Shown in pieces: positions 1 through 49,680 of a stretch of DNA of 49,680 nt; positions within the stretch are counted from its first letter, which is position 1, and the number at the start of each line of letters is the position of its first letter. The position numbers and the translations under genes were made by a program. Below the pieces are notes generated by a model, which had not been told where the DNA came from, ran no database searches, and saw only the letters and a list, made by a program, of their open reading frames with translations. This stretch comes from a virus. The DNA is taken from the IMG/VR virus record IMGVR_UViG_3300029286_000061, positions 1 through 49,680 of that record; one strand, written 5' to 3'.

Positions 1-512
1 AGATATCTGACGATAAACGTGATATCGTGTTTGCCGGGAGTATTGAGTTTAAGTTTGAGGCTAGATTGCGGAATTTGATTGCTGGCAGGGACATCAAGGC
101 TGGCGGGTTCATCAAGGCTGGCGGGTGCATCAAGGCTGGCGAGTTCATCGAGGCTGGCTGTGGCATCGAGGCTGGCTGGTTCATCGAGGCTGGCAGGGAC
201 ATCAAGGCTGGCGAGTTCATCAAGGCTGGCGGGTTCATCAAGGCTGGCGAGTTCATCGAGGCTGGCAGGGACATCAAGGCTGGCGGGTTCATCGAGGCTG
301 GCGGGTTCATCAAGGCTGGCGGGTTCATCGAGGCTGGCGAGGGCATCGAGGCTGGCGAGGACATCAAGGCTGGCGATGGCTATGGGATTTTCGCAGGCAT
401 AAGAATCAAAATATCGTTTTGGGCAGAATATGCAAATGTTAGAGCGAAATCAAAACCGAAAAACTTGATCAGCGGATATTGGGACGGCCACAAATGCGGG
501 GTGGAAGTATGA
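1..512 (+). CDS. Hexapeptide-repeat (beta-solenoid-like) protein, C-terminal part
   Basis: This is the downstream part of a gene whose start lies at 49320, at the other end of the window; the first complete codon here is at base 3. The protein has a short N-terminal region, then 16 tandem six-residue units of the form x-x-I-[KE]-A-G, then a non-repetitive tail ending in GVEV. Regular spacing of Ile and Ala with Gly turns suggests a parallel beta-solenoid (inference). Similar x-x-I-x-A-G repeat proteins occur in phages and bacteria without assigned function. The stop overlaps the next start (ATGA at 509-512), so translation is probably coupled to the HNH gene. Base composition is more GC-rich than the replication genes, suggesting separate acquisition. 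Confidence 0.75.
   Translation, partial: ISDDKRDIVFAGSIEFKFEARLRNLIAGRDIKAGGFIKAGGCIKAGEFIEAGCGIEAGWFIEAGRDIKAGEFIKAGGFIKAGEFIEAGRDIKAGGFIEAGGFIKAGGFIEAGEGIEAGEDIKAGDGYGIFAGIRIKISFWAEYANVRAKSKPKNLISGYWDGHKCGVEV
87..374 (+). repeat. 18-bp tandem repeat array, 16 units
   Basis: Sixteen 18-bp units encode variants of RDIKAG, GFIKAG, EFIEAG and EGIEAG. Because the unit is a multiple of three, all three forward frames stay open across the array, but only the frame continuous with the start at 49320 is a gene. Units differ mainly in the first two codons (RD, GF, EF, WF, CG, EG, ED) and in K/E after Ile. Such arrays expand and contract by slippage, so the assembled copy number may not be the true one. 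Confidence 0.9.
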
Positions 513-802
513 CCCTCCGAGAATCAATCGCCATGTATGAGCAAAAAATATCCATGCTCAACAGCCGTGGGTATCGGTGCGAGGTGTGCGGTAGAGAAAT
601 AAGCCCTGCCACATGCCAGCTTGCACACGTGATTCCGCAAACCAAAAGCAACCTCCGCACGTACGGGAAAGCTGTCTTGCACCATCCGCTGAACCTCCGT
701 TGTGTCTGTAGCCTCAAATGCAACTCGGCGGTAATGATGTCACCGGTGGCACACCCGAAAGAGTTCAAGGAACTGGTGGAACTGATAAGGAGCGAATTAT
801 GA
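509..802 (+). CDS. HNH-like zinc-binding protein
   Basis: A 97-residue protein. Near residue 24 it has a CEVCG zinc knuckle, followed by QLAHVIPQT, then H-H-P-x-N-L-R-C-V-C and LKCNSAV. This C-x2-C ... AH.IP ... N...C order is that of compact HNH nuclease domains, although the final His/Asn/His pattern is not a textbook match, so activity is uncertain. The ATG at 509 is chosen because it overlaps the upstream stop (ATGA) and a GGAAG ribosome site precedes it; an earlier TTG would run into the repeat gene. It sits in the GC-richer junction segment and overlaps the next small gene by ATGA at 799-802. Confidence 0.6.
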   Translation: MTLRESIAMYEQKISMLNSRGYRCEVCGREISPATCQLAHVIPQTKSNLRTYGKAVLHHPLNLRCVCSLKCNSAVMMSPVAHPKEFKELVELIRSEL

Positions 803-897
803 ACATCCACGAAGCGGCAAAGAAGACAGAGTTTTGGGATAATATGTGCAGAATGTCAAATAAACAGATAGTACATAGAAAGGTATTGCATAAATGA
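799..897 (+). CDS. Small protein of unknown function (32 aa)
   Basis: ATG at 799 overlaps the HNH stop; the stop at 895-897 overlaps the next ATG at 894. Both junctions have the ATGA coupling arrangement typical of this operon, which is the main support. The product begins MNIHEAAKKTEFWDNM and is basic overall; no family recognised. Confidence 0.45.
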   Translation: MNIHEAAKKTEFWDNMCRMSNKQIVHRKVLHK

Positions 898-1070
898 ACA
901 TACCAGAAGGAACAAAAGTGACTATTGCAAATCAAGAGGACACATGGATGGTAGTAGGTGTAGGCTATCTACCTTCATGTGTCATTGTAAAGAATGACCG
1001 GACAGGGAGATGCTTGGATGTGTTTGATGATTTAGTAATACCAGTTACAGGAGATACACATGGGAATTAA
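894..1070 (+). CDS. Small protein of unknown function (58 aa)
   Basis: Starts by ATGA overlap with the preceding small gene and its end overlaps the start at 1060. The product, beginning MNIPEGTKVTIANQ, looks like a small beta-rich domain (alternating VTIAN, WMVVGVGY, CVIVKND). No known family recognised. The chain of overlapping starts and stops from 509 to 1754 supports a single translated unit. Confidence 0.5.
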   Translation: MNIPEGTKVTIANQEDTWMVVGVGYLPSCVIVKNDRTGRCLDVFDDLVIPVTGDTHGN

Positions 1071-1317
1071 TGATGCATTTAACTGTCTGACATCCCATAA
1101 TCCAATTATTGAGCCACAAGACATGCCACTTGACATACACTTCATGACAGAAGAGGAAAAGGAGCTGTACATAGAAAATACAGCTCATTTTAATGACAGC
1201 GGAGTTGGATATGTGTGTCCTACATGTGGGGGTGTATATTTGGATATGCATGATGCATTATACTGTTGTATAACAGATTGCTATGAAACATTGTACTCAA
1301 AGGAGCGTAGGATATGA
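1060..1317 (+). CDS. Small protein with C-terminal zinc knuckle (85 aa)
   Basis: Residues about 49-70 contain YVCPTCGGVYLDMHDALYCC, a C-x2-C ... C-C arrangement suited to binding one zinc ion; a further Cys follows a few residues later. The rest is acidic and helical. Overlaps its neighbours at both ends (start within the previous gene, ATGATG at 1314-1319 with the next). Function unknown; zinc ribbons of this kind in phage early proteins often bind nucleic acid or a host protein, but nothing here specifies which. Confidence 0.55.
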   Translation: MGINDAFNCLTSHNPIIEPQDMPLDIHFMTEEEKELYIENTAHFNDSGVGYVCPTCGGVYLDMHDALYCCITDCYETLYSKERRI

Positions 1318-1754
1318 TGCCAAAGAAGCCAATAGTGGTGAGTAAGAATGGTGAGTATGTGGCTACACTAATGGGTTTTGAAGAAACAGCAGAGTACTGT
1401 AAGCTACATCCAGTTACGGTAGCGAATCTATACAGCACAGGAAAAGCGTCACGAAGTGGATATACTTTTGATAGACCTTGTGACTATGAAGATACAGTTA
1501 ATAGTTTTATGAATAGTATATTGGTAACAGCAGAACAGGGTGCTACACATGTTGGACAACTCTGCTGGTTTGGTTTGTATAGAAATCACATCTATAGTAA
1601 AGTACGTAATAGGTCTATACAAAATGCATCTGTACTTGATCATGTAGATAACAAAGCGCTGTTACCATTTATTGATGGACGTGGAGCTTCATGGAAGTAT
1701 GCTGTTGTGTGTCCAGAGGATTTCAAAAAGAGGTACGCACATGTCAAAATCTGA
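1314..1754 (+). CDS. Unknown protein with possible HTH/NUMOD-like segment (146 aa)
   Basis: Starts by ATGA overlap at 1314-1317. Residues 8-55 (KNGEYVATLMGF, EETAEYCKLHPVTVANLY, GYTFDR) resemble the short helix-turn-helix repeats that accompany phage HNH endonucleases (NUMOD type): a strand reading K.GEYVA, then ETAEYC as a positioning helix and VTVANL as a recognition helix. No nuclease motif follows, so it may be a DNA-binding accessory protein. The last residues overlap the start of the next gene at 1741. Confidence 0.45.
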   Translation: MMPKKPIVVSKNGEYVATLMGFEETAEYCKLHPVTVANLYSTGKASRSGYTFDRPCDYEDTVNSFMNSILVTAEQGATHVGQLCWFGLYRNHIYSKVRNRSIQNASVLDHVDNKALLPFIDGRGASWKYAVVCPEDFKKRYAHVKI

Positions 1755-1938
1755 TTGGGAGTGGTTTGACGAGTTAAGTTGGCCATGGCAAATTATGCTA
1801 GTTATATTGTGTCTCCCATTTATATTGTTCATACTCATATGGGCTGTATTTATGGATATGATAACTACGGAAACACTGAATCCAAAGAAACCAAGTAGCA
1901 CATATACAAAATCGAACGATACACATGACCATAATTGA
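1741..1938 (+). CDS. Small single-pass membrane protein (65 aa)
   Basis: Begins MSKSDWEWFDELSWPW, then one strong hydrophobic segment (about residues 15-40: IMLVILCLPFILFILIWAVF), then a polar tail rich in Thr, Ser, Asp and His. This predicts one membrane span. ATG 1741 lies inside the end of the previous gene. The position at the end of the early accessory run, well away from the lysis genes, argues against a holin; an inner-membrane host-interaction protein is possible. Function unknown. Confidence 0.5.
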   Translation: MSKSDWEWFDELSWPWQIMLVILCLPFILFILIWAVFMDMITTETLNPKKPSSTYTKSNDTHDHN

Positions 1939-1964
1939 GACAGACAAATATAGGAATAAATGTA

Positions 1965-1993
1965 TTGACAAATACTGTATAATATGCTATACT
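1965..1993 (+). promoter_or_regulatory. Near-consensus sigma70 promoter for the replication genes
   Basis: TTGACA at 1965-1970, 17-bp spacer, TATACT at 1988-1993. Transcription would start about 2000, just upstream of the GTG at 2022. It has the same -35/-10 pair and spacing as the promoter at 38417-38445. Confidence 0.85.
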
Positions 1994-2021
1994 CTAGCAT
2001 ACCATTAAAAGTGAGGTTACT

Positions 2022-2426
2022 GTGAGTATACTAGACAATAAGATTTATATAGTAGATGGTGTGAAGTGTTTAACGATTGATGATTATGCATTTACAGTAA
2101 TGCGTAGTAGGTCAACAGTCACATCATGGCTTATGCATGGGAATAGATTCAGAAAATTGAAGGTTGTGAGAACTACAAACAACAATAAGCCATTTATTCC
2201 TGTTGATGAATTATGGGAGTTTCCTATCACTGTACAAGGCAGGGATAAATCCAGAGTCTACAAGATGATAGAGACACCACAAGGGCGTATGAGTTTTGCA
2301 CGGTGCACAGTGTATTGTGGCTTAGATACATTTGTAAAATGTGACCACAATTGTAAAGCATGTAAAGACCACAAGGAGATTGCGTATGGAGATTCCCGAA
2401 CAGTACAAACAGGTGATGAAGACTGA
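2022..2426 (+). CDS. Putative DNA-binding protein, excisionase/MerR-like N-terminus
   Basis: First gene after the 1965 promoter, 134 residues, GTG start at 2022 with upstream GAGGT. Residues 16-60 (LTIDDYAFTVMRSRSTVTSW, then LMHGNRFRKLKVVR, then KPFIPVDELWEF) resemble the winged helix of excisionase/MerR-like proteins: a first helix, a recognition helix R-S-T-V-T-S-W, then a basic wing. Its C-terminus carries CDHNCKACKDH, a likely zinc knuckle. It overlaps the helicase start by 41 bases. A role controlling this operon is an inference from position. No lysogeny genes accompany it, so it is unlikely to be a CI-type repressor. Confidence 0.5.
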   Translation: MSILDNKIYIVDGVKCLTIDDYAFTVMRSRSTVTSWLMHGNRFRKLKVVRTTNNNKPFIPVDELWEFPITVQGRDKSRVYKMIETPQGRMSFARCTVYCGLDTFVKCDHNCKACKDHKEIAYGDSRTVQTGDED

Positions 2427-4047
2427 ACCGTACAAGCATCAATTAGAAGCATTCGACATGTTTAAGGACAGGAGTTTCTTTTATCTGTTTGCAGAAATGG
2501 GCACAGGCAAGACAAAGATTGCTATAGACATTGCGTCATGGAAATACCTTAAAGGTGAGATTGATGCTGTACTTATTATTGCACCAAATAATGTGCATAG
2601 CCAGTGGATACTGGAGCAGTTCCCTATACACTGTGCGGTAGAGCATGTTGACCATATTTACAGAGGGGGCAAGCTGAAACAAAAGATTTATCTAAGTCGC
2701 TTTGAATACTTTTTGTCAGCAAAGATGGACAAATTGAAAGTGTTAGCTGTTAATGTAGAGGCATTTCAAAGTACGACTGTATTACCATTCATTGGTACAT
2801 ATGTGAAACGTAACAAAGTGTTTCGTATTGCAGATGAATCGACACGAATAAAGACCCCAACAGCAAAGCGTTCAGTGTGTATCCATAGACTTAACAAATA
2901 TGGATGTGGTTGTATACTTACAGGGACACCAGCTACAAAGAGTCCATTTGACTTGTGGAGTCAGTTTGAATTCTTAAAAGCTAACTATTTCAATTGCAAT
3001 TATTTCATGTTCCAGCATAAGTATGGTATTATGATGCGTGCCACAAATCAACGTACGGGCAACATGTATAACACGACACTTGATGAAAAGACGTTTGGTA
3101 TAACAAAGGGCTTGCTAAAGAAACAAGTTGAACAGAATGAAATGCAGGGTTTACCTCCATGTGTAACTGATTTTGGATACTCGTTTGTATCATCACTCAC
3201 AGGGCTATCAGAACGTGATGTGCGCCAAGTTGAACGTATGAGTGAGTATGGCAAGTTTAAGAATATGGACGAGCTTAAAAAGTACATTGAACATGACGGT
3301 ATGTCTGTAAGGAAGAAAGATTGTTTGGATTTGCCGGAAAAAGTATATGAGATAATGTATGTAATTATGACAAAGGAACAAAAGCAGATATACAAAAATT
3401 TGAAGGAACAGTTGTATGCTGAGTATATGGACAAAGAGCTTACAGTGTTCAACAAATTATCTTTAGGTTTGCGTCTCATGCAAGTGTCTGGTGGGTTTTT
3501 TCCATATACAGAAGATGAACGTGCAAATATAAGACCTATCAATCCTGATGAAAATGCAAAAGTCATACGACTGCTTGAAGACCTTGAAGAAGTTGATTTT
3601 GAAGCTACCAAAGTCATTGTATGGGCGGCGTTTGTACCAGAGATTGAGTTGTTGTACAAGGAATTAAGCAAACAATACAAGTGTTGTGTGTACTATGGCA
3701 AGGTATCTACAGAAGACCGTGATAAGATAAAGAAAGAGTTTCATGAAGGGAAATATGATATCTTTATTGGTAACACGGCCACAGCAGGTTTTGGGCTTAA
3801 CCTACAAAATGCCACGTTACAGTACTACTACAGTAATGATTATCGTACTGAGAATAGATTACAGGCAGAGGATAGAAGTCACAGAATTGGTGTAAAGGGG
3901 ACTTGTGTATACAAAGATATCATAATGAAAGGCACAATTGATGAAAAAGTATACAAGAGTATAAAGACTGGACGAGATTTAAATGCTTACTTTACTGACA
4001 TGAGCATTAAAGATATACTACAAGAAGAGGAGACAGAAGATGAATGA
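2386..4047 (+). CDS. SNF2-like superfamily 2 helicase/translocase
   Basis: 553 residues from the ATG at 2386 (AAGGAG seven bases upstream). Motifs: Walker A AEMGTGKTK near residue 36; DExx box as DEST near 150; motif III LTGTPATKS near 179; motif V GNTATAGFGLNLQ near 462; motif VI QAEDRSHRIG near 493, followed by D-I-I-M-K-G-T-I-D-E, a signature of SNF2-type C-terminal domains. Such phage enzymes are ATP-driven dsDNA translocases of the replication/recombination module. Unlike chromatin remodellers it has no extra domains. It leads the replication operon and overlaps the next gene by eight bases. Confidence 0.9.
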   Translation: MEIPEQYKQVMKTEPYKHQLEAFDMFKDRSFFYLFAEMGTGKTKIAIDIASWKYLKGEIDAVLIIAPNNVHSQWILEQFPIHCAVEHVDHIYRGGKLKQKIYLSRFEYFLSAKMDKLKVLAVNVEAFQSTTVLPFIGTYVKRNKVFRIADESTRIKTPTAKRSVCIHRLNKYGCGCILTGTPATKSPFDLWSQFEFLKANYFNCNYFMFQHKYGIMMRATNQRTGNMYNTTLDEKTFGITKGLLKKQVEQNEMQGLPPCVTDFGYSFVSSLTGLSERDVRQVERMSEYGKFKNMDELKKYIEHDGMSVRKKDCLDLPEKVYEIMYVIMTKEQKQIYKNLKEQLYAEYMDKELTVFNKLSLGLRLMQVSGGFFPYTEDERANIRPINPDENAKVIRLLEDLEEVDFEATKVIVWAAFVPEIELLYKELSKQYKCCVYYGKVSTEDRDKIKKEFHEGKYDIFIGNTATAGFGLNLQNATLQYYYSNDYRTENRLQAEDRSHRIGVKGTCVYKDIIMKGTIDEKVYKSIKTGRDLNAYFTDMSIKDILQEEETEDE

Positions 4048-4630
4048 ACGACCGTCATTTATTAATGATGAAGAACCTGTAGACAATGGCAATATTCTGC
4101 AAATACTTGCAGAACTTGTAAAAACACAGTTAGCCTACGAGAAGATTGTGGCAGACCTTGAGTTTCAATTAGAGTGTGAGAATAAGATTTTGAACAGCCT
4201 TTCAATGGAACAGATTCCAGCGTTGTTACGAGCAAATGGTTTGTCACGTATTAAGCTTGCTACTGGTGAGAGTGTCGAATTGAAAGAGGATATAAACGTT
4301 ACCATTAAGGATAAGGATGCATTCTTCCAGTTCCTTAAGAGTCGTGGTGATGCTGAACTTATCAAGACACAGCTTGCTATTGGCAAAGTCGATGGAACAA
4401 AGATGAGTGAACTGTATTCGTTCCTCATGAATAAGGAGTATCCATATGAAGCTGAAATGAACGTACATTCACAAACAACCAAATCTTATTTCCGCAAAGC
4501 GTGTGGCTTTGATGTGAAAGCAGAAGAACGGGAAGCAGGTATTATGTCAGGAAAGTATCTTGACCCTTCCCAGTTACCAGAGTTTGCAAAGGTTTTCACT
4601 TTGACGAAAACCAAAATCACGACCAAATAG
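4040..4630 (+). CDS. Phage replication-module protein of unknown function
   Basis: 196 residues. N-terminal coiled-coil segment (about residues 20-60, ILAELVKTQLAYEKIVADLE), then a middle domain around LRANGLSRIKLATGESVELK and VTIKDKDAFFQFLKSRGDAE. This layout (helix, small beta module about 'gL..i.l.tGe.v', then a helical C-terminus) occurs in uncharacterised phage proteins next to helicase and ssDNA-binding genes; I have only a loose memory of such a family and do not name it. Placement between the helicase and a probable ssDNA-binding protein suggests a helper in DNA replication or recombination. Confidence 0.55.
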   Translation: MNERPSFINDEEPVDNGNILQILAELVKTQLAYEKIVADLEFQLECENKILNSLSMEQIPALLRANGLSRIKLATGESVELKEDINVTIKDKDAFFQFLKSRGDAELIKTQLAIGKVDGTKMSELYSFLMNKEYPYEAEMNVHSQTTKSYFRKACGFDVKAEEREAGIMSGKYLDPSQLPEFAKVFTLTKTKITTK

Positions 4631-4642
4631 GAGATATCAAAA

Positions 4643-5413
4643 ATGGCAGACAAAAAAGAAAGTACTGAATTGGCAAAAGCAACAATCGGTCTACCAGCAT
4701 TTATTGACAAGCATGATAATGCTGTTGGATTTGAGGGGCTTGGAATTGACACAATGGCAATACCTTTTATAAAGGTGTTGAATGCAATGAGCCCTGAACT
4801 TGATGAATCAGAGTCGCGGTACATGGCTGGGGCAAAACTTGGGGATATAGTCAATAGTGTAACACACAAGAACTATGGTAAATCTATTGACTTTGTTGTA
4901 ATAAAGTTTGAGCACATCTTTATAGAGTGGCTTCCTGAAAGAGGTGGTTTTGCTGGATATCACCAACCAGAAGAAGCTATGGCACTGGCTATTGACCCAA
5001 CCAAGTTTGGTACAAAGAAAGCCAGTAACGGAAATGACCTTGACGAGACATACATGTATTACATGGTGATTAACGGACATGAGGAAGATGGTGTTGTAAT
5101 CTTCTCTGCTGATTCTGCGGATTTGAAGCAGGGAAAAATTCTTAATACTCTTCTGCTTACAAAGCGTTTTGCAGATGGACAAAAAGCCCTGCCCCATCAT
5201 CAGATTATCACTGGAACCACCGTTGATATGAAGAACGACAAAGGTAAGTGGAAAGCACTTACATTCACGTTCAAAGAGTTTGTTGACGAGAATGTGTACA
5301 ACATTGTCATGCAAGAACGTAAACTTCTTGCAGGAAAGAAAGTTGACTACTCGCTTGCTGGTGGTGATGATACAGTAAAAACTCAAAACAAGACAGCAAA
5401 CATTCCCTACTAG
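4643..5413 (+). CDS. Probable phage ssDNA-binding protein
   Basis: 256 residues, GGAGAT ribosome site before the ATG. Key patterns: AIPFIKVLNAMSPELDES near residue 40, GAKLGDIVNSVTHK near 68, then beta-rich IEWLPERGGF and an acidic, low-complexity tail ending GGDDTVKTQNKTANIPY. The IPFIKVL.-MSPELD and GAK.GDI.NS signatures recur in phage proteins found beside polymerase, primase and PD-(D/E)XK genes and usually annotated as ssDNA-binding or hypothetical. The acidic C-terminal tail would fit protein-protein contacts as in T7 gp2.5. A hairpin with a short T run follows the gene, as expected for an abundant product. Confidence 0.5.
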   Translation: MADKKESTELAKATIGLPAFIDKHDNAVGFEGLGIDTMAIPFIKVLNAMSPELDESESRYMAGAKLGDIVNSVTHKNYGKSIDFVVIKFEHIFIEWLPERGGFAGYHQPEEAMALAIDPTKFGTKKASNGNDLDETYMYYMVINGHEEDGVVIFSADSADLKQGKILNTLLLTKRFADGQKALPHHQIITGTTVDMKNDKGKWKALTFTFKEFVDENVYNIVMQERKLLAGKKVDYSLAGGDDTVKTQNKTANIPY

Positions 5414-5425
5414 ACCATGCAATAC

Positions 5426-5454
5426 ACCCCTATCAGTTATGGTAGGGTACTTTT
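5426..5454 (+). terminator. Weak intrinsic terminator/attenuator
   Basis: Bases 5426-5434 pair with 5441-5448 (ACCC/GGGT, then TATC/GGTA with one bulged C), loop of six, followed by AC and TTTT. The short T run suggests partial termination inside the operon, lowering expression of the downstream nuclease relative to the upstream gene. Confidence 0.45.
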
Positions 5455-5484
5455 GTCATCTACTTACACACTAAGGAGCTAAGT

Positions 5485-6144
5485 ATGGCTTTATTGATAG
5501 CACCAACGTTGTTGGATGGATTTGATTGGTTACATAAATGTCCTGCATCTTGGAAACAAAGAGCTTATGATGGATTACATGCAACGTTGGCACGTGAGTT
5601 TACAGAAACACCTGAGACAAAGGCTGGTAGTGCATTTGAGAATTATGTATATGCAAATGCGAATGTAGCAGACCTGAGTACACTTAAAGCAAGTGACAAC
5701 TTTAAAAAAGTGTGTGAACGCGTACGTGGAATGGCGTATCAGGCTGTAGCAAAGAAATTCATCAAGATTGATGGTGAAGAATATTTGTTATATAATAGGA
5801 TTGATGCGCTCGGAACGGATGATATTGTTGATGTAAAAACAACAGGAAACTATCGTGGTGCAACAAGCTATCTAGAGAAATGGCAACATCGATTTAATAC
5901 ATATTCTACTGATATACCGAGATTTACATACTGTGTATCTGAATGGCAACAAGGAAGTTTATCTATTGTAAAAGATGTATACATGATTGATTACTTTGTA
6001 GATGATTATAGTCTTATCGAAGAAGAAATTGTTGAGCACATAAAAGAGTTTATACGTTTCATAGAATCAGACAAGGAACTTGAAAAGTTGTATTACACAG
6101 TGTACAACAAGTATGGTAACAACAAGTATACAAATAAGAGGTAG
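5485..6144 (+). CDS. PD-(D/E)XK (RecB/Cas4-like) nuclease
   Basis: 219 residues, preceded by AAGGAG. Near residues 105-120, NRIDALGTDDIVDVKTTGNY supplies the catalytic core D ... D-V-K, with an earlier conserved segment KAGSAFENYVY (a RecB-family G-S-x-F-E/H-like helix). The following YLEKWQHRFNTYSTDIPRFT helix and Q/Y residues fit motif QxxxY-type positions. In phages this class acts as an exonuclease in recombination or end processing. It is the fourth gene of the replication block, 71 bases after the putative ssDNA-binding gene. Confidence 0.75.
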   Translation: MALLIAPTLLDGFDWLHKCPASWKQRAYDGLHATLAREFTETPETKAGSAFENYVYANANVADLSTLKASDNFKKVCERVRGMAYQAVAKKFIKIDGEEYLLYNRIDALGTDDIVDVKTTGNYRGATSYLEKWQHRFNTYSTDIPRFTYCVSEWQQGSLSIVKDVYMIDYFVDDYSLIEEEIVEHIKEFIRFIESDKELEKLYYTVYNKYGNNKYTNKR

Positions 6145-6147
6145 ACT

Positions 6148-7869
6148 ATGGGTACTGATGATGTGTCGAGCCTTGCAGTAATAGAATTTCAGAGATACTT
6201 CAGCGGTTCGGCCAATGGTTATGGTATTCATACCTATAAGTTTACAGAAGATGGGCAGAAGGAAGAAGGCCATAACAGAACAGTAAAACCAACAGACACT
6301 AATGGTATTGTCACATTAGATTTGTATAGTCAACACCTTGATGGTGTGCAGGGATTAGGTGTAATCCCTGTCACATCACAAGGTACTTGTCGTTTTACTG
6401 TTATTGATGTTGATGTGTATGATAAAAATCTAGATATATTTATACAGGGTATTGAGCGTAACAATCTACCTATGCTTCCATTCCGTTCTAAATCTGGTGG
6501 ACTGCATATATATACATTCTTCAAAGATTTTGTAGATTCACGTGGGGCAGTAGAGTTTACAAGAAAATTAGCAAGTGTACTTACACTAGATATGTATGTG
6601 CGAAAATTGCGTAATACTGCTGTTGAAATATTTCCAAAACAGTTCCGTGTCACAGGTGATAGTACAGGTAGTTGGATAAACATGCCATATTATAATGTAA
6701 GTGATACGAAACAATATGCAATCTATAAAAATAAACACATGGAATTTGAAGAAGCAATGATTCGTATACAAGAAATTGCTTTAAGCCCTCATGTAGTAGA
6801 ACGTGATGGAATGCAGACTTTCTTTAGCTCACTTCCATACTCTGATGCACCACCTTGTCTGCAATCAATGTTTATGTTAGATGCTGTAACAGAGCACGGT
6901 GGACGAAACAATTATCTATTCTCTTTTGGCACATATCTAAAGAGCAAAGATGAACAACAGTTTGAAGCTGAGTTATATGATTTGAACTCTAGTATGAGCA
7001 AACCCTTGTCAAAAAATGAATTGGAGCAGACAATTCTTAATTCTTTACGAAAAAAAGATTACGGGTATAGATGCACACAATCTCCATGTTCTGAGTTCTG
7101 TAATAAACAAGAATGCAAAATACGTGAGTTTGGTGTTGGTAAGGACATGGGATACTTTTCAACAATTGAAACAGGAAAACTTGTACAGATTCGTTGCAGA
7201 GAACCTTACTATGAGTGGGCTGTACGGGTACAGGGACAGGATGCATGGAAGGTGTTACGATTCCAGACAGAAGATGATATTATAAAACAAGATACATTTA
7301 TACGTCTCTGCTTTAGGGAATTACATGAGCTACCACCAAAAGTTAAACAAACAGCATGGTTTAAAATTGTATCTCAGAGCTTAAAAGAGATTGAGATACA
7401 GGCATTAAGTGAGGATTATGAGACATCAGCACAGAGCATATTAAATACAATGACCGATGATTTTCTTACAAAACGTTCTTTCGCAAAAACAAAGGAGCAG
7501 TTACTAAGTAAACGTGTATATTATGATTCTGGAAAACAATGCTATTTTTTTCGGATGGGGGACTTGATAGACTTTCTATACATATCTAAAGGATTCAACA
7601 AAATGCCTATGAAAGAAATAGGCCAGTGGTTGAATGACATAGGATGTGAAAAAACTGTAGTACGCACAGAGAAAGGGACACAAGTACGTGTACTTAAAAT
7701 GACCGAAGCTATACTAGCTACAAAAGTACGTAGTGAGTTTACAGCAGGTGCTGTTGAAACTGTAGGTGAGAAGATTGAAGATGTTAGTGATACAGTTGGT
7801 AAACAACATGAATTTACAAATGAAGAACTAGCAATACCTGATTTTGAGACAGAAAAACCAAACTATTGA
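6148..7869 (+). CDS. Archaeo-eukaryotic-type (TOTE-like) DNA primase
   Basis: 573 residues. AEP superfamily motifs in order: metal-binding DVDVYD near residue 88 (FTVIDVDVYD), SKSGGLHIY near 115 (s-x-H motif), VEIFPKQFR near 158, and WINMPYYN near 176, the arrangement of TOTE conflict-system and phage primases. A cysteine cluster (CTQSPCSEFCNKQECK, near 306) probably binds zinc. The C-terminal 250 residues are a helical domain with no Walker A, so the helicase function is supplied separately by the neighbouring genes. It would lay down primers for the family A polymerase downstream. Confidence 0.75.
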   Translation: MGTDDVSSLAVIEFQRYFSGSANGYGIHTYKFTEDGQKEEGHNRTVKPTDTNGIVTLDLYSQHLDGVQGLGVIPVTSQGTCRFTVIDVDVYDKNLDIFIQGIERNNLPMLPFRSKSGGLHIYTFFKDFVDSRGAVEFTRKLASVLTLDMYVRKLRNTAVEIFPKQFRVTGDSTGSWINMPYYNVSDTKQYAIYKNKHMEFEEAMIRIQEIALSPHVVERDGMQTFFSSLPYSDAPPCLQSMFMLDAVTEHGGRNNYLFSFGTYLKSKDEQQFEAELYDLNSSMSKPLSKNELEQTILNSLRKKDYGYRCTQSPCSEFCNKQECKIREFGVGKDMGYFSTIETGKLVQIRCREPYYEWAVRVQGQDAWKVLRFQTEDDIIKQDTFIRLCFRELHELPPKVKQTAWFKIVSQSLKEIEIQALSEDYETSAQSILNTMTDDFLTKRSFAKTKEQLLSKRVYYDSGKQCYFFRMGDLIDFLYISKGFNKMPMKEIGQWLNDIGCEKTVVRTEKGTQVRVLKMTEAILATKVRSEFTAGAVETVGEKIEDVSDTVGKQHEFTNEELAIPDFETEKPNY

Positions 7870-7877
7870 GGTACAGA

Positions 7878-9332
7878 ATGAGTGTGAAGCAGACTATTAT
7901 ATTTGGAGCACCTGGGTGTGGAAAGACCTACTACTTGTTAAACTTGTTAGAAAAACTACTCAAAGATTATAAACCTTATGAGATTGCATTTGTATCGTTT
8001 ACAAGAAGTGGTGCATATGAAGGAAAGCAAAGAGTCATTGATAGATTTGGATACACTGATGAAGATTTACCATACTTCCGCACACTACATTCATTAGCAT
8101 TCACAAATTCAGAACTATCAAAGATAGATGTTATGCAACGTAAAAATTACAAAGAGTTCTCGGAAGCCATGGATATGCGTTTTACAGGATATTATACCGA
8201 AGATTTCAATAGCAACGATGATTTATACTTGTTCTACTATTTTCTTAAAAAGAATAATCCACGTGCGGCTGAGGATATTGTAGACACACTAAACTTATAC
8301 ACTTATGAGCGTGTGGCACGTGGCTATGATTTATATAAAAAGAAAAAGGGGCTTATTGACTATACTGATATGCTTACATTCTTCAATGATAGAAATACAG
8401 CACTTCCTGTTAAAGTAGCAATTATTGATGAAGCACAGGATTTGACAACACTACAATGGAAGATGTGCCAACTTGCATTTAAAGATTGTAAACATGTATA
8501 TATTGCAGGAGACGATGATCAAGCAATCTATGAGTGGAATGGTGCAGATGTTACACACTTTTTACAGCTTGCAGGCGACCGTGTGATACTTGATAAAAGC
8601 TACAGAATGCCTTCTAAGATTCTTAATTTCTCAAAGAACATAACAGACCTTATTAGTGCAAGAGTTGACAAGAAGTTTGCACCAAACATTATAGGTGGAG
8701 ACGTGTGGACTTATAACGATATAAGTGAAGTACCTATCGTAGATGGAGAGACATATTACTTTTTGGCACGTAACAATTATCACTTGACACAATGTAGACA
8801 AATGTTAAGAAAAAAGGCTTATGTGTATGTAGACAAATCAGAACTATCTGTTGACACTCGGATGATACGTGCTATAACAGCATATGAGAGAAGACGCAAG
8901 ACAGGGACGTTTGCAAATGATGTAGAGGCACTTATTGTTGACCAAGTAATGAAGAAAGATATGAAACACAAGTTCGAAGAACCTTGGTATACTGCTATCA
9001 GTCTTGTAGAAGATGAAGAAATGTATTATCGAGATTTGATACAGAACAAAACTGATTTAAGTAGTACAAAGATTACAGTAAATACAATACATGGTGTAAA
9101 AGGTGGTGAGGCTGACAATGTTGTACTGTTGTTGGATTTTACAAACAGAGTTAATCTTAATTATTTAAAGCACAAAGATTCAGAACTACGGTGTTTGTAT
9201 GTTGCATGTACACGGGCAAAGAAACGTTTACATATTGTATTTAGTAAGTCACAGTATGGTTTTGATACCTATATAGACTTTAATGAATTTTTACTGAATA
9301 TGTATGAAAAGGAGACAAAGAATGGACTTTGA
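7878..9332 (+). CDS. UvrD/Rep-like superfamily 1 helicase
   Basis: 484 residues from ATG 7878 (TGAGGT upstream; the TTG at 7866 lies within the primase stop region). Motifs: Walker A GAPGCGKT near residue 10; IDEAQD near 183; AGDDDQAIYEWNGAD near 211; KSYRMP near 240; TIHGVKGGEADNVVLL near 403; YVACTRAKKRLHI near 441. These are SF1A motifs I-VI in a compact form. Probable 3'-5' unwinding in replication. It is the second helicase of the operon after the SNF2-like one. The end overlaps the MazG-like gene by eleven bases. Confidence 0.88.
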   Translation: MSVKQTIIFGAPGCGKTYYLLNLLEKLLKDYKPYEIAFVSFTRSGAYEGKQRVIDRFGYTDEDLPYFRTLHSLAFTNSELSKIDVMQRKNYKEFSEAMDMRFTGYYTEDFNSNDDLYLFYYFLKKNNPRAAEDIVDTLNLYTYERVARGYDLYKKKKGLIDYTDMLTFFNDRNTALPVKVAIIDEAQDLTTLQWKMCQLAFKDCKHVYIAGDDDQAIYEWNGADVTHFLQLAGDRVILDKSYRMPSKILNFSKNITDLISARVDKKFAPNIIGGDVWTYNDISEVPIVDGETYYFLARNNYHLTQCRQMLRKKAYVYVDKSELSVDTRMIRAITAYERRRKTGTFANDVEALIVDQVMKKDMKHKFEEPWYTAISLVEDEEMYYRDLIQNKTDLSSTKITVNTIHGVKGGEADNVVLLLDFTNRVNLNYLKHKDSELRCLYVACTRAKKRLHIVFSKSQYGFDTYIDFNEFLLNMYEKETKNGL

Positions 9333-9648
9333 TGATAGACAGGCACTCTATAAAGACCTTTTAGAGCACAATGGAAAAGATAAACAAATAATAAAAGCTA
9401 TTGAGGAGCTAGGAGAACTGCAACATGAGTTATGTCGTGCAGTACTGGGCACACCAGACATACATCATATTACAGAAGAAATTGCTGATGTTGAAATAAT
9501 GCTTGAACAAATCATAGGCATATTCCAGATAAATAAGTGGAATATACCAGAAGAAATGTACAACAAACTCACACGAACTTTCATAAGACTACACGAGGAG
9601 AACGAAGATGAACACAAAGGATGCACTGGAACAACTTCGAAAGACTAG
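9322..9648 (+). CDS. MazG-like nucleotide pyrophosphohydrolase
   Basis: 108 residues; ATG 9322 with AAGGAG at 9308. Helix 1 KAIEELGELQHELCRAV and helix 2 TEEIADVEIMLEQI give the E-E-x-x-E and E-E-x-x-D metal sites of the all-alpha NTP-PPase superfamily. Members hydrolyse NTPs/dNTPs to NMP and PPi; phage versions have been linked to nucleotide-pool cleaning or lowering alarmones. The basic/acidic tail after residue 85 is variable. Overlaps the small downstream gene. Confidence 0.75.
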   Translation: MDFDDRQALYKDLLEHNGKDKQIIKAIEELGELQHELCRAVLGTPDIHHITEEIADVEIMLEQIIGIFQINKWNIPEEMYNKLTRTFIRLHEENEDEHKGCTGTTSKD

Positions 9649-9778
9649 GGATTTACTTGGGTCTTCACTAGAACGGGTAAAAGCTGTAATAACACTTTTT
9701 GAACAAGATGAAGCAAACCAGAAACAGTTGGAACTTGGCTTAGAGTTTACAACAAAGGCTTTCTTGAAGGAGCAATGA
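9608..9778 (+). CDS. Small coiled-coil protein (56 aa)
   Basis: ATG 9608 with GAGGAG upstream, inside the end of the MazG-like gene; the stop is one base before the next start. Product begins MNTKDALEQLRKTRDLLGSS and is almost wholly amphipathic helix. No family recognised; supported by spacing, ribosome site and gapless operon. Confidence 0.5.
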   Translation: MNTKDALEQLRKTRDLLGSSLERVKAVITLFEQDEANQKQLELGLEFTTKAFLKEQ

Positions 9779-9779
9779 A

Positions 9780-10175
9780 ATGAGAGACATAACTGCAAAA
9801 CGAATGGTTAGTGTTCCTTGCAAACAGTGTGGTAAAATGTTCCATCAGTATAGCAAAGGCGATGGTTATTGTAGCAAGGAGTGTCGCAATCAAGCTGAAC
9901 GTGAGTTTAGAAAAGCAAAGCAAGAGATAATGCACAAAGTATGCCCAAATTGCATGAAGGAATTTGATACAACACGTAAAGACAAAATATTCTGTTGTAA
10001 TGAGTGTACTATTGCAAATAATTCTAGAGTGCAATCATTAAAACGTTCAAGAAAAACCAAGCGTGTATGTCCTGTGTGCAATAGAAGTTTTTGGTCTGCA
10101 CACCAGTACAAAAAGTATTGTTGTAAGCAATGTTATGAACATGCAAAACGTGAGCGTGAAGGAGGTACTGTGTGA
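9780..10175 (+). CDS. Triple zinc-finger protein
   Basis: 131 residues with three similar modules: CKQCGKMF ... GYCSKECR (residues 14-36), CPNCMKEF ... IFCCNECT (about 56-78), CPVCNRSF ... KYCCKQCY (about 98-120). Each is C-x2-C-(13-17)-C-x3-C, about 42 residues apart, with a basic linker rich in Lys/Arg between modules. This looks like a triplicated treble-clef or ribbon finger that would bind nucleic acid. It sits between MazG and the polymerase (its stop overlaps the polymerase GTG), so a role in DNA metabolism or in controlling the operon is plausible but unproven. Confidence 0.6.
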   Translation: MRDITAKRMVSVPCKQCGKMFHQYSKGDGYCSKECRNQAEREFRKAKQEIMHKVCPNCMKEFDTTRKDKIFCCNECTIANNSRVQSLKRSRKTKRVCPVCNRSFWSAHQYKKYCCKQCYEHAKREREGGTV

Positions 10176-12295
10176 TACTAAAAGATTTAAGTAATGCCAA
10201 AGTTATCTGTGTTGATATTGAAACATATGACCCAGGGATTGCAGTAGACCTAGGGCCAGGTGTGTATCGTAATGATGGGTACATACTAGGTGTATCTCTT
10301 GCGGATGATACAGGCTGGTCAGAGTATTTGAATTTGGGACACTATGACGTTGACCGTCAAGAACGTGCGGATAATGTGGAGTACCTACATAAAGTTCTTG
10401 CACTACCTTGTCCAAAATTAGGTACAAATATAAAATATGATTGTGACTGGCTACAAAATTGGACAGGTGATACTGCAAAGTTTGGGTTCCGTGGTGAAGG
10501 TGTTGTGATTACAGTTAATGGAAAATGGTATGATATACAAGTAGCAGAAGCACTGATTGATGAAAATCAAGGACAATACAATCTTGATTTCCTTGCTAAC
10601 AAATATCTTGGTATTGGTAAATTCAAAGATGAAATTAGCAAGTTCTATGAAGACAATAATCTGAAAGGTGACGAGAGACGTTGGCTATACAAAATGCCTT
10701 ATGAATTGGTACGCAAATATGCAATAGCTGATGTACTTGAACCAGTTGCCATATTCCGTAAACAGTGGACAATTCTTTCTAATGAAAACCTTATGGAAGT
10801 ATTTGCACTAGAGACAGATTTGTTACCATCAACACTTGATATGCGAAAACAAGGTGCAATAATTGACACAAAAGTACGTGATGTGAATGCATTTCTTGCT
10901 ACATGTGAAAAGGAGACAAGAGCACAGAAACTAAGAAATTCATTTGGGAACGTAAATTTTAATAGCACAAAACAACTTGCAGAATTGTTTGATAAAGAAG
11001 GTATACCTTACAACTATAAAGTATGTTATACTGATGTACGAAAGGGTGATGCTGAGAAGGTAGTGAATGCAGATACAGCAAAATTGATTAAGACATATAT
11101 GTCAAGTCCTGCAAGCTGTGGTGATACTACTATGAACAAGATACACAGTGTTCTTGGTGAGACTATGATATCCATACAGACATGCAATCCAACAATTGGA
11201 AAGGAATACTTGGAAGGGTTAGAGAAACAACATGAAGATGGTGATGAAGATGATGCAAAAGGGCTTGTAGCTGACATATTGTTTGTGCGTAAGGCTGACA
11301 AGATGGTTGGTTCATTCTTGCAGGGTTCTTTAAAAGAGAACTTATGCCCTGATGGACGTATACATCCATCAATCAATACGACAAGGACAGATGATTATGG
11401 CACACGTTCTGGACGTTTTTCCATGAGCAATCCGAATCTACAGCAGATACCATCAAAGAGTCGTGATAAATATTGGGGTACAATGTGTCGTGAGCCTTTT
11501 ATACCATTACAGGATTGTTGGTGGGCAAAACTAGATTATTCACAGATTGAATATCGTTGTCTAGCACACTTTGCCTCAGGTGAAGGTGCTAAAGAACTTG
11601 TACAAAGGTATAATGAAGACCCTCATACGGACTATCATCAGTATATTGTAGAACTTACAGGATTGACACGTAGCTTTGCAAAGAAACTGAACTTTGGGTG
11701 TATGTATGGAATGGGTATACAACACATGTCTGAGTTTTTTAACTGGGGCATGGACTATGCAAAGGAGATTATGGAGATATATCATGGTAATGCGCCATAC
11801 ATAAAAACAACAATGAATACTGTGGCTACACTAGCAAAGGGCAGGGGTTATATAATAACACTAGCAGGTAGACGCTCTAGATTGGTTGATACTAAAAAGT
11901 CCTATATCATGCTTAACCGGTTATTGCAGGGTAGTGCGGCTGACATAATGAAGAAAGCCATGGTTGACATATATGGTTCGGATGTGCTGAACTATATAAC
12001 ATGGCACTTGACAGTTCATGATGAACTCAACTATAGTGTACCAAAGACTGCAAAAGCCGTACGTGCTTTATTTACATCAAAAAATCTTATGGAGCACACA
12101 TATAAATTGAAAGTTCCAGTAAAAGCTGAACTTGAGCTTGGAAAAGATTGGGCACACATAAGTGATTTTGGATTTGATGATACAGGGATTAGTGAGCAGG
12201 ATTGGTTAGATAACTTGACTGATACAAATGTTGTTTCACAGGTTGAAACACTAGTAGCACAAGTAAAGGCAATAAAAGATGCCAAGAAGAAATAG
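10172..12295 (+). CDS. Family A DNA polymerase with 3'-5' exonuclease
   Basis: 707 residues, GTG start overlapping the upstream stop. Exonuclease motifs: DIETYD near residue 15, NIKYDCDWL near 86, YAIADV near 182, so proofreading looks intact. Polymerase motifs: SGRFSMSNPNLQQIPS near 411 (template/fingers entry), motif A KLDYSQIEYR near 452, motif B (O helix) RSFAKKLNFGCMYGMG near 500, and motif C HDELNYS near 615. The O-helix position that affects ddNTP choice is Phe, as in E. coli Pol I. This is the replicative polymerase, with primase and helicases just upstream. Confidence 0.95.
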   Translation: MILKDLSNAKVICVDIETYDPGIAVDLGPGVYRNDGYILGVSLADDTGWSEYLNLGHYDVDRQERADNVEYLHKVLALPCPKLGTNIKYDCDWLQNWTGDTAKFGFRGEGVVITVNGKWYDIQVAEALIDENQGQYNLDFLANKYLGIGKFKDEISKFYEDNNLKGDERRWLYKMPYELVRKYAIADVLEPVAIFRKQWTILSNENLMEVFALETDLLPSTLDMRKQGAIIDTKVRDVNAFLATCEKETRAQKLRNSFGNVNFNSTKQLAELFDKEGIPYNYKVCYTDVRKGDAEKVVNADTAKLIKTYMSSPASCGDTTMNKIHSVLGETMISIQTCNPTIGKEYLEGLEKQHEDGDEDDAKGLVADILFVRKADKMVGSFLQGSLKENLCPDGRIHPSINTTRTDDYGTRSGRFSMSNPNLQQIPSKSRDKYWGTMCREPFIPLQDCWWAKLDYSQIEYRCLAHFASGEGAKELVQRYNEDPHTDYHQYIVELTGLTRSFAKKLNFGCMYGMGIQHMSEFFNWGMDYAKEIMEIYHGNAPYIKTTMNTVATLAKGRGYIITLAGRRSRLVDTKKSYIMLNRLLQGSAADIMKKAMVDIYGSDVLNYITWHLTVHDELNYSVPKTAKAVRALFTSKNLMEHTYKLKVPVKAELELGKDWAHISDFGFDDTGISEQDWLDNLTDTNVVSQVETLVAQVKAIKDAKKK

Positions 12296-12296
12296 G

Positions 12297-12599
12297 ATGT
12301 ACATAGTGAGTAATAAATTAGTTGTGACACGCCATAAAGCATTATATGATTATCTTATTGAAAAGAATATTGTTGGGTATGGCACACCCTGTATAGCATT
12401 TGCAAGACCATCAGATTTGTCAGGTAAGCATGTGTACGGTGTATTGCCATTCTGGTTAGCAAGTAAAGCAGATATCTATACAGAGATTCAACTAAGACTT
12501 CCATTGAACAAAAAAGGTAAAGAACTTAGTATTGAGGATATTCGATTTTTAGCTGTCCAACCACGCACATATAAAGTAAGGGAGGTTCCTAATGCATGA
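12297..12599 (+). CDS. Csx16-like (VVA1548 family) protein, candidate anti-CRISPR
   Basis: 100 residues. MYIVS, then VVTRHKALYDYL near residue 9, then a D-L-S-G-K-H-V-Y-G-V-L-P-F-W-L-A segment near 42, then LPLNKKGKELSIEDIRF near 70, match the pattern I know for Csx16: a 'VTRHxAL..YL' strand-helix, 'GVLP..LA' core and 'RG-KEL' end. In type III CRISPR loci Csx16 belongs to the small proteins linked to cyclic oligoadenylate control. ATG 12297 is preferred because family proteins begin with Y-x-V-S; ATG 12279 inside the polymerase end would add six residues. The stop overlaps the nuclease start. Family call by eye only. Confidence 0.6.
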   Translation: MYIVSNKLVVTRHKALYDYLIEKNIVGYGTPCIAFARPSDLSGKHVYGVLPFWLASKADIYTEIQLRLPLNKKGKELSIEDIRFLAVQPRTYKVREVPNA

Positions 12600-13032
12600 A
12601 TCATTATTGTATCACACGCTGAAAGAAAAAGCTCCAAGCACAAAGTTCTGGCGCATTGAGAATACACTTAATCTTGGCACACCAGATATGACACTTACAA
12701 ATCAACAAGGAAGTGCTTTCTTGGAAGCGAAACAACGCACACTTACAGAATCTATAAATGGATGTGTACACATACCTTTCAGACCAGGGCAGTATGCATG
12801 GCTACGGGACTATCATAAATATGGTGGTACATCATTGTTAGGTATTGTTACAGAGTATGGATTCTTTTTTGCACGCAACACTGCAATAAAAGAAGCATAC
12901 ACAAGAGAGGAAATGCACAGTGCACGCTTGGATGAGTATCATCCAGCATTACATAGACAGAACAAAGATGCATTGTACTTTGTATCTAAAGTATACCTAA
13001 ATGATTTCATGCTGTATATTGTAACAAAATAG
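12592..13032 (+). CDS. VRR-NUC-type nuclease
   Basis: 146 residues, GGGAGG upstream. WRIENTLNLGTPDMTL near residue 20-35 and FLEAKQRT near 44 give the G-x-P-D ... E-x-K core of VRR-NUC PD-(D/E)XK nucleases; HIPFRPGQYAWLRDYHKYGG near 60-80 supplies the R-x-x-Q helix and Gly-rich turn. Such stand-alone phage nucleases are thought to cut branched DNA intermediates. Last gene of the rightward arm, ended by the bidirectional terminator. Confidence 0.75.
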   Translation: MHESLLYHTLKEKAPSTKFWRIENTLNLGTPDMTLTNQQGSAFLEAKQRTLTESINGCVHIPFRPGQYAWLRDYHKYGGTSLLGIVTEYGFFFARNTAIKEAYTREEMHSARLDEYHPALHRQNKDALYFVSKVYLNDFMLYIVTK

Positions 13033-13040
13033 TGAATTAA

Positions 13041-13066
13041 AAAGACCTCCTTTTAAGGAGGTCTTT
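13041..13066. terminator. Bidirectional intrinsic terminator between convergent arms
   Basis: AAAGACCTCC (13041-13050) pairs with GGAGGTCTTT (13057-13066), a perfect 10-bp stem around TTTTAA, followed by TATTTATT on the plus strand and preceded by TTAA/AATTC on the minus side. It ends early transcripts at 13032 and late transcripts at 13069. Confidence 0.9.
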
Positions 13067-13068
13067 AT

Positions 13069-13371
13069 TTATTGTGTTATTATCTGTATAACACTCATAT
13101 AGTAGAACTTCATGTATGGGATATAATTGTCACGTAGTATCGCAATATATGCAACAAGCCGTGATAGATTTGTAACAGCTACAGCATACTCTTCATCAGT
13201 TGTCATTAACTCTGTAGTTTTTTCAAGTACTGGTTTGTCAGGTATAGCCATATATTCAGGAACTGTGATTTTAGTTACCACTTTTGTTGTGTCACAGCTT
13301 ATTAAATTCATCAACAATGCTATTATGAATATCAACAACATGCTGGTGTGTTTCAGCAGTTTGAATGTCAT
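13069..13371 (-). CDS. Rz1: Rz1-like outer-membrane spanin lipoprotein
   Basis: 100 residues. N-terminal MTFKLLKHTSMLLIFIIALL followed by MNLISCDTT: a signal peptide with lipobox L-I-S-C, giving a mature lipoprotein starting at Cys. The remainder has a polar, mildly Pro-containing segment (ITVPEYMAIPDKPVLEK). Its 5' part overlaps the 3' end of the Rz-like gene by about 80 bases in a different frame, the classic overlapping two-component spanin arrangement, which joins inner and outer membranes at the end of lysis. This is the main evidence for a diderm host. Confidence 0.75.
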   Translation of the reverse strand: MTFKLLKHTSMLLIFIIALLMNLISCDTTKVVTKITVPEYMAIPDKPVLEKTTELMTTDEEYAVAVTNLSRLVAYIAILRDNYIPYMKFYYMSVIQIITQ

Positions 13372-13648
13372 GCTCTTCCTCCTTTTGTGCTTCCTCTATA
13401 CCTGCAATACCTTCAAGTGCACTAGCTACTGTATGTTCCTGAACTTCATGTACGTCAATCTGTTGTTCTTGTGTAGCTACTGTTTCTTTTAGGTTTGTGT
13501 TCTTTTTCTTTAACAGAGCTGTTTGCAGTGTTTTAAATCCAAAGCAAGCTAACAATCCAGCTATTACAACAAGTAATATAGATATAACTGGATTTTTTGT
13601 TGCCCATCCCCAAAGACTTGCTATCCATTTAAGTAGTAGTGCTTTCAT
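13292..13648 (-). CDS. Rz: Rz-like inner-membrane spanin
   Basis: 118 residues from the ATG at 13648 (AAAGGAAC upstream; an earlier TTG/GTG-type start would overlap the holin deeply). One membrane span near residues 17-37 (PVISILLVVIAGLLACFGF) followed by a long charged coiled coil rich in Gln, Glu and His (KETVATQEQQIDVHEVQEH). N-in/C-out topology with periplasmic coiled coil is that of i-spanins. Overlaps the lipoprotein gene downstream and the holin-like gene upstream. Confidence 0.7.
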   Translation of the reverse strand: MKALLLKWIASLWGWATKNPVISILLVVIAGLLACFGFKTLQTALLKKKNTNLKETVATQEQQIDVHEVQEHTVASALEGIAGIEEAQKEEEHDIQTAETHQHVVDIHNSIVDEFNKL

Positions 13649-13880
13649 TTGTAGTTCCTTTATATTTTGACAATGCTGAATTGCCACCGATTGACACAAT
13701 TAGTGCTATTACAAACGGTGCAAAAGCTCCTAAGAACTTTACGTAAGCGTCCATATCAAAAATAGTTTTCATGAATGAACCAATAACACCAACGATAAAT
13801 GCTACACAAATCATTATATTGGTCATATTCTTTGCAGTGTTCTTTACTTTAGTCTTTGTTACTGTTACTGTATTATCCAT
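13629..13880 (-). CDS. Holin-like membrane protein
   Basis: 83 residues with two hydrophobic segments: IMICVAFIVGVIGSFM (about 22-37) and LGAFAPFVIALIVSIGG (about 50-66), flanked by a basic/Thr-rich N-terminus (MDNTVTVTKTKVKN) and a polar C-terminus (SKYKGTTNESTTT). AGGAGG ribosome site. Size, two spans and position immediately before the spanins fit a class II-type holin that opens the inner membrane at lysis. No direct family match recognised. Confidence 0.6.
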   Translation of the reverse strand: MDNTVTVTKTKVKNTAKNMTNIMICVAFIVGVIGSFMKTIFDMDAYVKFLGAFAPFVIALIVSIGGNSALSKYKGTTNESTTT

Positions 13881-14162
13881 TTACATTCCTCCTAATGACA
13901 TGAACGTCCCCAACAAACTTTTACCAACATATGCAGATAGCACAACAAGTAACAGCCAGAATTTTGTATTCAGTCTATCAATCTTACTACCTACAGCATC
14001 TGTTTTTAAACAAAGTGATTCCTCAACTTCATCAAGTCTTTTGGCTGTGTCGTCTAACCTGCGCTGATTACTCTTTATGTTTTCATCATGCTTTTGCACT
14101 ATTTGACATAAATTTGAATCAGTCACAATCACAGTTGTACTTAGTACTTTATCCACATCCAT
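13881..14162 (-). CDS. XhlA-like coiled-coil/membrane-anchor protein
   Basis: 93 residues. Residues 20-65 form a heptad-rich coiled coil (HDENIKSNQRRLDDTAKRLD, EVEESLCLK), followed by one C-terminal membrane span (FWLLLVVLSAYVGKSLLG). This layout (soluble coiled coil then C-terminal anchor) resembles XhlA-type lysis accessory proteins. AAAGGAG precedes the start; stop directly abuts the holin-like gene. Probable lysis-cassette role by context. Confidence 0.5.
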   Translation of the reverse strand: MDVDKVLSTTVIVTDSNLCQIVQKHDENIKSNQRRLDDTAKRLDEVEESLCLKTDAVGSKIDRLNTKFWLLLVVLSAYVGKSLLGTFMSLGGM

Positions 14163-14194
14163 GTTGATACTCCTTTATACACTTTGCTACACAA

Positions 14195-14428
14195 TTATAT
14201 TGCCAGTGCCCATAGGCACATGGCTAATGAGATTCCTACACAGTCTGCCACAATATCCTTCCAATCAAATCCTGTGGTCTGTATGTCGTGCAGTTCCTTG
14301 TATAATCCTACCACAAGCACACATGATACTGCCACCCACCACGGAAAAAAGAACTGAGTGACTGCAATCAACATCACAGTGAGCATGAAACTCACCACAC
14401 TGTGTAACCACTTATCATACTGCATCAT
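14195..14428 (-). CDS. Small YfiM/DUF2279-like membrane protein
   Basis: 77 residues. DKWLHSVVSF near the N-terminus, a hydrophobic run (MLTVMLIAVTQFFFPWWVAV), then KELHD near 45 and FDWKDIVADCVGISL near 54. The D-K-x-x-H ... K-E-x-x-D ... F-D-W-x-D-x-x-A-D-x-x-G series is shared by a family of small membrane proteins seen in phage lysis regions and as YfiM-like proteins. Two or three spans. Function unknown. Confidence 0.55.
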   Translation of the reverse strand: MMQYDKWLHSVVSFMLTVMLIAVTQFFFPWWVAVSCVLVVGLYKELHDIQTTGFDWKDIVADCVGISLAMCLWALAI

Positions 14429-14437
14429 TTTTATTTC

Positions 14438-14560
14438 CTAACCGTTTATCACAGCGACCATTCGTTCTTGTTCGAGTAACATTGGCATACGCTTTTCAAG
14501 CAACGCCTTATACTCTTCACTTTCCAGCTCAATTCTTGTGATACGCTCGTCTATCGTCAT
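14438..14560 (-). CDS. Very small helical protein (40 aa)
   Basis: Reads MTIDERITRIELESEEYKAL then a helix rich in Leu and Glu. The start at 14560 lies just downstream of the fibre chaperone stop and is followed by the YfiM-like gene. Amphipathic helix; no family recognised. Supported only by gene order, clean start/stop and lack of another gene in the gap. Confidence 0.4.
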   Translation of the reverse strand: MTIDERITRIELESEEYKALLEKRMPMLLEQERMVAVING

Positions 14561-14568
14561 GAAAACTC

Positions 14569-14961
14569 CTATAAAACCGGCCACACCACGTCATGAGGGA
14601 AACCAGCTTGATCAGGGATATCACAAAGTAATTGGATATATGCATCCAACTTTCCGATATCATCAGTTGTGGCCAGTCCCAGTCGCATTTCCCTTGCATA
14701 TCGCTCATACCGCCATGTGACATTGGCTATCAGCGTACTGCGCTTTTCCCTGACACACCGAGCTTCATTTGCTAGTTCGGTTGCCTTGAGTTGTGCTAGG
14801 ATTGCTTCCACATCACAGCCCTCAGAAGCATATGTCTCATATAATTCGCCCTCATACTGTATACCATCCTCGGTCTCCACAGCAGTAAGATTGTCCCAAA
14901 TCCTAAGCAACCCGCTTTCAAAATGCATAAATTTCTGGTTGTCACCTTTTTTGTCTATCAT
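14569..14961 (-). CDS. Tail fibre assembly chaperone-like protein
   Basis: 130 residues from ATG 14961 with a strong TAGGAGGT site. The C-terminal half has helix WRYERYAREMRLGLAT followed by LDAYIQLLCDIPDQAGFP and ends VVWPVL, the pattern of tail-fibre assembly proteins (W-x-x-x-R ... E-x-R-L-G-L ... Y-x-Q-x-L-x-D-x-P-x-Q-x-G-F-P ... W-P). Directly after the receptor-binding fibre gene, as usual; it would help that fibre fold. Confidence 0.65.
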   Translation of the reverse strand: MIDKKGDNQKFMHFESGLLRIWDNLTAVETEDGIQYEGELYETYASEGCDVEAILAQLKATELANEARCVREKRSTLIANVTWRYERYAREMRLGLATTDDIGKLDAYIQLLCDIPDQAGFPHDVVWPVL

Positions 14962-14969
14962 GATACCTC

Positions 14970-15095
14970 CTATGCCGCTACGCGGCGGATGAGACGGGCC
15001 CCCACGTAGATGTACGAGCTCGACAGCGTAAAGTAGCCATTCCAGTACAACGGAGACACATAGCCGCCGTCGCTCCAACTGCCACCGGAGAGCAG
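14970..15095 (-). other. Candidate hypervariable (DGR VR-like) segment with terminal hairpin
   Basis: The last 41 codons of the fibre gene encode SGGSWSDGGYVSPLYWNGYF and SSSYIYVGARLIRR. Codons at presumed ligand-facing sites are mostly NNC/NNT (AGC, GAC, GGC, TAT, TAC, ATC), as expected if derived from AAY template codons. A GC-rich tract follows and ends in GCCGC-TAC-GCGGC (14974-14986), a 5-bp hairpin like those found beside DGR target sites. No template repeat or reverse transcriptase was found in this window. Confidence 0.4.
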
Positions 15096-17507
15096 GACCC
15101 TCACGCCCATGTAATCCGAATTGAAATAGCACAGATATGCCGCGTAGAACGTACCCGAGCCAGCTCCTCCTCCTGTCGCGCTTGGGTAGCCCGCCATGCC
15201 ATAGGGCGTATCCATAAACGTCCATGTTTTCTGGTAACCGTTTGCCAGATTCGGCGTGCCAAGGTATAGCCAGGCCGCATCCAGCGTCGGATCGGTGACG
15301 GTGTACTTGCTCGGATCGTAGCAGACATACACCGCCATGTCCTTCCGGTAGAATCCGGCCACGAACTGCCACATGTTCCCCCACAGGTCCCACGCGCCGC
15401 GGTAGCAGACGTGGGAGCGGTAGACGGAATTGAACTGTGTGATATACCCGGAACCACCATGAAGGGCGTCGATCTGCGCAAGAGGAACCGGCTGGTCCCA
15501 GCAGGCGATGGTGTTGCCCAAGGCCGTGTTGAAGGCCACTCCATCGACGGTGATGCGTGTGTTGCCGTCCCCAAGATCCTCGATGAGGGTTATGTTCCGG
15601 TTGGCAGAGATGTCCTGGCTTGTGTACGCCGTGCCGATCTGGGCCATCATGCCAACGGAGAAATTCGTTGTCTGAGCCGTGGCGATGATGATGGAGTTCG
15701 CACCCGTCTGGGCAAGAGTGCAGACGATCGAAGAGCTGTAGGGCATACCGGACTGGATGCCTTGGCCGTAGGCTGACTTGACATCCATCTTTCCAGCCTC
15801 CACGACCATGAGTGCGTAGATGGACATCATCGTTGCATAATCGTACAGGCCCCAGCCACCATCCCCCTTGGCGGCGGCCATGGACAGGTAGGTAGGCGGC
15901 GTTCTTGATCGGCTGTGTGCCAGGTGTGGTTTTGTGACCAAGGCCCCGCCTTCCTCGCTGGCTTGACCGCGGCCGAGATAGACATACTTATTATATGTGC
16001 CATCGCCATTGTCAAACATTGGCGCTTTGAAAAAACCAGTACGTGGCACATCGGACACCGCCCACCGCACATATGCCACACTATTGATGGTGATGGGTTT
16101 TATGCTAAGCCAGTATTCTGAGTATCTTGTATACATTTCAGCAGTAGTCAGCGTGTCATACACCCCATCCCCAAATATGGCAAGCAATGTCCCGTTCGCA
16201 TCTGTCTTGATCTGCTTTATGTCTTTCCATGGAGCATAATTGTCAAAATCATTCACCAGACTTGAGTCATACGCACCGGCATGGACGGCGAATGTCTTGC
16301 CTATGCTATCAAGCGCACGTGTGCAGACCCCGTCGGACACCCGGTAGTCTGTGGCGAAAATATGGCCGATGACAGATTCGATAGAAGCAAACCTCGTATC
16401 CACCAGCTTTTCAGACGGAAACCTCACATCGCTTGGTGTCTCAGACCAGACAGTGGTCTTGTTAGCGGCGGGTTCCTTGAGCGCAACTGCACTAGCTAAC
16501 TCAGCCAGCGCACCTTCAATGGTGGTTGCAATAAACTGTTCTGGTGTGTCTAGAATATCTGCATCTTTTGCATTGTCTTTTATAGATTTAAGTACAGAAC
16601 CAGCAGTATCAACAGTACCTTCGAGAATATTGATACGATTGCTAGGTCTCCAATAGTCACCAGCATCATAGAACTCAAGCATAGCCCCATCAACTCTGTC
16701 ACCATTGCTTGCAACATTGTGCAAATCCTCAAGTTCATTGCCTACATATGGACGCACAAGTATTGTCCCCATTACTGCATGGACGGACACAACAAACCCA
16801 AGTGGGATGCGAAGATTTGGTGCACTTGGTTTTACATTGGTGAAGCCACCCACAATAGTAGGACTTAGCCACAATATATCGTTCTGTGCCCACACTTCTC
16901 CATAGGGTGTACCTGTAGTATCCAGTCCACGGACTTTGCCAAATGTACAGACCTTTCCTTCATCTATAATTTCTTCTGTTGTAACACCAAGCACATAGCG
17001 TGGTTTATACTCAGGAGTTAGTGGATTTAAATATGCAGTACCTCCTACAGCAGGTGCAATAACAAGTTTACCTGACACACCCAGTGTATTTGAAAAGCGT
17101 ATAACAGTACCGTTGGGTATTGTAGCAATACCTGTTTTCTTTTTACATGTAACTAATAGTTCTTCACCCACTTGTAATACAACACCATTTGGTAGAACAA
17201 CCTCTGCAACAAATTCATCTACATTCCATCGCATCTGTCCAACAGTTGTACCGGTAGCTGGTGTAGTCGTATTAAGATTCACACCACCAGCATATAGCAA
17301 GGCCGCTGTAAAATTGTGCACACCAAGAGTGACATCCCCGATAGCGCCAGAGTATGGAACTAATGTTTTTTTGAGGTTGGTAATGGATACTTTTAACAAT
17401 CCAATATCAGGATCGTCAATAATTATATCTTCAACCCCAAGCAGTTCTAAACGTTCAGTTAATGCAGATATGCGTTTAAGCATATCAGTTGTAAGTACTT
17501 GTGGCAT
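14970..17507 (-). CDS. Receptor-binding tail fibre with FGE-like/C-type-lectin C-terminus
   Basis: 845 residues. N-terminal 250 residues form a virion-attachment region (GVHNFTAALLYAGG, VVLQVGEELLVTC, GKVRGLDTTGTPYGEV). A middle helix carries GSVLKSIKDN and TTIEGALAELASAV. The C-terminal ~280 residues resemble a formylglycine-generating-enzyme-like lectin fold: WDLWGNMWQFVAGF, then LLSGGSW and GARLIRR at the very end, as in DGR target proteins. Upstream of about 16480 the DNA is AT-rich like its neighbours; from there to 14970 it is much GC-richer, so the distal half was probably exchanged. Determines host range by inference. Confidence 0.75.
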   Translation of the reverse strand: MPQVLTTDMLKRISALTERLELLGVEDIIIDDPDIGLLKVSITNLKKTLVPYSGAIGDVTLGVHNFTAALLYAGGVNLNTTTPATGTTVGQMRWNVDEFVAEVVLPNGVVLQVGEELLVTCKKKTGIATIPNGTVIRFSNTLGVSGKLVIAPAVGGTAYLNPLTPEYKPRYVLGVTTEEIIDEGKVCTFGKVRGLDTTGTPYGEVWAQNDILWLSPTIVGGFTNVKPSAPNLRIPLGFVVSVHAVMGTILVRPYVGNELEDLHNVASNGDRVDGAMLEFYDAGDYWRPSNRINILEGTVDTAGSVLKSIKDNAKDADILDTPEQFIATTIEGALAELASAVALKEPAANKTTVWSETPSDVRFPSEKLVDTRFASIESVIGHIFATDYRVSDGVCTRALDSIGKTFAVHAGAYDSSLVNDFDNYAPWKDIKQIKTDANGTLLAIFGDGVYDTLTTAEMYTRYSEYWLSIKPITINSVAYVRWAVSDVPRTGFFKAPMFDNGDGTYNKYVYLGRGQASEEGGALVTKPHLAHSRSRTPPTYLSMAAAKGDGGWGLYDYATMMSIYALMVVEAGKMDVKSAYGQGIQSGMPYSSSIVCTLAQTGANSIIIATAQTTNFSVGMMAQIGTAYTSQDISANRNITLIEDLGDGNTRITVDGVAFNTALGNTIACWDQPVPLAQIDALHGGSGYITQFNSVYRSHVCYRGAWDLWGNMWQFVAGFYRKDMAVYVCYDPSKYTVTDPTLDAAWLYLGTPNLANGYQKTWTFMDTPYGMAGYPSATGGGAGSGTFYAAYLCYFNSDYMGVRVLLSGGSWSDGGYVSPLYWNGYFTLSSSYIYVGARLIRRVAA

Positions 17508-20500
17508 TTAAACCTCCCTAGTGCCAAGAATATCTGGCACAGTATCATCACCAATAGCCTCTGGAATTGTACTGTCTCCAATAAGTTCAACTGGTGAACC
17601 TATGATGTCAGCTACAACATTTGAATAATCACGCTGTCTAAGTGTGAATGTAACCATTTCATAGTCTGTATCAACTTCAATACCAGTGATTTGAACACGT
17701 TGATATCCAGCATACTCACGGGTTTCACTCAACTCCATATGAGCTTTTACTATAAAATATAAATCAAGAACGGTAAGAATCAATAAGCCATGAATCTTAA
17801 CAAGATATATTGGACGTGCAACAGATAAATCTTCTAACAGTATACGTGATTTGTTATACGCCTCCAATTCCGTTTGTAATAGTGAAGAGAATGTTTTTGG
17901 ATTGCTATATCGATATCTACGTAACACAGTCCTTTTATATTCATCGTTTGTATAGTCTATAGTATCATTTGTACGTTTATTACTATTGTACTGAACAGTC
18001 ACAACATCTGAATACAATGTCAGGTTTCCTTGTATTTTTAATGTATCCAGATTTACAATCTCACCATTCTGTATCCAATAACTTACTGCTCTATTTGGAT
18101 TATCTACACGTATATATATTTTATCCACATCATCATAACGGAATCCTATGATACTACCACCCTGAATCTCTTCAATCACTGTAGACAGTGCCTCAGTAGA
18201 GTCTTTGTATAGACCTATAGGAGCCAATATCTGTTTTTCTGCTTCACATACAGCAATATTGTATAGACTATCAATGTATGGTATACCAAGCACAGTATAG
18301 TTAAGGTCTTTTATGATATCAAACGGATTGACAAGTTTACTTGTGACATCGGTATTCAACGCTCCCACAAGTGTTACATCATCTTCCTTTACACACCATG
18401 TGCCGAGCAAGCCAGTCTCAACAGTACGTTCCAAGAATAACTCAGCAATATCTGTCAATGTGAGTGCACTACTGTATATAGTAAGTCTATGCAACATACC
18501 ATCAAAATAATTTACGTTGGATGGATTACCACTTGCATCAGGGTCATTAGCAAGTAGTATAGGAACTAAGGTAGAATATACAATTGGATAATCAGCACCA
18601 GCATCCCCTGTTACACTCAATACATTATCCACATATATCTTTGTATAGCGTCCATCATATGTGCATACAAAATGATGCCAGCCCTCAGCTAATGGGGATG
18701 TTGCAGTTATTTCAAACCATGCTCCATTAAGCCACACTGCGAATACAAGACCAGCTATGCCCATGAATACACCATAACCACCTGACTGCTGGGTGTTTAC
18801 CAAATCAACTGTATCCGATACCACAGTCCAATGCTCCATATAAGCAAATACAGATATGCTAAGTTCATCTGTAGGATGCAGGATGGAAGCATATGGAATA
18901 ATTGCATAATCATCAATACCATCAAATACTATACCACGATCTTCTGTAGGTGTTCGCAATATACCATCCACACATATTTCAGCAATATCACCATCCATAA
19001 GACCATCTGTATGAGCATCACATTCGTACAATCCGATTATGCCATTAGCTAAATCAATATATGGGATAGATAGAATCTCAATAGGTTCATCATCCTGTAT
19101 ATAATACACTTTATGTATTTCTGTAAGCATACTTGCAATTTTAAAAAGTACATACTCAGGAAGTGTTACTTTAAGTCCGGCACAATAACATGCTGAATCT
19201 GTAGAAGCAGGTACATCAATCCAAATAGCAAATATATATGTAGTACCAATCACAAATGATGCATATTCAAAACTAAAGTATGCAATTGTATTTTCGTCGT
19301 CCTCCTGAATGAACTTAACGCGTATATTGCTCAGTCCAACCGTAACATAAGTTAACAATGCAAAATCAATATCAAGACGTGCAATACTTCCGGTAGCATC
19401 ATACAACTCTAGACGTGTAACTCCTGTTTGTGATGCATACTGAATATATCCTGAGAACCTATGAATACTACTCGTTGCAACAACTGTATGTGTTACATTC
19501 GCATTAGCTGTCGTGCCGGTCTTACCAAGTCTATACTGTGTAAATTTAGCACGTGTAGTATTTTGTTTAGTAATCTCAGAACCATCCACTGACCATGTTG
19601 TCATATCATATGGAACAAGACTAAAAGGGAGATTAAGTATCTCGTCTGTATCTTCATCACATGTAAGAATATCCACATCCTGTGTTACACATAATGCTGG
19701 CATTTGACGATTATATCCATAACCATCTGGAACAACTTTCGTAGCGTTATCTTCACCAACTTTCGAATCTGTATATCCAAGGTCTTCATATGTGCCTGTT
19801 GGCCATTCTGTATCGATTTTGGAACGAAAATCATCAATTATAAATGAGACAGATGTTGGTAATAGTTCATAATCAACAATTACACCTTTATGTAGCGTAA
19901 GCAAATCAGCATATGCTGAACCATCAGCACCATATTTAAACCATGTAACTTGTCCAACAATATCTGATAAGTCATCAAAACGATTTATGAATGTAGGAAC
20001 ACCAGCATCATTCACAATGCATATTGGGTCATTCTGCAATTCAATTGTGATACTCTGCGTTGCAAGTTTACTATATGTGACAGGCTCAACTGACCTTGTT
20101 ATGGTTGGTTTGTTCTTGAGTATAGTTGGATATAAGGTATTGTTCAGAAACTGCGTAGCACCGTCAGTAGCACCAAACATAAGTGTAAGGTACAAATCAT
20201 CATAGCTATGTGGATTTATGCCATTCCAGACATGAAAGTATGCAATCTGGTTTGTATTATCCCACCAAAAGCTAAATTCAGTTGCAAGTAAATCAACATA
20301 AGACTGCACAGTACTCATAATTATATTATCAAAAGTTGCGCCACTATAAAAGTATGTGTTAGAAGAGTCAACATCACCTGTGATTCCAAAGACATCAAAA
20401 AGCCATGACGCTTCCGTTAAGTCTGGATTTGTCCAACGCCAGATATCAGGTGCATCATTTACAAGGGCTGTGGGTTCAACAAATTGTCGTTTGCCATACT

Positions 20501-20513
20501 CAAATAGTAACAT
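17508..20513 (-). CDS. Large tail/baseplate protein with LamG domain
   Basis: 1001 residues, AAGGAT ribosome site before ATG 20513. N-terminal part is a beta-rich tail-hub-like region (MLLFEYGKRQFVEP, later WFKYGADGSAYADLLTLHKG). Residues about 525-700 form a concanavalin/LamG lectin domain: GIVFDGIDDYAIIPYAS, GWHHFVCTYDG, KIYVDNVLSVTGD, MLHRLTIYSSALT. The C-terminus (VVTVQYNSNKR, YQRVQITGIEVDTDYEMV) resembles phage tail-lysin/receptor-adaptor regions. It probably forms the tail tip and binds surface polysaccharide; the next gene product attaches to it. Confidence 0.65.
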   Translation of the reverse strand: MLLFEYGKRQFVEPTALVNDAPDIWRWTNPDLTEASWLFDVFGITGDVDSSNTYFYSGATFDNIIMSTVQSYVDLLATEFSFWWDNTNQIAYFHVWNGINPHSYDDLYLTLMFGATDGATQFLNNTLYPTILKNKPTITRSVEPVTYSKLATQSITIELQNDPICIVNDAGVPTFINRFDDLSDIVGQVTWFKYGADGSAYADLLTLHKGVIVDYELLPTSVSFIIDDFRSKIDTEWPTGTYEDLGYTDSKVGEDNATKVVPDGYGYNRQMPALCVTQDVDILTCDEDTDEILNLPFSLVPYDMTTWSVDGSEITKQNTTRAKFTQYRLGKTGTTANANVTHTVVATSSIHRFSGYIQYASQTGVTRLELYDATGSIARLDIDFALLTYVTVGLSNIRVKFIQEDDENTIAYFSFEYASFVIGTTYIFAIWIDVPASTDSACYCAGLKVTLPEYVLFKIASMLTEIHKVYYIQDDEPIEILSIPYIDLANGIIGLYECDAHTDGLMDGDIAEICVDGILRTPTEDRGIVFDGIDDYAIIPYASILHPTDELSISVFAYMEHWTVVSDTVDLVNTQQSGGYGVFMGIAGLVFAVWLNGAWFEITATSPLAEGWHHFVCTYDGRYTKIYVDNVLSVTGDAGADYPIVYSTLVPILLANDPDASGNPSNVNYFDGMLHRLTIYSSALTLTDIAELFLERTVETGLLGTWCVKEDDVTLVGALNTDVTSKLVNPFDIIKDLNYTVLGIPYIDSLYNIAVCEAEKQILAPIGLYKDSTEALSTVIEEIQGGSIIGFRYDDVDKIYIRVDNPNRAVSYWIQNGEIVNLDTLKIQGNLTLYSDVVTVQYNSNKRTNDTIDYTNDEYKRTVLRRYRYSNPKTFSSLLQTELEAYNKSRILLEDLSVARPIYLVKIHGLLILTVLDLYFIVKAHMELSETREYAGYQRVQITGIEVDTDYEMVTFTLRQRDYSNVVADIIGSPVELIGDSTIPEAIGDDTVPDILGTREV

Positions 20514-20540
20514 TAGACATCCTTATAAAGTTATAATATC

Positions 20541-21818
20541 TCATTCATATGCTGTGACTAGCGACGTTTTGTGTATATAGTATAAGTGTGTACCTGAATC
20601 TCTACTTATTAAATCTGTAGTACTATATGTAAGACCTACCGGAGCTGATGCAGGCACAGTAAAACTTGAGAGTATAGTAGCTGACACACCGTCATGAATA
20701 TAAATCTTGTCAGTCCCACTATCACAACTTATTAAATTTACTCCATCAAACGCTAGTCCAGTAGGTGACGTACTAGGTGATGCAAAACTTGATAGTATTG
20801 TAGATGATACACCATCATGAATATAAATCAACCTTTTATTGCTATCACAACTAATTAGGTTTATACCATCAAATGTTAGTCCAGTTGTATATGTGCCAGG
20901 TACAGCGAAACTTGAGAGTATAATAGATGATATGCCATCATGAATATACACTAAATCTGTTATACCATCAACACTTATCAAGTGTGTACCATCAAAAGCA
21001 AGCACTAAAGGTTGTGTAGCAGGTGCAGCAAAACTTGAGAGTATAGTACCAGATACACCCGAATGAATATATATACGGTCTGTACCTGCATCACAATTTA
21101 TTAAATTCATTCCATCAAATGTAATACCACCTGCATCACTGGGTGCGGCAAAACTTGATAATATTGTTGATGTGGGCCCAACAAATACAAAAAGTCCTGT
21201 TATATACAGACTTTTAAACTCAGGACTATCCGTGGTTTTCAAATCCTGATTCATGTCATATATCTCAGTAGCTCCATTACCAGTATCAACAGTTGCACAG
21301 GTAAGAGCACCGGTAACTGTAACTGCCCCACCAACTGTAAGACTACCTACAACACCAAGTGCACCTTCAATCTTATTGTTCATCACATCCCAACGATACT
21401 TTGTATACGATGTACCTGATTTAACAAGGGCATAAGGCAACAAGTGATAGCCATTCGCAACATCTTCCATGTATCCATACACAGCATTCCATACATATGC
21501 AGACACATCAGTAACAAAAGTTGCTACAAGATAGTCACCATCGACTTCAACACGAATGTACACAGTACCATCAGCAGGTGTTCCTTCAATAACTTCATCA
21601 GCAGTATCAACAATATATACAGAACCAGCGTGTTGTATATATGTACCTTGCTGAATTGCAGGAACAACAGTATCTTTTGCACCAGTGAGTATAAATGGCT
21701 TAGTAAATGTAAACAACTGCAATGCAGTCATATGTGCCATCAATTTAAACCAATCCCCTGTTGCTGTTGCATCAGTTGGCACTGGGCTTGCTGGCATTAC
21801 TAGTTTTGTGATAGCCAT
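20541..21818 (-). CDS. Tail fibre with five propeller-like repeats
   Basis: 425 residues; ATG 21818 is preferred (GGGAG upstream, TAATG overlap with the previous stop) over a start twelve codons earlier. N-terminal MAITKLVMPASPVPTDATAT and a trimer-like stalk (GVVGSLTVGGAVTVTGAL) are typical of tail fibres. Residues about 225-425 hold five repeats of roughly 41 residues, each TILSSFAxP ... GLxFDGxNLISCDS ... IYIHDGVS, like blades of a beta-propeller (NHL-like pattern). Five visible blades, with the last degenerate, would need partners or a further cryptic blade to close. Confidence 0.65.
   Translation of the reverse strand: MAITKLVMPASPVPTDATATGDWFKLMAHMTALQLFTFTKPFILTGAKDTVVPAIQQGTYIQHAGSVYIVDTADEVIEGTPADGTVYIRVEVDGDYLVATFVTDVSAYVWNAVYGYMEDVANGYHLLPYALVKSGTSYTKYRWDVMNNKIEGALGVVGSLTVGGAVTVTGALTCATVDTGNGATEIYDMNQDLKTTDSPEFKSLYITGLFVFVGPTSTILSSFAAPSDAGGITFDGMNLINCDAGTDRIYIHSGVSGTILSSFAAPATQPLVLAFDGTHLISVDGITDLVYIHDGISSIILSSFAVPGTYTTGLTFDGINLISCDSNKRLIYIHDGVSSTILSSFASPSTSPTGLAFDGVNLISCDSGTDKIYIHDGVSATILSSFTVPASAPVGLTYSTTDLISRDSGTHLYYIHKTSLVTAYE
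20580..21200 (-). repeat. Five tandem ~123-bp coding repeats
   Basis: The repeats lie in the fibre gene; unit length is 41 codons (first unit 40). Conserved words on the minus strand encode ILSSFA, FDG and IYIHDG; nucleotide identity between the central three units is high, allowing unequal recombination to change blade number. Confidence 0.75.
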
Positions 21819-22543
21819 TATAACGTCTCCCTTATAACAAGTGATGCAACACATCGTTGCACGCCATGTGAATAACTACTCATAGATGCAGTAGTCATAT
21901 TTAATGTAGCATACAGGGGTGGTTTAAAGTCATGTGCATCTTCTGTCATATCTACAAAAATTGGTTTATAATTTCGTACAGTACGCACGATAGTCTGTAT
22001 TTCAGCAAGCTGTATCCGTGTTATATTGGTGAAATCAGGTGAATATGTTTGTAATACAACACCATCCGTACCATAAGATTGCCCAAACTTAGTTTGTTCA
22101 ACCTCATTCGTGATTTCAAGGGATTCATCGTACTCAAATGTCGGTCTAGGCATATGATAAAACTCACCCATACTCATGTACCCAATCTCAACATAATCAG
22201 CAAGTGTTGTCATGTTCAGCCATACCTTATAGACACCACTGGTTGAAGTCAGATACAGTATATCAGTAGAAAGCAAATCTGTAAAGGTCTCGTCATGCAA
22301 AACGGCATCGGAAGCATCCAAAAGACGACATCTTAGGGTAGCTAGATTATGCCCAGCTAAACCTATACAGTCAAAGGTTTTAGCTGTTGCGAAGTCAATG
22401 ACTATATTAGGATTGGTGACGACAGACCTGTAGGGTATCCTGAGGGAAGAGACAAGCATATTCCCTACATTGAAATGTGAGTTTTGTGAACTTGGTGCTA
22501 TCGTGGTTGCTGTCTCAAGCACATTTACATACAGTATATTCAT
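21818..22543 (-). CDS. Distal tail-type structural protein
   Basis: 241 residues. Begins MNILYVNVLETATTIAPSSQ; then IDFATAKTFDCIGLAGHN near 50, a galactose-binding/discoidin-like strand pattern, and later PTFEYDESLEITNEVEQTKF. The position directly after the tape measure gene (four-base overlap) matches distal tail proteins of siphoviruses, which connect tube to tip. Family not confirmed. Confidence 0.5.
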   Translation of the reverse strand: MNILYVNVLETATTIAPSSQNSHFNVGNMLVSSLRIPYRSVVTNPNIVIDFATAKTFDCIGLAGHNLATLRCRLLDASDAVLHDETFTDLLSTDILYLTSTSGVYKVWLNMTTLADYVEIGYMSMGEFYHMPRPTFEYDESLEITNEVEQTKFGQSYGTDGVVLQTYSPDFTNITRIQLAEIQTIVRTVRNYKPIFVDMTEDAHDFKPPLYATLNMTTASMSSYSHGVQRCVASLVIRETL

Positions 22544-25500
22544 CGTAACACCGTCCTTATAGCTTTCTCAGGATTAATGGTTATAACACCTTTGTTAAGC
22601 ACATCTTCAATTGTATAACGAGCCTGTTCACGCTTATCTGTAGTTTGAATGATTACAGTCATGTTTGTAGTACCATGTGCATATCCACCATTTCCTATTG
22701 CAGACAGAATATTTGCCATCTGGCTAGCATTAGATATCAACTCAGTCTTGTTGTGTTCCCCCGCTATAATCTGTGTGCCGTTGGTAGTTCCAGGAACTAT
22801 ACCACCAGACTCATAATAATCTTCTTTTTGTGGATATGTAACTGCATGTGCCCCAGCCTGTACAGCAACAGCCGCACTTGTAGCACCTATATAAAGCGCA
22901 CTTAATACAGGGTTAATCATTTTAGCCCCAGTGGCAATAGCATTCATGATAGCAACCACACCCTGTGATGCAATACTAGCAGAATCAAGATACCATGAAG
23001 CAAGTGCTGATTTATACTTTATCTCATTCTGTTTTGCAGTCGCCTCTTCTTCTAATACTGTTTGTTTGTCAGCATACTCCTGCTCAATAAGATATTTATC
23101 AAGTGCTTTCTGTGCTTCAATAACAGCCTCTTCATCAGCCTCTTCTTTGGCATCACTGAGTGTCTTGCGTAGACTCTCTTCCTCTGTATCATCAGCAATA
23201 CCTTTTTCCTCAAGTACAGCCGCAAGTTCAGCATCCAGTGCTTCAATCTGTGCATCAAGTACTCTGTCAATATCATCAATCATACCGTCTGCAATATTGC
23301 TGAATAAAGTATCAAGTTCACTAAATACAGATTCTATTTCGCTTATCGTATCTTTTATATTTTCTTTGAACGTCTCTACACGCTTTTCTTCTGCATCCTC
23401 AGATTTTTTAAGGGCATCTTTTTCCTCTTTTCTATAGTACTCAAGTAGCTGTATCTGTTCAGCAGTAAGCGCACTATATAAAATACCCACAGCATCTGTA
23501 TATTCTTTTTCCGATATACCAAGTAAGTCTAGATAGCGTGTATAAGCAGAACTACGCTCGTCACTGAACTTCTTTTCAATATCTGCAACAGCACCCTCAC
23601 GCTCTGTTGCCGCATCTTTAACTTCTGCATCATATCGAGCAAGAATATCTGTATTCTCTCTATCTTTATCAGCTTGATTCTTTGTGTCATCCAACTTTAT
23701 ATCAGCATACTCACTATCTCTGACTCGTTCAGCCTCTGCTACTCTATCAACCTCAGCTTTCATGGCAAGAGCAATACGTGCTTGTTCATATTCATCAAAA
23801 CCACTCAATTCTGCCTCGTATGTTGTTTTTAAATCTGCATCACGTTCAGCACGTTGAGTTTCATATGTAGCACGTTCTTTTTCATACTGAGTATTGAGTT
23901 CGTCCTGTGCATTTTTACGATAGTCAGATATGATATACAATCTATCCATATAGCTTTTACGAATATCTGCTGTTGTTTTTGCGTTTGCATAGGATTCTTC
24001 AATAGCATCTTCACGTTGTTTCTGTGATGCTTCTATGAGTTTTTGGGTATAATCAGTAAATACCCCCTGAACAAGTTTGTATGCTTGCTGACGTTTAAGG
24101 AGCGATTCAAGTTCAGCACTTGTTGTTTCACCAATGGCTGAAAGTCGTTGTCTCTCAATATCTGCAAGTTTCATTGTCTCATGGTAATTGATTTTGGACA
24201 ACTCAATGCCACGTTGAGTTAGTGCAAATGATTCTAACAATGCACGTGAGTGTTGTCCAACAACAATATCGTCACCATCAATTAGTGCTTGATTTTCTTC
24301 ATATTGCGCCTCAGCCTGTTCACGAAGTGCATTAGCACTTTTAACAGCCTCTTCCTTCATAAGCGCAAATGCTGAATTTAATGTCTCTACATTAGATGAA
24401 GATGTAAGAGTATCTTGTGCATTACTAAGCATACTATCATTTAACTGTTGTATAGCTTTATCAGCCGCACTTGTTGTTGCAATTTGGTCTTGCAGTGCTA
24501 TAATCTGTTCGTATTCTTCTGCTGTAATTTCAGAAACTGCTTTAGAACTTTCAATCCACGCTTGTGCAGATGCTTCAATAGCATCTGCAAGTTTTGGTGA
24601 CTTTAGTCTGATGAACTCCATATGTTTATCAGTCAATGCAAGTTCAGCACGTAGTCTTCCGGCCTGTGCTATTGTCTCAGTGGTACTTTCATCCATTATT
24701 GAAGAACTTGTACTTGCTGTCAAAGCAAGTTCACCTATTGTAAGTTTGAGTTGGCGTATATCTTCCTCAGTAATGTTTATAATCGATGTATAGTGTTGGG
24801 TACTTGGACCAAGTGCATCATAGTACGATGGGTCAGCCATAGCTGTAAAGAACTCTTCAACACCTGTAAAACGGCTTAATGAAGCAACACCATCCTCAAT
24901 TTTTGTTATTTGAAGTGGTATTTGAGCTAAGTTAAAATCAAGTGTATACAACAATTTCTTACCGGATGCATCGGCATTTCTATATATCTTACTATATTCA
25001 TTCTGTATTGTACTTGTATTCTGTGCCAAAAGTTGGTAGCGCTCAAAGAATGCTTTCTTTTCAGCCGCTGTTGCCTCGTCTATGCCTTTTAGACGGATAT
25101 CCTGTGCAAGTGCTATATAATCATCCTGATTTTGCTGTTCTTTTGCTACATAGTTAAAAACATCAAGAAGTTTTTCTTGTTCAATAGCTACTTTTGTATA
25201 ACCTGTAGCCATATCACTTAATGTTTTGTACATATCCTGAGCAAGAATAGCTCTACGTGCCTCATACAACTTTTTCTCACTTGTTGTTAAATCAATTGTC
25301 TTATCATTCAATAAAGATGTGAGTCTGGTGTACTCGTCCTGTTGTGTGGTAAGCTCAGTCATGGTATTTGCTAAATCATCCGCAACCGTATGTGCACCTG
25401 ACATGCGCTTAATCCAGATATTGAACTGACGTATACCTGTGAACATCAACTGTACAACAGAACGGAAAGCTGGCATGAAACCATTCATAATTGTTATTGA

Positions 25501-26865
25501 AAGAGCTTCCCAAGCAGACTTTAATCTATACTGGTCGCCCTGCATCGTATCATTCTGGATATGTGCGGCAAGAAATGCTTTATTTGTATTTGTAACTTCA
25601 TCAGTATACCATTGTAGTTCTGTGCGTCCTGCACGAATAACAACAGCCATCTGAGGGCCGATTACTTTACCAAATGAACTCATTATCTGGCCAACAGACA
25701 AACCAGCATCACCAAGAGTTCCAAAAACATCCACAAGTGAATTTGTAGTTACATCAATATCTTCAAATGCAATACCCATTTCAGCAAGTTTCTTTGCTGT
25801 CTTGGTAGTAGGTGACGACAACTCAGCAAGTGCGTTACGCATTGCACGTCCTGCACGACTGGCTTGCATACCCGAATCGTACATTACATCAAGAATACCA
25901 ACAACTTCTTCTATGCTACGTCCAGCAACAGCGGCTACAGGGCCTACCTGATGCAAGGATGTTTTTAGTTTATCCATTGTAGCTTGTGACGATACAATAC
26001 CAGCAGTTAGTACATTTGCTATTCTATCAGATTCACGTGCGGCAAGTCCAAACTGTGCAAGAGTTACAGCAATTACCTCGGCTGTTTGCGCAAGGTCTTC
26101 ACCAGTTGCCTGAGCCATTGCAAGAGTACCATCCAAAGCCTGTATTGATTCTGTAGCAGAGTATCCAGCAGATGCCATATAGTACAATGCTTTTGCGGCT
26201 TCTGATGCAGTGAATCTAGTTGTTTCACCAGCATTACGTGCCGCAGAGTCAAGTGCACGCAAATCCTTCTCAGTTGCATTAGCTACAGACTGAGTATTAG
26301 CAAGAGACTGTTCATAATCGATTGTGACCTGAATCATCTGCTTAATGCCTTGAGTAACCATTTTTAGCATACGATGATTCAATGTATACATTGCAGTATT
26401 CTTTAAAGACGTAGCAATTTGCCCAAGAAGACTATTTTTACGTGCTTTTGCAAGTTCTTCTTCTGCTTTTTGCTCTTCCTTTAGTTTAAGTTTACGTGTG
26501 TCTGCAAGTTTTTTGCTAGTTTCTGTGTACTGTTGTGATTTTACAATCATTGAATCGAGAGTTTCTAGTATAACTTTATAGCTCTCTTGTTCAGCCTTGT
26601 AAGATTCATCAGATTGATCCGCACCCTGTTTCTTTTTGTACAGTGCTAAGTATTCAGTACGAAGTTTTGTAAGCTCTTTTAAATGTTTTGCTATTGTTTG
26701 ATTATTTCGTGTGGACAACTCTGTTATGTATGCAGACGTTTTTTCAGAGAATGTCTTTACTGAATCAGCACCTGTTTTAAGGAGTGTATCCAATGTCTGT
26801 AAATCAGCACGTAGTTGCTTCAACTCAAGACGTACACTACTACGAATCGTTCCAGCATCGGGCAT
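22540..26865 (-). CDS. Tape measure protein (TP901 family)
   Basis: 1441 residues with AAAAGGAGATAATC before ATG 26865. N-terminal 150 residues are coiled coil. A TP901-type core at about residues 170-370 contains EQSLANTQSVANATEKDL, FTASEAAKALYYMASAG, GTLAMAQATGEDLAQTAEVI and GRAMRNALAELSSPT. A long acidic/basic helix (residues about 800-1250) follows, then a hydrophobic stretch (SALYIGATSAAVAVQAGA near 1345). Length sets tail length; at about 1.5 angstrom per residue the tail would be near 215 nm. No peptidoglycan hydrolase motif seen. Confidence 0.93.
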   Translation of the reverse strand: MPDAGTIRSSVRLELKQLRADLQTLDTLLKTGADSVKTFSEKTSAYITELSTRNNQTIAKHLKELTKLRTEYLALYKKKQGADQSDESYKAEQESYKVILETLDSMIVKSQQYTETSKKLADTRKLKLKEEQKAEEELAKARKNSLLGQIATSLKNTAMYTLNHRMLKMVTQGIKQMIQVTIDYEQSLANTQSVANATEKDLRALDSAARNAGETTRFTASEAAKALYYMASAGYSATESIQALDGTLAMAQATGEDLAQTAEVIAVTLAQFGLAARESDRIANVLTAGIVSSQATMDKLKTSLHQVGPVAAVAGRSIEEVVGILDVMYDSGMQASRAGRAMRNALAELSSPTTKTAKKLAEMGIAFEDIDVTTNSLVDVFGTLGDAGLSVGQIMSSFGKVIGPQMAVVIRAGRTELQWYTDEVTNTNKAFLAAHIQNDTMQGDQYRLKSAWEALSITIMNGFMPAFRSVVQLMFTGIRQFNIWIKRMSGAHTVADDLANTMTELTTQQDEYTRLTSLLNDKTIDLTTSEKKLYEARRAILAQDMYKTLSDMATGYTKVAIEQEKLLDVFNYVAKEQQNQDDYIALAQDIRLKGIDEATAAEKKAFFERYQLLAQNTSTIQNEYSKIYRNADASGKKLLYTLDFNLAQIPLQITKIEDGVASLSRFTGVEEFFTAMADPSYYDALGPSTQHYTSIINITEEDIRQLKLTIGELALTASTSSSIMDESTTETIAQAGRLRAELALTDKHMEFIRLKSPKLADAIEASAQAWIESSKAVSEITAEEYEQIIALQDQIATTSAADKAIQQLNDSMLSNAQDTLTSSSNVETLNSAFALMKEEAVKSANALREQAEAQYEENQALIDGDDIVVGQHSRALLESFALTQRGIELSKINYHETMKLADIERQRLSAIGETTSAELESLLKRQQAYKLVQGVFTDYTQKLIEASQKQREDAIEESYANAKTTADIRKSYMDRLYIISDYRKNAQDELNTQYEKERATYETQRAERDADLKTTYEAELSGFDEYEQARIALAMKAEVDRVAEAERVRDSEYADIKLDDTKNQADKDRENTDILARYDAEVKDAATEREGAVADIEKKFSDERSSAYTRYLDLLGISEKEYTDAVGILYSALTAEQIQLLEYYRKEEKDALKKSEDAEEKRVETFKENIKDTISEIESVFSELDTLFSNIADGMIDDIDRVLDAQIEALDAELAAVLEEKGIADDTEEESLRKTLSDAKEEADEEAVIEAQKALDKYLIEQEYADKQTVLEEEATAKQNEIKYKSALASWYLDSASIASQGVVAIMNAIATGAKMINPVLSALYIGATSAAVAVQAGAHAVTYPQKEDYYESGGIVPGTTNGTQIIAGEHNKTELISNASQMANILSAIGNGGYAHGTTNMTVIIQTTDKREQARYTIEDVLNKGVITINPEKAIRTVLR

Positions 26866-26867
26866 GA

Positions 26868-27584
26868 TTATCTCCTTTTCTTCTTACCTTGACCACGTAT
26901 CCAAACTCTATTTCCACTTTTCTCCATTGCTTCCATTTCACGATATTTTGCTAACTCAATCCATGCATACTTATTTAAATCATCCTTCTGAAAATCGGTG
27001 AATAAACCTGTTATATGTGTAGCAGGGTCATTATGTCCACGTTCTGCTAGAACAGCCGCATCAAACAGCATTTCTTTAGTACACTTACGAATATCTGTGT
27101 TATCACGTTGAACTATTACAGTTGTGAGTGACGCAAGAAAATCATCTGGAAGTAGAAATTCAATATACAATTCTATCATATCCAACTGTTTGCTACACTC
27201 TTCTACTTCTTTTATATCTTCAATATGTTTAATATCTTCCCGTAATAATACACAACGCTCACGCATGCTATTGATAAGCTCTGTGTTGCCTATGAATGCA
27301 TACACTTCTTCATATGTAGGTGATACCATACAATTCTTTGCAATATTTTCATGCATTCTTTTGAGTGCAATTATATCATCCAAACTTTGTGATTTTATAT
27401 CATCAGAGTCGTCATCCTCAAAATTCAACGTGGTAAAGTTACCACATGCACGTATCTGAGTAGCGTTCAACATGCGTATCTTAAATATACCAATAACATT
27501 ATTCCATGGGAGTGCTATGAGAAATTCAGTGTTATCTTTTATAACACTCATTCCATCTGTACCTTTAAAATCTACAACATCCAT
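26868..27584 (-). CDS. Tail assembly chaperone-like protein
   Basis: 238 residues from ATG 27584 (AAGGAGG upstream; earlier in-frame start has no site). Lies between the tail tube and tape measure genes, where siphoviruses encode the tail assembly chaperone. Middle part helical (VEECSKQLDMIELYIEFLLP), C-terminus basic (GNRVWIRGQGKKKRR). The usual two-product frameshift arrangement is not evident: there is a single ORF and I saw no clear slippery heptamer, so one protein may do both jobs. Assignment rests on position. Confidence 0.5.
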   Translation of the reverse strand: MDVVDFKGTDGMSVIKDNTEFLIALPWNNVIGIFKIRMLNATQIRACGNFTTLNFEDDDSDDIKSQSLDDIIALKRMHENIAKNCMVSPTYEEVYAFIGNTELINSMRERCVLLREDIKHIEDIKEVEECSKQLDMIELYIEFLLPDDFLASLTTVIVQRDNTDIRKCTKEMLFDAAVLAERGHNDPATHITGLFTDFQKDDLNKYAWIELAKYREMEAMEKSGNRVWIRGQGKKKRR

Positions 27585-27604
27585 ACACACCTCCTTAGAA
27601 TAAA

Positions 27605-27630
27605 GGGCGGTCATGTCACCACAACCGCCC
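27605..27630 (-). terminator. Intrinsic terminator/attenuator after the tail tube gene
   Basis: GGGCGGT (27605-27611) pairs with ACCGCCC (27624-27630), 7 bp, 12-base loop. On the minus strand it is followed by TTTATTCT and then the AAGGAGG site of the next gene. Partial termination here would favour tube protein over tape measure. Confidence 0.6.
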
Positions 27631-27648
27631 GTAGTGTATAATAGTACC

Positions 27649-28593
27649 TTACAATCCTACACCGATTGCCTGTGCGGCTGTTATGCTGAGTTCAAACTCT
27701 TCATAACATGGATACACAACATCAGATACAGTATACTCAGTTGCAGTACACTCATACTGATAGCTAGCCCATGCTTTGACTTCATGTGTGATATCACTCT
27801 CACGTCCAGTCATGTGACTAATCATAGTCTGCTTGTATCCAATCACATCACCACGATGCATGGAACCCTTTCCATACTTCGGTACAAACACTTCAAGAGC
27901 ACACAGAGGGGCTACTGCAAGTCTACTTGTCGGAGGAGTGTACTTAAACAGAGTGTCATCCCATATACCACCAGTCAACATAGCTTTGAGTTCATAGATT
28001 TCATCTGTAGTAGCAAGGGAAGGGCTAAGCCCTTTCTGTACAGCATCAATCATCATAGTATCTTCATGTCCAGTGCTTGATTCTTGAGTGACTTCTTCCT
28101 TATCTTTGATTACTTTAGGAAGTCCTACAGCTCCAGAATCATCAAAGCATTCTACAAAAGAAGTTCCAAGTGCAGATGCATCACCCGACTGTCCAAAGCC
28201 AAGAGCTACTGCAAGTGTACCTTTGAGTTCCAGATACAATTTACCAGTAACTGCAACAGCATTTGCAATCTTTAAACGTCCTGTGACAGAATCAGCACTT
28301 GCAAGGAACACAGCTGAGAATCCAACAATAAGATTAATAGCTGTTACAACCTCAGTGACAGTTGCAATATGCGAAGTTCCTACGGCAGACAAGTCAAGAA
28401 TAATTGGTGTAAAAGTACCTTTTGCATCCCACCTATATTCTAATGTGTCTGTTGCCAATACCCCAGTTAAATCAACAGTCCCAGCAAATCCAAGATGATT
28501 TGTAACTGCTGGATATGAACCATCGGGGTTCATTCTACGTACACGAAAGCCCTGATTAGAAAAGCCAGTTTTTTTGTCTTTACTGTATGACAT
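27649..28593 (-). CDS. Major tail tube protein
   Basis: 314 residues beginning MSYSKDKKTGFSNQGFRVRR. Beta-rich with GTVDLTGVLATDTLEYRWD near 38 and late FELSITAAQAIGVGL. Place in the order (after head-tail joining genes, before chaperone and tape measure), size, and a following terminator are those of a siphovirus tail tube protein. The central Ala/Val/Thr-rich segment could be a surface domain. Only one such gene, so no contractile sheath. Confidence 0.65.
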   Translation of the reverse strand: MSYSKDKKTGFSNQGFRVRRMNPDGSYPAVTNHLGFAGTVDLTGVLATDTLEYRWDAKGTFTPIILDLSAVGTSHIATVTEVVTAINLIVGFSAVFLASADSVTGRLKIANAVAVTGKLYLELKGTLAVALGFGQSGDASALGTSFVECFDDSGAVGLPKVIKDKEEVTQESSTGHEDTMMIDAVQKGLSPSLATTDEIYELKAMLTGGIWDDTLFKYTPPTSRLAVAPLCALEVFVPKYGKGSMHRGDVIGYKQTMISHMTGRESDITHEVKAWASYQYECTATEYTVSDVVYPCYEEFELSITAAQAIGVGL

Positions 28594-28778
28594 TATTTGT
28601 CCTCCTTGACTTCATCCACCGACTTTTTACTATCGGTTTCCTTCACTTTCTGTGAGGCTTTTGTCTCACTCTCTACAATCTCTTCACGTATGCTTGGAAA
28701 ATGCTCAGAAAAAGTGCATTTTGCACTTGATTCACATAACTTATTAGCACCTACGTAATAGATAAACTTCTTCACCAT
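28593..28778 (-). CDS. Small charged protein (61 aa)
   Basis: ATG 28778 overlaps the previous stop (TAATG), with GGAGG just upstream. The N-terminus MVKKFIYYVGANKLCES looks folded and the C-terminal half is a run of Glu/Lys/Ser (REEIVESETKASQKVKETDS). It is the sort of small head-tail joining accessory protein seen before tail tube genes. No family recognised. Confidence 0.5.
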   Translation of the reverse strand: MVKKFIYYVGANKLCESSAKCTFSEHFPSIREEIVESETKASQKVKETDSKKSVDEVKEDK

Positions 28779-29188
28779 TACCTCCATCGTGCAGGAAGTA
28801 TCACTGTACGTTCCCTGCAAATATATCCATTTTTTAAAGGAAGCACAGCACTCATATCCCCTGTACACCACATTTGTAGTGTACTAGTGATAGGTGGAGG
28901 GCCGACAGAATAAGTAATGGTCAACATTTTTCTGTCTACCAATCCAAACAATTCAAACAACACAAACTTGTCAAGGTCATTCTGATAGTTAGCTGGGTAA
29001 CACACCTGTACTACAATACTTGTAACATCATTATCCATATCACCACGGGACGACCCATATTTTTGTTTTTCCATAACACGGATATATGGTAAAATACCTC
29101 CACCAGTGTTCACGTCATCCCCTGCTGGCACAACATTGGATATAGTAGAGTATGTTTTAAGGTAATCAACCAGAGCTTGAATAATCAT
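28778..29188 (-). CDS. Tail terminator/completion-like protein
   Basis: 136 residues: MIIQALVDYLKTY at the N-terminus, then ILPYIRVMEKQKYG and DVTSIVVQVCY. A helix plus beta sheet of this size next to the tail tube gene is typical of tail-terminator proteins, which cap the tail tube and join it to the head. The family match is by pattern and position only. Confidence 0.45.
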   Translation of the reverse strand: MIIQALVDYLKTYSTISNVVPAGDDVNTGGGILPYIRVMEKQKYGSSRGDMDNDVTSIVVQVCYPANYQNDLDKFVLFELFGLVDRKMLTITYSVGPPPITSTLQMWCTGDMSAVLPLKNGYICRERTVILPARWR

Positions 29189-29606
29189 CTAGCAATCCTC
29201 CATATACAATCTCAATCTCTGACAAGAAAATATTAGCATACTTACTTACCATGTACTGTGTAGAACCTGACCAGTTATCAATTGCACTTCCATATGGAAC
29301 CTTAACACCAATGAAGGCATAAAAGCCAATGTTACTACCGGCATGATATGCTTGTGCAAACCAATTATTAGCCGCAAGGAATGTCCTATTATGCCAGAAC
29401 ATCCCCATTTCATCTTTTGCAACTTCACGTTGCTGGTCAATAAACTCAACAAGCATATCTGCAACTATATTCTTTGCTATTGCATATGCTTCAACCTCAC
29501 GCCCCTTGTATATATCCTTTATGCGTAATCCAAGTTGTTTAAATACAGTGGAAGACTTAGATTTTCCATTAGGGTCTTCTGAATATAGTGCATCATAATA
29601 TGCCAT
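29166..29606 (-). CDS. Head-tail joining protein (HK97 gp10-like position)
   Basis: 146 residues. Central helix EAYAIAKNIVADMLVEFIDQ, then NRTFLAANNWFAQAYHAG and VKVPYGSAIDNWSGSTQYMV. It overlaps the preceding stop by 23 bases of the next gene. Position between connector and tail terminator genes matches HK97 gp10-like joining proteins; sequence family not confirmed. Confidence 0.45.
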   Translation of the reverse strand: MAYYDALYSEDPNGKSKSSTVFKQLGLRIKDIYKGREVEAYAIAKNIVADMLVEFIDQQREVAKDEMGMFWHNRTFLAANNWFAQAYHAGSNIGFYAFIGVKVPYGSAIDNWSGSTQYMVSKYANIFLSEIEIVYGGLLDDYSSSG

Positions 29607-29795
29607 TTAGCATTCTCGTGGTGGTAACAAATCATCATCCTGTGGTGCTAAAGGTGCATCACTTATGTGTCCATCCGTAATAGACAGCACCATACCAATC
29701 TGTAGCATTATGCGATATGCTGTAAGTCTATCCATTTCAATATACTTTTGTGTTGCATCAAGAACAGCACCATCAATTGAAACATGTACTGTCAT
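29607..29795 (-). CDS. Small protein of unknown function (62 aa)
   Basis: Begins MTVHVSIDGAVLDATQKYIE and ends LAPQDDDLLPPREC. Stop directly abuts the next gene. Alpha/beta and acidic at the C-terminus. Supported by tight packing in the head-tail gene run. Confidence 0.5.
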   Translation of the reverse strand: MTVHVSIDGAVLDATQKYIEMDRLTAYRIMLQIGMVLSITDGHISDAPLAPQDDDLLPPREC

Positions 29796-29796
29796 A

Positions 29797-30294
29797 TTAT
29801 TCTCCTAACACATCTGGTTCAAAACCAACAGCATAGTCAGTTCCACCAATAACTGTGTGTGGTGTTGCCCAATCATCAACTGATTCAACACTTGTTGTAA
29901 CATCAGTTACCTTTGCAACAATTCCTATAGCATACCCGTACTTTAGTGTAGGTGTTGCTTCAAATATTAAATAACGTCTGCCACTAAATTGAATGATAAG
30001 ATTCTTTTTTATCCATGTATCATTATATGTACCAAATACTATAAACTCATTCTGTATACCAACTCCATTTATGTCACCATCAGGTTTTCGTACAGGAGTT
30101 GTGCAAGAAACGACACGCACAGGGCCAAACATAGCAACAACAGGAGCCTTTGTTATGTCAGGTACTTGTATGCCAAATCCATTATCCTTTAATGGATATG
30201 CTGTTGTTGATACATAAAGAGGATTTTGCATTATTCTTTCTAATGTAACAACACGAAGTTGATACACCATTTTGAGTATTACATCATCTGTCAC
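29797..30294 (-). CDS. Head-tail connector/head completion-type protein
   Basis: 165 residues, beta-rich: PVVAMFGPVRVVSCTTPVRK, WIKKNLIIQFSGRRYLIFEA. Beta-barrel stopper-like proteins occupy this slot (after capsid and adaptor). Start overlaps the upstream stop by four bases. Function inferred from order. Confidence 0.45.
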   Translation of the reverse strand: MTDDVILKMVYQLRVVTLERIMQNPLYVSTTAYPLKDNGFGIQVPDITKAPVVAMFGPVRVVSCTTPVRKPDGDINGVGIQNEFIVFGTYNDTWIKKNLIIQFSGRRYLIFEATPTLKYGYAIGIVAKVTDVTTSVESVDDWATPHTVIGGTDYAVGFEPDVLGE

Positions 30295-30623
30295 AATGCA
30301 CCACCAGCAATTTCTTCATGCTCAACAAGAGCTATTAAAGACCCTTCATGATTTATTTTTTTGTTCTTGTTATAGTAATATGCAGAACGTGATTTACAGT
30401 AGTCTTCAATTTCTTTTGGTGTGTTAAACTCAGTTGCCTCAGCACCTGTATCTAATTTCTTTATATTGCCGATAAGTATGTACTGTGCCATTTCTCCCCA
30501 AAGTTCAGAGGCGGCTGACTCAGCTGTTGTGTAATCAACAATATATGCTTCCAGTGTAGCTTCATCACCTACTGTTTGATAATAAGGATACACATATCGT
30601 TTAAGTTTATCAAGAGTAGTCAT
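30291..30623 (-). CDS. Head-tail adaptor-like helical protein
   Basis: 110 residues from ATG 30623 (AAAGGATG upstream), mainly helical: MTTLDKLKRYVYPYYQTVGD, EATLEAYIVDYTTAESAASE, KEIEDYCKSRSAYYYNKNKK. First gene after the major capsid gene; small helical proteins here are adaptor/connectors (HK97 gp6-like) that ring the portal. Confidence 0.5.
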   Translation of the reverse strand: MTTLDKLKRYVYPYYQTVGDEATLEAYIVDYTTAESAASELWGEMAQYILIGNIKKLDTGAEATEFNTPKEIEDYCKSRSAYYYNKNKKINHEGSLIALVEHEEIAGGAL

Positions 30624-30642
30624 ACACCATCCTTTTAAGGGT

Positions 30643-30676
30643 GCTGAGAGAGAACCCAACCAAGCTCTCCCTCAGC
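30643..30676 (-). other. Hairpin just downstream of the major capsid gene
   Basis: GCTGAG (30643-30648) pairs with CTCAGC (30671-30676), then one mismatch and four more pairs (GAGA/TCTC), loop about 11. No T run on the minus strand, so it may be an RNA processing or stabilising element rather than a true terminator. Confidence 0.4.
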
Positions 30677-30698
30677 GGAGACATTGAACACAAGGAGA

Positions 30699-31916
30699 TT
30701 AATACCAAGCAGGGAGTGTAATTTTCTGAATAAAAGAGGAAATACCAGCATTGTAGATGGTTTCACTGTAGTACCAAGCCTTTTCAGTACGTGCAAGCGT
30801 AAGCACATTTGGAGTGGCATCCATTTCCATCGTCAAATCACGTTTCACACCAATCATCATATACCTATTCGGTTTGATAAGGTACGCAATCCCAGGAGTG
30901 ACACCAGTGTAAGTCTTCGTGCGATTAGAGAACAGTGTGTAAGACGAGTCATATGTGACAATCTTGTCAATCTGCGTAATAGCACGATACACACGAGACG
31001 CATTACCACTGGGCAGTCCAGCAATAACACTCTGGATGTTGTATGCATCCTGACTGGAACACAATAGCACAAGACCATCGGGTACAATTTTTAAGTCAGC
31101 AAACATCGGGTCAGGACGAAGTCCGAGGTCAGCTATTGCAGTCAGCATAGTAATGTACAGTTTTTCCTGCGGATTAGCACCCGTAGCGTCAGCACCAGTA
31201 TGCTTGGTAGTTTCAGCCGCACCGTAGGCATAATCGAGAATCGGCTTAATTGCATCTTCGTCTCTCTGTAGAGCATACGCATCAGCCACACCATCAGTTA
31301 CTTTGGTGAAATCCAGAGTCTTATCAAACATGGAAGCTAACAGTGTGTACACAAATCCAGTAGCCTTGATGAAGAATGTGGTGTAATCCTTCTGTCCAGA
31401 CATGGTTTCGCCCATCGGTACAGACTGACCTTCACCATTGTTCTCAAGGAACTCAAAGGCGTACGGGAACATTTCCTGCAAAGTGATGATTCTATCCGCA
31501 TTTGGAAGTGAAACAACTTTGTAGATGTTCTGCCTGATGGTTTGATTCACAACCTTACGGATAGTAAGGTCAATCCTCAGTGCATCAATGAACTGTTGCC
31601 AGTTTTCATTGAGAGTATTCCCAACAAATTTACCAGCAGTGACCATTTCACGGACAGACCCTTTGCCGTTCATAGGCACATCGAAGCCAGAACGATAGTT
31701 ACCCGTCACGGTAATATCGCCCTGCATAGACAAAGGATGTGTACTGTTCATAAGTCTGAATGCTTCCCCCTGACCCATGTCTTTCAGATTACGCCCACTC
31801 CCAAATATAACTGGTACAACACGTGCAGTTTCATCAGGAGCTACAAAAACCTTCTTTCCTGACTGGAAATTAGCCTCCATGTCAGATTTCAACGATTCTC
31901 TAGTAATCAGCTTCAT
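30699..31916 (-). CDS. Major capsid protein (HK97 fold)
   Basis: 405 residues beginning MKLITRESLKSDMEANFQSG. Features of an HK97-type coat: N-terminal flexible arm, ITLQEMFPYAFEFLENNGEG spine/E-loop-like stretch, DEDAIKPILDYAYGAAETT, then the P-domain helix EKLYITMLTAIADLGLRP and late VPDGLVLLCSSQDAYNIQS. It lies after decoration and protease/scaffold genes as usual. GC-rich codons compared with the replication genes and strong RBS (TCAGGAGGAAATAG) suggest high expression. Confidence 0.8.
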   Translation of the reverse strand: MKLITRESLKSDMEANFQSGKKVFVAPDETARVVPVIFGSGRNLKDMGQGEAFRLMNSTHPLSMQGDITVTGNYRSGFDVPMNGKGSVREMVTAGKFVGNTLNENWQQFIDALRIDLTIRKVVNQTIRQNIYKVVSLPNADRIITLQEMFPYAFEFLENNGEGQSVPMGETMSGQKDYTTFFIKATGFVYTLLASMFDKTLDFTKVTDGVADAYALQRDEDAIKPILDYAYGAAETTKHTGADATGANPQEKLYITMLTAIADLGLRPDPMFADLKIVPDGLVLLCSSQDAYNIQSVIAGLPSGNASRVYRAITQIDKIVTYDSSYTLFSNRTKTYTGVTPGIAYLIKPNRYMMIGVKRDLTMEMDATPNVLTLARTEKAWYYSETIYNAGISSFIQKITLPAWY

Positions 31917-31930
31917 CTATTTCCTCCTGA

Positions 31931-32890
31931 TTAAGCCTTAATATAAGTAAGGTACATTTTGCCACGGTCAGCCGCACCATTCGCAATAATAGTCAAACCA
32001 TCAGCAGTAATAACACCACCAACAATAAGAGCACCACGAGTAAGTACATTGATAGTAGCACACACAAGAGCCGCTGAGATATCTGCACCAGCCGCACCGT
32101 GAGACAGTTTCAAAGTTCCAGCACCATTAGATGCAGAGCACACCAGCCACAGGTCAATAATTCTATCACCAACTGCAAGACCAGTTGTAGCATTTGCAAA
32201 TGTCAAACCAAGCCCAGTAGCATCAGCACCAACAACAAGTTCAACCACATTAGGCGTGTGTGCTTTCAGTGTAGCAACATCCAATCCAACTTCACCAATA
32301 GCTCCACCAACAGTAGTAGAAGCAATATCACCAGTCGGAGTGAATGTAGCAGTCTGACCATTGTCCTTAATCATTTTAAGAACAGAGCCAGAAACACCGA
32401 CAGCCGCATTGAGCGTAGCAATTGCAGTGGTAGCACCGGTAAGTGCACCATTTGCATCACGTACAAGTGCAAGGTCAGTACTTTGCACAAAGGGGCGGAA
32501 GGCAACCCAAGAATCATCAGCCGCCGCACTTGTAACAATACCAATAGCAATTGCAGGCGCACCTACAGCATTCTGGTCAACAAGATAACCTTCATTTGCA
32601 TTGACCTGCGGAATGAAGAACAGAGTGTTACCAATGGTGAAATGCCCAGCCATAAGGGCAACATCAGCAACTTGTGAGCAACGCACAGTGCGTTCAGCGG
32701 TAATATTGATATACCCAGTTTCACCTGCGAGGATACCGTCAATCTCACAAACTTCACCAAAGAAACCACCAAGATACACAAGTTCATTGTGCACCAGAGT
32801 CCGTGTGGTATTGTTTGTTACCAACTGCAACACATCAGACAGGGTTTCTTCATGAAAGTCATAATTCTTGTCATACGAAGTCATAGCCAT
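31931..32890 (-). CDS. DUF2190-like capsid decoration protein
   Basis: 319 residues. N-terminal half has LVYLGGFFGEVCEIDGILAG, ITAERTVRCSQVADVALMAG and FIPQVNANEGYLVD: a small beta-barrel domain like DUF2190/decoration proteins that sit before capsid genes. A middle module GSVLKMIKDNGQTATF and TTVGGAIGEVGLDVATLK closely resembles one in the tail fibre (14970-17507). The C-terminal half is Ala/Gly/Thr-rich beta. Confidence 0.65.
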   Translation of the reverse strand: MAMTSYDKNYDFHEETLSDVLQLVTNNTTRTLVHNELVYLGGFFGEVCEIDGILAGETGYINITAERTVRCSQVADVALMAGHFTIGNTLFFIPQVNANEGYLVDQNAVGAPAIAIGIVTSAAADDSWVAFRPFVQSTDLALVRDANGALTGATTAIATLNAAVGVSGSVLKMIKDNGQTATFTPTGDIASTTVGGAIGEVGLDVATLKAHTPNVVELVVGADATGLGLTFANATTGLAVGDRIIDLWLVCSASNGAGTLKLSHGAAGADISAALVCATINVLTRGALIVGGVITADGLTIIANGAADRGKMYLTYIKA

Positions 32891-32892
32891 GT

Positions 32893-33357
32893 TTACGCCT
32901 CCACCGAGCCGGTTTTGTTATTCGTCGAAGGAGTCACCAGAACCACATCGCTGGGGACGTACCCAACCTGTGTCGCCAGAAGAGTCTGCATCTTCTGAAT
33001 AGACTTCAGCGAACTGAGTCTCGTGATTTCCGCATCAATTGCCACACTGTCACCAGTCTTGAGCGCAAACAAACTCTTGGCAAGTTCAAGAACATCAGCA
33101 TCCTTAAAAGCTGTAGCCAATTTCATTTCACAAGTCTGTGTAAATACGGCACTACGTGCACTCAGTGTATCTTCAACAAACTTTACAATGTCCCCACCAG
33201 CTTTCTCTTCGGCTGTTTTAAGTTTCAACATCTGAGTTTTGTGCTCGTCAGTCAATACTTCGATACCAACACCTTTAAGGACGGTAGCTAAATCAGTTTT
33301 TGATTCGCCCGTCTTCAAAGAAGTCTGGATTTCAGCAATGTGCTGTTCAATAGTCAT
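32893..33357 (-). CDS. Nested scaffold protein (internal start)
   Basis: In-frame ATG at 33357 within the protease gene begins MTIEQHIAEIQTSLKTGESK and is preceded by AAAGGAGAAGGAACA, one of the best ribosome sites in the late region. It would give a separate 154-residue scaffold from the same frame, as Nu3 is nested in lambda gene C. Confidence 0.6.
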   Translation of the reverse strand: MTIEQHIAEIQTSLKTGESKTDLATVLKGVGIEVLTDEHKTQMLKLKTAEEKAGGDIVKFVEDTLSARSAVFTQTCEMKLATAFKDADVLELAKSLFALKTGDSVAIDAEITRLSSLKSIQKMQTLLATQVGYVPSDVVLVTPSTNNKTGSVEA

Positions 33358-34038
33358 TGTTCCTTCTCCTTTCTTATCACCACCGTCCGTGGTGTCTTGT
33401 ATCAATTTTCCTGTTTCATCATAATACGCAACTCGAAAATTGGATGAAACTATGTGTGCATCAGATGCGTGCATATCATGTTCGACAAGTGCATTTGTCT
33501 GATTCTTCACTGATTCAATTGCATACTGCTTAAAGTTGCCGTTATCATCAATCTCTATTCTACGTTTCTGCATGTCGCCTGTAGATGTTGCAAGCACACC
33601 AGCATTAACTTCACGCATTGTCTGTTCAACAAATTCTTTACCATCAGGACTTGTTTTTACAAGCAAACGGTTTCTTAGTAACAACCGTTCTCCATCAACT
33701 TTAGCACCAACGATATAGCCACTTGCAATAGCTCTTTTGTACATTTCTGTATCTTCATGGCCACGTGCATACAAAAAGCCTGGAATTGTATTCACAGCTT
33801 GTGCAAATGATTCTGCCCATTCTTTTGTAAGTACTATACTCCCTGACCACTGGTCAGTAGGATGTTCTTCACCAAGCAGAACCTCATTCACAAATTCAAT
33901 GGCTTCCATGTCACCAAACAAAGTCTTCACTTTTTGTGTATTGCCTACGGGAACAGTATCTACAGCAAATACAGAAGGACTCAATGCCTTACTTGAAAAT
34001 AGTGATTGATGAAGTTCAAAGTTGCTCTTCTTCGGCAT
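32893..34038 (-). CDS. Capsid maturation protease with scaffold domain
   Basis: 381 residues from ATG 34038 (GGAGGG upstream). N-terminal ~225 residues: VLTKEWAESFAQAVNTIPGF, ARGHEDTE (candidate catalytic His), GYIVGAKVDGERLLLRNRLL, VLATSTGD; a protease-like fold. C-terminal 155 residues are a helical scaffold with long Lys/Glu helices (TIEQHIAEIQTSLKTGESKT). This protease-scaffold fusion precedes the capsid gene. The portal stop overlaps the start by 23 bases. Catalytic residues need checking. Confidence 0.6.
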   Translation of the reverse strand: MPKKSNFELHQSLFSSKALSPSVFAVDTVPVGNTQKVKTLFGDMEAIEFVNEVLLGEEHPTDQWSGSIVLTKEWAESFAQAVNTIPGFLYARGHEDTEMYKRAIASGYIVGAKVDGERLLLRNRLLVKTSPDGKEFVEQTMREVNAGVLATSTGDMQKRRIEIDDNGNFKQYAIESVKNQTNALVEHDMHASDAHIVSSNFRVAYYDETGKLIQDTTDGGDKKGEGTMTIEQHIAEIQTSLKTGESKTDLATVLKGVGIEVLTDEHKTQMLKLKTAEEKAGGDIVKFVEDTLSARSAVFTQTCEMKLATAFKDADVLELAKSLFALKTGDSVAIDAEITRLSSLKSIQKMQTLLATQVGYVPSDVVLVTPSTNNKTGSVEA

Positions 34039-35599
34039 TTGTTCCCTCCTGTGGGGTATCTCCATCTTTTTTATTGTCGTAATCACCATCAGCAACACGC
34101 TGATTCATTGTATTATCTTGTGCCGCTTGCTTGTCTTTTTCGTGCTCAATAATAAACTTAGCTGTATCATCAATATCTTTCTTATGCTTTGTATCATCCT
34201 GTTCAACTTCAAGGATGTCAAACTTCTTTATTGTGGCATATATTTCTTTGTCCCCAATAATGTTTGCTTGACGCATTTTGATAAGTGATGTTGACAGCGT
34301 ATTTAAAGTATCAGCTTTCTCTTTTTCTGTTGCAAAGTCAGGTGTTGGCCATGTAAGGGTAAAATCATCCGTGTTGTATTCTTTGAATTCAACAAACCCT
34401 TTTATCATAAGTGCCATGACAATCAACTTACGCCAGCTTGTCGCATACTGCTGTTGTTTCTTGGCAATCTTCTTAATGTATGCAGGTCTTTGCTCTTTCA
34501 CAGAAGATAAGGATGCACCCATACTAGCGCCCATCATTATCTCAGGAGTCTGTCCACCTTCAATTATATTAGTGAATGTTTTCTCAATCACACTATTATA
34601 ATCACCAGTAGCTTTCCCAGATTCGGCATACTTGACATCCTCACGGTCAGATTCAATACCACCACCAGTGCTACAAAGGTACAGATCCCGTTGATCAAGT
34701 GTGAGTTTCACAAGCCCTTTTCTCAACTGTTCATAGTATCCAGCACCAAAGTTGTTTTCAACCCACTCTTTTACATCATTCGTATGGATAACCATTTTTG
34801 GATGTCCATCACGTTTCTGTGCTCTATTGGCTTCCACAGTTATGTCATGGTATAACTTCAATTGAGGTTCGATATTCTCAATTTCACTGTGCCCATGCTG
34901 TTCCCATGGTTCTGCATCATTTAAAAATGTAACAATTGGGAGGAAACCGAACACATTTCGATGTGTGACAGCAGGTTTATTAATAGTTGCGACATCACAT
35001 GTAACTTGTTTGGTTATTCGTTTCTCGTCAATTGTTACATCAATTGTAATATTATGTACTTGGTCAGCAGTGTCTTTGAAACTAAATTCATCTTTGATTA
35101 TGTATCCCACTATTTTCTTAGTCATGGGGTCAATAAAGGTGGTTTTTATAGTTTCAGGGCGTATCACTTCAAATCTTATTGTACCATCCAAATCTATCTG
35201 TGGCCACACATATGCTGTGCCTTCCCTTTCAACAATACGATGTACAATATTGAATGGCAGTTGATTATTAAATGTCTTTACAGCTTCCAGCACTGCATTG
35301 TCTTTAGACCTAACAATAGGTACACCAATGAATGATACATTAGCATCTATAATTGGTTTTACAAGCTGTGCGGCAAGTGCATATCTATTATCTGTATTAT
35401 GATACAGACTACGTACGAGTTTTGCATCTACAATAGGTGGTGTAGCATAGTTCTCAGCAGTGTACTGATTGTCACCATCATGCACAATAGTGGTTCGTTC
35501 ACGCACAACAAATTCCTCACCGAACAACTGTTCCATGAGTGAGGTAGCAAATCTTGCCATCTTTTGTTTTGTTGTCTTCTTTCCTACTGATGTTGCCAT
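34016..35599 (-). CDS. Portal protein
   Basis: 527 residues with GGAG before ATG 35599. Shows the usual portal sequence blocks: NRYALAAQLVKPIIDANVSF near 70, IVEREGTAYVWPQIDLDGTI near 122, PVEPWEQHGHSEIENIEPQL-type wing/clip region near 230 (actual DAEPWEQHGHSEIENIEPQL), then QKRDGHPKMVIHTNDVKEW, and a Gln/Lys/Asp-rich C-terminal tail. Lies between terminase and protease, the invariant portal slot. Confidence 0.75.
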   Translation of the reverse strand: MATSVGKKTTKQKMARFATSLMEQLFGEEFVVRERTTIVHDGDNQYTAENYATPPIVDAKLVRSLYHNTDNRYALAAQLVKPIIDANVSFIGVPIVRSKDNAVLEAVKTFNNQLPFNIVHRIVEREGTAYVWPQIDLDGTIRFEVIRPETIKTTFIDPMTKKIVGYIIKDEFSFKDTADQVHNITIDVTIDEKRITKQVTCDVATINKPAVTHRNVFGFLPIVTFLNDAEPWEQHGHSEIENIEPQLKLYHDITVEANRAQKRDGHPKMVIHTNDVKEWVENNFGAGYYEQLRKGLVKLTLDQRDLYLCSTGGGIESDREDVKYAESGKATGDYNSVIEKTFTNIIEGGQTPEIMMGASMGASLSSVKEQRPAYIKKIAKKQQQYATSWRKLIVMALMIKGFVEFKEYNTDDFTLTWPTPDFATEKEKADTLNTLSTSLIKMRQANIIGDKEIYATIKKFDILEVEQDDTKHKKDIDDTAKFIIEHEKDKQAAQDNTMNQRVADGDYDNKKDGDTPQEGTNAEEEQL

Positions 35600-35874
35600 G
35601 CTTCAACTCCATCTTGTTTTACAAGTCGTAATGCACTTCTATATGCACTTATCTTTAGCCGCACAACAGCAAGTAAATTCTTTCTCCAAGGTAGGTATGT
35701 AAAAGCAAAAAACAAGTTCTGCTTGTGCTCTTTCTCCAATTGATAGTGTGGATACTTTGCAACAAAATCCAAAAGCATGGCAAAATATTCGGCTGTATCA
35801 TCCAGTCGTTTTGTAAGTATTGCATATTCATGTTCATACGCTCTACAGATTGCTTCATGCTTTAATTTGTTCAT
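35584..35874 (-). CDS. Small helical protein between terminase and portal
   Basis: 96 residues, all helical and basic (RAYEHEYAILTKRLDDTAEY, WRKNLLAVVRLKISAYRSAL). Overlaps the terminase stop by four bases and the portal start by 16. Unknown function; possibly a packaging accessory protein. Confidence 0.5.
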   Translation of the reverse strand: MNKLKHEAICRAYEHEYAILTKRLDDTAEYFAMLLDFVAKYPHYQLEKEHKQNLFFAFTYLPWRKNLLAVVRLKISAYRSALRLVKQDGVEAWQHQ

Positions 35875-37328
35875 TCACCATACCTCAGATTCTGCATCAC
35901 TTCTCCTGTACCTTCATTGTACAGCAGTTTGAAGAATGTCATAAATCCACCACTTGCGGCGTCTGCTTGGTCATCATGTCCATTCTGTGTCCCATCTGTA
36001 CATCCACCAAGTTCGTCAATGAATGACCTATTCCATGCACCACGTACAAGGTACACATTGCCAGATTTCAATTGTGATGCAAGAGGCCTCCAATACGTCA
36101 GCTTGCTCTTACGTTTGTTATTCCAGTGCAGGTTATATCCCATCAGTTGCTTTGTGTAGTATTCTTTCTCAAGTTTACCAGCAGACCCAGGGTCTTGCTC
36201 CTGCCACAATTCAACTTCCGGCCCATCCTGGCGTGCAGTAGCTTTTATCAGCTCTTCAACATCATGTGGCTCATATCTGCCTCTTCGCACATCTAGTATG
36301 ACCACTCTATCATCTTTTGTAAGACCTACGAGACAGCCCACAGTATAGTCAGGGTCGGTATTTGAGTCACTCGGCATAGTAGATGCCCTATCCCAATATC
36401 GTACCAATCTCTTATAATAATCGGCTTTTGGTGCTTGTTCCAGCATCTTCCAGTAGGTTGTCTTGAACAACTCACCAGCAGATGGTCTTGCAAACCAGTT
36501 ACCAAGTTTCAATCTCTTACGTTCATAATCAAACAAAGCATCCAATGACGCATTATAATCTGGGTCATCCCGTAATGCCTCATTATCATCTAGCATGAAC
36601 TTGATGAATGTCAGACTCTTCGGTTGCAATATCCCTTTCTCATAATCAGCAGGGTATGATTCTTTCACTTCCTCTGGATTATTGAACCACAGTATCTCTC
36701 CATCACGTCTTACAAAGTATCTCAGTTTTCCACACCGTTCAGCAATTGGAAAACCTTCATCATCAATCCAATATGCAAGCAGATTAACAAGAAAACTATC
36801 AGGGTCAGGGTTACATGACGCACTCATGTAGGGACGTATGCCACATGTCGTTCTATTTCTAGACAGCATATAGAAGAATTGTGTCTCTGTAAAGTGCTGT
36901 AATTCATCAAACTGTATCAGTGCAAGCTGTGATCCATCCCATGCCTTAACGCTCTTCTCATATTGCAGATGGTCAAATGTTAACTTTGCTCCACTAGGAA
37001 ACGTCCATGTATGTCTTGGTGTCTCTTTTGACCGCGCATTGAACGGGGTGTACATATCAACTGACATGTCCCACAATCCACCGCCAGCCGTAATCTGTGT
37101 GCTCTGTCTTCTGAACGTAGCACACTCAAATCCACGCCGATGCACATGTCGCAATGGGTTCATCAGTAGCAAGTGACTCTTGCCCCCTCCTGCCGCACCC
37201 CCGCCAATTGTTATATCAGCCGATGAAGACAAGAACCGTTCCTGCTGTCCCTTGTAAGGACGAAGTATACGCACTTCCTGTTTTGGTCTGTCTTGCAACG
37301 TCTGTATCACGGTGTCTCCTTCCGACAT
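35871..37328 (-). CDS. terL: Terminase large subunit
   Basis: 485 residues from the ATG at 37328; a TTG three codons earlier is possible because no good ribosome site precedes either. Walker A TIGGGAAGGGKS near residue 41-52; Walker B ALIQFDEL near 140; coupling motif SASCNPDP near 170; nuclease residues YWDRAST ... DPDY near 320 and VILDVRRGR near 345; then a Glu/Asp-rich C-terminus with GGCTDGTQNGHDDQADAASG. ATPase and nuclease of the packaging motor. The segment just upstream carries the 20-bp repeated site. Confidence 0.93.
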   Translation of the reverse strand: MSEGDTVIQTLQDRPKQEVRILRPYKGQQERFLSSSADITIGGGAAGGGKSHLLLMNPLRHVHRRGFECATFRRQSTQITAGGGLWDMSVDMYTPFNARSKETPRHTWTFPSGAKLTFDHLQYEKSVKAWDGSQLALIQFDELQHFTETQFFYMLSRNRTTCGIRPYMSASCNPDPDSFLVNLLAYWIDDEGFPIAERCGKLRYFVRRDGEILWFNNPEEVKESYPADYEKGILQPKSLTFIKFMLDDNEALRDDPDYNASLDALFDYERKRLKLGNWFARPSAGELFKTTYWKMLEQAPKADYYKRLVRYWDRASTMPSDSNTDPDYTVGCLVGLTKDDRVVILDVRRGRYEPHDVEELIKATARQDGPEVELWQEQDPGSAGKLEKEYYTKQLMGYNLHWNNKRKSKLTYWRPLASQLKSGNVYLVRGAWNRSFIDELGGCTDGTQNGHDDQADAASGGFMTFFKLLYNEGTGEVMQNLRYGE

Positions 37329-37334
37329 ATGTAG

Positions 37335-37354
37335 CAATAATAGGAACCGAAGCT
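37335..37354 (-). repeat. 20-bp site upstream of terL (copy 1)
   Basis: CAATAATAGGAACCGAAGCT on the plus strand. An exact inverted copy lies at 41950-41969 and a 17/19 copy at 37884-37902. It sits between the small terminase stop and large terminase start. Confidence 0.85.
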
Positions 37355-37357
37355 AGT

Positions 37358-37735
37358 TTACTTTGGGTCTCTCCCATTGTCTGGCATATATACTTCGACT
37401 TTTACCATTGTCTCCCCATTTCCATCCTTTTCTTTTGGCGCGAAGCGTTCTCTGTACAGTATCTTGCCGAGTTCAACAGTCGCTGAAAGTTTTACGGATT
37501 CATTGCGTGCTGTTTCACTTATGTTGATAAGTTTCTGGATTATATTGGCCTTACATGCTTGCTCAAGTTTGTTCAGCCTCAGCAAAAAGAACCTATCATC
37601 CTCCATAATCTTACGTTCTTCATCACATACATTGTACATTTTAAGAGATAGTTCATAGTCATATGTCCCTGAATATGCAGAAACAATAGCTTCCATCTTC
37701 TCTGCTGTACTCATTTCCGGTTTAGGTGCATTCAT
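37358..37735 (-). CDS. Terminase small subunit
   Basis: 125 residues from ATG 37735 (GAGGTAG upstream). Helical throughout: MSTAEKMEAIVSAYSGTYDY, CDEERKIMEDDRFFLLRLNK, IIQKLINISETARNESVKLS, ATVELGKILYRERFA. Nothing else in the window occupies the small-terminase slot, and it is the first gene of the late operon, immediately before terL. Recognises the packaging site; DNA-binding motif not clearly visible. Confidence 0.6.
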   Translation of the reverse strand: MNAPKPEMSTAEKMEAIVSAYSGTYDYELSLKMYNVCDEERKIMEDDRFFLLRLNKLEQACKANIIQKLINISETARNESVKLSATVELGKILYRERFAPKEKDGNGETMVKVEVYMPDNGRDPK

Positions 37736-37753
37736 ATAGACTACCTCATGGTT

Positions 37754-37782
37754 AGAATACACCCTTTATACTGAACTGTCAA
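37754..37782 (-). promoter_or_regulatory. Late promoter
   Basis: On the minus strand TTGACA (37777-37782), 17-bp spacer, TATTCT (37754-37759). The start point would be about 12 bases before the small terminase ATG, leaving a very short leader that just holds the GAGGT site. It runs away from the early promoter at 38417. Confidence 0.7.
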
Positions 37783-37883
37783 GCATTAAATAGCGATTAT
37801 TACAACAATATGGCATATTCCGTAAAGGTGTCAGGATACCACAGTATGCTTGGAAACACCCTGAAATACCGGTTCCTGTATGG

Positions 37884-37902
37884 CAATAATGGAAACCGAA
37901 GC
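37884..37902 (-). repeat. Near-copy of the 20-bp site (copy 2)
   Basis: CAATAATGGAAACCGAAGC matches 17 of 19 bases of the terL-upstream site in the same orientation, and lies about 550 bases away, next to an inverted CGGTTCC. Confidence 0.6.
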
Positions 37903-38111
37903 ACTTTTAGGTCATTCACACAAGGTTTTCAGGGAAAACCATGCTCTACGTCAATGACGGTTGGACTATTGGGGACTAGTTGGATAGTTATGTGTCTGGA
38001 AAAGTGTACCCTTACGCCAATGATGCTATAGGGAATGGTTACATGTCTCAGGGAGGGCTGGAATGGGGTATCTGGTGGGGGTATGGCACAAAGGACGGTG
38101 TGATGTATTGT

Positions 38112-38138
38112 GTGGAAGGTGTGGAAGGTGTGGAAGGT
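38112..38138 (+). repeat. Three tandem 9-bp repeats
   Basis: GTGGAAGGT repeated three times without gaps; falls inside the possible decayed gene, where it would read V-E-G repeats. Confidence 0.8.
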
Positions 38139-38216
38139 GTGCACTTTATGATGTGACATGCATCGGCAGTATAGATATTTGTGTTAAATATAGTATTAAT
38201 GTTAAGAGTGTGATGT

Positions 38217-38258
38217 GTATGCTGTGGTATGTATGCTGTGGTATGTATGCTGTGGTAT
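38217..38258 (+). repeat. Three tandem 14-bp repeats
   Basis: GTATGCTGTGGTAT three times in perfect tandem, followed by GTGCC. Lies upstream of the early promoter; could be regulator-binding sites or a slippage product. Confidence 0.85.
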
Positions 38259-38416
38259 GTGCCAAAATATAAAAAATAAAATTTAATTTGCATGTGATGA
38301 CAGGGGTGCACACCTCTGTGCTCAATTTTGACACAATTTTATTATCTGTCAGAATACTACTGTATCACGAATCTGAAAATAAATGAAAATAAATGAAAAA
38401 AAGTGTGAAATACCAC

Positions 38417-38445
38417 TTGACATCACTACTACTATACAGTATACT
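38417..38445 (+). promoter_or_regulatory. Early rightward promoter
   Basis: TTGACA (38417-38422), 17-bp spacer, TATACT (38440-38445). Identical hexamers and spacing to the promoter at 1965-1993. Feeds the gene at 38478. Confidence 0.88.
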
Positions 38446-38477
38446 AAAGATAGTTAAAGAGAAAGAGGACAAAACAA

Positions 38478-38858
38478 ATGTTAAAAATGGAACACAATTA
38501 CAACGCAATTCAATTAGACACAGCAAAAGAATTGTTACACAAAAAGTATGCTTACATTGCACAAGTTACATATGATTTGTTACAAGCACACAAGCAAGAC
38601 TTTAAATTTATAATCAGTACCAAAGGCGGTACACCAAGAGTGTACATAAGCCATTGCTTTAAAACAGACTTCCCAAATTCTGCACAGCAGTTTAAAATTG
38701 AACGTTTAATAATTTTACAGTTAGCAAAAGATTGTGCTAGTCATGCAGTAGTATCATTATACAAATTGCGTGCTACAGACAACTATCCAGACTTGGATAG
38801 TGAGAGAGTGCTATACCGTGATTATGCTGTGCCCTCAGAGAAGAAACTTGTTGAATGA
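38478..38858 (+). CDS. Early protein of unknown function (126 aa)
   Basis: First gene after the early promoter, start ATG 38478 or 38487 (AAAGAGG upstream). Contains YAYIAQVTYDLLQAHKQDFK, a FIISTKGGTPRVYIS strand pair and a helix QFKIERLIILQLAKDCASHA. Basic, single-domain alpha/beta. No family recognised. As the very first early product it may act on the host. Confidence 0.55.
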   Translation: MLKMEHNYNAIQLDTAKELLHKKYAYIAQVTYDLLQAHKQDFKFIISTKGGTPRVYISHCFKTDFPNSAQQFKIERLIILQLAKDCASHAVVSLYKLRATDNYPDLDSERVLYRDYAVPSEKKLVE

Positions 38859-38897
38859 ATACAAAGAACGTTACTATAGACTAGTCAATCAAAATTG

Positions 38898-38906
38898 TGG
38901 TATAAT
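38898..38906 (+). promoter_or_regulatory. Extended -10 promoter element
   Basis: TGGTATAAT (TG at 38898-38899, TATAAT at 38901-38906) with only a weak -35 match. Upstream of the gene at 38960. Confidence 0.5.
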
Positions 38907-38959
38907 CACTATGTACCACACTATCACTAAAACTAAAACACCATAAAGGAAATCAAATT

Positions 38960-39310
38960 ATGTGGAATAATGTAGAAACAAGTAGAAAAATTGACCAATT
39001 GCACTAATTACTATCGAATATGGATAGAGTACCGCATGGTAGTGGAATAGACTACAATTGGACTATCGATATCAAGCATGATAATCTAATTATGAACAAT
39101 GCCTGGCATTTGTTGAACCAAAATGGATATTACATTGACCACATTCCGTTTACTGTGACAGTACCATTACGTAGCCCTCAGAATTTCACACTTACATGGA
39201 CACACTACAGGCAACATGCCTATCCAATCAGAGTCGCAAACAGCACTGCTACGCTTGACTACATCGCTGAAACAATAGGAAACTGGCTTGACGAAAGTCT
39301 AAACTCTTAA
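38960..39310 (+). pseudogene. Early gene split by an in-frame TAA (39005-39007)
   Basis: AAAGGAAATC precedes ATG 38960. The frame reads MWNNVETSRKIDQLH, then TAA, then LLSNMDRVPHGSGIDYNW and on to a normal stop at 39310 without a frame change. The segment LSNMDRVPHGSGIDYNW matches a phage family in which a helix leading into 'NRxPxGSGID.DW' is part of one protein, so the stop cuts a real domain. The 96-residue remainder could restart at ATG 39020, but no ribosome site precedes it. Confidence 0.6.
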
Positions 39311-39324
39311 AAAGGATGATATCC

Positions 39325-39579
39325 ATGACAAAACAAGAATTTATTGACAAGCTAAAACCTATTTTTGGTGAACCTACATCCATGGATGCACGAATCAGTA
39401 TGTACAGATACAAGCGTATAACAATACTGACAAGTGACTATATTGTAACAGTGTATAACTGGCATGCATCATGTACACTAGTACTTGACACAGTGTACAT
39501 GCTTACAGTTACATGTGATGCTGTTGCAGTCACACTACAAGATAAAATGACCAAAATATCATTTTTACAAAAGGAATAA
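39325..39579 (+). CDS. Small early protein (84 aa)
   Basis: ATG 39325 is preferred over 39316 because AAAGGA then sits at proper distance. Begins MTKQEFIDKLKPIFGEPTSM; then beta strands (YRYKRITILTSDYIVTVYNW). No family recognised; follows the split gene closely. Confidence 0.5.
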   Translation: MTKQEFIDKLKPIFGEPTSMDARISMYRYKRITILTSDYIVTVYNWHASCTLVLDTVYMLTVTCDAVAVTLQDKMTKISFLQKE

Positions 39580-39583
39580 CAAA

Positions 39584-39952
39584 ATGACACAAAATGAAGC
39601 TATCCACGCTATCCAGAAATTTGCCCTCTTACACAATGCGAAGTACGCGAAAGAGAATGTGTACAAACGGTACGGAACCGACTATAAGGGAAAGGCTAAA
39701 GGGTATACCTACAATAAGCATACCTTTACACTAACCAACCTCATTGTGCAGGTGAACCAACCAAACAAGGATGTTGTGAACCGAGAGTATCCAGAAGTGA
39801 CACTTGCTATCGATGATGGTTGTGTAATTGTGCACTATAGAGACAAGTATACAACAAACTCGGTCACTATTTCATTGTACAACCTAGGTGCCTATTGCAA
39901 TGACATTGACTTGCGATTGTCAAAGGATGCTACTATTGTGGTATTGAAATAG
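39584..39952 (+). CDS. Early protein of unknown function (122 aa)
   Basis: AAAAGGAAT ribosome site. Begins MTQNEAIHAIQKFALLHNAK; long Tyr/Lys-rich middle (YKRYGTDYKGKAKGYTYNKH) then beta strands (VTLAIDDGCVIVHY). No family recognised. Last gene before the 1.25-kb gene-free region. Confidence 0.5.
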   Translation: MTQNEAIHAIQKFALLHNAKYAKENVYKRYGTDYKGKAKGYTYNKHTFTLTNLIVQVNQPNKDVVNREYPEVTLAIDDGCVIVHYRDKYTTNSVTISLYNLGAYCNDIDLRLSKDATIVVLK

Positions 39953-39956
39953 TTGG

Positions 39957-40170
39957 CATGTGTTATATAGCATGTGTTATATAGCATGTGCCATACAGCA
40001 TGTGTTAAGTAATGTGTGATACACAATGTGTACCATGTATTAAGTACCATGGAGTACGTAACATTTGCCAAGTAGTGTGTGGCACACAGAATACAACAAG
40101 TGCCATGTGCCAAGTAGTGTGTGTGTTATGTGCTATGTTACACATGTGGTACACTGCATAGTGTGTGGCA
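39957..40170 (+). repeat. Degenerate GTG-rich repeats
   Basis: CATGTGTTATATAG occurs twice in tandem (39957-39984); GCCAAGTAGTGTGTG occurs twice (about 40067 and 40107); many TGTGNCA/CATGTG words in between. Densely repetitive and gene-free. Confidence 0.7.
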
Positions 40171-40401
40171 ATATAAGGGTCAAATAGGGTAAAAAAGACC
40201 GACCTTTAAAAGTAATTTATTGCTAAAACCCCCCTAGATTTTTCAGGTAAACCCATTTGTAGAAAGGAGTTGCATTTTAAAAGTATACTGAGAACTTCCT
40301 AAAAAATTTCTATGTGTGTACTGACGTAATAACCGGCTGTTTTAGAAATGCCACTATTGTATTTGTGTATACACGTTGTAACAGCATTTGTAACAGTGTA
40401 A

Positions 40402-40413
40402 GTCTATATAGAC
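40402..40413. promoter_or_regulatory. 12-bp perfect palindrome
   Basis: GTCTATATAGAC, followed at once by AAAGGAG. Two TTGTAACAG copies lie 12 bp apart just upstream (40376, 40388). Operator-like; bound factor unknown. Confidence 0.45.
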
Positions 40414-40485
40414 AAAGGAGATAAAATAAAAAGGATTACTACTGTGACACGTGCTACATGAAAAAAGTCATTTTTTGGAAAACCG

Positions 40486-40509
40486 TTAATGTGAACGTAT
40501 TCACATTAA
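40486..40509. promoter_or_regulatory. CRP/FNR-type palindromic operator
   Basis: TTAATGTGAA (40486-40495), CGTA, TTCACATTAA (40500-40509): perfect 10-bp arms. The core TGTGA-N6-TCACA (40490-40505) is the CRP consensus. No phage CRP-like gene is visible, so a host regulator would be the partner. Confidence 0.6.
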
Positions 40510-40790
40510 TTATTTCAGGTCTTAAAAGTCGTGTAACAAGTGTCACACTCGTAACCATTTAGAAAATAAATCCATATAACACAAGGAATAGCAGTGTGAC
40601 AAAAGTTGTGACACGGTGTATACAAAAATACAATGTTCACAAAAAAAAAGTGCCCTCCTACCACTTTAGTGAAAATAAGAGGTACTAAACAGCAAATACA
40701 GTTAACTATATGCAGTAGAATGAATTAACAGAAAGTCGATGAAACAACAGGAAGTATCGCCTTATAGGCTGTAGCTGGCACATGGCATGT

Positions 40791-40856
40791 ATTACATGTA
40801 AGGCATTTCAGGATTACATGTAAGGCATTTCAGGATTACATGTAAGGCATTTCAGG
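40791..40856 (+). repeat. Three perfect 22-bp iterons
   Basis: Three gapless identical 22-bp units at 40791-40812, 40813-40834 and 40835-40856. Each starts with A then the palindrome TTACATGTAA, followed by GGCATTTCAGG. No spacers, so not a CRISPR array. Confidence 0.85.
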
Positions 40857-41052
40857 ACACCCTTTGTAGTGAATATAAGACAGCATTTACAACATGTAAA
40901 GATGGTAGCCATAAAGGTGGCACATAGCATATATAAAGCATCATATACCACACACTGGCTAGGCTAGGCCAGCTACAGTACAGCCACGGTTCCGTTTTGA
41001 ATATTCTGAACAAGCGTTGAGAATAGCGATTGCAGATAGTGAAAAATATTTG

Positions 41053-41081
41053 TTGACATTATCCAGTATTCATGGTAATAT
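41053..41081 (+). promoter_or_regulatory. Strong promoter for the 41201 gene
   Basis: TTGACA (41053-41058), 17-bp spacer, TAATAT (41076-41081). Leader of about 110 bases to ATG 41201. Confidence 0.75.
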
Positions 41082-41200
41082 GAAGCATAAAGAAAAGTTG
41101 ATTATTGAAAACGACCGGATGGATTATTTGGAATAACAAAACATGGCACGTGTCACGTGACCTTTGTTACCAAGGAACCCATACCACAAGGAGAACTAAC

Positions 41201-41716
41201 ATGGAATCTAATACCGAGAAACAGCTAACAGAAAAAGAGCTTGCACAGCTCAAAAAGAATCAGGAACGGGCCGAAGCATTGGATGCAATCCGCAATTCCG
41301 TACGCGAGTACAAGGAAGAGATTGCAAAGGCATGTACTGATGCTGAAATCCCTGACGAGGTTATTGCTAACCTTGAGTACATCATTGGTAACAAGCGTTC
41401 CAAGAAAGAGAGAGTCAAGAAAGGGCGGGCGCCTGCTCTCAAAGATGTGGTGCGTGGCCTGTTCACCAATGTTGGTGACACCAAAGATGAAATGGAAATC
41501 TTTGTTGAATTGCAGATTGGACGGCCGGAGATGCAGTTCAGGATTGTGGAGCTGATCAAGAAATCCGAACCTGCTAACCGCCCGTGGATTACGTTCACCA
41601 TTCCCGAAGGCCAGAGGATGGGCGTGTACACTCTGGTAGCCGTTGGTGAGAATCCTCCCGAAGGGTGGGACGGATATGTTCCGACCGTGAAGAAAGCTGA
41701 CGAACCCGCTTTCTAA
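41201..41716 (+). CDS. Probably highly expressed early protein (171 aa)
   Basis: ATG 41201 with ACAAGGAG upstream. N-terminal half is a charged coiled coil (EKQLTEKELAQLKKNQERAE, LDAIRNSVREYKEEIAKACT), a basic linker (NKRSKKERVKKGRAP), then a beta-rich domain (EMEIFVELQIGRPEMQFRIV, MGVYTLVAVGENPPEGWDGY). Codon use is GC-richer than neighbours, fitting strong expression or transfer. Its own strong promoter and lone position beside the origin candidate suggest a DNA-binding or host-takeover role; not recognised as a family. Confidence 0.6.
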   Translation: MESNTEKQLTEKELAQLKKNQERAEALDAIRNSVREYKEEIAKACTDAEIPDEVIANLEYIIGNKRSKKERVKKGRAPALKDVVRGLFTNVGDTKDEMEIFVELQIGRPEMQFRIVELIKKSEPANRPWITFTIPEGQRMGVYTLVAVGENPPEGWDGYVPTVKKADEPAF

Positions 41717-41949
41717 GTAAGTGGTATCTGTATCTTGTGCCAATATTGGGCACATGTCAAAGTGAATGGCTTGGCGGGCACGTGGCATATTGCATATACT
41801 ATAGTAAACCCCCGTGCCCATCCTGTCAAAGTCCTTGAACCCCGGCTGTTCTGTGTCACATCGTACAAGGCATACGTATCAGGTAGCACGTTCGCCTAAC
41901 AGCAGAAACATGTGAAATAGTGTATGTTATATGTACTACTGCCACAGAC

Positions 41950-41969
41950 AGCTTCGGTTCCTATTATTG
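41950..41969 (+). repeat. Inverted exact copy of the 20-bp site (copy 3)
   Basis: AGCTTCGGTTCCTATTATTG, the exact reverse complement of 37335-37354, 4.6 kb away on the opposite transcription arm. Sequence around it shows no further similarity. Confidence 0.85.
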
Positions 41970-42098
41970 TTATTATAGTATGTGATGTAATATAGCGTGC
42001 TATATTGTGACAGTTGAATGAACATTATCCGGTGACACCCGTTGTATATAACGTACAATACTCTTTGGGTGTCACATATTTTGAGAAAGATAGAGCAG

Positions 42099-42136
42099 AA
42101 TACACTTATATATGAACATGAGTGTATTTTATTTTA
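42099..42136 (+). terminator. AT-rich terminator-like hairpin
   Basis: AATACACT (42099-42106) pairs with AGTGTATT (42121-42128), 14-base loop, followed by TTATTTTACC. Weak stem; may end the 41201 transcript. Confidence 0.35.
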
Positions 42137-42200
42137 CCTTTTTGGATGCAAAGAAAAGTATACAGTATTATGCAAGACAGATTAATAAGGAGTGGCAAGA

Positions 42201-42707
42201 ATGGTTGAAAACTTTAAACACACAGTAAGAGTTGGCACAATGCAAACATCTGGTGGCCGTTGGGTTCCTGTCTATGTACAGATACACTATTTGGATGGTG
42301 AACTTGACTTGTATGCATAGACACTAAAAATACAAGGGAATACGGCATATACGCTAAAGCGTGTGAAACACTTTAGTAGAGAGTGGAACAGTAGCCGGTG
42401 TGCTAAACTTGCTGAAATATGGAAACGTTGGCGCATGAACTATATGCGTGCAGGTACACATGAGCAGATGGATTTCTTGTATAAGCACTTTATGCAACAT
42501 TCATATGGTGCTGACAGTAATTGGCCAGATTTTGCTACAGCCTGTGACGCACTGAAAGAGGCTGGGCTGTACAGAGTAATGCTGGATGGTGTCCCATACA
42601 ACTATGGTACAGGGTGGTTGAAAGAACCAGTACCGGAGGATGTGCTTGAATGGCTGGTAGCATTGCCAGCGTATGAATGGAACGATGATGATGAAGATAC
42701 ACAATAA
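42201..42707 (+). pseudogene. Early gene split by an in-frame TAG (42318-42320)
   Basis: AAGGAG precedes ATG 42201. The frame reads MVENFKHTVRVGTMQTSGGR and VPVYVQIHYLDGELDLYA, then TAG, then TLKIQGNTAYTLKRVKHFSR and a C-terminal part with LAEIWKRWRMNYMRAGTHEQ and YNYGTGWLKEPVPEDVLEWL. Both halves fit one phage family (small beta domain followed by 'W.RW.lN.MRAG'), and there is no stop between TAG and 42707. A GTG at 42363 could restart the second half but it is buried in a hairpin (GTGT/ACAC, CTAAA/TTTAG) and lacks a ribosome site. Confidence 0.7.
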
Positions 42708-42728
42708 CACGTAAAGGAGACACTAGTA

Positions 42729-43088
42729 ATGTTGACAAAAGAAGAGAAGAAACTACAGGCTAAGCTGAAAACAGAACATGCTATGCAGAAACCTATTTCA
42801 CGGCGTGCATTGCGTGAGACATTGGGTAAGGTGCAGGGATGGGAGTTCCTTACACAGAAGGAAAAGCAGAATATTCTGGATACGGTACTTGCTACACCCG
42901 AACCACGAAAGTATCTAGCTGGTGCTACTAAGTATGCAATGGCATGGTACATATTACAGGCCATTGAATGGGCACACACTAAACAGCACAAAAGTTATTG
43001 GTTGTCTGTGTACTGTAAGGTGAGAGATGGGTTGATTAAACAGGCAAGAAAAACAGAAGAGTTATTGGTTGACAAGGATGTGATATGA
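42729..43088 (+). CDS. Helical early protein (119 aa)
   Basis: AAAGGAGACA ribosome site, ATG 42729. Lys-rich N-terminus (LTKEEKKLQAKLKTEHAMQK), then RRALRETLGKVQGWEFLTQK and a Trp/Tyr-rich helix WYILQAIEWAHTK. Stop overlaps the next start (ATGA). No family recognised. Confidence 0.55.
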   Translation: MLTKEEKKLQAKLKTEHAMQKPISRRALRETLGKVQGWEFLTQKEKQNILDTVLATPEPRKYLAGATKYAMAWYILQAIEWAHTKQHKSYWLSVYCKVRDGLIKQARKTEELLVDKDVI

Positions 43089-43438
43089 AAAAGAACACAG
43101 GTATCCTATTACGTGAACCAATAGCAATTGGCACAGGTTATGTATTATGTGTAGTACCTCTCACTACTGAAATGAGATTGCGTGTATTACGTGATTCAGA
43201 TGAACCCAACATGTACACACTAGAACTAGAGGAACTTGTACAGTGGACTTCATCACATAATGATTACATGTGTGCATGGCAGATAGTATCCAGTGTAGAG
43301 CGTGTGTATATTCCAGAACCAGCATGGGAGGATTATCAGAAGCTGGCGTTGACATATTTTTTTTGTGAATACACATATAGTAATAGAAGGATGGTGATCA
43401 AAGGAATTGAAGAAAACAAAGATGATGTTCACTATTGA
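43085..43438 (+). CDS. Early protein of unknown function (117 aa)
   Basis: Starts by ATGA overlap. Begins MKKNTGILLREPIAIGTGYV, beta-rich, then YMCAWQIVSSVERVYIPEPA and a Tyr/Phe-rich helix. No family recognised. Followed within 31 bases by the tRNA-like sequence. Confidence 0.5.
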   Translation: MKKNTGILLREPIAIGTGYVLCVVPLTTEMRLRVLRDSDEPNMYTLELEELVQWTSSHNDYMCAWQIVSSVERVYIPEPAWEDYQKLALTYFFCEYTYSNRRMVIKGIEENKDDVHY

Positions 43439-43468
43439 GAAGTATCATGTAGCGATATACTTGGTTTG

Positions 43469-43537
43469 AGTGTGGTAGTTCAGCGGTAGCACATTGTACA
43501 ATAGTACAAAGGGCTTGGTTCAATTCCGAGCCACACT
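43469..43537 (+). tRNA. tRNA-like gene with aberrant anticodon arm
   Basis: Acceptor AGTGTGG (43469-43475) pairs with CCACACT (43531-43537); D arm GTTC-AGCGGTA-GCAC (one mismatch); T arm CTTGG-TTCAATT-CCGAG with canonical loop. D region GTAGTTCAGCGGTAG resembles tRNA-Gly. The anticodon arm TTGTA-CAATAG-TACAA has a six-base loop (or eight if the closing pair opens), so no anticodon can be assigned. Total 69 bases, shorter than a normal tRNA, no encoded CCA. Could be a decayed tRNA or a tRNA mimic. Confidence 0.6.
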
Positions 43538-43584
43538 TTATGACTCTCCTAGAGAGTTTAATGTGTATGAACAAGGAGATTGGT

Positions 43585-43962
43585 ATGGGTGGCAGAGACT
43601 TTAGTGAAGCATTACGTAAAATCAGGGAGAATGGTGGCGGGGCATCTATCGGATGTTATATTACGGACATTGAAGAGATTTGTAAGCACATTGCATGACC
43701 AAAACTAGTGGGTCTTATAGCTGGCGATTTGATTCGTCAGTTGCTGGACTGTAATGGCACATTCGCAACAACAAATGAGGGTGATGCTACAGTATTTTTA
43801 CGTTATCTTACAGAAGGTGGACACAATAGCATCGCTTGTCAGGGTGCACTTGGGGAAAGATTCTTTGATGCGGATATTGTCATATGCTACTCGGTACAGG
43901 GATGTGCTATACTGGATCCAGCCGATTCACGAATTACGTTAAGGTTTGAATTTAAAAAGTAG
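43585..43962 (+). pseudogene. Early gene split by an in-frame TGA (43696-43698)
   Basis: AAGGAG at 43573, ATG 43585. The frame reads MGGRDFSEALRKIRENGGGA, then SIGCYITDIEEICKHIA, TGA, then PKLVGLIAGDLIRQLLDCNG and a C-terminal domain with DATVFLRYLTEGGHNSIACQ ending at 43962. The second half resembles phage proteins with 'LIAxLL ... FLRYLTEGG'. GTG 43708 could restart it, but no ribosome site is present. The frame is open on both sides of the single stop. Confidence 0.55.
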
Positions 43963-44038
43963 TTGGGGAACAGTAACTACACTCAACATGTAGACTGCCT
44001 TATATTTAGGGAGATATACACTAAAAGGAGCCACGAGT

Positions 44039-44260
44039 ATGGAGACAAGCGATAGACAGCTGTTGATTGATATTTGTTTCGAGATTGGCATTATGACTGC
44101 AACACATGAATGGTTCAGGGGTAAGACAACAGAAGAGGTTGCTGACTGGATTCGTACAAAATTAAGTAACTGTGGTTTTAAAACAATACCTGTTGGTATG
44201 TCATGGGGTGTGTTAGCAGATACACTACACAACCCTTTAAAGGAGACACACAATGTCTGA
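44039..44260 (+). CDS. Small early protein (73 aa)
   Basis: AAAGGAG at 44023, ATG 44039. Helical: METSDRQLLIDICFEIGIMT, WFRGKTTEEVADWIRTKLSN; ends KETHNV. Overlaps the next start by eight bases. No family recognised. Confidence 0.5.
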   Translation: METSDRQLLIDICFEIGIMTATHEWFRGKTTEEVADWIRTKLSNCGFKTIPVGMSWGVLADTLHNPLKETHNV

Positions 44261-44585
44261 ATCGGAATGGCTGAAAGCGAGAGCTAAAAAGAGTGACTTG
44301 GCTTACATAGATTTTTTGAAAAGAGAAAATGGAGTACTGAAAGCAGAGAATATCACCCTTCGCACTTAAATACTAGTTTGGCATCAGTTACCTGAAGTGC
44401 CGGAGAAACGTGATAGCTACTGGTGTAGATTTGCAAGTGAGGGTGGTTTCTATTCACTTGATGCATATTACCCAGAAAACAATCACTGGGAAAGATTCAG
44501 CAATGACTATTACCATGGAACTGTTATGATAGTTACAGATACACCGAGCGCATGGACAACTTTGCCATTAGAGGAAGAGTTATGA
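44253..44585 (+). pseudogene. Early gene split by an in-frame TAA (44367-44369)
   Basis: AAAGGAGACA precedes ATG 44253. The frame reads MSESEWLKARAKKSDLAYID and FLKRENGVLKAENITLRT, TAA, then ILVWHQLPEVPEKRDSYWCR to the stop at 44585. A coiled coil ending 'ENxxLR' leading into 'W..LPE.P...YW' (a DUF551-like pattern) is a normal layout for one phage protein. A restart could only use GTG 44397, inside the W-H-Q-L-P-E motif, which would remove its conserved start. The stop at 44585 overlaps the next ATG. Confidence 0.6.
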
Positions 44586-44905
44586 AAACTAAAAAGTACA
44601 GTATTGAGACTGATGAACTGTTTCTGCATAATGTGGAACTGAGTGAGATTGCAAAATATCTGCACAAATATTGTATAGAGCCAGCATACAAAGACAAAAC
44701 ATATTCAGTGCCATGTGTCATAGGCTTTGACAAACGTAATGCAGTTCAAGTGTTCCATGCACTGTATCCAGATTTGTATACCAAACTCAAGTTAGGCACA
44801 CTTTGTTATGTACACGCGGTAAACGAAACTATAAAGGCTGCGGATTTTACAGAAGATATCATCGATGCATTATGCATTATAAAGGAGACTGCTAATGAAC
44901 GCTAA
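44582..44905 (+). CDS. Early protein of unknown function (107 aa)
   Basis: ATG 44582 preferred (GAGGAAGAG upstream, ATGA overlap). Begins MKTKKYSIETDELFLHNVEL; then GFDKRNAVQVFHALYPDLYT and a helical C-terminus. The stop follows the next start. No family recognised. Confidence 0.5.
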   Translation: MKTKKYSIETDELFLHNVELSEIAKYLHKYCIEPAYKDKTYSVPCVIGFDKRNAVQVFHALYPDLYTKLKLGTLCYVHAVNETIKAADFTEDIIDALCIIKETANER

Positions 44906-45029
44906 AGAAATTTGTGAATGGACTGTGGCACATAAGGGATGTGGAAATGCAGTTGATTATTGGATAGCATATGGAGCATTCGGTATAAATCTGAAACAAT
45001 TGAAAAAATGTGTGGAGAGTACACTATGA
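44895..45029 (+). CDS. Small early protein (44 aa), paralogue of the next gene
   Basis: AAAGGAGACT, ATG 44895. Its N-terminus KEICEWTVAHKGC resembles EEICKFIVEHGSC in the next protein, suggesting tandem duplication and truncation. Stop overlaps the next ATG (ATGA at 45026-45029). Confidence 0.5.
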   Translation: MNAKEICEWTVAHKGCGNAVDYWIAYGAFGINLKQLKKCVESTL

Positions 45030-45388
45030 CAAAAGAAGAAATATGTAAGTTTATAGTAGAGCACGGTTCATGTTTTGGTATACACTGTTGTGCAATAAAC
45101 AGTGCATCACATCAAGTTAATGATTGTCCGTTAATGTCCTCATGGTGTTCCCCACAGTTTGCAGTGCAACGTGCACAGGCATGGTTGGATGGTGTACCCG
45201 ATGTAATACGGAAATTAAATGCAGTTGCACTTGAGTTCGGGCCTGAATCATTGGAGAATGCAGTAATTGTATCATCATATGATATTGCAAAAATTGGTAC
45301 TATACAGAATGTACATGCACCAACAGTAGCAAGTCCTATTTTATGTGAAGTGACTTTTGAAGTTGCTAGATTTTTTGAGAATATCTAA
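45026..45388 (+). CDS. Cys-rich early protein (120 aa)
   Basis: Begins MTKEEICKFIVEHGSCFGIH, then HCCAINSASHQVNDCPLMSS and WCSPQFAVQRAQAWLDGVP. The 'C..I.C..CPL ... C......A..WL' pattern occurs in many small phage proteins thought to bind zinc. Start by ATGA overlap. C-terminal 60 residues are beta-rich. Function unknown. Confidence 0.55.
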   Translation: MTKEEICKFIVEHGSCFGIHCCAINSASHQVNDCPLMSSWCSPQFAVQRAQAWLDGVPDVIRKLNAVALEFGPESLENAVIVSSYDIAKIGTIQNVHAPTVASPILCEVTFEVARFFENI

Positions 45389-45428
45389 AACACATGTAGA
45401 TTAGTGCTTTACACAAAGGAGACAAAGG

Positions 45429-45908
45429 ATGGACGAGAACAAAAGAATTGTAGAAATTGATGGAATCAAGATTGAGGTGGATTTGCGTAATGCAAAGGTT
45501 GTGGAAACATACCATGTGGGCGACCCGGTAATGGTACTGCACAAAGCCGAACAGTATAAAGAGGCTGTTATCAATGCTGGTGTGATTGTCAGCTTCAATG
45601 AGTTCAATGGAACACCCGCTATTCAGATTATGGAACTTACGATGAACAACTATAGTGATGATGTTGGATTTAAGATTGTGTCCATTGTGAGTGGTGAGAC
45701 AACCAAAAAGGATGGTGGTATTTCTATTGCACCATACAGTAGGTATGAGGGGCTGATATCAAAAACAAGTGTTGTTACTAAACTCAATCGTAAGATTGCA
45801 CAGAAGGAAATGGAACTTGAGGAACTTGATATTCAGAAAGAGTACTTCATCAAAGAGTTCAGTAAGTCCTTTGCACAGATTGTTGGTACAACAAATGGAA
45901 ACGATTAA
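45429..45908 (+). CDS. Early protein of unknown function (159 aa)
   Basis: AAAGGAGACA, ATG 45429. Beta-rich N-terminal domain (RIVEIDGIKIEVDLRNAKVV, YHVGDPVMVLHKAEQYKEAV, INAGVIVSFNEFNGTPAIQI), resembling a small SH3-like barrel, then a C-terminal coiled coil (NRKIAQKEMELEELDIQKEY). The end overlaps the next start. No family recognised. Confidence 0.55.
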   Translation: MDENKRIVEIDGIKIEVDLRNAKVVETYHVGDPVMVLHKAEQYKEAVINAGVIVSFNEFNGTPAIQIMELTMNNYSDDVGFKIVSIVSGETTKKDGGISIAPYSRYEGLISKTSVVTKLNRKIAQKEMELEELDIQKEYFIKEFSKSFAQIVGTTNGND

Positions 45909-46167
45909 AGTAAAACCTGTTTCAACATATGCGACAGATAATTGTGAAGCACACCTTATATGTGAGAATGGGCTGGTATATGTACAGGTAACAGTGTATG
46001 TAGCACGTCTTATGGAGCATAATGGTGGAAAGATTCCTGTAACTGTTCAAACAAACATACCAATCGGAATGAACTGTACACTGCTAGATGTATTGGTAGA
46101 CCCAGACGATGCACAAGATATTGAGGATGATACTGATAACACACTGTCATTTAGTAAAGGAGACTGA
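45895..46167 (+). CDS. Early protein of unknown function (90 aa)
   Basis: ATG 45895 inside the end of the previous gene. Begins METIKVKPVSTYATDNCEAH; beta strands LICENGLVYVQVTVYVARLM; acidic tail (DPDDAQDIEDDTD). No family recognised. Confidence 0.5.
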   Translation: METIKVKPVSTYATDNCEAHLICENGLVYVQVTVYVARLMEHNGGKIPVTVQTNIPIGMNCTLLDVLVDPDDAQDIEDDTDNTLSFSKGD

Positions 46168-46169
46168 GT

Positions 46170-46400
46170 ATGTGTGACAGATATTTTAGTGTACGTCACG
46201 ACATTGACGAGTTAAAGGAGACTGTTAAACGTCTTGAAGTTGATTCTTGTTTCAGTGGGCCATACAAGAGGAATGAGGCAATCATGATAAGTCTGATTAA
46301 GATTGTGCTTGCGATTGTCGATGAAACTCAAATTCAGGAGCCACAGTTGATTGAGCTTTCTGGAGCTGTGCTGAACGATGTATTGGGACAACATTGTTGA
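46170..46400 (+). CDS. Small helical early protein (76 aa)
   Basis: AAAGGAGACT, ATG 46170. Begins MCDRYFSVRHDIDELKETVK; helical; ends DVLGQHC. Followed by the second tRNA-like sequence. Confidence 0.5.
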   Translation: MCDRYFSVRHDIDELKETVKRLEVDSCFSGPYKRNEAIMISLIKIVLAIVDETQIQEPQLIELSGAVLNDVLGQHC

Positions 46401-46406
46401 TTATTT

Positions 46407-46501
46407 TGGGGAGTGGTGGTAAGGGCAACCACGCTGGCCAGCAGAGGTTGATATCACAACCGGACGCAACAGAGATGTAGGTTCAACGCCTACCTCCCCC
46501 T
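46407..46501 (+). tRNA. Second tRNA-like sequence, lacking a normal anticodon loop
   Basis: GGGGAG (46408-46413) pairs with CTCCCC (46494-46499); D arm GTGG-TAAGGGCAA-CCAC (46416-46432); T arm GTAGG-TTCAACG-CCTAC (46477-46493) with canonical loop. Where the anticodon arm should be there is GCTGGCCAGC (46433-46442), a palindrome with no room for a seven-base loop, followed by GGTTG-ATATCA-CAACC (46446-46461), which could be a long variable arm or a displaced anticodon arm. About 95 bases. Not a working tRNA by sequence; decayed or mimic. Confidence 0.5.
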
Positions 46502-46529
46502 GTAATGTACTAGAGTAAAGGAGAGTGCC

Positions 46530-47342
46530 ATGAAACAAAAGTATGTAAGCAATGTACAACGTGCTTTAGACCATAAACAGTATGTTGACAAGGAGAGAAA
46601 GAGTATGAAGATTGACAAGAGCAAGGTGATATGGGATGCAACATCAGCGCAAGCAGAAGCATTGCGTGATAAGCATGTAATTGGATTCACAAAGTATGAT
46701 GGGTGTGATGCTGTATACGGTGTACTTACACGCATAGAGCCAACAAAAGGCAACACACTGCTGTATCATTTCCAAGTAAGAAGTAGTGACGGGTGTACAA
46801 CCAAGTTCCGTTTCATCATCCCTGATGAATCACAGTTGGAATTGGTTGACGTTACAAAACAAGCATCTTGTACACCAGTTAAACAAGAACCTGATACGAT
46901 AGGTGTATGGAAACCACAATACGGCGAGCTTGTTGTGATTACAAGCTATGTGTCTAGTAGCAAGCCATTTATACGCATATTTGTTGCTAACAATGGTAAT
47001 ACTGTACAGGTTGTTGCACCAAAGGATATGCATAGATTCATGGGTGGTTTGGTATTTGATATTGTTGAGTATGCAGATGTTACTATGGAAAAGATAAATG
47101 GTACAAATCTTGCACCAGCGCCCAAGAAACGAATACCGTTTGACTTTGAGAGTTTTCAACCATACCGTGAAAAATGGGTGCATGAAAAGGGCATGTCTAT
47201 TTTGTGCAGAATTGAAACATTTAGTGATACTGGTGTGTATATAGCTTATGTACATAGGGAGATAGAGTTCCTTACATATGGAGCACTTGAGCAGAATTGG
47301 CTGTTTGATGATGAAACACCATGCAACAGGGAGGTAGTGTGA
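46530..47342 (+). CDS. Early protein of unknown function (270 aa)
   Basis: AAAGGAGAG, ATG 46530; a second ATG at 46605 also has AAGGAGAG, so a shorter 245-residue form (starting MKIDKSK) is possible. Several beta modules: GFTKYDGCDAVYGVLTRIEP, GELVVITSYVSSSKPFIRIF, GMSILCRIETFSDTGVYIAY. They may be two or three related small domains. No family recognised. Confidence 0.55.
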   Translation: MKQKYVSNVQRALDHKQYVDKERKSMKIDKSKVIWDATSAQAEALRDKHVIGFTKYDGCDAVYGVLTRIEPTKGNTLLYHFQVRSSDGCTTKFRFIIPDESQLELVDVTKQASCTPVKQEPDTIGVWKPQYGELVVITSYVSSSKPFIRIFVANNGNTVQVVAPKDMHRFMGGLVFDIVEYADVTMEKINGTNLAPAPKKRIPFDFESFQPYREKWVHEKGMSILCRIETFSDTGVYIAYVHREIEFLTYGALEQNWLFDDETPCNREVV

Positions 47343-47513
47343 ATGACTAGTGATAGTTATAATTTTATGGTACAGAGCATGAAAGCTGGTATAGTTTTTG
47401 CACACATAGTGTCAGCTATGCTTGATGATTCAGTACAGCGTGCACAAGAACAACTGGGAGCTGAGTGCATAAGATTAATGGACTATGATGTAAAGTATAT
47501 ATTGATATACTAA
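47343..47513 (+). CDS. Small early protein (56 aa)
   Basis: ATG 47343, with GGGAGG from the end of the previous gene as ribosome site. Helical: MTSDSYNFMVQSMKAGIVFA, LDDSVQRAQEQLGAE. No family recognised. Confidence 0.45.
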   Translation: MTSDSYNFMVQSMKAGIVFAHIVSAMLDDSVQRAQEQLGAECIRLMDYDVKYILIY

Positions 47514-47535
47514 ATGTAATAGGGAGGTATAGTGT

Positions 47536-48849
47536 ATGCAACAGATAAGAACGTGGCCAAAATTAGTATGGACAGATAGTGGGCTTGAAATGAATGACAC
47601 TTTGCATAATGTACAGCTAGACGGAAAGTCATATTTTCTTGGACGTGAAGCACACAACGTGGCATGCTTTGATGAATTGATGCAAGAGTCAAAAAGTTGG
47701 AATATCAAGCCAGACACAAAAACAAAGATTATTGATGATTGGATGCAGGAGTGGTTTAAAACAGCCGTATTGTACAAGAATAGCTTTGCGGTGCATGTGG
47801 CACACCTTAGGTATCTTCTTGCAGGTGCATCTGAACCTATTACACTGCCTGATGTGGTGACAGGATATGCGCAAATCCTCGATATGGCATATTATCTAAA
47901 ATGTAAAGATGCTGTGAGACATGCAGATTGGTACACATCTAGTTATATCCTTGGAGAGTACAAAGTAAGGATGCAGATATATGAAGAATATCCAAAGTTA
48001 CTACAGGCAAAGTTGTACAAGAAATGGATGCAGAAACAGGAAGAACTACAAAGAGCATGTGGTGCTACATTAGCTACTACAAATGCTGTCGCAGATTGCA
48101 TAAAAGCATTTAAAACTATGAATGATGGAATTAGAAATTACTCAGACACCAAAAAGGAGAATACTATGAAGCAGGGTACAATTGTGATGTTTGAAGAACC
48201 ACATGGAAAGTACAAAAAGATTCTGTGGCTGGATTGGAGAAACTATGAAGCAACTAGACAAGATACAGAGAATGATTTGCAGGTACGCACACAGCAGTGT
48301 AATACATTGCAAAATGCACTGCATGAAGCACAGAATGAACGTGATGTACTAAAAAATGATAACGATTTGTTACGGTGTATGAATACCACATGTACCACGG
48401 CAGTGTATGACCACAACAAGATGTCTAAAGACTACAATGAAGTGCTCAAACTATTTGTTAATACTGAACTGCGTGTAACATCAGAGCATGACAAAGCTGA
48501 CTTGGTGGAAAGACAGAATTTGTTATCTAATATTGTAAATTCAACTTCTGTGTGTGCCGATCCACAGCTAAGAAAAGCTGTGGAGAATTATCAGATTACA
48601 CTTAAAAGACTTATTGATGAATGTGACAGGATGAAAGAACAGCGGATTGACAAAGAGTGTGCAGATATTGTCATAGGCTATGAGAGCCTTACAAAGCAGG
48701 AAAAAACACTGGAAGTATATGCGGATGCATGTATTAAGTATGCAAAGATTGTTGGTATTGTAGTTATGAGTGAAGATGTGCGCTTGTATGAAGTATACTG
48801 GAAAAACAATGTATCCATTGCAAGAGCTATAAAAGACATGTCTTGCTGA
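47536..48849 (+). CDS. Probable fusion of two early proteins (437 aa)
   Basis: GGGAGG precedes ATG 47536. N-terminal half (residues 1-210) is helical with WPKLVWTDSGLEM, MQEWFKTAVLYKNSFAVHVA. From residue 211 the sequence reads MKQGTIVMFEEPHGKYKKIL, and this in-frame ATG (48166) is preceded by AAAAAGGAGAATACT, a standard ribosome site, as if a second gene lost the stop before it. The second half is a long coiled coil (QCNTLQNALHEAQNERDVLK) with a helical end. Two products may be made. Confidence 0.55.
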   Translation: MQQIRTWPKLVWTDSGLEMNDTLHNVQLDGKSYFLGREAHNVACFDELMQESKSWNIKPDTKTKIIDDWMQEWFKTAVLYKNSFAVHVAHLRYLLAGASEPITLPDVVTGYAQILDMAYYLKCKDAVRHADWYTSSYILGEYKVRMQIYEEYPKLLQAKLYKKWMQKQEELQRACGATLATTNAVADCIKAFKTMNDGIRNYSDTKKENTMKQGTIVMFEEPHGKYKKILWLDWRNYEATRQDTENDLQVRTQQCNTLQNALHEAQNERDVLKNDNDLLRCMNTTCTTAVYDHNKMSKDYNEVLKLFVNTELRVTSEHDKADLVERQNLLSNIVNSTSVCADPQLRKAVENYQITLKRLIDECDRMKEQRIDKECADIVIGYESLTKQEKTLEVYADACIKYAKIVGIVVMSEDVRLYEVYWKNNVSIARAIKDMSC

Positions 48850-48862
48850 AAGGAGTATATAA

Positions 48863-49270
48863 ATGAACCGAAAAGAACTTGATGAAAAGGTACGTGCATA
48901 TAATGCACGTGCCCTTATGAAACAGGATAGAGTTATTGCAAATCATGTGGAGTATGTTGTGTGTCCATGGGGAAAGTTCAGTCTCACAAAAGCTGAACGG
49001 AAAAATAAGACACCCGAACAGATAATGAAACTGCGTAAAAGTCGCTGGAAAGCAGAACGTGTTATAAGCAGACTAGGGCGTGAGAAGGCCATGGAGTATG
49101 GTGTAATAAATGCTGACCACACATTTAATGAAGCTAAGTATGATGAACTGGTGGCCATGGCACGTGATGCACAAGCAGAAGCACAGCGTCTTGAAATGGT
49201 GAAGAAACTGGAACCAGTGAAAGCTACAGCAGAACAAGTTGAAGAACTTGTAGCACAAGGTGAGAAATAA
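48863..49270 (+). CDS. Basic helical early protein (135 aa)
   Basis: AAAGGAG, ATG 48863. Lys/Arg-rich helices (LDEKVRAYNARALMKQDRVI, LRKSRWKAERVISRLGREKA), then a coiled-coil end (ARDAQAEAQRLEMVKKLEPV). Could bind nucleic acid. No family recognised. Confidence 0.5.
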   Translation: MNRKELDEKVRAYNARALMKQDRVIANHVEYVVCPWGKFSLTKAERKNKTPEQIMKLRKSRWKAERVISRLGREKAMEYGVINADHTFNEAKYDELVAMARDAQAEAQRLEMVKKLEPVKATAEQVEELVAQGEK

Positions 49271-49283
49271 TATGAGTGTACCG

Positions 49284-49315
49284 CCCCTCTTCGGAGGGGT
49301 ATTCCCAAGGAGGGG
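49284..49315 (+). promoter_or_regulatory. UUCG hairpin with alternative pairing to the ribosome site
   Basis: CCCCTC-TTCG-GAGGGG (49284-49299) is a hyperstable tetraloop hairpin. The same GAGGGG occurs at 49310-49315 as the ribosome site of the 49320 gene, so CCCCTC could pair with either. Possible translational switch or transcript-end element; T run too weak for a good terminator. Confidence 0.45.
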
Positions 49316-49319
49316 AAGA

Positions 49320-49680
49320 TGAAAGGAACGTTTAAAATCACAATGGCATACTTGGAAGGCTTGGGTGCTTGCAAATCTGGACTGGCCGCGTTTGGGGAAG
49401 CATATCCAAAAGGTGGCGAGTATCAGGAGGTCTTGAACCGTTGTTGCGCTGAAGGACACATAGATTGGGCTATGTGGTTGCTGTTAAAGGTTGGAAATAC
49501 CGAGGACATGCGATTTTATGAAGAAGAGATATCTGACGATAAACGTGATATCGTGTTTGCCGGGAGTATTGAGTTTAAGTTTGAGGCTAGATTGCGGAAT
49601 TTGATTGCTGGCAGGGACATCAAGGCTGGCGGGTTCATCAAGGCTGGCGGGTTCATCAAGGCTGGCGAGTTCATCGAGGC
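49320..49680 (+). CDS. Hexapeptide-repeat protein, N-terminal part
   Basis: ATG 49320 with AAGGAGGGG upstream. N-terminal domain: MKGTFKITMAYLEGLGACKS, FGEAYPKGGEYQEVLNRCCA, IDWAMWLLLKVGN; then VFAGSIEFKFEARLRNLIAG and the start of the x-x-I-[KE]-A-G array, running off the window. Continues at base 1 (see 1-512), giving a protein of about 239 residues on the circular molecule (assembled repeat number). The 'L..LGAC...L..F...YP.GGEYQ.VL ... DWA.WL' start is shared with other phage x-x-I-x-A-G repeat proteins. Confidence 0.75.
49527..49680 (+). repeat. Terminal redundancy with bases 1-154
   Basis: Bases 49527-49680 match 1-154 except one position: T at 49653 against G at 127 (Phe versus Cys codon). 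Joining at this overlap restores the repeat-protein gene, so the window is one circularly joined genome of about 49,526 bp. Confidence 0.9.

Follow-up and report, generated by a model that had tools for sequence, protein, structure and literature searches.

In-frame stop codons in bacterial genomes are commonest in phage-type genes, a portion of them is believed to undergo read-through, and many have been argued to yield some full-length protein (Belinky et al. 2021, PMC7918605). The stops described there recur at matching positions in orthologues, for which dN/dS values below 1 were measured. In-frame stops are also found in some genes of stop-recoded phages (crAss-like and others), which reuse one stop type as a sense codon, such as TAG as Q (PMC7886860, PMC9523058). 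Finally, ordinary phage pseudogenes created by nonsense mutation have uncut relatives, are found among accessory genes only and carry one lesion per gene.

Here, we analysed four early genes of an uncultivated virus, each of which contains a single in-frame stop codon. They are similar to the bacterial and prophage cases in their single in-frame stop, uncut relatives and enrichment in phage-type genes, but the comparison here is with distant relatives alone. As in the recoded phages, the stops are present in some genes only; however, each affected gene of this phage has a single stop, every stop type is represented, and all three are normal terminators. The likeness to ordinary nonsense pseudogenes extends to the uncut relatives, the restriction to accessory genes and the one lesion per gene, whereas the presence of four such genes in one 6-kb stretch, with no frameshift, is a difference.

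Genome and near relatives

Virus record IMGVR_UViG_3300029286_000061 makes up the whole window, that is, the 49,680 bases analysed here. Window bases 1-154 are the same as bases 49527-49680 with 1 mismatch, and because of this terminal overlap of 154 bases the genome is complete and circularly permuted, with a length of ~49.5 kb. The assembly break falls inside an array of 18-base repeats that encodes a repeat protein (units such as FIKAGG and FIEAGE) and whose copy number is beyond the resolution of the assembler. The features discussed below are listed in Table 1.

Close relatives were sought in viral, genome, phage and plasmid collections, and only the IMG/VR contig L002 was recovered, with 100% identity to the window across 5,362 bases (32,728-38,089). 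This contig ends 870 bases short of gene 1 and covers none of the four genes. Judging from sequence matches (Table 1), the host of this phage may be archaeal, though other genes have a bacterial look. In addition, a late gene at 20541-21854 (-) was found to contain tandem repeats of ~120 bases with 69-75% identity, at 20650-21172. In the right arm of this dense genome, a gene-free stretch of ~1.2 kb (39953-41200) holds 14-base repeats (GCATGTGTTATATA) and three 22-base repeats (ATTACATGTAAGGCATTTCAGG); it is perhaps an origin or decayed DNA.

Table 1. Positions of the interrupted genes and of other features in the window
Feature	Position	Strand	Internal stop	Remarks
Gene 1, GSGID-type phage protein	38960-39310	+	TAA 39005-39007, codon 16 of 117	
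Gene 2, HTVRVGT...W.RW..N..RAG...Y.YG..WL family protein	42201-42707	+	TAG 42318-42320, codon 40 of 169	
Gene 3, orphan protein	43585-43962	+	TGA 43696-43698, codon 38 of 126	Both parts coding-like, same frame
Gene 4, orphan protein with W..LPE.P motif	44253-44585	+	TAA 44367-44369, codon 39 of 111	Both parts coding-like
Weak fifth candidate ORF	37941-38156	+	TAG 37977-37979, codon 13	Second part 58 codons
Early and replication genes (helicases, primase, polymerase)	~0-13 kb and 38-49.7 kb	+		Flank the break point
Virion genes	Between the two early/replication arms	-		
Terminase	35874-37337	-		Highest identity: Methanoculleus virus, 46%
Tape measure protein	22543-26865	-		Best E-value among matches listed: Methanosarcinales virus
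tRNA-like gene	43468-43539	+		Inside the cluster of interrupted genes
Second tRNA-like RNA	46406-46501	+		Weak matches

Layout of the interrupted genes

A first-pass annotation made from the sequence alone had described four early genes with one internal stop each, and our frame translations match this description exactly. In all four, a Shine-Dalgarno sequence and a start codon are followed by 15-39 codons, the stop, and then 71-128 open codons in the same frame. The good ribosome sites reported at the starts were found again (AAAGGA in gene 1, AAGGAG in genes 2, 3 and 4), and, as also stated there, none of the four second parts has a good ribosome site ahead of its first start codon. Past the stop, the frame stays open for 100, 128, 87 and 71 codons in genes 1-4; with the measured out-of-frame stop density of 0.087, runs of this length have chance probabilities of ~1e-4, 9e-6, 4e-4 and 2e-3, respectively.

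In genes 2, 3 and 4, the two parts are both coding-like by score and share one frame. Their second parts stand at percentiles 0.37, 0.55 and 0.16 among true-frame stretches, and scores at this level were reached by 0 of 4000 wrong-frame stretches. The codon usage of gene 1 is atypical, and its recognition rests on homology. These results support the view that each pair of parts is a single interrupted gene and not two genes, by way of relatives for genes 1 and 2 and of coding statistics for genes 3 and 4.

Two other tandem same-frame pairs (46530-47342 with 47343-47513, and 48863-49270 with a frame beginning at 49319) are ordinary neighbouring genes, each with a ribosome site of its own. A home-made gene caller revealed no further interrupted gene in the rest of the genome apart from the weak fifth candidate, and a scan of the unassigned stretches of the right arm gave no clear frameshifted gene. 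The second part of the fifth candidate is coding-like (P 0.0003 against wrong frames), and its TAG at 37977 is identical in contig L002; no relatives of it were found. This ORF ends in GTGTGGAAG repeats.

Relatives of the interrupted genes

At least three of the genes had been said to look like known phage proteins. Relatives were indeed found for genes 1 and 2, but none for gene 3 in the searched collections, and the resemblance of gene 4 to DUF551 (PF04448) was not borne out by the Pfam profile, which gave no match at E <= 10 in a read-through six-frame search and none by hmmscan. No relatives of gene 4 were found in the searched collections either.

The eight relatives of gene 2 come from three Caulobacter phages, Lysinibacillus phage LC76P1 and four IMG/VR contigs. 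The stop position is uninterrupted in all of them (8/8), and in most it falls on or beside the V/I of SISGVEG / SLSGVIG. The N-terminal part is recognisable ahead of the stop, with VRVGTMQTSGGR...DGELDLYA-stop in the window aligned to VRIGTSKTSGGR...DGKISISGVEG in relative L007, and the family signature is kept. The presence of an inserted segment, an intron or a ribosome-bypass element is not supported, as the alignment spans the stop without any additional sequence. In an AlphaFold model built from a seven-sequence alignment (mean pLDDT 72), the third strand of an N-terminal beta meander ends at residue 40, and a helical remainder follows. Because the stop precedes this remainder in the model, the short product would lack most of the fold.

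Three relatives of gene 1 were identified: L017, which is the Selenomonas plasmid pSRC3 and was also seen as L019, together with L018 and L020. In all of them the frame begins upstream of the stop position and continues past it uninterrupted. The residue at the stop is K in L017 and also, counting back from PHGSGID, in L018. For genes 1 and 2, the alignment to relatives, suggested as a check in the first-pass annotation, was favourable to its reading of one interrupted gene: the stop position is uncut in the eight relatives of gene 2 and in the three of gene 1, and none of these proteins ends or begins there.

It had also been pointed out that all four stops are one C-to-T change away from a sense codon, with cytosine deamination as a possible cause. 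This argument must be abandoned as a tautology: a single C-to-T change in CAA, CAG or CGA always yields TAA, TAG or TGA, respectively, and the pattern is uninformative because it is true of any stop codon. Moreover, the residues found at the stop position in relatives are mostly V/I for gene 2 and K for gene 1, not Q.

Distribution and probable origin of the stops

The clustering of the stops in a 6-kb arm, regarded at first as the striking part, is real but modest: all four genes fall among the ~22 right-arm genes of a total of ~66 (hypergeometric P ~0.01). No interrupted genes were found among the ~19 left-arm and ~25 late genes, and the replication and virion genes are intact. Such clustering fits what purifying selection is expected to produce if only accessory genes can be lost.

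We consider it probable that four accessory early genes were recently inactivated, each by one independent nonsense mutation. Besides the open stop position in 8/8 relatives of gene 2 and 3/3 of gene 1, this explanation is favoured by the differing stop types, the lack of a robust common signal, the ordinary background stop usage and the presence of one stop per gene in 4 of the ~22 right-arm genes, which is consistent with random scatter. Each gene would now yield just an N-terminal peptide of 15-39 residues. The damage would be recent, since no extra stops or frameshifts have accrued and gene 2 still carries its family signature, and lesions would be confined to the arm of small hypothetical genes because nonsense hits in replication or virion genes get purged. 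Loss of function, its recency and relaxed selection are what we infer here from a single interrupted frame in each gene and, for two of them, uncut distant relatives.

The finding of a frameshift or second lesion in 0/4 genes counts against decay. In its favour, stops arise from just 3-6% of the single substitutions possible in these genes, so that a few nonsense hits are to be expected where constraint is absent. There are also two coding-like orphan remnants in the vicinity (40981-41136 and the fifth candidate, 37941-38156), a weak hint of further broken genes in the right arm. If the stops are indeed ordinary, this uncultivated phage would be a tidy example of accessory-gene loss in progress, and it calls for caution, as automatic gene callers would report the second parts only or miss the genes.

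Alternative explanations

Ribosomes that end at the internal stop could re-initiate at a nearby ATG or GTG, giving low-level second parts and genes that are effectively split. Gene 1 has an ATG 12 bases 3' of the stop and gene 3 a GTG at 9 bases, and coupled restart across such distances is established in bacteria. However, the nearest start is 27 bases away in gene 4 and 42 in gene 2, the second parts have no good ribosome site in any of the four genes, and the relatives of genes 1 and 2 are unsplit. We regard restart as unlikely, although no alternative fares better.

Programmed or leaky read-through, by which a minor share of full-length protein would be made beside a predominant truncated form, is a more doubtful proposal. 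The stops are clean, single and free of other lesions, which is taken as a sign of possibly functional genes in PMC7918605. Common signals were evaluated by resampling four random codon positions, with measures that were post hoc and picked from many. CTA at +2 is common to 3/4 stops (stop-NNA-CTA; post hoc P 0.024), and ACTA is found within 15 bases after 4/4 (post hoc P 0.007); both are points for read-through, the latter being also counted against plain decay. ACTA also follows natural stops, as in TAG ACTATG (after 5485-6144) and TGA TACTA (after 9780-10175). Also counted against plain decay is the location of 3/4 stops at codons 38-40, within three codons of each other (post hoc P 0.005). 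A further point against decay is that each stop falls within the first 36% of its gene (post hoc P 0.016), with detection itself also biased towards long second parts. No common downstream RNA fold was found after the four stops (z -1.3, -2.5, -1.8 and -0.1 for genes 1-4), and the motif sharing that emerged when the four contexts were aligned and resampled was weak and post hoc. The sharing of ACTA, CTA and position leaves loose ends and no convincing shared read-through signal. All three stop types are involved, two of the four being TAA, which is generally the least leaky, and the stop is present in no relative of genes 1 and 2 at the distance available (~22-39% identity). If the stops were nevertheless read through, the phage would have a regulatory scheme acting on all three stop codons, for which we know of no precedent. 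Restart and read-through, taken jointly, would account for about a quarter of the probability.

Slightly less probable still is an error of sequencing or assembly, or a consensus drawn from a mixed population that carries the stops as minor or polymorphic variants. The record is metagenomic, it ends in the 18-base repeat array, and one base differs across the overlap of its ends. On the other hand, base quality looks good, the adjoining 5362 bases are fully identical in L002, and four substitution errors that are all stops and all in one arm would be implausible.

It is very improbable that a stop near codon 40 is kept deliberately in a set of early genes, with short and long forms made by way of a recoding signal effective at every type of stop codon (stop-NNA-CTA or a downstream ACTA), perhaps aided by the odd tRNA-like RNAs of this arm.

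The tRNA-like gene inside the cluster matches the Rfam tRNA family at 39.4 bits and has a palindromic anticodon stem (TTGTA/TACAA) with a loop of only 6 bases (CAATAG); ARAGORN reported one tRNA-like gene, with a 2-base anticodon. The gene in the cluster is probably unable to decode normally and is perhaps a decoy or a decayed tRNA. Codon reassignment, already dismissed in the first-pass annotation on the grounds that all three stop types are hit, is excluded because these three types occur within genes and all three also terminate the 31 intact early genes (TGA 17, TAG 7, TAA 7). A suppressor tRNA or an altered code is barely credible, despite the tRNA-like gene within the cluster, as its loop CAAUAG offers no stop-reading anticodon after U33, three stop types are beyond the reach of one tRNA, and the terminators are as just listed. 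The second tRNA-like RNA was matched to the skipping-rope family at 27.6 bits (cut-off 36.7) and to tRNA at 25.4 bits (cut-off 29).
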